Program-made: the position numbers and the translations under genes
Notes under the pieces: generated by a model
The model's input: only the letters and a program-made list of their open reading frames with translations
Database searches by the model: none
Told to the model about the DNA's origin: nothing
Source: a virus
Length of the DNA stretch: 37,022 nucleotides
Reading direction: 5' to 3' (one strand)
IMG/VR virus record: IMGVR_UViG_3300047444_000242
Location: 1 to 37,022 of that record
Shown here: piece after piece, positions 1 through 37,022 of the stretch
How positions within the stretch are numbered: position 1 is the first letter of the stretch
Layout: every line of letters starts with the position of its first letter

Positions 1-28
1 AGGGTCGGGGCATGGGGCTCAGCCTAAC

Positions 29-301
29 TCAGCAGCCGGTTACCGACAGGTAGGCACTGGCGGATGCCAGCCCGGCTGGCATCGTGATCACCGTCCCGGC
101 CACGACGCAGATCGCGGCCATGTTCGACCCGTTCGACATGACCACCGCCTTCCTGATCACCTGGAAGACGGGCTGGACCCCGGTCACGCTCAGGTCGAGC
201 GTGTCACCCGTGTTGATGTTCCGCAGCGCGAAGGCGGCGAACAGGTCGGCACCGCTCTGGTTGTAGAGCACGTCCACGTTCAGGCTGGTCAGGACGGCCA
301 T
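29..301 (-). CDS. Small beta-rich virion protein, function unknown
   Basis: A 90-residue protein with no recognised family. It is rich in Val, Ala, Ser and Thr in alternating patterns that suggest a beta-sandwich, and has no signal peptide or convincing membrane segment. A strong ribosome binding site (AAGGAG) sits about six bases before the ATG and overlaps the TAA stop of the tail fibre gene upstream, so the two are probably translated in tandem. Its place directly after the fibre suggests a tail tip accessory, fibre chaperone or small virion protein; this is inference from position only. The coding call is secure because the frame, the start signal and the tight packing agree. Confidence 0.7.
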   Translation of the reverse strand: MAVLTSLNVDVLYNQSGADLFAAFALRNINTGDTLDLSVTGVQPVFQVIRKAVVMSNGSNMAAICVVAGTVITMPAGLASASAYLSVTGC

Positions 302-310
302 GGGATCTCC

Positions 311-3300
311 TTAGTGCTGGTACGAGACGGTGAGCTGTGGCATCGAGCCGGTCGAGCCGCCGCCTCCGTAGAAGTAGCCGTACCGGTCGGCGGACAGGTT
401 CCCGGCCTTCAGCACCGTCCACCGCCCGGCGGTCTTCCACGCCGCCCAGTCCGCCGAGCCGATCGTGTGTGACAGTAGCTGGCCTTCGTTGATGTGCCAG
501 TTGGTCAGCTCGCCGCTGATGTTGCCCGTGCCGCCCGGCGAGCCGGGGTTGCCGTAGCGCAGGCTGACCGTCATCCCGGAGTTGTACCAGGAGTGCAGGT
601 TCAGCAGCCGCAGCTTGACGCTGGTCACCGTGTAGTTCAGCACCGTGGACAGGCTGTTGCCCCGGCTGCCGTTCGCCCAGACGATCCAGGAGTGATCATC
701 GTAGTTGTTCCCCGAGTAGCAGCCCTGGTACATGCTGCCATTGCTGGTTTTCAGCCCGTACTGGTCGTAGGAGTAGGTGTGGCTCGGGTAGAAGGTCTCG
801 GTGTAGTTCTGGACCGTGGTGCCGCCGCCGGTCCCGGTGCCCAGGGCCACGCCGTTGTTGCTGAACTGCGAGCTGAGGTAGTTGCCCAGATCCTCGATAC
901 GGATCTCCAGCGAGCCCTGGTACTGGAAGGTCCCGGCCTGCACGTTAGCCGTCACCAGCAGCCGGTACAGCGTATCGACCGCGAGGTTGCCGGGGATGTA
1001 GTCCAGCGGCGGGGTCTCGAAGTTCAGGTTGGCGTTGGAGAGTGCCAGGACCGACTGCCGCAGCACGGTGGACGACGTGCCCGGCGTGCTGCCATCGGTG
1101 GTAGCCCGGAGCTGCATCACGTACTGGGTGGCCGCATTGGTCGGGATGAAGTTGGTCGGCACGACGGAGAACCGGTAGCCGCGCCCGGCGGTGAGCGTCT
1201 GGTCCAGCTCCAGGATGGAGGTGTTCGTGGTCCCGACCGGCGTTGACGGCCATGGCCCGCCGGGGGTCCAGCCACGGGCGACCACGCCCAGGGCGAAGTT
1301 CGGCAGGATGTCATTGGCCACCGACTGGCCCTGGAGCAGCAGGTCACTGACGCCCGAGACGATCTGCCCGGTGATGTTGCCCTGCCCGTCGATGTTGGCG
1401 AGCTTGTTGCCCAGGTACGGGTCGGTGATCCCGAACACGTCGGTGAGCTGCGGCAGGCCGACGAAATTGATGCCCTGCGGGATCGGGTTGCTCAGCGCGT
1501 CCGTGGTGGCAATCGGGCTGTTGGAGTAGGCCAGCCCGCCGGGCACGGATTGCCCGTCCACCAGAAACCACTGGCCAGCCGTATCGGCCTGGCGCTCCAT
1601 CACGTAGAAGGTCGCGCTCTGCGCGGTCGGCGGCACAAACGAGTTGTAGATGACCCACGACGCGAACTGGTTAAACGCAATGACACCAGGCGTGATGAAC
1701 GAGTTGCCCAGGTTGGTGCCCGTGCCGTTCGGCCCGGACCAGTAGGTGAAGCCGATCTCGACCGCGTTCAGCGCGATGTTCAGCGTGCCGATCACGATGC
1801 GGCTAGCGATGTAGGTGCCGGGCTGCACCGGGAACGGAGGGTAGGCGATACCCCACGACGTGGCCGTGCCCACCTTGGTGACCCTGGCGCTGAACGTGCC
1901 GTTGTCGGCCCACAGCGTGGACGCGGACAGGCTGGCGGCGGTCGATGTGGGAGCAGTGCTCAGCGGCGACAGCGAGGCGTCCTTGTAGCCGAGCAGCACG
2001 CCAGCCCACGCAGCCGAGGTGATGGTGGCCGAAGCGGTGACCGAACCGGAACCGGGGATGTTGGTGGAGTACCAGACCTGCGTCCACTGCTGCCCGGAGA
2101 CGTTGTTCGAGATGGCCTGCTGCCAGCCGTCCGGCACGGTACCGGCCCCGCCAGCCGTGGCCCACGAGGCGATGAACAGCAGCGAGTCCCCGTAGAAGCC
2201 CGGCGTACCGGTTACGCTCGGCGCGGTGCTGGTGCCGGTGGCCTGCGCGCTGAAGTCGAGCGGGGTCACGGTCGGCACGAACGCGGTGCCCAGCGCGATG
2301 ATGTTCTTCTGCTGCGTATTCGATGCGGCGTAAGCCACCGTGATCGTGTCGCTGGTGCTCAGCGCGTTGGCGTTGACCGCCTGGAAGACCTGCTGGTACG
2401 GCGCGACCGTGGTGTTGCTCTGCACCAGCGTGTACGTGTTGCCCTGGGAGTCGGTGACGCCGGTCGCGGCGGTCGTGCCAGCCGCCGAGGCCACCACGGT
2501 GATCGCCCAGCCCTGCTGGGTGGCCTGGCCGACCCCGGTCAGGTAGGACCCGAACGCGGAGGCCGAGTTGGAGCTGAACAGCACCGCTGGCGCGGACGGC
2601 GGCTCAAAGTCGGTGATGGCCGGGGCAGTCTGCGAGGCGTAGATGGCCTGGGTGCCGGTGGGGGTCAGCTCCATCAGCAGGTGACCGGTCTGGTCGTACC
2701 AGAAGATCGTGCCGTCCGGGCCGATCTTGAAGACCACAGTCCCGGCCGCGTTGGTGATCGAGATCGAGCCGTCCGGGTTGATCGAGGTGCGCGGGTTGGT
2801 GGCGCTGTTCTGGATCGTCGTGCCGGTGACCACCGTGCCGTCCACGATGTTCGCCACCACGATGCCGGTCTGGAGCAGGCTGGCGGTGATCGTGCCCGCC
2901 TGGATCTGGGTCGCGGTGATCGTCCCGGCCAGGATCTGCGCGGCGGTGACCGCGCCCGCCGCGATCAGCGGCGTGGTGATCGCCCCGGCTGCCAGCGCCT
3001 GGGTGCCGTACTGGTAGGCGGTCCAGGTGGTCCCGTTCCACTGGGTGAGCTGGCCCCCGGCGGCGGTGTTGAACCACAGGTCGTTGACCTGCGGGCTGAC
3101 CGGGGCCGAGCCGCCGACGCTGACCGTGGTGCCCCCGGCGGTGAAGCTCAGCAAGCCGGGCGTGATCGAGCCGGGGGTGAGCGTCTGGGCCGTGGACAGC
3201 GGCTGCCCGGAGGACTGCGCGGACGGCGGCGAGCTGGTGCGCGAGCGGTTGACGCCGACCAGCACCGCGTAATAGACCACGCTCGGGTCCAGCCCGGCCA

Positions 3301-3724
3301 CGGTAACCACGCCACCGGCCTGCATGGTCCGCTTCAGCGTGGTGCTGTCCGGGACAAAGGCGGACACCGTGCTGACGTGCACCTCGGTCCACAGGAAGTC
3401 GGCCAGCGGCGCGGTACCGCCCAGCAGCCCGTCCCAGCCGACGATCAGCCCGCCGATCTGCGCGGCCACGATAGGCACGCTCGGCGTCAGCGGCGGATTC
3501 GCGCCGACCTCGACTATGGTCACGGTGCCGTCCGGCTGGCTGCCGATGACCTGCCGGGTGTTGCCCTGGTCATCGTTGACCAGCAGCGCGCCGCCGTCGA
3601 TCGAGCTGTTGGCCAGGTTGTAGCTGGACCGCTGGCTGCGTTCGAGCTGCTGGATGCGGGCCTGCATCTGCTTGATCTGCTCACCGAGCTGGCTGACCGC
3701 CGGGCTGTACCCGTTCACTGTCAT
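311..3724 (-). CDS. Tail fibre / minor tail protein, probable host-binding
   Basis: An 1137-residue modular tail protein. Residues 12-35 form a short coiled coil (Gln/Leu/Arg rich), a usual way for trimeric fibres to start. Residues about 78-165 resemble a fibronectin type III domain. About 215-234 has the Trp-rich turn seen near short domains of phage fibres. Residues 241-290 hold an approximate ten-residue repeat of the form AGTITATQIQ, typical of extended trimeric fibre stalks. The centre is Ser/Thr/Ala-rich beta sequence. The last about 150 residues, rich in Tyr, Trp, Gly and Asn, look like a receptor-binding beta domain. The ATG overlaps the hub gene stop in an ATGA quartet. The fibre role is well supported by architecture and position; the receptor is unknown. 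Confidence 0.82.
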   Translation of the reverse strand: MTVNGYSPAVSQLGEQIKQMQARIQQLERSQRSSYNLANSSIDGGALLVNDDQGNTRQVIGSQPDGTVTIVEVGANPPLTPSVPIVAAQIGGLIVGWDGLLGGTAPLADFLWTEVHVSTVSAFVPDSTTLKRTMQAGGVVTVAGLDPSVVYYAVLVGVNRSRTSSPPSAQSSGQPLSTAQTLTPGSITPGLLSFTAGGTTVSVGGSAPVSPQVNDLWFNTAAGGQLTQWNGTTWTAYQYGTQALAAGAITTPLIAAGAVTAAQILAGTITATQIQAGTITASLLQTGIVVANIVDGTVVTGTTIQNSATNPRTSINPDGSISITNAAGTVVFKIGPDGTIFWYDQTGHLLMELTPTGTQAIYASQTAPAITDFEPPSAPAVLFSSNSASAFGSYLTGVGQATQQGWAITVVASAAGTTAATGVTDSQGNTYTLVQSNTTVAPYQQVFQAVNANALSTSDTITVAYAASNTQQKNIIALGTAFVPTVTPLDFSAQATGTSTAPSVTGTPGFYGDSLLFIASWATAGGAGTVPDGWQQAISNNVSGQQWTQVWYSTNIPGSGSVTASATITSAAWAGVLLGYKDASLSPLSTAPTSTAASLSASTLWADNGTFSARVTKVGTATSWGIAYPPFPVQPGTYIASRIVIGTLNIALNAVEIGFTYWSGPNGTGTNLGNSFITPGVIAFNQFASWVIYNSFVPPTAQSATFYVMERQADTAGQWFLVDGQSVPGGLAYSNSPIATTDALSNPIPQGINFVGLPQLTDVFGITDPYLGNKLANIDGQGNITGQIVSGVSDLLLQGQSVANDILPNFALGVVARGWTPGGPWPSTPVGTTNTSILELDQTLTAGRGYRFSVVPTNFIPTNAATQYVMQLRATTDGSTPGTSSTVLRQSVLALSNANLNFETPPLDYIPGNLAVDTLYRLLVTANVQAGTFQYQGSLEIRIEDLGNYLSSQFSNNGVALGTGTGGGTTVQNYTETFYPSHTYSYDQYGLKTSNGSMYQGCYSGNNYDDHSWIVWANGSRGNSLSTVLNYTVTSVKLRLLNLHSWYNSGMTVSLRYGNPGSPGGTGNISGELTNWHINEGQLLSHTIGSADWAAWKTAGRWTVLKAGNLSADRYGYFYGGGGSTGSMPQLTVSYQH

Positions 3725-5520
3725 AGCGTCCCTGCCTGCCCTGTCTCGGCCTGGTAGGTGAAGCTGTCCGACCGGGCCAGCGCCAGCGTCATCAGGTCGG
3801 TGGTGGGGTCCTGGGTCATCGAGATGATCCGGCTCCAGATCACCGTGTTCCGCCAGCCGCTGGCGAGCATCACCGGGATGTCGTCACCGGGACTGAAGCT
3901 CCCGAACGGCGCGTTGGGGTGGTTCTTGACCACGATCTGGCTCACCGTGTCGATGTTCTCCATCGCCTTGAGTACCTTGGTGGCCTTGACCGCCAGCCGG
4001 GCCGTGGTGTAGATCGTCTGGTCGGAGTAGACGGCACTGCGCCGCAGCCGCCCGGTGTTCGTGTTGACCGCCTGGGTACGGATCTGCGCCGAGCCCTGGC
4101 CCGCGCCGAGCCCGATGATGTCGTTGGCGTACTTGGACCCGTCACGGCTCACTGACGCCGCCTGGATGATGTTCTCGCCTTCAGCGAACCGCAGGCCGGT
4201 CAGCCGCCCGCCGAGCCGGGGGACGCCGAAGTTGAGCTGGTGCCGGATCGTGCCCTTGGTCCTGTCCGCCCAGTAGTGCCGCTCGCGCCAGTCCATGAGG
4301 GCTTCCTGGGCGATGGAGCTGATCTCGGACCCGCAGTCGGTGCTGTTGTACCAGAGCATCTGCCATGGGGTCACGGTACGGACCTGGACCACCTGGATGC
4401 CCTTGCCGTATGCCTTGCGGGTATTCGTGGTCAGCGTGATCTGGCCGAAGGTACCGGTCACCACCTGGTTGATGGTGTACATATCGCCGCCGATCAGGAT
4501 GCTCTCCCCGTTGGCGTAGGCCATGCTGTCCGTCAGCCAGACGTTGTTCGCCCCGGACGCGGCGGGACGGGACAGCGTGGTGTAGACCGGCGAGGTCTGG
4601 GCTACCGGGTCGCCCGCGTTGTGCGGCTCGCCCAGGCCCGTGGTCAGCTTGACCTGGCCGGTGGGCACGCCTCCGGTGCTCAGCACGATCGAGCTGATGG
4701 TGTACGGGTAGCCCGCGACGGAGATGGTCTCCTTGGCAGTGAACAGCGGGGCGCTGGCGATCCAGATGCTGGTGTCCCCGGCGTTCGCCTTCTTGGTGGT
4801 GACGGTCTGCGCGCCGGGCGGTATCTGAGCGCCGATCAGGTAACCGGCCTTGGCCGAGCCCAGCTCCAGGCCGATGTTCCCGCCGGGCTGGGATTGTATC
4901 CAGTCCCAGATCAGCCGCACCGCGTCCAGGGCGTCGATGTTGGTCCGGGTGACGTTCGGCCCCTCGTAGATGATGCCGTTGGCGTACCCGGCGAAGCCGG
5001 TGGCGGTCATCTGCCACTGCGGCCCGGATATCTGCGAGCTGGTGACGATGCCGCCGAACTTCACCTCGTCGGCTTCCTCCAGGTAGACCGCATCGCGCCA
5101 CTCCAGCAGCAGCGCGTTCCCGCTGGCGTCCATCATGTCGGGCCTGGGCGGGGCCAGGGCGCAGGTGAAGGTATCGGCCGCGTTCAGCGCCCAGGTGATG
5201 GAAGGGTTGAGCACGCCCTGCACGTCGCGGTGCCACCAGGCCCCGGTCAGCAAGTTCTGGACGTGCATCCGGGGCATCTGGCTGCGGATGAAGGCCGGGC
5301 TGGCGGGCCGGATCGCGGTGCCGGGCACCTGCGCGGGAGCTGAGCCGATCCGCACCGACAGGGTGTCCACCGCGCCCGCCGTCTCGGGCAGGGCTGGCGA
5401 GACGCTGATGCTGACGGCCAGGTCTTCGGTGGCAGCCCCGGTATCGGCCTCGGGCACGGCGGTGCTGACGGCAACCTTATCGGTCGCGCCTGCCCTGTCC
5501 GGGAGCTGCGGTGTGGTCAT
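3721..5520 (-). CDS. Tail hub / Tal-like baseplate protein with N-terminal repeats
   Basis: A 599-residue protein starting at the ATG that shares one base with the stop of the preceding gene (TGATG); the frame is open further upstream but that part overlaps the other gene. Residues about 8-63 carry three copies of the 18-residue Ala-rich repeat that fills the neighbouring protein. From about residue 85 the sequence has the pattern of actinophage hub proteins: a Trp-rich opening, a predicted beta segment with EWRDAVYLEEADEVKFGG, then a conserved region around DAVRLIWDWIQSQPGGNIG, consistent with a gp27/Tal-type ring closing the tail tip. A beta-rich stretch of about 150 residues appears inserted in the middle. 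It probably joins the Dit ring to the fibre encoded next. Confidence 0.75.
   Translation of the reverse strand: MTTPQLPDRAGATDKVAVSTAVPEADTGAATEDLAVSISVSPALPETAGAVDTLSVRIGSAPAQVPGTAIRPASPAFIRSQMPRMHVQNLLTGAWWHRDVQGVLNPSITWALNAADTFTCALAPPRPDMMDASGNALLLEWRDAVYLEEADEVKFGGIVTSSQISGPQWQMTATGFAGYANGIIYEGPNVTRTNIDALDAVRLIWDWIQSQPGGNIGLELGSAKAGYLIGAQIPPGAQTVTTKKANAGDTSIWIASAPLFTAKETISVAGYPYTISSIVLSTGGVPTGQVKLTTGLGEPHNAGDPVAQTSPVYTTLSRPAASGANNVWLTDSMAYANGESILIGGDMYTINQVVTGTFGQITLTTNTRKAYGKGIQVVQVRTVTPWQMLWYNSTDCGSEISSIAQEALMDWRERHYWADRTKGTIRHQLNFGVPRLGGRLTGLRFAEGENIIQAASVSRDGSKYANDIIGLGAGQGSAQIRTQAVNTNTGRLRRSAVYSDQTIYTTARLAVKATKVLKAMENIDTVSQIVVKNHPNAPFGSFSPGDDIPVMLASGWRNTVIWSRIISMTQDPTTDLMTLALARSDSFTYQAETGQAGTL
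5332..5499 (-). repeat. Three 18-residue Ala-rich repeats at the hub N-terminus
   Basis: Three consecutive units beginning DRAGATDKVAV, DTGAATEDLAV and ETAGAVDTLSV. They match the consensus of the long array in the preceding gene (acidic residue, two or three small residues, Gly/Ala, Asp/Glu, hydrophobic, Val, then a short beta-like run). The array therefore spans a gene boundary. Confidence 0.8.
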
Positions 5521-8378
5521 CAGTAGACCGTCAGGACCCCGACGAACTTCTTCGGTGCCTCGGGCGTGCCGAGCACCTCGCCCCAGACGTCGTACTTGCC
5601 AGCCGTCAGCGTGGGTCCGCTGGTGCCCGGCCCGACGATGCACTGCTCCACGTAGCCCTTGCCGGTGCCGCCCGCGAGCCAGGCCCCGGTGTACCAGGTG
5701 CCTGCTGCTGCCGGGTGAGCCGGATCACCCGAACTGACCGGCAGCGCGTACTGGCAGGTCAGCGGAGTAAGGGTCGGGTCGATCGTGGTGCCGTCCAGGT
5801 CCGATGTCCACCGGATGTTGACGAACTCCGGGCTGGTTGATGAGATCGGGCTGAATGTCTGCAAGGTAGCCTCCCACCTGCCCGGCTCGGGCTGGGCTGT
5901 CCATCGCGTGCGGCCCATCTGCGCCCTCCACCTGGCTTGCTCAGGTTCTGTGTCCCATCGTGCCTCGTCAGGCTCCGCGAGCCAACGTGCGCCGCCCTGC
6001 TCAGCTTCCCAGCGCTGCTTCTCCAGGACGGCCAGCCACCTGGCTGGCTCCCCGTACGCGGCCCAGGCGACCGTGCCGGTACGCGCCTCGGAGCTGATGA
6101 CCGCGAACCGGTCAGTGGCGCTGGCAGTGTCTGAGAAGGCCACAGCCGCCGCGAGGGTCAGTGCCTCGCCCGCCGCCGCGCGGTCGGCCAGCGGCACGCT
6201 CACGACCACCGAGATGGCATCACGGGCTGCCGCGATATCGGCCTGCGGCACGGACTGGCTGATGACCACGGACAGGGCCTCGACCGCGCCCGCGCCCTCG
6301 GCTAGGCTGAGCCCGGCGGTCACGCCCAGCGAGTCAGCCGCCCCGGCAATTTCCGCCAGCGGGGACGTAGCGCTGACCACCAGCGCGTCAGCCGACGCCG
6401 CCGCGTCCGCTGGCTGCGCCGTGACCGCCGCCGTGAGCTGGTCGGCTCCCCCCGCGACGTCGGCCAGGCTCACGGCCTGGCCGCCGACCACCACGGAGAT
6501 CGAGTCGGCTGCGCCAGCCGCGTCCGTTACGCTCGCAGCAGCGGTCACGGCAAGCTGATCTGCTGCCCCGGCTGCGTCCGCGACGGGCACGGACGCTGTG
6601 ACCGCTACCTGGTCCCTGGCTCCCGCCACGTCGGGCAGGGCAGCCAGCGCCCCGACTTGCACCGAGATCGCATCGACCGCCCCGGCGGCCTCCGGTAGGC
6701 TGGCTGCGGCGGTCACGCCCAGCGCTTCGGCTGACGCTCCAGCCTCAGTCAGGGGGACGCTGGCCGTGACCGCTATCTGGTCAGACCCGGCCGCAACGTC
6801 ACCGAGCTGCGCGAGCGCGCCCACGACCACGCTGATCGAATCAGCAGCGGCTGCCACATCGGCTGCCGGGACAGCCGCGCTGACGGATACCGCCTCAGTC
6901 GCGCCAGCCGTGTCTGCGGAGGTCGAACTCGCAGCCACGGACAGCGAGTCGGCTGAGGCGGCGGCTTCAGCGTAGCCAATCCCGATTGCCTGGGACTCGA
7001 CCGCGCCAGCGGCATCTGCCAGCGATACGGTGACGGTGACGGCCAGGGCATCGGCCGCTCCAGCAGTATCCGCCTGGCGGGTGCCGATAACCTGTGATTC
7101 GGTAGCCGCAGCCTGATCGGGCAGGGCGATGGCTGCGGTGAGGTTCACCGTGTCCGATGCCCCGGCCGTCTCGGACAGCGGCGCTGAGACGGCCACAGAC
7201 AGCGCGTCCACGGCTCCTGCGGCATCACCCGCAGGAGCGGCCACGGTGGCGCTCAGCGTCTCCGTGGCCCCGGCAGCGTCGGCCTGGGCGATGGCGGCAC
7301 TGGCCACCACAGAGATGGCGTCGGCAGCAGCGGCGACGTCGCCCACCGGAACAGCAGCACTCACCGCCTGCTGATCGGCAGCACCAGCCGTGTCTGCCAG
7401 CCCGGCCGTGACGCTGGCCGTGAGCTGCTCAACGGCGGCACCGCGCTCGGCCAGCGGGACGGCGGCAACTACTGCTTGCTGCTCGGCAGCCCCGGCTGCA
7501 TCCGGGAGCGGGACGGCAGCGCTCACCGCTACCTGATCGGCCGCAGCAGCGACGTCGCCTATCGCCGCCGCTGCGGCAACCCCGAGCGTATCGGCTGCGG
7601 CTGCGGTATCGGCCTGGCTGACCGGGACCGGTGCGGCCCCCGCGTCAACCGGCAGCGGGACCTGCACCTGGCGGACCTTGCGGGTGCCGCGCCGCTGCCT
7701 GCGTTGCGGCGGCTGCGCGAGCGGCCCGGCAGCGGCTCCCGCCGAGGCCAGGATCTCAACGGCGATGATGCCCCACCAGTCACTGACGACAGTGAAGCCC
7801 ATGGCCTGCGCGCCACCGGGACTGGCAATGGTCGAGCCATAGCAGTTGTCCGCGCCCGCGCTGCTGTCGCCCTGGGCGTTGTAGCGCAGCGTCGTGCTGC
7901 CGGTGGGGGTGACCGTGCCGCCCGTGCCCGAGAACCCGCAGGCCACGACCATCCCGCCCGCCGTGGTGCCGGGCACGCTAACCGTGATCGCGGTGCTGGA
8001 ACCGGCCGCGCTAACCGCCGTGCCGAAGGACGCAGCCCCGGTGAAGGACATCGACCCGCCATCGAGCAGGCCACCGCCCGTCCAGGCCACCGAGACCGTG
8101 TTGCTCCCGGTCGGCAGTCCGCCGATCTTGCCCCACAGCGTGCCGCCGCCCGAGCCGCCTGCGCCGTTGGAGGTCTGCCAGGCCAGCAGCGGGGCCAGCG
8201 CGATGCCGCCGTAGGTGATGTTGCCGCTGATCGGGCTGGCAGTGGACGAGCCGAACCCGGAGACCCCGACGATCAGCGCATTGCCAGCCGCGCTGTTGAC
8301 ATGCGCCCAGGTCGCGGCGGTGGTTCCCGAGGTTTTACCGGCGGCAGACGGACCTACGGCGTCGAATCCGACAGCCAC
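5520..8378 (-). CDS. Large repeat-containing tail protein
   Basis: A 952-residue protein. The start is GTG, with an excellent binding site (GGAGGTGA) about six bases before it. Residues 1 to about 220 form a Gly/Ser/Thr-rich beta domain resembling the jelly-roll-like modules of phage tip proteins. After a short basic Pro-rich hinge, about residues 250-765 are some 28 tandem copies of an 18-residue Ala-rich unit. Next comes a segment in which Arg-Trp recurs every nine residues seven times. The last about 110 residues are a compact beta domain with Trp, Tyr and Cys. It lies between two small unknown tail genes and the hub, so it is probably an elongated tip or side fibre protein. No enzymatic motif was seen. 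Repeat number may vary between relatives. Confidence 0.7.
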   Translation of the reverse strand: MAVGFDAVGPSAAGKTSGTTAATWAHVNSAAGNALIVGVSGFGSSTASPISGNITYGGIALAPLLAWQTSNGAGGSGGGTLWGKIGGLPTGSNTVSVAWTGGGLLDGGSMSFTGAASFGTAVSAAGSSTAITVSVPGTTAGGMVVACGFSGTGGTVTPTGSTTLRYNAQGDSSAGADNCYGSTIASPGGAQAMGFTVVSDWWGIIAVEILASAGAAAGPLAQPPQRRQRRGTRKVRQVQVPLPVDAGAAPVPVSQADTAAAADTLGVAAAAAIGDVAAAADQVAVSAAVPLPDAAGAAEQQAVVAAVPLAERGAAVEQLTASVTAGLADTAGAADQQAVSAAVPVGDVAAAADAISVVASAAIAQADAAGATETLSATVAAPAGDAAGAVDALSVAVSAPLSETAGASDTVNLTAAIALPDQAAATESQVIGTRQADTAGAADALAVTVTVSLADAAGAVESQAIGIGYAEAAASADSLSVAASSTSADTAGATEAVSVSAAVPAADVAAAADSISVVVGALAQLGDVAAGSDQIAVTASVPLTEAGASAEALGVTAAASLPEAAGAVDAISVQVGALAALPDVAGARDQVAVTASVPVADAAGAADQLAVTAAASVTDAAGAADSISVVVGGQAVSLADVAGGADQLTAAVTAQPADAAASADALVVSATSPLAEIAGAADSLGVTAGLSLAEGAGAVEALSVVISQSVPQADIAAARDAISVVVSVPLADRAAAGEALTLAAAVAFSDTASATDRFAVISSEARTGTVAWAAYGEPARWLAVLEKQRWEAEQGGARWLAEPDEARWDTEPEQARWRAQMGRTRWTAQPEPGRWEATLQTFSPISSTSPEFVNIRWTSDLDGTTIDPTLTPLTCQYALPVSSGDPAHPAAAGTWYTGAWLAGGTGKGYVEQCIVGPGTSGPTLTAGKYDVWGEVLGTPEAPKKFVGVLTVY
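5874..6041 (-). repeat. Seven-fold 9-residue Arg-Trp repeat
   Basis: Arg-Trp dipeptides occur at exactly 27-base intervals from 6041 to 5874 (seven dipeptides, six full periods). The units are RWLAVLEKQ, RWEAEQGGA, RWLAEPDEA, RWDTEPEQA, RWRAQMGRT, RWTAQPEPG and a final RWEATL. The residues between are mostly charged or small, so the array would be a regular amphipathic or solenoid-like element. Confidence 0.85.
6085..7625 (-). repeat. About 28 tandem 18-residue (54-base) Ala-rich repeats
   Basis: The encoded unit is roughly D-x-A-G-A-A-D-x-L-x-V-x-x-x-x-x-L-x, for example DAAGAADQLAVTAAASVT and DVAGARDQVAVTASVPVA. Most units are 18 residues; a few carry two or three extra residues and two are shortened. 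Copies are diverged at the DNA level, so the array is not a very recent expansion. Confidence 0.88.
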
Positions 8379-8404
8379 TGGGCCTCACCTCCGGGGCAAG
8401 GCCC

Positions 8405-8992
8405 TCAGTTCTCCAGGTAGAGCTTGGCGTACTGGGTAGTGATCGTGTTGCCAGCCGTGGCCGCGCTCAGCGTCAGGCCGGGCCACAGCACATAGCCCTG
8501 GCTGGCGTCGTACGTCGATGGCGGGGTGTAGGCACCGGAGCCAGGGAAGGTCAGCTCACCGGCCGCGTTGACCGCCGTGGACTGGATCATGCCCCAGCAC
8601 ACCAGGGTGCTGGCCGCGCCGAGCCCGAGAGTGCGCAGCCCGATGTCAACGATCAGCCACCACGGCACGTTGGTGACCACGCCCGGCGGGGCTGCCGCCC
8701 CGGTGGTGGCGAGCGCCAGCGTGGTGGCGAACGCCGGGGCACTGGTGGTGGCGACCGCCGCGTATATGCCCCAGTTCCAGGTCGGGATGGTGGCGGCGGT
8801 ACTCATCAGCCCGCCCATGACCAGCCGCGCCGAGCTGGCCCAGTCCCCGGTGTCGGAGAAGTACCCGGCCGGGATGATGATCGGCGGCTGCCCGGCTGTG
8901 ACGGTGACGGCAGCGGCAGTCGGGACCGAGGTGGTGGCCAGCGCGTAGCTGGCGTACTTCAGCTCGGTTCCGGCTGGCTTGTAGTTGGACAT
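8405..8992 (-). CDS. Tail-module virion protein, function unknown
   Basis: A 195-residue protein without a recognised family. It is rich in Ala, Thr, Pro and Trp with a beta-structure pattern; the stretch WWLIVDIGLRTLGLG is hydrophobic but interrupted by charges and is more likely a buried strand-helix than a membrane anchor. It starts at an ATG sharing a base with the stop of the 235-residue gene before it. It sits between the tail tip proteins and the repeat protein, so a minor virion component or an attachment domain is plausible. Coding potential is strong; function is not assigned. Confidence 0.65.
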   Translation of the reverse strand: MSNYKPAGTELKYASYALATTSVPTAAAVTVTAGQPPIIIPAGYFSDTGDWASSARLVMGGLMSTAATIPTWNWGIYAAVATTSAPAFATTLALATTGAAAPPGVVTNVPWWLIVDIGLRTLGLGAASTLVCWGMIQSTAVNAAGELTFPGSGAYTPPSTYDASQGYVLWPGLTLSAATAGNTITTQYAKLYLEN

Positions 8993-9699
8993 CAGCTAAC
9001 GGTGCCGGACCCCGATGGGAATCCGAAGCTGATGGTCTCGGTGGCGGTCCAGGTCTGCCCGGCCGCCTTGGTGCCCTGGGCGCTGACTCCCCGGTTGAAG
9101 AAGACCTCGTTGGCACCCAGGCCGGTAGCCGTCACGCCCGAGGCGTTCCAGTTGTCCGAGCCGAACTCAGCCCAGGCGAAGTTGGCGTTGCCGCCCGCGA
9201 AACTCGCGGTGAGCGTCAGGGTAGGAGGCGATGAGCCGGTGGCGATGGCCGGTGCGCCGGAAACGAGCTGGAAGTAGCTCGTGGTCGAGCCGCCGCCCGT
9301 GTCCCCGACCAGTGTCGTGTTGGCGTAAGCGGCGGCGGTCGCGCCCGTGCCGACGCCGATCCGGCCCTGCGTGGCGCTGAACTTGTTGGTGATCGAGGTA
9401 CCCGCCACGCCGCCCAGGAGCACCACCCAGCCAGCCTGGGTGACCAGGTTGCAGTCATCCTGCTGGGTTTCGTCGTACGGCCCGATGCCGACGCTGGCGA
9501 ACTCGTCGGGAGTCAGGCCGCGCCAGGTCAGCGGCGGGAGCCAGTCCCCGTAGCCGATCTGCTTCATCGCGTAGTCGGTCATGTCCGCGTCGTAACGTTT
9601 CACGTTGAACGACGTGCTGACCCGCACGAAGTCCTGAAGGCTCAGCTCGACGCCCACGGTCAGCCGCTCGGACGCCGATGCGAAATCGGGATGTGTCAT
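8992..9699 (-). CDS. Tail-module virion protein, function unknown
   Basis: A 235-residue protein. The N-terminal about 90 residues are mixed in composition (Asp, Tyr, Trp), and the remainder is Gly/Thr/Ser/Ala-rich beta sequence typical of virion surface domains. The ATG has a good binding site (AAGGAG, four bases away) that overlaps the TAA of the 320-residue gene upstream. A stretch near residues 85-110 (QAGWVVLLGGVAGTSITNKF) is conserved-looking but matches no family I can name. The location after the Dit-like gene suggests a role in tip assembly or attachment. Confidence 0.65.
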   Translation of the reverse strand: MTHPDFASASERLTVGVELSLQDFVRVSTSFNVKRYDADMTDYAMKQIGYGDWLPPLTWRGLTPDEFASVGIGPYDETQQDDCNLVTQAGWVVLLGGVAGTSITNKFSATQGRIGVGTGATAAAYANTTLVGDTGGGSTTSYFQLVSGAPAIATGSSPPTLTLTASFAGGNANFAWAEFGSDNWNASGVTATGLGANEVFFNRGVSAQGTKAAGQTWTATETISFGFPSGSGTVS

Positions 9700-9707
9700 G
9701 TCTCTCC

Positions 9708-10670
9708 TTACGCCAGGGCGGCGATCTGCTGGAACTCATAGACGACGGCATAGGAGCTGCCCTCATCGACGGACAGGATGCCTACCTGGGTGCCATCGGT
9801 GACCTGCTTGAATTGCAGGGTCTGGGTGGTGCCGCGCAGGCCGGGCGGGACGGCAATCGAGAAGCCCCCGGCGATGCTGTGCCGGTACGGGCCGGTGGCG
9901 GTGGGGATCGAGACCAGGGTCTGCGGCATGACCAGGTTGGGTGCCCCGACCGAGGTCCCGAAGAACGGGTTGACGTAGCCGCGCGCCCAGCCGGACTGCC
10001 ACAGCGCGTCGTTGATCTGCCAGTTGACCTGCATGATCGTGGCCCAGCTCGGGACCGGGATCTGCCAGTTCGCGCCGGGCGGCCAGGCCACGCCAGCCGT
10101 GCCCACGGTCCAGTTCCTGACCGTGGTGTCCTGCGCGCCGATCACCTGCATGACCCGCTGCGGCTGGGCGACGTTGCGCAGGTCGTGGATGTAGGCCGCC
10201 TGCACCACGCTGACGGACGGCGGCATGTCGATCCGGCACAGCGGGATGCCGGATTGCCCGCCGGGCATGGTGGTGGCACTCGATGAGACACCGGAGATCA
10301 CGCGGGGGAACAGGATCTGCCCCGAGGCAGGCCCGCCCCACGGAGATCCTGACCAGGTGGGGTCCTCGGCCCGGACCACCACCAGGTCCGAGCGGGCCGA
10401 GCCAGCCGTGGCCCCGATGGTCAGGCTGGTGTCGTTGCCGACGTTGTAGCCGTAGTAGCTGCCCTGGTAGGGCGTCTCGACGCCGAGCACGACGCAGGCC
10501 CCGCCCGCGATCACGATCCCGGCGGTAGCCGGGCCGGTGGCGGTGACCAGCAGGTCCGTCGCGCCGATCACGCCCTGCGCCCCGGCGGTGGAGGACTGGA
10601 GCATCAGCCGCAGGAAGTTGCCGCTCTCGGCGTTGCCGTCAACCGCGTAGACGGCGCTCTGGAAGGTCAC
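9708..10670 (-). CDS. Minor tail (tip) protein
   Basis: A 320-residue protein. The frame is open further upstream, but the likely start is the GTG at 10670, which overlaps the stop of the Dit-like gene as GTGA, the coupling style used throughout this operon; the upstream extension is Arg/His-rich shadow sequence. The N-terminal half has beta strands and the segments ETPYQGSYYGYNVGND and LVVVRAEDPTW, a pattern I associate with short actinophage tail tip proteins near the Dit. The C-terminal half (from about residue 185) looks like a separate beta-sandwich. The family memory is moderate; location supports a baseplate component. Confidence 0.62.
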   Translation of the reverse strand: MTFQSAVYAVDGNAESGNFLRLMLQSSTAGAQGVIGATDLLVTATGPATAGIVIAGGACVVLGVETPYQGSYYGYNVGNDTSLTIGATAGSARSDLVVVRAEDPTWSGSPWGGPASGQILFPRVISGVSSSATTMPGGQSGIPLCRIDMPPSVSVVQAAYIHDLRNVAQPQRVMQVIGAQDTTVRNWTVGTAGVAWPPGANWQIPVPSWATIMQVNWQINDALWQSGWARGYVNPFFGTSVGAPNLVMPQTLVSIPTATGPYRHSIAGGFSIAVPPGLRGTTQTLQFKQVTDGTQVGILSVDEGSSYAVVYEFQQIAALA

Positions 10671-11587
10671 GCGCTTCCTCCGATCGCCAGGGTGGCGTTC
10701 CGCCAGGTGATCACGCAGGTGGCCTGGCCGGTGCTGTCCTGCCCGGTGAACTTCACGACGGTTGATCCTGGCTGTGCTTGCATGCTGATCATGGCGCTGC
10801 CGGTCAGCGCACCGGCCACGCTGGCGTTGCCCAGCATCGCCGTCCGCGCCCACGGCCGGGTGTCGATGGTCAGCACGTCGGTGGCCTTCAGGATGCCGTT
10901 GTAGCCGACCGAAACCGGCGTGTTGACGTAGCTCAGCCCCGGATAGCTGATCGGCCCGGTGAAGACGATCACCGGCCAGGTCGGCAGCGAGCCGATGTTG
11001 ACGATCGCGCTCTGCTGGAAGATGTTGGAGGCGCTGAGCTGGTAGGGCGGGATCATCGGCGGGGTGAACGTGCCCAGGAAGCTCGGCCGCTGGGTCAGGT
11101 TCAGCACGGTGGGCACGTCGGCGTACCAGATGGTGTCGGCGCTCTGGAACTGGCTGGTGAACGGCACCACGCCCTGGTAGACCGTGCCGTACACCGGGAC
11201 GATCTTGCGCCCGCGCCCGTAAGTGCGCCGGACCACGTTGCTGCCGGGGTAGTAGCCGCGCAGCACCTGCACCGCGTTGTCCGCCAGCCGCACACTGGGA
11301 TCGTTCCAGGCACCGGCCAGGGCGCTGTAGGCGTCCATCGCCAGCGCCCCCTGGGCTGGCGAGGTCAGCACGAAGCCGGTCTGGGTGATCACCATGCCGG
11401 GCAGGGTGTCGATGCCGAACAGCAGGCCGTCGTGCCCGGTGACCGCCTGGTCCTGGACCACCAGCGAGCCGGTGTCGGTGTCCGTCCGCTGGATCTGGAT
11501 CGAGCTGGCCCCGCGCCCGTAGACGAAGCCGGGGCCGCCCTCGCGGCCGATCGAGTACTGGCCGGTCGCCAGCGTCGGGTCAGCCAC
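10667..11587 (-). CDS. Distal tail (Dit-like) protein
   Basis: A 306-residue protein immediately after the tape measure gene, which it overlaps by eight bases. Features fitting a Dit-type protein are the central GRGRKIVPVYGTVYQG strand-turn segment, the FQSADTIWYAD segment, and a C-terminal beta-sandwich opening with PVIVFTGPISYPGLS, like the second domain of siphovirus Dit proteins. In this family a hexamer forms the first ring of the tail tip, binding the tube above and the hub below. Position and length fit. The fold assignment is by pattern, not by search. Confidence 0.72.
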   Translation of the reverse strand: MADPTLATGQYSIGREGGPGFVYGRGASSIQIQRTDTDTGSLVVQDQAVTGHDGLLFGIDTLPGMVITQTGFVLTSPAQGALAMDAYSALAGAWNDPSVRLADNAVQVLRGYYPGSNVVRRTYGRGRKIVPVYGTVYQGVVPFTSQFQSADTIWYADVPTVLNLTQRPSFLGTFTPPMIPPYQLSASNIFQQSAIVNIGSLPTWPVIVFTGPISYPGLSYVNTPVSVGYNGILKATDVLTIDTRPWARTAMLGNASVAGALTGSAMISMQAQPGSTVVKFTGQDSTGQATCVITWRNATLAIGGSA

Positions 11588-14500
11588 CGGGGAGCACCCC
11601 CGCGAAGCCCTGCTGCTGGGCGACCTTCAGCCAGTAGGTCAGCTCGCTCAGCGCACGGGCCACGGTCTGCCCCTCGGGAAGCTGGATGTGCACGTTCCCT
11701 ATCATCGCCCCGCCCGGCGGACCCCCGCCAGGACCGGCTGGCGTCACGTACTCCGCGCCGTTCTCCCCGAAGGTGTACACCCGGCCCGAGCCGCCGAAGC
11801 CGATGATGGGCTCGCGGATCACCCCGCCCTTGGCGTACCCGGCCGCGTAGGAGGCGTTCGCGCCTGCGATGCGGTTCTGGATCATCGGGTTGCCGGGCCG
11901 CTCGTACTTGTCGCTGAAGTAGACGGCGGCCTCGGTGGGCGTCCCGGCGTGCGCGTTGATGTCCGCGACGGAGCCGTTCTGGGCGATATAGACCATGGTC
12001 CGGGCCAGCTCCTGGGCCAGCGAGCCGCCAGGGTCGCCCAGGATCTGGATCAGGCCCCGGCCTGGCGGGTTGGTCCCGGCCATCGGGTCGCCGCCGGACT
12101 CCTGCTCGATGTTGCCCAGCAGCCCGGCGATGGCGTTGCGGGTGAAGCCGTGGCTGGCGAAGTAGGCGGCCATCGCACCGGCATTGGCAGGGACGCCGCC
12201 GTGGCCGCCCTTGGCACCGCCCAGCCCGCCGGGCGGGACACCGGTCCACAGCAGCGGCATCGCGTGGATGTTCATGAGCTGCGGACCCATGCCGCCGCCC
12301 TGGCTGATCACCTGGAGCGCATTGCGCACGATAGCGACATGGCCGGGATCGGCCCCGCCTGCCGGACTGTGGTAAAAGGCCAGGCCACCGGTAGTAGGGG
12401 GACTGCGCTTGACCCACGAGCCCTGGGCCTCGCTGGTCCTGGGGGCGGCAATACCGAAGTGCTCATAGATCGCTTGGACAAATCCTGAACAGTCTGCCCC
12501 ACCAGGAACAGCAGTCCCGCCCCACACATAGGGTATCTTGCCCAGGAAGCTCGCCGCGTACTTGGCGATCTCGCCGCCGCTGCCCATCGTGGCGGACTTG
12601 CCCATGATCCAGTTCACGAGGTCCGTGACCATCTTCTTCGGGATCTGGGTCAGGATCTTGGCCACGATCCCGGCTGCGCCGCCCGTGCCCAGGCCCAGCA
12701 GGTCCGCGAAGGCGTTCTCGAACGCCTTCCGGTTGCCGGTGACGAAGGCCAGGCCCATCTTGCCGACGTCGATGGCCTTGCCCGCGATCCCGGCGATGGC
12801 GTGGCCGACCGTGGCAGCGGCCTGGCCGACCGCATGGGTGACGTTGTGGATGATCCCGCCGCCGGGGATCGGGCTGCCGCCGGTCGGGCTGACGCTGGTC
12901 CCGAACCGGGCCTGGGCTGCCGAGATGGACGGGGGCTGCCCGACCCGGCCGCCGGTCTGGTAGCCGGGGATACCCAGCCAGGCGAAGATCGGGGCCAGCG
13001 TCTTGCTGTCGGCCGCCGAGACCACGGTCTCGTCCTTGGACGCCCGGATCAGCACGTCATCGGCTACCGGCCCGGTGCCAGCCGTGATCCGGCCGCCAGC
13101 CGCCAGCCCGAACGGGTGCACCTGGTTGATGTGCACGCTGCCCAGGCCGATCGCGCCGGTAATGGTGTCAAAGACGCTGATCAGGCCGTCGAGCACGTTG
13201 TCAATCACGAACTTGACCGGGGCTTTCACGACGTCCTCGACCTTGCCCCACAGCCGCCGGATCGAGTCCACCGCGCTCGACCAGGCGTTCGGCAGGGTCA
13301 CCGTGATGAAGTGCACGATCTTGGCCCCGAAGTCCGACCAGAGCCAGGTGTAGAAGTTGTGGCCGATGTCCTTCATGTTCTGCCAGGCATCGCGCCAGTA
13401 GGTCCGCACGAACTCGACAGCGAGCCGGATCAGGGTCAGTCCCGGCATCAGGAACTGGCCCCAGCCGTGAGTCAGGAACTCCCAGGCATCCTTGGCCCAG
13501 TTCTTGACGTTGGTCCACACCTGGTTCCAGTGCTTAGCCAGCTCCACGATGCCGACGATCAGCAGGCCCACGGCGATGGCGATCAGCGTGACCGGGTTGG
13601 AGACCGAGGCGATCAGCCCGCCGATCTTGATGGCCGCCCAGATGGCCAGGAACCCGAGCGCGATATCGCGCAGCACCGAGGCCGGGACCGCCCGGATGAC
13701 GGCGGACAGGGCGAGGGCAAGATCCTGGATGACCCGCACGAAAACCGGTGTCAGCAGGTTAACCAGCCCGGTGAACAGCGGCAGCAGGATCGGCAGCAGC
13801 TCGACCAGGGCCTGGATCACGGTCATGGCCAGCGTGGTCAGCGGCGGCAGCAGGGCGATGATGGCCGACGCCAGCCCCTTGGCCAGCACGGTCGTGACCT
13901 GGCCCAGGAACTTGATCAGCGGCGGCAGCAGCGGTGTCAGCCCGACCAGGATCTGGCTGATCATGGTGGCCAGCGGCTTGGAGACGGCCTCCAGCGCCGA
14001 TGCGATCACGGCGAACACGCCGCTGTTTTCGAGGACCGTGAAGACCTGCGAAAACGCCTTCGCAAAAGTGGATAGGGCTGGCGAGATACCGATGATGACG
14101 TCAGCGATGGCCTTGAAGGCGGCTACCAGGTCCAGGATGACCGCGCCCGCCAGGTCAGCGATCACCTTGCCGACGATGATCAGGGTCGGCATCAGCGCCA
14201 CGAGGATCTTGGCGAACTCGGACACGATCGGTGCCAGTGCTCGTGCGAAGATTGCGGCAAGCTGTCCGATAATCGGCAGAAGAGCACCGACCACATCGAA
14301 CAAGGCTTTGAATATGACAGCGCTCTGCTTCAGCACGGGAGCGAAATCGGACAGCATGGAGCCCAGGTCGCGGCCCAGCGTGCCGAGCACCCCGGCAATC
14401 ACGGTGATGACGGGGGCAGCCGCCCGCAGCAGCGAGACCAGGCCGGGCAGGATTCCGGCGATGAGCTGGCCGAACCCGTCGAGAATGGGGCGCAGCAGCG

Positions 14501-15284
14501 GGGCTACCGCCCGCAGGGCTGCCGACAGCCCTGGCAGGACCATGTGCGCCAGGTCGTTGATGCCGTGCAGGAGCGGCTGGATCAGGGTGCCAGCCGAGGC
14601 GAAGAGCTGCTTGAGATCGGGCAGGAGATCATGCAGCATCTTCGGGATCTCAGCGAACGCCGTCCGCAGCGGCGCGACCAGCGGCTGGGCAGCCGCCTTC
14701 ATGGTGGACTCGAACGCCTGGCCGACCGGCTGAGCCGCGCCGTAGAGCTGGCCGGGGTCCTTCTTGGTCCCGATCAGGGTCTTGGCCCCGAGACCGATGA
14801 CGCCCGCGCCGACCGCGCCGACGCCGAGCGCGCCGCCGAGCGCGGCTGCGGCTGGCAGTGCCCCGGCCAGGATGCCGCCGCCGCCGACGATCGCGGCGTT
14901 CCGCGCGCTGATGCCGAGGATGCCAGGCCCGCCGCCGCGCCCGATGCCCGCAAGCAGGCTGGCTGCCGTCAGGCCGCTGACGCCAGCCCTGCCGCCGCTG
15001 CCGCCTTCGGCGGTGCGGAGCGATTTCCCGCCGAACAGCCCGCCGAGCACCGAGCCCTGCGAGCCGCGTGAGCGCTGGATCGCGTCCCGCGTGAGCTGCT
15101 GGTCGAACCGGCTGAACTCCTGCCGGGCACGGCTCATCTCGCTCTGGTCGATGACGGGCGTGATCTTCAGCTCGCGGTGATCGTCCTCGAACCGCTTGAC
15201 CCGCGCCTCGGCCTCATCGAGCTTGCGGTTGAACGCGGCCAGGTCTACATCGAGGTGAGCCTGGATCGCACCGGCATCAAACAC
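11580..15284 (-). CDS. Tape measure protein with NlpC/P60 and lysozyme-like domains
   Basis: A 1234-residue protein; start GTG at 15284 with a strong site (AAGGAGG) eight bases before it. Residues 1-75 are a charged coiled coil; 90-190 are Ala/Gly-rich; 190-600 are long hydrophobic helices typical of tape measures, which set tail length and pass into the host envelope. Residues about 905-1010 form an NlpC/P60 (C40) peptidase: DCSGF places the catalytic Cys at 932 and GHVAIV the His at 982. Residues about 1040-1100 resemble a phage tail lysozyme, with NIEQESGG giving a candidate catalytic Glu at 1060. Both would cut peptidoglycan during DNA entry. The C-terminal 130 residues continue past these domains. 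It directly follows the chaperone pair, as in most siphoviruses. Confidence 0.95.
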   Translation of the reverse strand: MFDAGAIQAHLDVDLAAFNRKLDEAEARVKRFEDDHRELKITPVIDQSEMSRARQEFSRFDQQLTRDAIQRSRGSQGSVLGGLFGGKSLRTAEGGSGGRAGVSGLTAASLLAGIGRGGGPGILGISARNAAIVGGGGILAGALPAAAALGGALGVGAVGAGVIGLGAKTLIGTKKDPGQLYGAAQPVGQAFESTMKAAAQPLVAPLRTAFAEIPKMLHDLLPDLKQLFASAGTLIQPLLHGINDLAHMVLPGLSAALRAVAPLLRPILDGFGQLIAGILPGLVSLLRAAAPVITVIAGVLGTLGRDLGSMLSDFAPVLKQSAVIFKALFDVVGALLPIIGQLAAIFARALAPIVSEFAKILVALMPTLIIVGKVIADLAGAVILDLVAAFKAIADVIIGISPALSTFAKAFSQVFTVLENSGVFAVIASALEAVSKPLATMISQILVGLTPLLPPLIKFLGQVTTVLAKGLASAIIALLPPLTTLAMTVIQALVELLPILLPLFTGLVNLLTPVFVRVIQDLALALSAVIRAVPASVLRDIALGFLAIWAAIKIGGLIASVSNPVTLIAIAVGLLIVGIVELAKHWNQVWTNVKNWAKDAWEFLTHGWGQFLMPGLTLIRLAVEFVRTYWRDAWQNMKDIGHNFYTWLWSDFGAKIVHFITVTLPNAWSSAVDSIRRLWGKVEDVVKAPVKFVIDNVLDGLISVFDTITGAIGLGSVHINQVHPFGLAAGGRITAGTGPVADDVLIRASKDETVVSAADSKTLAPIFAWLGIPGYQTGGRVGQPPSISAAQARFGTSVSPTGGSPIPGGGIIHNVTHAVGQAAATVGHAIAGIAGKAIDVGKMGLAFVTGNRKAFENAFADLLGLGTGGAAGIVAKILTQIPKKMVTDLVNWIMGKSATMGSGGEIAKYAASFLGKIPYVWGGTAVPGGADCSGFVQAIYEHFGIAAPRTSEAQGSWVKRSPPTTGGLAFYHSPAGGADPGHVAIVRNALQVISQGGGMGPQLMNIHAMPLLWTGVPPGGLGGAKGGHGGVPANAGAMAAYFASHGFTRNAIAGLLGNIEQESGGDPMAGTNPPGRGLIQILGDPGGSLAQELARTMVYIAQNGSVADINAHAGTPTEAAVYFSDKYERPGNPMIQNRIAGANASYAAGYAKGGVIREPIIGFGGSGRVYTFGENGAEYVTPAGPGGGPPGGAMIGNVHIQLPEGQTVARALSELTYWLKVAQQQGFAGVLPGG

Positions 15285-15627
15285 CAGGCTCGCCTCCTTC
15301 CGCCTGCCTGGCCCGCCCGGCTTCCAGCTCGGCCCTGAATGCCGTCAGGTCGAACACCTTCTGGCCCATGTCCACGCCCTCGCGGATCTGCGGACCCGCC
15401 ACGCCGGGTGTCATCTCGCCTGGCTCGCCGCCGCCCTCCTTCCAGGAGAACGGGACCGACTCATCCTCGGCCAGTCCCTCCAGGTAAGCCCTCTGGATAT
15501 CCCAGCTCAGCTCATCCCATTGGCCTGGCAGCAAGTCCAGGTAGCGCTTGACGGTGTAGAGGATTACGCGCCGCGTGCGGTGGGCAGCTTCGTTACCTGC
15601 CCGTTCCCACCTGGACTCGCGGCTTCC
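15277..15627 (-). CDS. Tail assembly chaperone, frameshift (T-type) extension
   Basis: This frame has no credible start of its own: the first start in it is far inside the upstream gene and gives an Arg/His-rich shadow. Coding-like sequence begins where the upstream gene ends (VILYTVKRYLDLLPGQWDEL) and runs about 97 residues to 15277, overlapping the tape measure start. In siphoviruses the gene before the tape measure is made as a short form and a frameshifted long form (lambda G and GT) that coat the tape measure and recruit tube subunits. The shift needed here is -1. The start given is the first shifted codon if slippage occurs at C_CCG_GAA (15630-15624); the exact point is uncertain. The long product would be about 240 residues. 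Confidence 0.8.
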   Translation of the reverse strand, partial: GSRESRWERAGNEAAHRTRRVILYTVKRYLDLLPGQWDELSWDIQRAYLEGLAEDESVPFSWKEGGGEPGEMTPGVAGPQIREGVDMGQKVFDLTAFRAELEAGRARQAEGGEPGV

Positions 15628-15995
15628 GGGGACATGACCTCGGCCTGGAGCCACGCGAAGAAGATGTTGCGGACCCGCATCGGCAGCGCCATGATCTGCT
15701 CGACGGTCGGGGTACCCGAGCACAGCGCCGAGTAGATCTCGGCCATCTTGCCGATCTGCTCGATGGTCTTGGCCGGGTCGAGATCCTCCATCATCGCCAG
15801 GAGCGCGGCCGGGTCGCTCTCCGTGATGCCCTCGGGAAGATCGGCCTCCACCTCCTTGATGGTGGCCTTGACCCCGGTCAGGAACGCCGCGATCTGGTTG
15901 TCGGTGGGCTCGGGGATGGTACCCCTGGCCGCGACGTACGGATTGAAATCCCAGTCGAGCGCCTCTACGACGCCCTGGGCCTCAAAGCCTGCCAT
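15564..15995 (-). CDS. Tail assembly chaperone, short (G-type) product
   Basis: A 143-residue acidic helical protein between the tail tube gene and the tape measure, the standard place for this chaperone. It has a helical core around NQIAAFLTGVKATIKEVEAD and VEQIMALPMRVRNIFFAWLQAEV, and a flexible Gly/Pro-rich tail where the frame can change. It is expected to bind the tape measure while the tube polymerises and is usually absent from the finished virion. The ATG at 15995 lies nine bases after the tube gene stop. Confidence 0.85.
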   Translation of the reverse strand: MAGFEAQGVVEALDWDFNPYVAARGTIPEPTDNQIAAFLTGVKATIKEVEADLPEGITESDPAALLAMMEDLDPAKTIEQIGKMAEIYSALCSGTPTVEQIMALPMRVRNIFFAWLQAEVMSPEAASPGGNGQVTKLPTARGA

Positions 15996-16003
15996 TCGAC
16001 CTC

Positions 16004-16612
16004 CTAGCTGGTAGCGATGGCCGTGAGGTCGGTCCAGGTGATCTGGTTGAACGGGCAGATGGTGTTCAGCGTGAGCGGGTACAGCCGCTGCTGAGCCGCC
16101 CGCCGGTATGCCGTCTGCACCTGGCCCGCGCTCATGACCTGCGGGATGTTGAGGACCCGAGCGTAACCGAGCTGGTTACGGCCGACCAGGGCGCAGGCCA
16201 TCTGCTGGAAGTTGGTGCTCAGCGTGAGCACCGACTTACCAGGCTGGCCAGCACCTGCCGGGGTAACCGCGATCGAGCCGCCGTTGCCCCAGGACAGGTT
16301 GACGTTGAACAGCGTCTCTTCCGAGAGGCTGCACGTCACCTGGAGGGTGGCGGTGCCGACCACGACCGCGACCGGTGTCGGCTGTTCCTCGATGTTCAGG
16401 TCTTGGGTGGTCGGGTTGAAGGTGACGGTGACGCCAGCCTCGGTGGCCCCGACGTACGCCCAGCCGAGCCCTGTCCAGGCCGAGGCCACGCCCAGGTTCT
16501 GGTCGCTCGGCACCGCCGTGCCGACAGTCGCGGTGAACAAGATGCCGACCCCGTACAGGACGTTGGTCGTCGTGTAGTTCGGCGCGGAGTAGACAAGGGG
16601 CGGACCAGCCAT
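16004..16612 (-). CDS. Major tail protein (tail tube)
   Basis: A 202-residue protein with the siphovirus tube protein pattern: an N-terminal strand, the segment LGWAYVGATEAGVTVTFNP, then NIEEQPTPVAVVVGTATLQV followed by a helix-strand unit SEETLFNVNLSWG. Tube proteins of this type stack as hexameric rings around the tape measure. Its place between the terminator/neck genes and the chaperone pair fits exactly. The ATG is three bases after the stop of the small upstream gene. Confidence is high from both sequence pattern and order. Confidence 0.88.
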   Translation of the reverse strand: MAGPPLVYSAPNYTTTNVLYGVGILFTATVGTAVPSDQNLGVASAWTGLGWAYVGATEAGVTVTFNPTTQDLNIEEQPTPVAVVVGTATLQVTCSLSEETLFNVNLSWGNGGSIAVTPAGAGQPGKSVLTLSTNFQQMACALVGRNQLGYARVLNIPQVMSAGQVQTAYRRAAQQRLYPLTLNTICPFNQITWTDLTAIATS

Positions 16613-16615
16613 GGC

Positions 16616-16921
16616 TTAGCCTTCTTCCTGCGTGATGGTGACGCCCGAGTTAGCCGCGCCCTCCATGATGGCGGCGACCGCGTGAGCCGGGATATCGGTG
16701 TACTCAGAGCCCACGTTGATGTGCCCGAGCGCGAACCCCACGAAGGGGTCCTCGACCTTCAGGCGCACCGTGTCTTCACCGGCTGCCTGCGCCCGGATCT
16801 TGGCAAGCTCGGCCTCCAGGCCCGCCGCCGTGGACGACAGGTCTTTCGCTGGCGGCGCTGGCTCATCCGCAGCCGGGACAGCGGGAATGACCTCTGTCAC
16901 CGCATCTGATGGCACTGTCAT
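16616..16921 (-). CDS. Small protein of the tail module, function unknown
   Basis: A 101-residue protein started at the ATG at 16921; a longer reading of the frame is Arg-rich shadow overlapping the gene before it. The first 30 residues are Pro/Ala/Glu-rich and probably disordered, followed by a short helix (GLEAELAKIRAQA). The last 55 residues (VEDPFVGFALGHINVG, then IPAHAVAAIMEGAANSG) resemble the small phage domain in which a strand and Gly turn are followed by a helix ending near a Gly/Ala pair. The same pattern occurs in the small head proteins at 22428, 19672 and 19100. Role unknown. Confidence 0.65.
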   Translation of the reverse strand: MTVPSDAVTEVIPAVPAADEPAPPAKDLSSTAAGLEAELAKIRAQAAGEDTVRLKVEDPFVGFALGHINVGSEYTDIPAHAVAAIMEGAANSGVTITQEEG

Positions 16922-16934
16922 GTCCGGCTTCCTC

Positions 16935-17414
16935 CTACGGCTGGATCGGGATGAGGCTGTAGGCCCGCACCGCCAGCGTCGTGATCGTGGTGAAGTCCAC
17001 GACCACGCAGCCCTGCGCGGCTGCGGTGAGCGCCTGGGTGTTGATCGCGCCCGCGTACGTGACCTGGAGCGGGGCCTGCTGGTTATAGGTGGCCGGTGAC
17101 CACGGCCCCAGCCAGCCCGCCGTGTTGGCACCGATGGTCCCGGTGATGCTGGTGGCGGGCAGGACCGAGCCGGTGCCGCCCACCAGGTCCCCGACTAGCG
17201 CCTGCCACGCGCCAGCCGGTGTCGCCCCGCAGGCGTAGCCGAGGATGACCTGGCCGTTGTTCGGGATCTGCACGCCGAGCGTGGTGCTCCACGCGGTGAT
17301 CGCGCTCGGGCTGCCCAGGTCGTAGCCGGGCGTGGTGGCGACTACCCACAGGCCGGTCAGCGGGTTGAGGTTCAGCGGTATCGGCTGAAGGGTCACGCGG
17401 GGTCCGGCTGCCAT
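16935..17414 (-). CDS. Beta-rich virion protein of the tail module, function unknown
   Basis: A 159-residue protein with alternating hydrophobic residues and many Gly, Thr and Pro, suggesting a beta-sandwich; the segment GWLGPWSPATYNQQAPLQVTY is typical of virion domains. The gene lies between the probable tail terminator and a 101-residue gene, just before the tail tube. It may be an extra tube-associated or neck protein, or a decoration domain. No family is recognised. The start ATG is two bases from the preceding stop. Confidence 0.62.
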   Translation of the reverse strand: MAAGPRVTLQPIPLNLNPLTGLWVVATTPGYDLGSPSAITAWSTTLGVQIPNNGQVILGYACGATPAGAWQALVGDLVGGTGSVLPATSITGTIGANTAGWLGPWSPATYNQQAPLQVTYAGAINTQALTAAAQGCVVVDFTTITTLAVRAYSLIPIQP

Positions 17415-17415
17415 C

Positions 17416-17838
17416 TCACACTCCAGCTATCACGATGTAGGAACAGGTGAACTCGTGCCGCAGGTCGTTCGGGTCCAGCGGCAGCGGCGCTGGCGGGCTC
17501 CCGGCCCGGTTCGCGGCCAGGACCCGCACGCCGTCCACGTAGAGCGGGTACGGGGCACGCAGCAGCATCTGGTCCAGGCGCAGCGCCATGACCTCGGGCT
17601 CGTACGCCTCGTCGGTGGGGCCGCGCACGCGGGCCTGGAAGGACCAGGCATCGGTAGCCATTTCCTCCGTGGTGTAGCCCGGCCCGCCGGTCGCGGTGAT
17701 GAACACCGCGCGGTCGGGCTCGGTCAGGATCTCGATGCCGGGGTACAGCGGGTAGCCCAGCTCCTGCGTCCCGTCCCAGCCCAGCCCGGTCAGCAGGTCG
17801 ATCACGACCTGGGTCACGGCTACGGTCGGCGTGGTCAT
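17416..17838 (-). CDS. Probable tail terminator / minor capsid-type neck protein
   Basis: A 140-residue protein from the ATG that overlaps the previous stop as TGATG; the 17-residue upstream extension is rejected because it overlaps that gene. The sequence fits the small alpha/beta neck proteins of the tail terminator group: an N-terminal helix (VVIDLLTGLGW), a strand with PDRAVFITATGGPGY, a strand in WSFQARVRG, then helix EVMALRLDQMLLRA and a closing strand (EFTCSYIVIAG). In siphoviruses such a hexamer caps the tube and joins the head connector. Position, two genes after the connector and shortly before the tube, agrees. Confidence 0.7.
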   Translation of the reverse strand: MTTPTVAVTQVVIDLLTGLGWDGTQELGYPLYPGIEILTEPDRAVFITATGGPGYTTEEMATDAWSFQARVRGPTDEAYEPEVMALRLDQMLLRAPYPLYVDGVRVLAANRAGSPPAPLPLDPNDLRHEFTCSYIVIAGV

Positions 17839-18338
17839 CAGCGCCCCCGCAGGTGCGGCGGCGGCTTCTGGTGGTGCATGACGTGCCACCAGATCCAGCC
17901 GATCAGCTCAGGCGGCAGGTGCCGCAGCCGGGCCTTGATCCGCAGCTCTTCCTCGCTCAGCCGGTGCTGCTTGGGCTGGCGGTCGTAGACGGTATGCAGG
18001 CCCTGGTGCACCTCGGGGTGCCCGGAGCGCCGCAGGTCCGCGAACTCCACCGGAGCCTCGGTCTCTACCTTGTCGCTCAGGTGCTCCATCGAGCGCGCCA
18101 GCGCCCGGTGCCCGCCGTCATCCAGCACGTCACGGGCGTACTGCTCCAGGTACTCGCGGTAGTGGTCGTAGAACGGGGCCTGGAGGTAGAGCGCCCGGCC
18201 GCCGCGCGGGTGCCGGAACTCCAGGTGCTCGTGCTGGTAGTGGGCGTAAACCTGGTCCACCGTGACCGTTCCGCGCAGGCGCTCGGGTGCGCCGGTCATC
18301 CGGCGCAGCTCGGCTATCCGTGCACTGAAGGTCTCCAT
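17838..18338 (-). CDS. Neck-region protein, possible head-tail joining component
   Basis: A 166-residue protein; start ATG at 18338, one base after the connector stop. It is charged and His-rich, with helices around QAPFYDHYREYLEQYARDVL and MEHLSDKVETEAP, and a basic C-terminus ending near WWHVMHHQKPPPHLRGR. The slot between connector and tail terminator usually holds the stopper or an HK97 gp10-like protein, so a neck role is likely, but I do not recognise the sequence. The helix-rich, His-rich composition is unlike most gp10 homologues, so caution is needed. Confidence 0.6.
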   Translation of the reverse strand: METFSARIAELRRMTGAPERLRGTVTVDQVYAHYQHEHLEFRHPRGGRALYLQAPFYDHYREYLEQYARDVLDDGGHRALARSMEHLSDKVETEAPVEFADLRRSGHPEVHQGLHTVYDRQPKQHRLSEEELRIKARLRHLPPELIGWIWWHVMHHQKPPPHLRGR

Positions 18339-18339
18339 C

Positions 18340-18897
18340 TCACCCCTGGTATGCCTCTCCCGCGCCCCACCAGGACTGGCCTCGGGAGTACAGCCCGGCC
18401 GAGGTGTCAGCCTCCAGGACGCCATCCATGCCGATGCGGGTGTTGCTGTCCGCGTGGGTAAAGATGGGCGGGATGCGGTTGATGGAGTGCGCCCTGTCAG
18501 ACAGGCCGGGTGCACCGCTTCCGGCCACGGCGACGTCCAGGTCGATCTTGTTCTCGCGGACGTCGTTGAGCATCTGGGTGGCATTCTGGTATGCCACGAA
18601 GACCGGGTGATCGCTGGCCATGGTCTTGCCCTTGAGATACGTCCTCCAGGCAAAGAACGCGGCCAGGTCGAGCGTGAGGTCATGGAAGATGGGCGGCGGG
18701 TCGGCCACGTCCGAGCTGCCGTCGTAGATGCCGCCCGCGTAGACGCTGACCCGGTTCGACGCCGAGTACAGGCACAGCGAGAGCTGGTCATCGCTGAGCT
18801 GGGACGGCGTGCCGGTCCCGGAGTCGGTACCGTCCAGCCACAGGCGCAGGTCATCTATCGAGGCGTACACCGGGCCGGTGGGCAGGGGAGTGGTCAT
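18340..18897 (-). CDS. Head-tail connector (adaptor) protein
   Basis: A 185-residue protein starting at the ATG at 18897, which overlaps the stop of the small membrane protein gene (ATGA). The N-terminal pattern YASIDDLRLWLDG, followed by LSDDQLSLCLYSASNRVSVYAGG and a helix FHDLTLDLAAFFAWRTYLKG, matches the helical adaptor proteins that sit under the portal (HK97 gp6 / Mu gp36-like group, where an N-terminal segment beginning with Tyr and Asp-Leu is usual). The C-terminal 60 residues are an extended arm. It is the first clear neck gene. Confidence 0.72.
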   Translation of the reverse strand: MTTPLPTGPVYASIDDLRLWLDGTDSGTGTPSQLSDDQLSLCLYSASNRVSVYAGGIYDGSSDVADPPPIFHDLTLDLAAFFAWRTYLKGKTMASDHPVFVAYQNATQMLNDVRENKIDLDVAVAGSGAPGLSDRAHSINRIPPIFTHADSNTRIGMDGVLEADTSAGLYSRGQSWWGAGEAYQG

Positions 18898-19100
18898 GGT
18901 GCCGCCCAGGCCAGGAAGAACGCCGAGACGCCGCCAGCCGCCCAGGCCCATCCCAGGCCGGTGCCGCCGTGCAGGATGGCCGAGAACTCAAGCGCCGCGA
19001 TGAACAGGCAGACAGCGGCGACCAGGCAGAGCAGCCGGAAGACGAACCACGGCGACCGGGTGACGTAGCCGGGGTAGCCGGGCTGGCCCGGCGCGGCCAT
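18894..19100 (-). CDS. Small membrane protein, two transmembrane segments
   Basis: A 68-residue protein with two hydrophobic stretches, about residues 20-41 (rich in Leu, Val, Ala, Cys) and 47-66 (Gly/Ala/Trp-rich), joined by a short Gly-rich loop; the N-terminus is Gly/Pro-rich with one Arg before the first segment. It overlaps neighbours on both sides (start shared with the previous stop at 19100; ATGA with the connector start), so it is clearly part of the operon. A membrane protein amid head and neck genes is unusual. It might act in superinfection exclusion, envelope passage or lysis, but nothing in the sequence decides this. Confidence 0.62.
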   Translation of the reverse strand: MAAPGQPGYPGYVTRSPWFVFRLLCLVAAVCLFIAALEFSAILHGGTGLGWAWAAGGVSAFFLAWAAP

Positions 19101-19303
19101 CAGGAAGCCCCCAGGGGCTCGGTGTCGCCGGACAGCACCTGGGCAGCAGTCGGGCCGAGCGAGACCAGGTTGCCGGTGCCGTAGGCGGTCTCCAGCGCCG
19201 AGCCGGGCGGGATGTCCACGATGGTGCCCCGCAGGACCAGGGTCGTGTACCCGTCCCAGGTCACCGGGGTGTCAACGGCAACGACACGCGGGCTGGCGGC
19301 CAT
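19100..19303 (-). CDS. Small head-module protein of the GAGNLR-like group
   Basis: A 67-residue protein begun at the ATG at 19303, which overlaps the previous stop (TGATG); the longer open frame upstream is shadow. The core LRGTIVDIPPGSALETAYGTGNL matches the same region of the proteins at 19672 and 22428 (strand, Gly-Thr or Gly-Asp, strand, a short helix, then Gly-x-Gly-Asn-Leu). Small proteins of this sort are frequent beside phage capsid genes, but their role is mostly undetermined. Confidence 0.65.
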   Translation of the reverse strand: MAASPRVVAVDTPVTWDGYTTLVLRGTIVDIPPGSALETAYGTGNLVSLGPTAAQVLSGDTEPLGAS

Positions 19304-19662
19304 CAGTTGCTCACCCCCGCGCCCCACCCGGCGAAGCTCGACAAAGCGTGCGACGGGTACAGCATCAGCGTGAGCGGGTTGTAGCCCGGCCCCTCGGCCA
19401 GCGTGTTGTAGCCCGAGTAGCCGGGGTTGTAGCTGGTGGGCTGGGCCGTGGTCCAGGTCATCGAGGTGGGCACGACCGAGTAGGTCATGGTCAGCGAGGC
19501 TCCCGGCGGCAGCGCGTAGTTGCCAGCCCCAGCGCCAGCCGTCACCCCGTTGATGCTCACGTTGGTCATGGTGCCGCCGACGATCGCGCAGTTGACCCAC
19601 TGGCCGGTGTTGTTCACTACCGGGACGGTAGAGGCCGGTATAGCCGGTGTTACGACAGCCAT
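19303..19662 (-). CDS. Small beta-sandwich head-module protein
   Basis: A 119-residue protein with a strong binding site (AGGAGG) five bases before the ATG. The N-terminal 70 residues have a clear beta pattern (VNCAIVGGTMTNVSINGV, then LPPGASLTMTYSVVP, then MTWTT), which resembles small decoration or fibre-head domains of actinophages. The rest is a Gly/Tyr/Pro-rich tail that may be extended. It may decorate the capsid. No catalytic motif was seen. Confidence 0.65.
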   Translation of the reverse strand: MAVVTPAIPASTVPVVNNTGQWVNCAIVGGTMTNVSINGVTAGAGAGNYALPPGASLTMTYSVVPTSMTWTTAQPTSYNPGYSGYNTLAEGPGYNPLTLMLYPSHALSSFAGWGAGVSN

Positions 19663-19671
19663 GATGTCCTC

Positions 19672-19944
19672 CTAGTTGCCCAGGGCCGCGTGGCCCACGT
19701 CGTCCTGACCTGGCACGTAGGCCCGGAGGTTGCCAGCCCCGATCGCGGTGTACATCGCGCTGGCGGGGTCCAGGATGATCGGCGTGCCCTTGATCAAGGT
19801 GGACGGCATCAGCGGTCCCCCGGTGGTGGGAGCGCCGCCGAACCCGGACGCGCCCCCGGTGCCCGGCTCCCCGGCGACAACGGTCGCGGCGGTGCCGGGC
19901 GCGACGGTTACGGTCGCGGTGAGAACATAGCGGTTCAGCGCCAT
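19672..19944 (-). CDS. Small head-module protein of the GAGNLR-like group
   Basis: A 90-residue protein. The N-terminal strand region is followed by a Gly/Pro-rich insert (about residues 24-45), then the group core: LIKGTPIILDPASAMYTAIG and AGNLRAYVPGQDD. The core closely matches the 68-residue protein at 22428; in DNA the segment coding GAGNLRA is nearly identical in the two genes (by eye about 23 of 26 bases), pointing to duplication. It overlaps the zinc-ribbon gene stop by one base. Confidence 0.65.
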   Translation of the reverse strand: MALNRYVLTATVTVAPGTAATVVAGEPGTGGASGFGGAPTTGGPLMPSTLIKGTPIILDPASAMYTAIGAGNLRAYVPGQDDVGHAALGN

Positions 19945-20357
19945 CAGAACCCCCAGGCCGGTGCGTTGGGCACCCGCTCGATGCCGACGTAGGTCGGGGT
20001 GAGCTGGAGCTTGCCGAACGTCGCGCCGCCGCTGTGCGCCCTGGCGAACTTCGCCACCGGGATGTTCGTGGCGGTGCCGGTGGCGGTGACCCGCAGGATC
20101 TCGGCGTTAGCCGCCGTGTCGTACAGCAGCCACATGCCCCCGGTGAAGCTCGCGCCGCCGCTGGCCACGGTGATCGCCACCGATGCCGTGGTGACCGCAG
20201 CCGTGCCGGTCCCGGTCGGGGCAACCGCCGTCGCCGCGAACGGCCACTCGCACCCGCCGCACAGGTAGGCCACGCCCGTGCCGATCAGCGTCCGCAGCGT
20301 GTTGCAGCGCGGGCACGGGGCGTAGACGTTGGCGGGGACCAGTGGCGCTGGCGGCAT
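19944..20357 (-). CDS. Zinc-ribbon head-module protein
   Basis: A 137-residue protein. Four cysteines (15, 18, 33, 36) in two CxxC pairs 14 residues apart form a typical zinc ribbon, with CPRCNTLRTLIG at the first knuckle and CGGC at the second. From about residue 45 to the end the sequence is a beta-rich domain with Thr/Val/Ala alternation, like the decoration domains nearby. A ribbon joined to a virion-like beta domain could bind a nucleic acid or a protein, or simply stabilise the fold. The start ATG is four bases from the previous stop. Confidence 0.68.
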   Translation of the reverse strand: MPPAPLVPANVYAPCPRCNTLRTLIGTGVAYLCGGCEWPFAATAVAPTGTGTAAVTTASVAITVASGGASFTGGMWLLYDTAANAEILRVTATGTATNIPVAKFARAHSGGATFGKLQLTPTYVGIERVPNAPAWGF

Positions 20358-20360
20358 GGG

Positions 20361-20987
20361 TTACCCTCCGACCTGCTGGGCCTGGCGCTGCCGGGCTGCG
20401 GTGCGCGGCGGCAGGATGTCCTCCGCGCTGACGTACGTCCCGCCAGCGCCGGGCTGCCCGTCCCAGTTCTCGCTGCCCGGCTGCGGCTCGCTGGCCTCCG
20501 GGATGGTCTCCTGCTGGAGTACCGCCGACGCGCCGACCGGATCGGGCATCGGCAGGTCCGTGCCCGGCGGCGGGATGGACGGAGCGCGCACCTGGCCGGA
20601 CACCGCGCGTGGCGGCACCCGCTGCTGTGCTTCCTGGGTTGACTTCGGCCCGCTGGCCGGGCGGATCACCGGTATCCGGCGTCCGTCGCCAGGCCCGCAC
20701 CGCAGGTATCCAGCCGCTTCCTCGGGCGTGAGGTTGACCGTATCGCCCGCCATCACCAGGTCCGAGCCCCGCAGCGGGTCGGTGCCGCGTCTCGGCACGT
20801 TCAGGTTGATCACCGCGATGTACGGGTCACCCGGACGGTTCGATGGCGTCTGCGCCTGGCTGGCCCGCGCCAGGAGCTGGTTCATCTGCTCCAGCTCGGC
20901 CTGGGACAGCGGCGTCTGCTCCGATGCCGCCGCGAACGTCTGCGGCGGCTCGGGGAGACGGCCTGCGGCTGGTCGCTGTGCTGGCAT
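20361..20987 (-). CDS. Pro-rich head-module protein, function unknown
   Basis: A 208-residue protein following the major capsid gene, with start and capsid stop sharing one base (TGATG). Residues 1-50 contain a helix (LSQAELEQMNQLLARASQ). Residues about 53-112 form a small beta domain (YIAVINLNVPRRG, then MAGDTVNLTPEEAAGYLRCG) whose second half recalls the GAGNLR-like small proteins. The last about 95 residues are Pro/Gln/Gly-rich and probably unstructured. It could be a capsid accessory or a scaffold-like helper; no firm assignment. Confidence 0.62.
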   Translation of the reverse strand: MPAQRPAAGRLPEPPQTFAAASEQTPLSQAELEQMNQLLARASQAQTPSNRPGDPYIAVINLNVPRRGTDPLRGSDLVMAGDTVNLTPEEAAGYLRCGPGDGRRIPVIRPASGPKSTQEAQQRVPPRAVSGQVRAPSIPPPGTDLPMPDPVGASAVLQQETIPEASEPQPGSENWDGQPGAGGTYVSAEDILPPRTAARQRQAQQVGG

Positions 20988-21898
20988 CAGACTCCGCTCA
21001 GGAGCACGATCGCCAGCGGCTGGTCCAGGCCGATGGCGGCTGCGCGCTGGGTGTCGGAGCGCCAGGTCTTGCGCGGCTCGTCGCGGTACAGCGGGCCAGC
21101 CATGAACGGCAGCTCGTCCGCGAAGAAGCCTGCGCGGTTGCGCTGCATGATGATCGCGTTGCCCGCCGGGACCTGGCGGGAGACCATCACGTCCAGGTTG
21201 AGGATCTGCTGCGGGAGCGTGCCCGTGTACAGCAGGTTCTCGCTGGCGATGTCACCGATGTAGGGCGCGGCGAACGTGCTGGACTGGAGCAGCGTGTTCT
21301 TCGTGCCGTGGTTGATGATCAGCGTGTCGGCCTCGAACCCGAGCCACTGCGTCACGCCGGACGGGGACACGATGTTGGCGTTCTCGATGAGGAAGACCGC
21401 CTGCATGATGTCCGCCCGGATGGTGGCGGCGGCGCTCGACCAGGCGTTGGCTACCGCCAGCGTCTGGATCGAGGCGTTGGAGACTACCGCCGAGTAGAAG
21501 GCGGTGTTCCAGCTATAGACCATCGTGTTCTTGACCTGGAGAAGCTGCCGCGCCACCGGGTCAATCGCCTGGCGGCGGCGCATCTCGTCGCTGACCATGA
21601 TGGCCATCGCCCGCTCATGGCTGAAGACCACGCGCGGGATGCCGACGCTGGTCGGCACGACCGGGACCTCACCGAACTCAGGCCGGATCTCGGGGTAGTC
21701 ATCGGCGTAGAGCGGGGTGCTCTCCGCGTACCTGACCGCGCCCGATGGGGCCGCGCCGCCGCTGCGCAGCACCGAGTCCATCACGAACTCATTCCTGGTC
21801 ATGTCCAGGATGAGCGACGGGATGACCAGCGGGTCCTTCAGCAGCTCGGAGACGGTTACCCGTGGGGAATCGGAGTAACTTCTGACAGCAGTCGGCAT
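20987..21898 (-). CDS. Major capsid protein
   Basis: A 303-residue protein with HK97-type shell protein character. An N-terminal arm (LLKDPLVIPSLILDMTRNEFVMDSVLR) is followed by the extended loop region (GAVRYAESTPLYADDYPEIRPEF). Then come the long spine helix (ERAMAIMVSDEMRRRQAIDP), the internal helix-strand domain (ADIMQAVFLIENANIV with GFEADTLIINHGT), and the closing strand near MQRNRAGFFADELP. The length fits an uncleaved short capsid protein. A good binding site (GGGAG) precedes the ATG. The gene lies after protease/scaffold and decoration genes, as expected. It builds the shell from hexamers and pentamers. Confidence 0.88.
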   Translation of the reverse strand: MPTAVRSYSDSPRVTVSELLKDPLVIPSLILDMTRNEFVMDSVLRSGGAAPSGAVRYAESTPLYADDYPEIRPEFGEVPVVPTSVGIPRVVFSHERAMAIMVSDEMRRRQAIDPVARQLLQVKNTMVYSWNTAFYSAVVSNASIQTLAVANAWSSAAATIRADIMQAVFLIENANIVSPSGVTQWLGFEADTLIINHGTKNTLLQSSTFAAPYIGDIASENLLYTGTLPQQILNLDVMVSRQVPAGNAIIMQRNRAGFFADELPFMAGPLYRDEPRKTWRSDTQRAAAIGLDQPLAIVLLSGV

Positions 21899-21909
21899 GA
21901 CTCACTCCC

Positions 21910-22416
21910 TCAAATCTCGATCCGGCAGCGGCCGAAGAAGTAGGACGCCGCACCCTGACCGCCGATCTGCTGGGTGAGCATCCCGGCCGATACGCCGCCG
22001 GGGTGCGTGCAGCGGGCAACGATCTGGTCCGCCGTGCCTGCCGTGTACTGGATCACGGTGCCCGCGTTGCCGCCGACCGCGCTGATCATCAGCGGCTGGC
22101 CGACGTAGGCAGCACCCGAGTACCAGGTGAAGATGTCCACCCCGCCGTAGTAGACGCTCACGTAGTCGGTGAGCACGCTGATGTCGATCAGCGGCTGGCC
22201 GTAGGCGTTCGCGGCCCCGGTCTGCACCCCGATCGGCGCGGCGTCACTCCCCGCTACGCCGAGTGCGTAGTTGACCGATGGTGTCGCAAGCGTCACCGTC
22301 AGGTCCGTGGTGCCAGGCGTGATCGAGTGGGCCATGACCCACTGACCGCCGTAGATCAGGCCGAAGACCTGAAAGTTGGCTGGCCCGGCCTTGTAGTGCG
22401 GGATCGCACCTGCCAT
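21910..22416 (-). CDS. Probable capsid decoration (cement) protein
   Basis: A 168-residue protein just before the capsid gene, with a strong binding site (TAGGAGGAA) before the ATG. The pattern YKAGPANFQVFGLIYGGQWV, then ALGVAGSDAAPIGVQTG, then VYYGGVDIFTW with a late strand IVARCTHPGG, is like decoration proteins next to actinophage capsid genes: repeated turns with Gly and a conserved VAGxDA motif. Such trimers sit on the capsid and stabilise it. It contains one Cys in CTHPGG and one near the end. Assigned from sequence pattern and place. Confidence 0.65.
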   Translation of the reverse strand: MAGAIPHYKAGPANFQVFGLIYGGQWVMAHSITPGTTDLTVTLATPSVNYALGVAGSDAAPIGVQTGAANAYGQPLIDISVLTDYVSVYYGGVDIFTWYSGAAYVGQPLMISAVGGNAGTVIQYTAGTADQIVARCTHPGGVSAGMLTQQIGGQGAASYFFGRCRIEI

Positions 22417-22427
22417 CGTCGTTCCTC

Positions 22428-22634
22428 CTAAGCGCTGCTGTTCGATACGGCGACTGAGAGACCGAGCTGGTCATGGACCGTGGCGGCGGCCACTGCCCGC
22501 AGGTTGCCAGCGCCGATCGCGGTTACCTCGGCTGCGGACAGCTCGATGGTGTCGCCCTTCTTCAGCACCCGAGCCGGGCTGGCGTAGCTGACGAAGGGGA
22601 TATTGACCGGCGTGGTGACAAAGTAGCGGGCCAT
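22428..22634 (-). CDS. Small head-module protein of the GAGNLR-like group
   Basis: A 68-residue protein between protease/scaffold and decoration genes. The core is VLKKGDTIELSAAEVTAIG then AGNLRAV: a strand, a Gly-Asp turn, a strand and a helix ending in Gly-Ala-Gly-Asn-Leu-Arg. The same pattern appears at 19672 and 19100 and more distantly at 20361 and 16616. Small proteins with a GDxVxV or GDxIxL turn are common near phage capsid genes. The role is unknown; a minor capsid or assembly factor is possible. Confidence 0.65.
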   Translation of the reverse strand: MARYFVTTPVNIPFVSYASPARVLKKGDTIELSAAEVTAIGAGNLRAVAAATVHDQLGLSVAVSNSSA

Positions 22635-22638
22635 AGGG

Positions 22639-23841
22639 CTACAGCCCCATCTGGCTCTTGGCGCGGTTGATGGTGTCGGTGCGCTCCGTCTGCTCGGCGG
22701 ACGGCCCCGCGCCGGGCGGCTCGTCCATCGGGGAGCCCAGCTCGACGTCCAGGTTGAGCATCTGGGCCATCCTGGCGTACTCGGTCAGCACCTTGCGCAT
22801 GACCTGGCCCGCGTCGGCCCGCTGCCCGTTGGCCAGGTCCACCGTGTGCCCGGAGCCCTGGAGCAGCGGCCGGGCCAGGTCGGTGATGTAGGGCGGTACG
22901 CCGAGATCCGCCAGCTTCCGCTTCTCAGCGTCGAATGCCGACACCTCGTACCGGGTCTGGAAGACGGCTAGCTGGCGCTCGGTCTCGTCGGCGCGGCTGT
23001 TGGCGAGGTCGATGGCCATCTGCGCCTCGACGGACAGGCCGGTAACGCCAGCCCCGGCCAGCGTCTCGGCGTCCATCCCGGCCTCGATCTCGGCCAGCTC
23101 GTCGTCACCGAGCGCGTCGATGAGGTCGGCCAGCTCTTCGTCGGACAGCTCGTCGTCATCGGCGGGAGCGGTGCCGTTGCCGTTCGGGGCTGGCGGGGCT
23201 GACGGGGCCTGCGCTCCGAGCAGCCGGTCCAGGGCAGCGGGGTCCAGGTTGAGCAGGCGGTTCAGGTTGGCCTGCTGCTGGGCGTTCAGTTCGGGCATGG
23301 TCTCCACTTCCTGTCCGGCATAGCTGGAACCGGTGAGGTCGATGACAAGGGACGGCGTATTGGCCGCCTCGACGGTCTGCCAGGCCCCCAGGCCCGGAAT
23401 GCGCGGGTCCAGGGTGCCGAGCACATGCTGGATCGCGGCGGGGTAGAACTTGCCGTCCGCCCGCTGGTACTGCTCCACGATCCGGGCCGACACGCCCAGG
23501 TACGGATTCTCGCGCAGGACTGCCTCACCGCGCTCGGTCGGGTCGAGCACCATCCACAGCCCGTCCGGCTCGGCCTCGAACCCCACGACCGTGCCCCGGT
23601 GCCGCTCCGGGTCATTGGTGTGGGTGTTGCCTGCGTCTGCGAGCTGGAAGCTCACCTGGTCGTACGCCTTGTCGTTGAAGGCGTTCGCCAGTCCCTGGAG
23701 GTAGTGCGGGGTGAAGTGCAGGGTGCGGCCCTGGTAACTGATGTCGCCTACCGGCAGCACCCGCTTGCGCCAGAGCTTGCTGGACATCTCGATCGCGTTG
23801 CCCCGGTCGAACGGGGTCAGCAGGGCTGCGAAGGCACCCAT
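22639..23841 (-). CDS. Capsid maturation protease fused to scaffold
   Basis: A 400-residue protein. Residues about 25-150 have the pattern of the Mu gpI-like phage protease group: LHFTPHYLQGLANAFND, a conserved segment with His in THTNDPERHRG, GTVVGFEAEPDGLWMVL and LGVSARI. From about residue 182 it becomes a scaffold: a helical Gln/Asn/Leu region, a Pro/Gly hinge, a very acidic stretch (DDDELSDEELADLIDALGDD), then long helices to a basic end (TINRAKSQMGL) of the sort that binds the capsid protein. The scaffold directs shell assembly and the protease then removes it. An internal start at 23298 may yield scaffold alone. Confidence 0.8.
   Translation of the reverse strand: MGAFAALLTPFDRGNAIEMSSKLWRKRVLPVGDISYQGRTLHFTPHYLQGLANAFNDKAYDQVSFQLADAGNTHTNDPERHRGTVVGFEAEPDGLWMVLDPTERGEAVLRENPYLGVSARIVEQYQRADGKFYPAAIQHVLGTLDPRIPGLGAWQTVEAANTPSLVIDLTGSSYAGQEVETMPELNAQQQANLNRLLNLDPAALDRLLGAQAPSAPPAPNGNGTAPADDDELSDEELADLIDALGDDELAEIEAGMDAETLAGAGVTGLSVEAQMAIDLANSRADETERQLAVFQTRYEVSAFDAEKRKLADLGVPPYITDLARPLLQGSGHTVDLANGQRADAGQVMRKVLTEYARMAQMLNLDVELGSPMDEPPGAGPSAEQTERTDTINRAKSQMGL
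23296..23312 (-). promoter_or_regulatory. Possible internal start site for a separate scaffold product
   Basis: Inside the protease/scaffold gene, an ATG at 23298 (residue 182, MPELNAQQQ) falls exactly at the start of the scaffold part. It is preceded by AGGAAG about eight bases before and a closer GGAG. It would give a 219-residue in-frame scaffold protein, as known for lambda C/Nu3. This rests on the signal and domain boundary only. Confidence 0.4.
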
Positions 23842-23845
23842 CTGG

Positions 23846-24478
23846 CTACTTGCCCCCGAAGTTCTGTGCCCGCTTGGCGAACATGTGCGCCTTGTCGTGG
23901 GGCCAGCCCTTGCCCTTGAGCTTCTTGCGGATGCTCAGGCCCTTGGGGGTCAGCTCGCCGTCCTTGCTGTCGTCCTCATCCGGCTCGCTGTCCCCGCCGT
24001 TGGCCATGGTGACGCGCGGCCCGTCACCGGATGACCGGACTGGCGTGGCCAGCGCACTGATAGCGGGCACCCCGTACTGCGCCATCAGCGGCGTCTGCTC
24101 GGGCGGCGGCTGGAGTCCGGTACCGGGGTGACCGGGCGTGGTGGTGCCGCTGTTCCACAGCCCCAGCAGCTCGCCCAGCGCGCCGCGCTGGTGCGGGTGC
24201 GGCCGGGCCGAGAGCTTGCCGCCGTAGACCGACCGCCAGCCGTCCTCGTTCCTGATCTCACCGATCAGCGCGCCGCCACGACGGTGCCGGATCGACGCGC
24301 CGCCGGTCGCGCTGCGGCTCACCAGGATGTCAGCGGGGGAGGTCACCGGGTAACGCGAACTTGCCATCTCGACGCTCCTGCTGCCCCTCGTGCGGGCAGC
24401 AATGAACGCGGCCAGGTGCTCTGGATTCCCGGCTCCGCGCACAGCCAGCGCAGCGACAGCAGCTTGACGTGAGGCCAT
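23846..24478 (-). CDS. Head-module protein with NPxxLAAFI and K-G-x-x-x-x-K-A helix motifs
   Basis: A 210-residue protein. The start chosen is the ATG at 24478, with GGAGG four bases before it; a TTG six codons upstream lacks such a signal. Residues 14-29 (RGAGNPEHLAAFIAAR) match a motif in the long head protein at 31123. The middle (about 45-105) is a compact domain with RHRRGGALIGEIRNEDGW and a His-rich turn ending in LLGLWNSG. Then comes a Pro/Gly linker, an acidic patch and a C-terminal helix motif KGWPHDKAHMFAKRA, again similar to ends of other proteins here. The function is unknown; probably head associated. Confidence 0.65.
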   Translation of the reverse strand: MASRQAAVAALAVRGAGNPEHLAAFIAARTRGSRSVEMASSRYPVTSPADILVSRSATGGASIRHRRGGALIGEIRNEDGWRSVYGGKLSARPHPHQRGALGELLGLWNSGTTTPGHPGTGLQPPPEQTPLMAQYGVPAISALATPVRSSGDGPRVTMANGGDSEPDEDDSKDGELTPKGLSIRKKLKGKGWPHDKAHMFAKRAQNFGGK

Positions 24479-24559
24479 GACGCCTCCAAGATTCAACGTC
24501 TACTTGAAGGCCATCGTAGGCTCACCTGGCCGAGAACGCATGACCCGGCACGGTAAAAC
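24479..24559 (-). other. Longest intergenic gap, 81 bases, no clear signal
   Basis: This is the only noncoding stretch of more than a few dozen bases in the window. I see no convincing terminator hairpin. A TACGAT hexamer (minus strand) resembles a -10 box, but the sequence about 17 bases before it matches a -35 box poorly, so I do not call a promoter. Confidence 0.4.
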
Positions 24560-24685
24560 TCAGGATTGCTCGTGCTCGTTCACGCTCGCCGTGGCAAAAT
24601 CCTCGGCTTCTTCCTCGTCAATTCCTGCCTGAACCAGGGCCTCGGTGAGGATGTCGATTACTTCCTGGCGTTCCTCCGGGCTCAT
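24560..24685 (-). CDS. Small acidic protein, 41 residues
   Basis: A short ORF that fills most of the space between the 293-residue gene and the 210-residue gene. It starts at an ATG two bases after the preceding stop, with AAGG about seven bases before it, and ends in TGA. The product starts MSPEERQEVIDILTEALVQ and is strongly acidic with an amphipathic helix, followed by AGIDEEEAEDFATASVNEHE. The tight spacing and natural composition make it likely to be real. It could be a small helper or an adaptor; no family is recognised. Confidence 0.6.
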   Translation of the reverse strand: MSPEERQEVIDILTEALVQAGIDEEEAEDFATASVNEHEQS

Positions 24686-24687
24686 GG

Positions 24688-25569
24688 TCAGACCTTCTTG
24701 ATGAACTCGACTATGGGCTGGATGATGAACGGCAGCGCAGAGGTGAGCAGGGCGATCAGGTCCGGCACGCCCAGCCGGGACTCGACGTAGGCGGCGATGA
24801 ATCCCGCCACGGCACCGCCAGCCTCGATGGCCAGCTTCTTTGCCCTCCGCTGGCCTTCCACGGTCTCGTGCGCCGCGTTCGCTGCGGCTATCTTGTCGGC
24901 CACGACCTGCTGGGCCTTGGTCAGCACCGCCTGCGCCTTGGCCGTAGCCAGCGGCTCAACCTGCGTCTTCAGGAGCTGCTCGTGGATAAGTTGCTCGCGC
25001 CTGGTCGGCTGCACCTTGCCGGATACCTGGAACGCGACCTCAGCCGCCTTGTTCTCGGGTGCGATGTCAGCCGGGATCTTCGCCGCGATGGCTGCCGGGA
25101 TCTTCTGCGCTTCCTCGCTCGCCGCCTTCTGCGCTTCCTCGCGGGCGATCCTGCGCATCTGCGCTTCCTGCATCCGCTTGATCCTGGCCTGGCGGGACCG
25201 GGATGTCACCGGCTCCTGCGGCGGCCTGTACCCGGCCCGAGAGCCGGGACTGCCGCCGCCAATCCACTTGCCGCCCGGACCCCGCCGCTCGTGCATCCAG
25301 GCGTCACTGGCCAGCTCGACAAGCTGGCTGACGAGAGTGTCTCCCGCGAGCTGCTGAAGGATCGTGTCCTCGCCGTTCACAGGCCCAGTATCCAGCGTCC
25401 CCGCCAGCCTGTGAAGCATCGTGCCCGCATCCTGGATCTCGGTCAGCTCATCACCGGTCGCGGTGCTGGCCAGGCCGCGCACCTGCTGGATAGCGGTCTG
25501 CACCCGGCCCGCCGGGTCCTCCCAGGCCCACCGGGCAATGCTCAGTGCCTGCTGTCCGCGTGGCGTCAT
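24688..25569 (-). CDS. Helical head-module protein with GGKW-type linker and C-terminal hydrophobic segment
   Basis: A 293-residue protein overlapping the 1248-residue gene by ATGA. Residues 1-85 are helical. Around residue 95 it carries HERRGPGGKWIGGG, a variant of the RDxxGRW linker of its neighbours. Residues 120-240 are a long, highly charged helix rich in Ala, Glu, Lys and Gln (probable coiled coil). The C-terminus has a hydrophobic region (GGAVAGFIAAYVESRLGVP then LIALLTSALPFIIQPIVEFIKKV) that could be a membrane-active or pore-like helix. The arrangement suggests an internal head protein delivered with DNA, but this is inference; no family is recognised. Confidence 0.6.
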   Translation of the reverse strand: MTPRGQQALSIARWAWEDPAGRVQTAIQQVRGLASTATGDELTEIQDAGTMLHRLAGTLDTGPVNGEDTILQQLAGDTLVSQLVELASDAWMHERRGPGGKWIGGGSPGSRAGYRPPQEPVTSRSRQARIKRMQEAQMRRIAREEAQKAASEEAQKIPAAIAAKIPADIAPENKAAEVAFQVSGKVQPTRREQLIHEQLLKTQVEPLATAKAQAVLTKAQQVVADKIAAANAAHETVEGQRRAKKLAIEAGGAVAGFIAAYVESRLGVPDLIALLTSALPFIIQPIVEFIKKV

Positions 25570-28500
25570 GCTGCCCTCTCAGCCATCTCGCGCTGCTTGT
25601 CGGCCACCTTCTGTATTGCCACGGCCCTGGCCGCGCCGAACGCCTGCTTGGCCGCGCCCTCGGGATTGCCGGTGTTCCACTGGTGGAGGATGGCATCCGC
25701 GATCTTCATCGTCAGGTCATCCATGAACGTATTGTCAGCGCGCAGCTTCGGGTCCTTGGTCATGGCGTAGGCGAGCTGCTGGGACATGATCCCGAGCTTG
25801 CCAGCCGCCCCCTGGCGGTTGACCTCATCCGTCAGCTCGACTATCCGCGCATGACCGGCCTTGTTGCCGAGATCCTGGATGCCTTCCTCCCTGGCGATCT
25901 GCTGCACCCAGTCCTGGGCGTCCTTGGTCTGGGTCGGGTAGTGCTTCCAGCCGTTGCCGTTGGCAATTTCCTCCGGGTTGTCGATGGTCACGGCCATCTC
26001 GTGCACGGTATGCCCTGGGAATCGTGGCGTCGGCCGGTCCCCGATGCCTATCTGGTCGAAGAACTCGGCCGCGTGATGGGTCGCGCCCAGCTCGGTGAAG
26101 CCTTCCTCGATCTGGGAGATGGCGAAGACCTGGTACGCCTTCTTGTTGTCGGCAGCGGAGCCCTCCGGGACCGCGCCGTGGAACGTCTCATGCAGGATCA
26201 CCTCGAACGCATCGGGCTGCTTCACGTCACCGGGCAAAGACATGTCGTCCTGGAGCGCCTGGGCCACGTTGGAGGCGACACTCATCGTGCCGTCCCACTC
26301 CATCTCGGCCAGGACTTCCTTCTGCTCGCTGTACAGGAATAGCTTGACCTTGCCGTTCCACTCTTCGTGACTGCCGCCGATCGCCTTGGGCACGAACTCG
26401 GCCGCCGGGGTAGCCACCCTGGCGACCGCAGCCTTCAGCGCAGGCTCATTCGCCATCGGAGCGCCGACAAACGGGTCAGCCGCCGCGCGGATCAGCTTGT
26501 GGAGGTTCAGTTGCTCGCGCTGGCCCCTGGTCCACCGGCCCCGGCGGTCGCGCAGCTCGTCCGGGTTGAAGTGGGGAGCGAACTGGAAGATCTGCCCGCT
26601 GATAGTAGGCGGCTCGTCCTCCCCCTCGTCATCCTCGGGCTCGGGAGCCTGGACCGCCTCAGCCTGGGAGCGCCACTGGCCGGGACCAGCGAAGTGGACG
26701 GTATCCGGTGTCGCCATCGCCGCTCCTTCCGCTACGTGAGGTGGCCAGTAACCGTCGCCTGTCCTGAAATGGTATGCGCCCCCGATGGCTCTGGTGTACG
26801 CACCGATCGCCTCGACTTCCTCGGGGGTGTCCACTACGGCTACCGGGTCGATGTCAATCCGGTTCAGGTCATCGTCGTGGAAGATCCCCAGGTAGAAGCC
26901 CCGGCGCTCCAGGGCGGGCCGGAACTCGTCCTTAGCCTGGTCCATGGCCCGGCTGAAGTCGGGGTAGCTGGCGTGCTCAGGGATGCTGATCGAGTGCATG
27001 CCCCTGGGCTTGACCGACAGGGCGTACTTGTCCGCGCCCTGCGGCAGCGCTGAGCCGGTATGACCGTCGATCGTGCCGCCGCCCCACGGCTTGCGCACCT
27101 CGGCGTACATGTCGCCCTTGATCTCGGGCCAGTACTCGTCCATGCCGTGGATCGGGGAGCTGTCCCGCTTCATTTTGTCGATCATCTGGTTGCCCTTGGC
27201 GGCAATGTGCTGGTACTCGTCAAAGCTGACCGGGCGGCTGTTGCCGCGCGCCTCGGCGGCGGTGATCACCGGCCGGACCCGCTGAGACTTCCTCGGGCCT
27301 GGCATCAGCGACTCGGCGGCCTTGCCAGCCCCGGTGCCGGGCACCTTGACCCAGCGGCCCTTATCATCGCGGGGCTCGGCCGGGTCGAACCGGAAATCGA
27401 GCACCTGGGCGATCAGCAGCTCGTTGGCCCACGACTCGGACATCGGGCCGGTGGTGCCGGGGATCAGCTCGTACTTGTGCCGCGCGGCCTCGGCCTGCCA
27501 GCGCGTCCAGGAGTTGCGCAGCATGGTGTTCCGGCCCTTGGACAGCCGCCGACCGCCCCGGCTGGCGGTCACAGTCTCGGCCTGGCCGATGTGCGCCTCG
27601 TCCTCGGCCTCGTTGATCCGCTGCTGCCGCAGCCAGGTGATCGCCTGGAGCTGGTGAGGCGAGACCGGCGTGCCCCGCTTGCTGATCTCCAGGGCGGCAT
27701 CGCGGTAGGTGTCGGCCACGTACTGGTAGTAGCGGTCGTGGCCGATCGGGGCCTTGTCGGCTTCCTTCTTCGGGATGCGCTTGCCCATGGCCACGGTCAT
27801 CGCGTGCCGGTCGATCACGACCTGGCCGGACGTGTCGCCGGGCTCATCCCCGCCGTACCGGATCAGCCGGGCGAACGCCTTGGTCTTGGAGCTGGAGTTG
27901 GCAACGTCGGCAGCCTCGCCGTCGATGGCTTCCTGGGCGTTGCGCTGCATGGACTGGGTGATCATGCCCTCGCCAGGCCCGAGCGCGCGGCCGAGATCCA
28001 GCGACCGGTCGGCATTGAGCATGTTGACGGCCCAGCCGGTCTGCGGCGACAGCGCGGCGATCACGCCCGCGTTCTTCTCGATGTCGCCGTGGTCCATCTT
28101 CTTGGCCAGGTTGTGCGCGTCGGCGTACCAGCGCATCCCCTGCGCCCGCTCCTGGGCGTCGGAGTCGTCGTAGGCGGCCACGATGTGCGCCGCGCTGACC
28201 GGGTTGGCCTGGAAGAACGGGTGATCACCGGGCATCTTGTACGTGGCCCGGCTGCTGCGCAGCCGCTCGGGGTCCGGCTTGACGTAGCCAGCCCCGGTCT
28301 TCGTCCACCGGCCGCGCACGTCGCGCTTCTCGAACGGGTCGAACTTCCAGCCCAGCTCCATCGGGATGGCGCTCTCCACCAGCGTGGAGTTGCCGAGCGG
28401 CCGGGCCTCGATGCCCATCTGCTGGGCGAACTGGTTGGCGTACGGGATGGCCAGGTGCACCGGCAGGTTGATCCGCTGCACCTCGATCTCGCGTGGCCCG

Positions 28501-29312
28501 TTGCCGCTGAAGGCCAGCGCCTCATCAGACGCCCAGCGGTGGTGCCCGTCGATCACGTAGTTATCGCGCGTCACCCATATGGGCTCCTTCAGCATGTGCC
28601 GGACCTTGGCGTTGCCGCTCTCGGCGGCCTTGGTGATCCCGGCAACGGTGGCGGCGGTGAGCTGGGTCTGGGTGGCGCGCAGGTTACCGGCCGGTACGCG
28701 CTCGTTGCGGACGTCGATGCCGTCGCGCCTGAGCTGGGCACGGAACTCGGCGTCCAGCTCGATGAACTTGTTGGCCCCGCCCGCCAGCAGGGCGGCCTCG
28801 GTACCAGGCAGGGCCGGGCCGTTGAGCTGCGGCATGGCGGTGCGCGGGATGCCCCTGGTCTGCTCGTTGAACAGCCGGGTGCCCCGCACGCTGATGTTGC
28901 CCAGGTCCCAGCCCGGCTCATGACCCCGGCTGTAGCCCTGCGCGGTGGCCTGCCGGTCCACCTCATCGAGCAGCGGCTTGATCTCGGCCGGGCTGTTCAG
29001 CCGGACATGCTTGCCGCTCGCCATCAGCGCCACGGCCCGGCCCATGTCGCCCGCCACGTCGATCGGGTCGGCTGCCGTGCCGTCGCCCTGCGCCCGTCCG
29101 GGCTGCTCCAGCGGCTTGCGCCCGTCCGCTGGCTCCATCGACGGCACCAGCGGGTCGTAACCCATGAACTTGCCCTGGTAGCCGTGCCGTTCCTGGCCGG
29201 GCTCGCTGGGCACCGTCGCGCCGTGCGTCCACCGGCCGCGCGTGTCGCGTTCCTCGTGCAGCCAGCCGGTATGCGCGAGGTCCGTGGTGAACCACTCCAG
29301 CAGCTCGGTCAT
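25566..29312 (-). CDS. Multidomain (polyvalent-like) protein: ParB-like, helical, unknown and HExxH peptidase domains
   Basis: A 1248-residue protein starting with a TGATG overlap. Modules are separated by the linker RDTRGRW (residues 22-28), RDVRGRW (about 327), RDDKGRW (about 649) and RDRRGRW (about 921). Between the first two lies a ParB/sulfiredoxin-like domain: a strand IWVTRDNYVIDGHHRW, with DGHHR at 255-259. Residues about 340-640 are a helical domain with IAALSPQTGW (about 417) and VVIDRHAM (about 498); some phage proteins of unknown function share this, and an HhH-glycosylase-like fold is a guess. Residues about 700-890 are unrecognised (DGHTGSALPQG; FHDDDLNRIDIDP). The last part is a metallopeptidase: HETFH at 1041-1045, with Glu in IEEGFTEL about 25 residues on as likely third ligand. 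It is probably a head protein carrying enzymes into the cell. Confidence 0.8.
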   Translation of the reverse strand: MTELLEWFTTDLAHTGWLHEERDTRGRWTHGATVPSEPGQERHGYQGKFMGYDPLVPSMEPADGRKPLEQPGRAQGDGTAADPIDVAGDMGRAVALMASGKHVRLNSPAEIKPLLDEVDRQATAQGYSRGHEPGWDLGNISVRGTRLFNEQTRGIPRTAMPQLNGPALPGTEAALLAGGANKFIELDAEFRAQLRRDGIDVRNERVPAGNLRATQTQLTAATVAGITKAAESGNAKVRHMLKEPIWVTRDNYVIDGHHRWASDEALAFSGNGPREIEVQRINLPVHLAIPYANQFAQQMGIEARPLGNSTLVESAIPMELGWKFDPFEKRDVRGRWTKTGAGYVKPDPERLRSSRATYKMPGDHPFFQANPVSAAHIVAAYDDSDAQERAQGMRWYADAHNLAKKMDHGDIEKNAGVIAALSPQTGWAVNMLNADRSLDLGRALGPGEGMITQSMQRNAQEAIDGEAADVANSSSKTKAFARLIRYGGDEPGDTSGQVVIDRHAMTVAMGKRIPKKEADKAPIGHDRYYQYVADTYRDAALEISKRGTPVSPHQLQAITWLRQQRINEAEDEAHIGQAETVTASRGGRRLSKGRNTMLRNSWTRWQAEAARHKYELIPGTTGPMSESWANELLIAQVLDFRFDPAEPRDDKGRWVKVPGTGAGKAAESLMPGPRKSQRVRPVITAAEARGNSRPVSFDEYQHIAAKGNQMIDKMKRDSSPIHGMDEYWPEIKGDMYAEVRKPWGGGTIDGHTGSALPQGADKYALSVKPRGMHSISIPEHASYPDFSRAMDQAKDEFRPALERRGFYLGIFHDDDLNRIDIDPVAVVDTPEEVEAIGAYTRAIGGAYHFRTGDGYWPPHVAEGAAMATPDTVHFAGPGQWRSQAEAVQAPEPEDDEGEDEPPTISGQIFQFAPHFNPDELRDRRGRWTRGQREQLNLHKLIRAAADPFVGAPMANEPALKAAVARVATPAAEFVPKAIGGSHEEWNGKVKLFLYSEQKEVLAEMEWDGTMSVASNVAQALQDDMSLPGDVKQPDAFEVILHETFHGAVPEGSAADNKKAYQVFAISQIEEGFTELGATHHAAEFFDQIGIGDRPTPRFPGHTVHEMAVTIDNPEEIANGNGWKHYPTQTKDAQDWVQQIAREEGIQDLGNKAGHARIVELTDEVNRQGAAGKLGIMSQQLAYAMTKDPKLRADNTFMDDLTMKIADAILHQWNTGNPEGAAKQAFGAARAVAIQKVADKQREMAERAA

Positions 29313-31147
29313 CAGGCCGCCTTGGCGCGGGCCTGCTTCTCCAGCTCGCCCGCCTCGGCCTTGCCAGCCGCCGCCCGGACCTCGGGATGGACGTGCCCGC
29401 CACCGCGCGACCAGCGCCGGATCGCGGCCCGCGCGATGGCGTACGCCTTGCCGGGCGGCATGCCGCGCTTCTCGATCAGCGCCTTGACGATCTGCTGCTC
29501 GTACGGGGTGTGGCCCATGCCCTTGACGTGGTAGAGCCCCGGCCCGCCGGGCTTGCCGCGCGGTGCTGGCGTGACGCTCAGCCTGCCGGTGTTGGCGCTC
29601 AGCTCGGTGGCCATCTGGACCTGCTTGCTGCGGGCCTGGGCCAGCACCGCCTGCGCCTTGTTGTGCTGCGGCCCGCCCTTGCGCAGCTTGCCGTACAGCT
29701 TCTGCTTGCGCGTGTCCCCGCCGAACACCTGCGTGAAGCCCTCAGCCTCGCGCTTGGACAGGTGCCTGCCGAAAGGGCCGGTGATACCCGGCACGCCGGT
29801 CATCGCCCGGTTGCGCTCAGCCTGCTTGCTGACGTGGACCCCCTTGCCGCTGCCCTTGGGAGCGAACAGGTTCTGGAGGCCCTTCGCCTCACGGTGGGAG
29901 ACGTGGCTGCCGACCATGGCCCTGGCAGCCGATCCGGGCTGGAACTCCCCGTGGCTGAGCTTGCCCTTCTCACCGGGCATGCCACCGCCCATGACCCCGG
30001 CCGCGTCCCGCAAGGAGCGCCTGATCTTGTCGGCCTCCAGCTTGATCCAGCCGTGCCGGTAGCGGAAGGCCAGCTCAATGGCGTTGTCTATGTTCTCCCA
30101 GGAGTACCCGATGGTGGTGGTCAGCTCGCCGGGGTGCCTGACCGTGGACGGGTAGTAGCCGGGGCCGTGCTTGATGCCGGGCTGGCCGGTGCCGATGGAG
30201 CGCGGTGCCCGCCAGCTCTCGTCCTGGGCGTAGGTGCCCCTCGGCACACCGGACAGGCTGCGGCGGATGCCGACGACAACGGCATGGCTGCCGGTGCCGC
30301 GTGTCGCGCGCTCCGCGACCGACAGGTGCACCCGGACGCTCTTCATGTCCCGCTCGCCCAGCGCCCGGCCTGCGTTGTGCAGCGCGTTCGCTGCGATATC
30401 GCTGGTTGACCGGACAGATTCCGCTGCTGCCATGATGGCCCGGATGTGGCCGAAGTCACCGGGCTTGCCGGTGTAGTCGAGTTTCTCCGACCGGGCGTGG
30501 TGGCCCGGAGCACCGCGCCGTGCCTGCTCCGAGACGCCCAGCGCCCGGACCAGCCCGGCCCGCTGCGCCATCCGCATGCTGGCCGTGTTCCGCATCATGC
30601 CGGGGATGCCCTGCCACCGGCCCCAGCGGTCGCGCGGCTGTGCCGGGTTGAACGCCAGCTCGACCGCCCCGCCGTCCTCGTTGGCGAGCTGCCGGATCTG
30701 GGTGGTGAGCGCGGCGATCATCTGGGTGATGATGGCCGCCGCCTCCTTGACGGTAAGAACATGCCCCTTGGCCGGGGCCTTGCCAGCCGGTGCCCCGGCC
30801 TTGGCCTGCTTAGCCGACGTCGCCGCCGCGCCCTTCTTGGCAGGGGTCGAGCTGGCCGACTTGCGGTGCACCACGGCCTTGCCGGTGGCTGCCGCCGTGG
30901 CTGCCCGCTGGGCCTGCCGGGCGGTGAGCTGGTTATGCTCCAGCTCGGCCAGGATCTTGCGCAGCGCCTTGATCCTGGCCGCCAGCGCGGCCTTCTTCTG
31001 CTGGCTCGCGGTCGGCGGCGGCTTGCCCTTGGCCGCTGGCTGGCTACCGGGCGGGGCGAACTGGCCGCCGGTAGCGGCACCGGCTCCTACGCGGGGCTGG
31101 GCCGGGTTGAACAGCTCGATGGCTAGCTCAACTGAGCCCCAGCCGGG
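29312..31147 (-). CDS. Frameshift extension of the head-module protein (no start of its own)
   Basis: This frame gives about 611 residues from the slip site at 31147 to 29312. Coding-like sequence begins before the upstream stop (SVELAIELFNPAQPRVGAG, with a GGQF turn), then a coiled coil (KKAALAARIKALRKILAELE). The first ATG, GTG or TTG in frame is a GTG at 30874, about 90 codons inside this sequence, so I do not accept it as the main start. A second linker, FNPAQPRDRWGRW, lies near 30614-30660, and ELAFRYRHGWIKL near 30042-30080 repeats a motif in the upstream gene. The C-terminus is basic helix (KRGMPPGKAYAIARAAIRRW). No enzyme motif was found. The fused product with 31123-32511 would be about 1066 residues. 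It overlaps the next start as TGATG. Confidence 0.75.
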   Translation of the reverse strand, partial: PGWGSVELAIELFNPAQPRVGAGAATGGQFAPPGSQPAAKGKPPPTASQQKKAALAARIKALRKILAELEHNQLTARQAQRAATAAATGKAVVHRKSASSTPAKKGAAATSAKQAKAGAPAGKAPAKGHVLTVKEAAAIITQMIAALTTQIRQLANEDGGAVELAFNPAQPRDRWGRWQGIPGMMRNTASMRMAQRAGLVRALGVSEQARRGAPGHHARSEKLDYTGKPGDFGHIRAIMAAAESVRSTSDIAANALHNAGRALGERDMKSVRVHLSVAERATRGTGSHAVVVGIRRSLSGVPRGTYAQDESWRAPRSIGTGQPGIKHGPGYYPSTVRHPGELTTTIGYSWENIDNAIELAFRYRHGWIKLEADKIRRSLRDAAGVMGGGMPGEKGKLSHGEFQPGSAARAMVGSHVSHREAKGLQNLFAPKGSGKGVHVSKQAERNRAMTGVPGITGPFGRHLSKREAEGFTQVFGGDTRKQKLYGKLRKGGPQHNKAQAVLAQARSKQVQMATELSANTGRLSVTPAPRGKPGGPGLYHVKGMGHTPYEQQIVKALIEKRGMPPGKAYAIARAAIRRWSRGGGHVHPEVRAAAGKAEAGELEKQARAKAA

Positions 31148-31153
31148 AAAGGG
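31121..31153 (-). promoter_or_regulatory. Probable programmed -1 frameshift site: slippery heptamer plus stem-loop
   Basis: In the zero frame of the upstream gene, the codons CCG CCC CCT TTC contain C_CCT_TTC (31153-31147), which fits the canonical X_XXY_YYZ form: both tRNAs can re-pair on CCC and TTT after a -1 shift. Two bases later comes a hairpin: GGCT pairs with AGCC (outer stem), GCTC with GAGC (inner stem, loop AGTT), with an internal bulge. The zero-frame stop TAG lies inside this hairpin, at 31125-31123. The -1 frame continues for 611 codons. Confidence 0.75.
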
Positions 31154-32511
31154 GGCGGCCCCATGGGGTTGGAGTAGCCCATCGGCGGGACCGCCGACCC
31201 GGCCTGGAACGAGCGGCCGATGCTGCGCGCGATGGCCAGCGCCTTGTTGTGGCTGTGCCCCTTGGCCCGCGCTGCCCGGTAGATGCGCTGCTGCCGGGCG
31301 GCTTCCTTCGCTATGGCCTTCGCCTTGTTGCGGCCCATCCCGGCGGCGTACTTGCCCGCGTCGGCGCGCTCATCGGCCAGCATCTTCGCCCGGCTGGTGG
31401 CCGGGGGCCTGCCCTTCGGGCCGACCGTCTTGGGCTGCGTGCCGTTCTCGAACCTGGCAGCAGCACGCTCGATCCGCTGGACCAGGCCCGGCCCCTTCTT
31501 CTGCCGTGTCTCCAGCGGGAAGCCAGCGCCGCTGGCAGCAACCTCGGCCGCCGACCCGGCGTGCCACGTCCCGCCGAGCTTGCCCCTGTTCGGCATGCCC
31601 GGAAAGTCGCCTATGACCGCGCCGTAGTCTGCGGCACCCCTCCCCGGCCTCACCTTCGCTGCTGCTCTCCTGGACGCGAGAGTCCCCTTGAATGCAGCGG
31701 TACTGCGATTGGCTCGTTCCACGGCTGCCGTCGCGGCCCGCTGACGCGGAGACACGCTGCCGCCGCCGTCGAGCCTGATCCAGCCGTGCCTGAAGCGGAA
31801 CGCCAGCTCCAGGGCATCGAGCTGACTGGCGTGCTTGCTGCCGAGCTTGGCGAACCCCTTGCGCCCGTACTTCTTGCGCCCGATGTACGCGGCCAGCGCG
31901 CCGGGGTTGCGGGCACCGCGCTTGGCCAGCACGCCCTGGAGCTTGGCGAAGTTCTTGCCCGATCCCGGCTTGGCCCCGGCGAAGGTGGCCAGCTCGATCG
32001 CGTGCAGGTGCGTGTCCCAGCTCGCGGCGACGGCAACTGGCGGTGCTGCTCTCATGGCTCTCTCCTGATCCCGGACGTCGCGGCGGTGCTGGCCGATGGC
32101 GCGGTTGGACCCGTGCACGTCCTCGATGTCCTTGATCAGCAGCAGGTGCCGGTGCGCTTGCTGCATCATCGCCTTGCCGCGCATGTGCCCGGCATCGTCG
32201 TGCACCCCGTGCCGCCGCAGTTGCAGCGGCTGGAGACCGAAGATCGCGGCGTTGACGTGCCGCTGGGCGCTGTGCGTCCGGCCCGAGTCCAGCTCGCGCG
32301 CCGCGTCCTGGAGGTGCTGGTGCACGTCCATCTCGGGGTAGGAGGTGGCCATGTTGGTGGCCAGCTTGCGCAGCCCGCTGCTGGCGCGGGCCTTCATCTC
32401 CCCGGTGGCGATCTTCCGGCTGAAGACGTGCTCGGGCTCAGGTCCCGGCGGCGTGGTCACAGGCGGGGCGTCAACGCCGATCGGCCGCTGGTTGTCTGCT
32501 GCTGCTGCCAT
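31123..32511 (-). CDS. Head-module protein, zero-frame product of a frameshift pair
   Basis: A 462-residue protein; start ATG at 32511, four bases after the MuF-like gene stop (a 20-residue upstream extension is rejected as overlap). It is basic and helical. Residues about 90-165 are His-rich. About 197-215 holds GARNPGALAAYIGRKKYG, a motif also found at 23846. About 234-246 holds ELAFRFRHGWIRL, repeated in the frameshifted partner. The C-terminal region (KGHSHNKALAIARSIGRS, about 416-434) is another shared helix. Codons CCG CCC CCT TTC seven codons before the TAG form the slip site, so ribosomes could end here or continue in the -1 frame. The function is unknown; probably an internal or minor head component. 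Confidence 0.72.
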   Translation of the reverse strand: MAAAADNQRPIGVDAPPVTTPPGPEPEHVFSRKIATGEMKARASSGLRKLATNMATSYPEMDVHQHLQDAARELDSGRTHSAQRHVNAAIFGLQPLQLRRHGVHDDAGHMRGKAMMQQAHRHLLLIKDIEDVHGSNRAIGQHRRDVRDQERAMRAAPPVAVAASWDTHLHAIELATFAGAKPGSGKNFAKLQGVLAKRGARNPGALAAYIGRKKYGRKGFAKLGSKHASQLDALELAFRFRHGWIRLDGGGSVSPRQRAATAAVERANRSTAAFKGTLASRRAAAKVRPGRGAADYGAVIGDFPGMPNRGKLGGTWHAGSAAEVAASGAGFPLETRQKKGPGLVQRIERAAARFENGTQPKTVGPKGRPPATSRAKMLADERADAGKYAAGMGRNKAKAIAKEAARQQRIYRAARAKGHSHNKALAIARSIGRSFQAGSAVPPMGYSNPMGPPPFPAGAQLS

Positions 32512-32515
32512 GGTC

Positions 32516-33193
32516 TCACGCTGCCTTCGCGTATGCCCTCTCGGGCCTGGCGCTCGGAAGCATTCTCGCACCGATGCGCGGCGGTCCCGCGTAGCACCGG
32601 CAGTGCGGGTGCACCGAGCCGGGGTAGCCGATCAGCGGCGGCGAGCTGGCGTAGAAGTTCGCCCCGTTCGCGGCGCGGCAGTCAGCACTGGTCCGGGAGT
32701 CGAGCACCGTCCGCCAGCCGAGCAGGTCGCCGTAGTTCCACGCGGCCATGTCCACGTTCATCGCGGCCTGCGCCCGCTGCCAGATCGCGTCCCGGTGCTG
32801 GCCGAAGTAACGGCGCTCGCGGGCCATCCCAGCCGCGAGCGCCTGACGGATGCCCTCCCCGCGTGACCGCGCCTCAACCACGTCGCTGGTCAGGCGCTTG
32901 CTCGCGTTCAGCGCGAACTGGGCGCGGCGGATCAGGTTGGTGCGGCTGGCGTTCAGCGTGGCCGAGCCCACTGCGCCAGTCTGCTCGGGCGGCATCTCCA
33001 TCACCACCATGAGCGCGATCAGCATGGCCCGGCGGTCGATCTTCCTCGGCCTCAGCAGCGCGGCGACCGCGCTGAGCGCGGCGGCTGCGGTGACCGCGCT
33101 CACCAGGGCGGTGGCGATCACCGCCACCGCAGCGGCGTCCTGTCCGGCATCAGAGGGAGGCGGCTGCGGCGGCGGCTGCTGCGGGGTGCTCAC
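32516..33193 (-). CDS. MuF-like minor head protein (phage head morphogenesis family)
   Basis: A 225-residue protein with GTG start overlapping the portal stop (GTGA). Residues 20-47 are Ala-rich and hydrophobic; 60-140 are helical. The C-terminal part contains GWRTVLDSRTSADCRAANG followed by a Pro-Pro turn and VHPHCRCYAGPP, the cysteine/histidine pattern of the SPP1 gp7/Mu gpF head morphogenesis domain. Proteins of this family are few per virion, sit near the portal, and often carry effector domains downstream. Here the long head genes just after it may be the corresponding cargo. The gene follows the portal as usual. Confidence 0.82.
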   Translation of the reverse strand: MSTPQQPPPQPPPSDAGQDAAAVAVIATALVSAVTAAAALSAVAALLRPRKIDRRAMLIALMVVMEMPPEQTGAVGSATLNASRTNLIRRAQFALNASKRLTSDVVEARSRGEGIRQALAAGMARERRYFGQHRDAIWQRAQAAMNVDMAAWNYGDLLGWRTVLDSRTSADCRAANGANFYASSPPLIGYPGSVHPHCRCYAGPPRIGARMLPSARPERAYAKAA

Positions 33194-34767
33194 GCCAGCC
33201 GTCCCGGCGGCGGGGTGGACGGCGGTTTAGCAGGCGGTGTCCGCTGCTGCGCCGCTGCCAGCGGCTGGCCGGGCGGCGGTCGCATGGAGGCACCTTGCGG
33301 CCTCATGGCCGCACGGTTCGCAATGGCGGTCGCGCCCGTCGCCAGCCCCTGGAGACCGCCGAGCGCACCGGCTGCCTCGGGCGGCATGCCGGGCGGCGGC
33401 TGGGCCTGGAGCGCCTCGGCGCGCTGGGACATGGTGGACACCAGCGCCTGGTGCACCTGGTCCACGTCGAGCTGGAGGATCGAGGCCATCCGCTCGGTGA
33501 TCAGGTCCACCACCTGGATCGGGATGTGCAGCGCGGGAGCCGCCGCGATCTGGCCGAACAGGGTCAGCAGCGCCTGCTCCTGCTCGTCCTGGAGCGGGCC
33601 GAACTTGGCCTGCGGGAACGCGGCGTCCGGCCCGAAGTTGAGCACCGTCAGCGGCATGATGATCTGGTGGGAGTACGCCTGGGCGATCTCGGCGGCCACG
33701 CCCTGCCGGGACTTGAGGTAGAAGCTGGACTGGTCCTGGCTCAGCGCGTAAGAGCCCTTGCCGCCTGTTGCGCTGGAGGTCAGCGCCATGAACCCGGCCA
33801 GAACCGAGTGCACCTGCCAGCCCTCCAGGAAGCTCAGCGCGTCATTGAAGAACTTGCCCGAGTCGGCGTTGTTCTCCATCACCTCGAACGCCTTCTGGCC
33901 CTGCTGCGGCTGCTCCATCCCGACCACGCCGCTGCTCTTCAGCGCAGCGATCGAGTCGGCGCGGTCGTTGGCGGTGGGCTGGTCCGGCCCGTAGACGACC
34001 ACGCGGGGCAGCGCCTGGGTCTCCAGGAAGTGGTACCAGAGGTAGAGCAGCTTCATCTTGGTCTGATAGCACCAGTAGCTGACCTCCATCTCCGATGCCC
34101 CGGTCAGCGGCTCGCGGTGCTTGCCGTGGGTGTAGATAAACGACCGGACGTGCGGGATGTCCACGTAGCCGGGGACCTTCTGCCGTGCGGCCTGCGCCAT
34201 GAGCTGCCCGCCGAACAGCCAGACCTGCTGGCGGAAGCCGTGCGGTGCGGCGGTCCTGGCGTTGTAGCGGGCCTGGCAGGTGGCGCTCGGGCGGAAGCCG
34301 ATCTTGTCGTAGATGATCTTGCCGTCGCTCTCGCGGATCTTCCAGACCTTCTCGAAGAACGCCCGCCGGTAGATCTGGCCGGACGTGATCTGGCCGATCA
34401 GGTCCACGTTGGGCGTGCTCATCCCGCCCGCGTGGTCCGGGGTCATCAGCACGGACTTGGCCAGCTCCAGCTCGCCCTTGTCGCCCTTGGCCCCCGCGAT
34501 GTCAAAGTCAGCCTCGCGGATCGGCAGGGTCAGCGCGGCCTCTACCGCAGAGCACAGCCCGTCCCGGCTGAACATCGTCTTCATGTCACGGCTTGACCAC
34601 TCACCGTAGTCAAAGACATCGCCCTCGCCGTAGTAGGCGAACAGCCGCTGCCCCCAGTCGAACGAGGTGCCGATCTCAGGACCGAGCAGCTCGCGCCGGT
34701 TGGTCTTCAGGTCGGGCAGCTTCAGCACCTGGGCCAGGGTGCCGTTCGCGTTCTGGCTGGGAGGCAT
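33190..34767 (-). CDS. Portal protein
   Basis: A 525-residue protein between large terminase and MuF-like gene. The conserved pattern fits Mu gp29-type and related portals: an N-terminal segment with FSRDGLCSAVEAALTLPIREADFDI, the wing region (QITSGQIYRRAFFEKVWKIR), HVRSFIYTHGKHREPLTGASE with a following Trp/Tyr-rich helix (YLWYHFLETQALPRVVVYG), and the stem helix region (SQDQSSFYLKSRQGVAAEIAQAY). The C-terminal 70 residues are Pro/Gln-rich and probably disordered. The dodecameric ring forms the DNA gate and binds terminase. The ATG at 34767 lies inside the terminase gene, an overlap of 92 bases. Confidence 0.88.
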   Translation of the reverse strand: MPPSQNANGTLAQVLKLPDLKTNRRELLGPEIGTSFDWGQRLFAYYGEGDVFDYGEWSSRDMKTMFSRDGLCSAVEAALTLPIREADFDIAGAKGDKGELELAKSVLMTPDHAGGMSTPNVDLIGQITSGQIYRRAFFEKVWKIRESDGKIIYDKIGFRPSATCQARYNARTAAPHGFRQQVWLFGGQLMAQAARQKVPGYVDIPHVRSFIYTHGKHREPLTGASEMEVSYWCYQTKMKLLYLWYHFLETQALPRVVVYGPDQPTANDRADSIAALKSSGVVGMEQPQQGQKAFEVMENNADSGKFFNDALSFLEGWQVHSVLAGFMALTSSATGGKGSYALSQDQSSFYLKSRQGVAAEIAQAYSHQIIMPLTVLNFGPDAAFPQAKFGPLQDEQEQALLTLFGQIAAAPALHIPIQVVDLITERMASILQLDVDQVHQALVSTMSQRAEALQAQPPPGMPPEAAGALGGLQGLATGATAIANRAAMRPQGASMRPPPGQPLAAAQQRTPPAKPPSTPPPGRLA

Positions 34768-36430
34768 CTAACCGCCAATCGCGCCGGTTGGGGCTCTGGC
34801 CGTTCGGCTTCTCGTCCTCGTGCGGGGCGAAGCTGTCCAGGCCCCAGTCTCGCTCTTGATCGTAGGCCCCGTTATGCGCCTCGGCCAGCTTGCGCTGGGC
34901 TCGGGTGGCCTGCGGGTCGGTCAGGACGCCTGCCAGCGGCCCGGTGACGTCGGTGCCGGTGTCCAGGTCATCGGAGCGCAGCCACTCCCGCTTGCCGCCG
35001 GGGACCGGCGGGCCGAACCAGGTGTCCAGGAACGGGTAGCAGGCCCACACCAGCGAGTCCAGCCGGTCGGGGGAGCGCTCGCCAGCCGCCCCGGTGAAGC
35101 TGCACATCTGGTCTTCCAGGTCCACGAAGCGCTCGGTGTCGGTGTGCCAGACCTTCTCCCCGCTCTGCGGGTCGGTGATCTGGTAGGTGACCTGCTTCTG
35201 GCAGTGCCGGACGATCTTGCGCTCGTACAGCGCGCTGACCGGCTCGGCGCGGGTGCGCTTGGCGTGGCTGGCGTGCACCTCGCGGTAGCGGACCCGGCCG
35301 ACGTCCTTCATGACCTGCTCGAACGTGGCCTTCAGCCACTCCCCGCCGTGGTTCTGCTCGACCACCAGCGTGGCGTCCAGCTCCTGGGCCTTCTTGATCA
35401 CCCGCTTGGCGAACATGACCGGGCTCTCCTGCCCGCCCCAGCTCTCGATCACGTACAGGTGCGGGTCATCGACCATGCCGCGTCCCACCACGGTGTACGC
35501 CTGCTCGTCGCTGTCTTCCTTGCCATCGGAAGGGTCCACGCCGATGAAGACCTGGGTCAGCCAGGGCGGCCCGCCTTCCTCGTCCACGCCGGGGCTCAGG
35601 CAGGACTCGATCAGCTCGCGGGTCCACAGCGCGTTGGCGACGTCATCGAGCAGCTCGCCTTCCAGCTCCTGGCGCTCCAGCCGGGTGCCCTTGGCGCTGC
35701 CGACCACCGTCCGGTAGAACGCCTCGGACAGGTTGGCGATGTTGTCGATGGTGCGCAGCCGCCGGGTGATCACGCCGCCGTGCTCGGGCTCGTTGCGGAT
35801 CAGCGAGCGGATCAGCTTGCGGGCTGACATGCTGACCTTGGGCGTGCCTGTGGCGATGATCTTGGAGACACCCTGGCGCACCGCGTACTTGAGTGACTCG
35901 CCCCAGGCCACCTCCCACTTCTTCCACAGCCCGATCTCGTCGCACCAGGCGGCCCGCAGGTTGCGGCCCTGGATGCGCAGCCCGCCCTCGTCGGCGCTGT
36001 CCACGTAGATGATCAGCCCGGAGTGCAGCACCACCTGCCCGTAGGTGCGCCAGGCCGACCGGACGATGTTGGAGCGGTGATCCTTGACCTCGGCCATCGA
36101 GGTGCCCAGCGCCCGCAGGATGCCGCTCTCGCCCTCCACGCACTTGGTCCAGGCGTCGGCGTAGGTGGGCGCGATGATGCCGTACTCGCCCTCGGTGTCG
36201 GTGTCGTCCAGGATGATGTCCGCCAGCCCCTGAGCGCCCGCACGGGTCTTGCCGCTGCCGCGCCCGCCCTGGAGGTAGAACACGCGCCACGGGTCGGGCA
36301 GCGGCGGCAGGATCTGCTCGGGCCGGGCCACGCCAGCCCGCCACCGCACGCGCGGGTCCTTGACCGGCTGGCTGAGCCGGGTGTCCGCCCACTCGGCCAG
36401 CAGGCTGGTGTCGGCCTCAGCGACGGTCAT
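34676..36430 (-). CDS. Terminase large subunit (DNA packaging motor)
   Basis: A 584-residue protein. The ATPase domain has Walker A GGRGSGKT (residues 55-62), Walker B near AAWCDE (about 160-165), and the coupling motif IIATGTPK (191-198). The nuclease domain starts with FIGVDPSD (catalytic Asp about 299) and ends with DRLDSLVWACYPFL, whose Asp is a likely further metal ligand. It cuts concatemeric DNA and pumps it through the portal using ATP. The C-terminal about 30 residues overlap the portal start in another frame and are Arg/Pro-rich, so they may be a late addition. Its ATG overlaps the stop of a possible 42-residue ORF. Confidence 0.95.
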   Translation of the reverse strand: MTVAEADTSLLAEWADTRLSQPVKDPRVRWRAGVARPEQILPPLPDPWRVFYLQGGRGSGKTRAGAQGLADIILDDTDTEGEYGIIAPTYADAWTKCVEGESGILRALGTSMAEVKDHRSNIVRSAWRTYGQVVLHSGLIIYVDSADEGGLRIQGRNLRAAWCDEIGLWKKWEVAWGESLKYAVRQGVSKIIATGTPKVSMSARKLIRSLIRNEPEHGGVITRRLRTIDNIANLSEAFYRTVVGSAKGTRLERQELEGELLDDVANALWTRELIESCLSPGVDEEGGPPWLTQVFIGVDPSDGKEDSDEQAYTVVGRGMVDDPHLYVIESWGGQESPVMFAKRVIKKAQELDATLVVEQNHGGEWLKATFEQVMKDVGRVRYREVHASHAKRTRAEPVSALYERKIVRHCQKQVTYQITDPQSGEKVWHTDTERFVDLEDQMCSFTGAAGERSPDRLDSLVWACYPFLDTWFGPPVPGGKREWLRSDDLDTGTDVTGPLAGVLTDPQATRAQRKLAEAHNGAYDQERDWGLDSFAPHEDEKPNGQSPNRRDWRLDASQPERERHPGPGAEAARPEDQPARAARS

Positions 36431-36555
36431 CTCAGGTCACACACCACGGTCTGCCCAGGACGGATGACAGCCGCGATCCAGCATTGCGGGCATGCCTTCC
36501 TGCACCAGTGGATCAGGTCAGGAAGCGAGCTTGACGTGCTCGCGGAAGACGGCAC
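36427..36555 (-). CDS. Possible small cysteine-rich protein, 42 residues
   Basis: A short ORF between the terminase genes, beginning at GTG 36555 with GGAG seven bases before it, overlapping the end of the small terminase-like gene in another frame, and ending in TGA that overlaps the large terminase ATG (ATGA). The product ends with the segment HWCRKACPQCWIAAVIRPGQ, followed by a further Cys near the end, so four cysteines could bind a metal. The coupling to the terminase start favours a real gene, but the small size and overlap keep confidence low. Confidence 0.4.
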   Translation of the reverse strand: MPSSASTSSSLPDLIHWCRKACPQCWIAAVIRPGQTVVCDLR

Positions 36556-37022
36556 GGGCGGGCTCCATCTTCTCGGGCGGCACGCCAGCCTTGGTGAACG
36601 CCAGCGTCAGCGCGCGGTCGAGCATGTCGAGCGACTGCTGCCGGATGCCGACCAGCCGGGCGTCCAGGTTGAGCTTGGCGATGGAGATCAGCATGGTGCC
36701 CAGCCGCTCCATGGCCCGCTCGTACAGCACGATCTCGGCCCGGACCTGCTCACCGGTCCTGCCGCTGTAGCGGTACTGGGCGGGCTTCAGCAGCGCCACC
36801 CGCTCCCGCAGCATGTTCTTCCAGGCGCGCATCTCCCCGGCGAGCTGCATCAGCTCGGCGTAGGGGTCCTGGACCGGCTGGGCCTCGGCCAGCTTGCTGC
36901 CGTACTCCGCGATGATCTCCACGGCACGCTGCTCGGCCCCGCCGTTGATCAGCCGCAGCGCGGCAGCCCTGGAGGTGTTCGATCCGACGTTGGCCCCGTG
37001 GTTCTTGCAGGCAGGCGGATCA
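36518..37022 (-). CDS. Probable terminase small subunit, 5' end beyond the window
   Basis: The frame is open to the window edge (at least 167 residues), so the start is missing. The visible N-terminal part has ACKNHGANVGSNTSRAAALR, a CxxHG-type pattern at the front of many actinophage small terminase proteins, followed by RLINGGAEQRAVEIIAEY. The rest is helical: MQLAGEMRAWKNMLRERV, an Arg/Tyr-rich turn (QYRYSGRTGEQVRAEIVLYE), and a long helix RQQSLDMLDRALTLAF with a basic end. Small terminases bind phage DNA and help start packaging, and this gene is directly upstream of the large subunit. The family call is from pattern and place. A GTG at 36922 is not the start, because coding-like sequence continues upstream. 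Confidence 0.72.
   Translation of the reverse strand, partial: DPPACKNHGANVGSNTSRAAALRLINGGAEQRAVEIIAEYGSKLAEAQPVQDPYAELMQLAGEMRAWKNMLRERVALLKPAQYRYSGRTGEQVRAEIVLYERAMERLGTMLISIAKLNLDARLVGIRQQSLDMLDRALTLAFTKAGVPPEKMEPARAVFREHVKLAS

Follow-up and report, generated by a model that had tools for sequence, protein, structure and literature searches.

In phages, a −1 frameshift site between two overlapping ORFs is a long-standing arrangement of the tail-assembly chaperone genes, which account for 2397 of the 2476 joined SEA-PHAGES genes according to PMC10885494, the other 79 being hypotheticals. Recoding is also known from head genes: gene 10 of phage T7 (10A/10B, a joined CDS in NC_001604) has a frameshift near its end and yields a short and a long product, and a −1 frameshift in the major head protein of phage A2 is named in a title cited in PMC10885494. 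Corrective (compensatory) frameshifting, in which a harmful indel is offset by recoding, has been set apart as a third class, with most of the known cases being mitochondrial (Atkins et al., 2016; PMC5009743). Furthermore, frame transitions in prokaryotes have been sorted into pseudogene and recoding clusters (Antonov et al., 2013; PMC3711429).

Here, we describe two ORFs, A and B, in a virus record of 37,022 bases with 69% GC (the whole stretch analysed, referred to as the window). We propose that −1 frameshifting at a CCCUUUC heptamer probably rebuilds a protein of ~1066 residues that relatives make directly, which would be a case of corrective recoding. Like the tail-assembly chaperone genes, the locus has its putative −1 site where two phage ORFs overlap, but it concerns another gene, and the break is found in one small clade. 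As in T7 gene 10, a frameshift in a head-region gene would give a short and a long product. The T7 gene encodes the major capsid protein, whose long form, by the CDS coordinates, exceeds the short one by only ~53 residues, whereas the putative product here is a modular minor protein extended by 611 residues, and most relatives of A-B do without a shift. The A2 case is likewise −1 recoding of a head gene and, by its title, concerns the major head protein, unlike A-B. With these two precedents, a frameshift in a phage head gene is less unfamiliar than the initial annotation of the site had assumed. With the corrective cases the locus would share a harmful indel offset by recoding; in contrast to the mostly mitochondrial examples, it belongs to a dsDNA phage, has a bacterial-type heptamer together with a hairpin, and is a prediction from sequence. 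Among the papers listed in a literature search, titles and abstract openings contained no case of corrective −1 frameshifting in a phage head region, and of the papers found for CCCUUUC together with frameshifting none concerned phages, judged by title.

Results

All identified genes of the window are on the minus strand. ORFs A and B are located between the genes of the large terminase (34676-36430), a Mu-type portal (33190-34767) and a MuF-like protein (32516-33193) on one side and the gene of the major head protein (20987-21898) on the other; the tape measure protein is encoded at 11580-15284. ORF A (31123-32511) defines the zero frame and has 462 codons from the ATG at 32511, with the GTG at 32571 as another possible start. 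ORF B lies in the −1 frame (29312-31147), which ends at 29312 and contributes 611 residues after the shift, the same length that the initial annotation had counted for the open −1 frame. Judged by gene position only, the A-B product is probably a minor protein of the virion head region. The gene at 25566-29312 encodes a multidomain protein of 1248 residues, in which DUF7178 was recognized (E 5.8e-35). It has several RDxxGRW-like repeats and resembles the polyvalent proteins described in PMC5512222, which is a matter of resemblance only.

On the minus strand, the 3' end of ORF A reads CCG CCC CCT TTC CCG GCT GGG GCT CAG TTG AGC TAG. The slippery heptamer C_CCT_TTC (31153-31147) falls in the zero frame, and the TAG that ends ORF A (31125-31123) follows after seven sense codons, as initially annotated. 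A −1 slip would change the pairing from CCU to CCC and from UUC to UUU. Such an X_XXY_YYZ heptamer in the zero frame before a stop, combined with an open −1 frame, is the arrangement of bacterial and phage −1 frameshifting. In E. coli, C_CC.U_UU.C is reported among the high-level frameshifting patterns, and H_HH.U_UU.Y as one of the most efficient classes (Sharma et al., 2014; PMC4066793); slippage may differ with the tRNAs of the phage's own host. Frame B opens after a stop at 31372-31370 and contains no ATG, GTG or TTG from there to the GTG at 30874 (30872-30874), 90 codons 3' of the shift site, which agrees with the gap of about 90 codons described before. Anti-Shine-Dalgarno pairing at this GTG is weak (−2.0 kcal/mol).

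In-frame X_XXY_YYZ heptamers occurred only four times in the 11,843 codons of 28 hand-picked minus-strand ORFs, and two of the four, C_CCT_TTC and T_TTC_CCG (31144-31150), overlap at the junction. The chance expectation is ~0.03 heptamers in the ~82 codons over which the two frames are open together. As evidence of selection this figure says too much, since an in-frame CCC TTT is present at the homologous place in L011, the nearest relative in which A and B are fused. The heptamer was probably inherited from such an in-frame CCC TTT and is for that reason not an independent proof of selection for slippage.

Four more records carry the break, the heptamer and the TAG, with identities to the window of 99.97% (L002) and 97-98% (L003, L004 and L005). 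All five are separate records and represent two lineages; L004 and L005 are identical across nearly all of the shared gene. Contig ends apart, MAFFT placed a single indel inside the shared gene, a difference of 3 nt between the heptamer and the TAG that keeps both frames, where blastn opened 3 to 8 gaps. The comparison of relatives suggested together with the initial annotation came out in favour of the site: CCCTTTC and the order of the frames are conserved in 5 of 5 records with the break, including the window, from two lineages. The tail of A beyond the site, seven residues long and eight in L003, varies by Q to R, S to N and the 3-nt insert.

A small two-stem hairpin that begins 2 nt downstream of the heptamer and spans the TAG had been pointed out in the initial annotation. 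It indeed forms when 29 nt of the window are folded (−12.6 kcal/mol, z −1.9), but the 49-nt fold prefers a larger hairpin (31095-31144; −24.1 kcal/mol, z −2.9), which starts 2 nt after the heptamer and is predicted in the lineages of both the window and L003. Longer folds of the window resulted in z −1.9 (69 nt) and z −2.6 (81 nt). In L003, the small hairpin is not formed in 30 nt after the 3-nt insert (−4.9 kcal/mol, z +0.5), and we rejected it as a conserved element, whereas the larger one reaches −25.3 kcal/mol and z −4.4 within 50 nt (z −4.4 to −4.6, depending on the length). Its inner stem, GUUGARC/GUUCAAC, is capped by AGC/GCU and enclosed by the outer stem (GG)CUGGG/CCCAG(CC). When 57 nt of L003 are folded, the outer stem accommodates the 3-nt insert as a bulge, and the main helix begins 7 nt after the heptamer; in the 73-nt fold the inner stem is retained and the outer stem altered. 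As read from the predicted structures, one G-U pair in the window corresponds to A-U in L003, and an A/C mismatch to G-C. No equivalent hairpin appeared in the 50-nt fold of L011 (−12.8 kcal/mol).

Fold strength at the site was also ranked against other positions of the same contig. For 50 nt, the window is in the 1.7th percentile, which is the best of eight offsets (4.4-13.7 for the others), and L003 in the 4.2nd. The values were unexceptional for 60 nt (5.8 in the window, 16.6 in L003) and diverged for 75 nt at offset 0 (16.1 and 1.1). Altogether, a downstream hairpin is predicted in both lineages, which amount to two sequences only, with z −1.9 to −2.9 in the window, and we regard it as moderate support for frameshifting.

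With two lineages carrying the break, the codon test consists of one comparison, that of the window with L003. Between the heptamer and the GTG at 30874, the 14 changes are distributed over positions 1, 2 and 3 of frame B as 1, 1 and 12 (12/14 at third positions; binomial 8e-5 against equal thirds), and in the other two frames 13 of the 14 fall in residue-altering codons. Frame B has a dN/dS of 0.06 in this stretch and of 0.22 after the GTG, and it is free of stops in both lineages; over the 198 nt that precede the heptamer, the same frame has a value of 3.0. For ORF A, dN/dS is 0.30, and third positions of the A frame account for 9 of 12 changes in the region 100-400 nt upstream of the heptamer (window against L005). 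The last 100 codons of the A frame are weakly constrained (dN/dS 0.52; 3.5 synonymous and 5.5 non-synonymous changes) and its last 100 nt hold two changes, so the frame switch is not placeable exactly. Ahead of the TAG, reading in frame B gives a silent change and a conservative replacement (S to T), against two replacements in frame A; after the TAG, frame B shows 10 synonymous changes and 1 non-synonymous change. We conclude from this codon pattern that frame B appears to be translated in a stretch unreachable from any standard start.

Synonymous changes are denser between the heptamer and the GTG (12 per 73 sites) than after it (11 per 398) or in A (17 per 343). Recombination could account for this, conceivably by the entry, once the frame was broken, of a block from a fused relative 3' of the site, although the raised divergence covers both sides of the heptamer.

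Scans with the two end domains returned 38 loci and 9 loci of distant relatives. Of the 46 loci L014-L059, several of which share contigs, 41 have both end domains, and L027, L036, L037, L051 and L056 were dropped for missing one of them. Grouping at 90% identity over half the shorter interval resulted in 24 clusters. Both end domains are encoded in one ORF in 32 of the 41 loci, the other nine being eight loci of the window clade and L025, and in 22 of the 23 clusters other than that of the window. One continuous predicted A-B protein is consequently the usual state. Lengths vary among the fused ORFs, as do the modules that separate the end domains, and the exact junction is present only in L011 and L012; two further viral scans around the junction brought up, among the matches listed, only the window clade and these two, with one known contig absent from the first listing.

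In L011, the ORF has 1069 codons, compared with 1066 predicted for the fusion. It aligns to A through ..PF and then to the −1 frame, and its junction reads in one frame as GCC GCG CCC TTT CGC GTT GTA GAG CTG TTC. Relative to L011, CCCTTTC of the window is one base out of phase, with one base missing ~10 nt upstream in the alignment (31163-31164; the placement depends on the alignment and the polarity is deduced). In addition, the stretch after CCCTTT (31118-31147) is longer in the window, and the extra nucleotides hold the left hairpin arm and the TAG: the spacing between CCCTTT and GAGCTG is 30 nt in the window, 33 nt in L003 and 9 nt in L011, and the excess of 21 and 24 nt is a multiple of three in both cases. 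Because one base is lost upstream and the downstream differences are multiples of three, the frame would be broken just before the heptamer and restored by a slip at the heptamer. Since the other clusters are fused, we infer that L011 represents the older state. Relatives in a single frame (22/23 clusters) and one non-triplet indel near the site are two of the features expected of corrective frameshifting, and both were found here.

The distant relative L025 (3003-5262) has the end domains of A and B in two ORFs, and the GTG of B overlaps the end of A, which indicates that a split form is tolerated. By eye, the short overlap has no X_XXY_YYZ, and we rejected L025 as a second frameshift in view of its overlapping GTG. 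One argument against frameshifting named beforehand was a relative in which a normal start separates the two frames; L025 is such a relative, but it is distant and its split lies at another position. In L070, an AIELFNPA word considered as the start of a separate gene was undecisive, with the frame open from 92 and an ATG at 98.

The N-terminal all-helical domain of ORF A is common to the relatives and was modelled by AlphaFold2 with a mean pLDDT of 85.8. The most conserved part is the C-terminal domain of ORF B (~100 residues), for which the model is poor (66.2). Neither A nor B matched a family in Pfam or PHROGs at E 0.01, and weak matches only (best 0.0056 and 0.0055, respectively) resulted when sequences from the B-domain alignment were compared with PHROGs and those from the A-domain alignment with Pfam. 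A PDB profile search with the B domain resulted in one match with E 0.03, and Foldseek with the A domain model resulted in none in the PDB with E <= 0.001. No tblastn match was obtained in the phages collection for A and B (E 1e-5) or for the C-terminal domain of B (E 0.01), and none of the 24 pattern-matching stretches from a scan of genome contigs with A1 was confirmed as a relative.

By eye, the A-B proteins (29312-32511 on the minus strand; 4968-8177 in L011) are chains of modules, several of which are preceded by AIELA/VELA-like words, and the modules hold FRHGWI(K/R) or FNPAQPRDxxGRW-like motifs. On a speculative note, these words and motifs may be processing sites or sorting tags. The VELA/AIEL words of frame B span the TAG and, again by eye, resemble those preceding other modules.

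Discussion

The −1 frameshift joining A and B, as put forward in the initial annotation, is the best-supported reading of the locus, with the break in five records, purifying selection on the −1 frame and fused relatives. ORFs A and B would be one gene. Ribosomes translating A would meet C_CCT_TTC, where the tRNAs could re-pair one base back on CCC TTT. The downstream hairpin would aid the slip, and perhaps the slow decoding of Pro-Pro-Pro-Phe does too, in that ribosomes stalled on a run of prolines could slip more often. Slipped ribosomes would continue in frame B and produce a fusion of ~1066 residues (455 + 611), and non-slipping ribosomes would stop at the TAG and release the 462-residue A product. 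The arrangement would have originated when one base was lost shortly before an in-frame CCC TTT and slippage made up for the loss. We infer slippage, its efficiency, the deletion and the role in the head region from sequence comparisons.

A stronger form of this explanation, which includes the slip and overlaps with it in probability, is a regulated system that makes short A and long A-B in a set ratio, of the type of lambda G/GT or T7 10A/10B. Partial slippage would normally give both products, A is itself under constraint, and the hairpin is predicted in both lineages. Nevertheless, the fused form is near-universal, A alone is encoded in no relative seen but L025, and the tail of A after the site is variable. 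With 22 of 23 clusters fused and a break that appears as a one-base loss, the set ratio of a short and a long form that had been suggested at the outset is unsupported, and we consider it unlikely; a useful short A form is possible but likewise unsupported. Given the fused relatives, and a CCC TTT that seems to have been in place before the base next to it was lost, it is the long form that calls for an explanation.

The main rival to frameshifting is that B is a separate protein, initiated at a non-standard codon just after the TAG (ATC 31120 or CTG 31114) through coupling to the termination of A. The two codons lie 2 and 8 nt past the TAG, anti-Shine-Dalgarno pairing before the ATC (−4.7 kcal/mol) is no worse than at several listed starts, and the constraint on frame B after the TAG (10 synonymous, 1 non-synonymous) would fit equally well. 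A real split, with an overlapping GTG, exists in L025. However, ATC and CTG starts are very rare, and a standard start would be easy to evolve. Furthermore, A-B is a single chain in 22 of 23 clusters, the length changes relative to L011 preserve the frame of CCC TTT, and the changes in frame B ahead of the TAG are milder than those in A, a weak sign in the same direction. Together, these points make a non-standard start distinctly improbable compared to a slip at CCCUUUC.

A fixed frameshift mutation that left B dead or nearly so, as a decaying pseudogene, would agree with a break at which one base separates the window from a fused relative, but it is very hard to reconcile with the low dN/dS of frame B on both sides of the GTG and with the absence of stops in two lineages. 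Although the records come from metagenomes and have GC-rich runs close to the site, an assembly or sequencing error, unless a systematic one, is next to negligible as an explanation, given the identical break in five records of two lineages and the recovery of fused L012 and broken L004 from the same sample (3300046678). Transcriptional slippage was rejected with a longest run of five C, and an internal start at GTG 30874 was rejected as the sole explanation, which would leave the upstream constraint unaccounted for.

The steps by which programmed frameshift sites originate can seldom be seen. One gene here combines a fused relative, a difference of one base, a pre-existing slippery run and a clade-specific hairpin arm, so that each step can be rebuilt and measured. 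As a tentative and rather doubtful extension of the corrective reading, the locus may be a frameshift caught soon after birth: a one-base deletion next to an in-frame CCC TTT, rescue by slippage, gain of a 21-nt hairpin arm and a maintained signal that perhaps makes a new short protein. Automatic annotation would split A-B into two genes.

Some further observations were made along the way. The left hairpin arm sits in the extra segment and looks, by eye, like the bases that follow it in inverted form (both within 31095-31147), so that the 21-nt segment has the appearance of a templated quasi-palindromic insertion. Two overlapping minus-strand ORFs, 15564-15995 and, in the −1 frame, 15277-15723, precede the tape measure gene; in the heptamer count of the hand-picked ORFs, both were without an in-frame X_XXY_YYZ, and by position the pair is tail-chaperone-like. 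Finally, a further in-frame C_CCT_TTC is present inside ORF B itself, at 29771-29777 on the minus strand, 153 codons before its stop.
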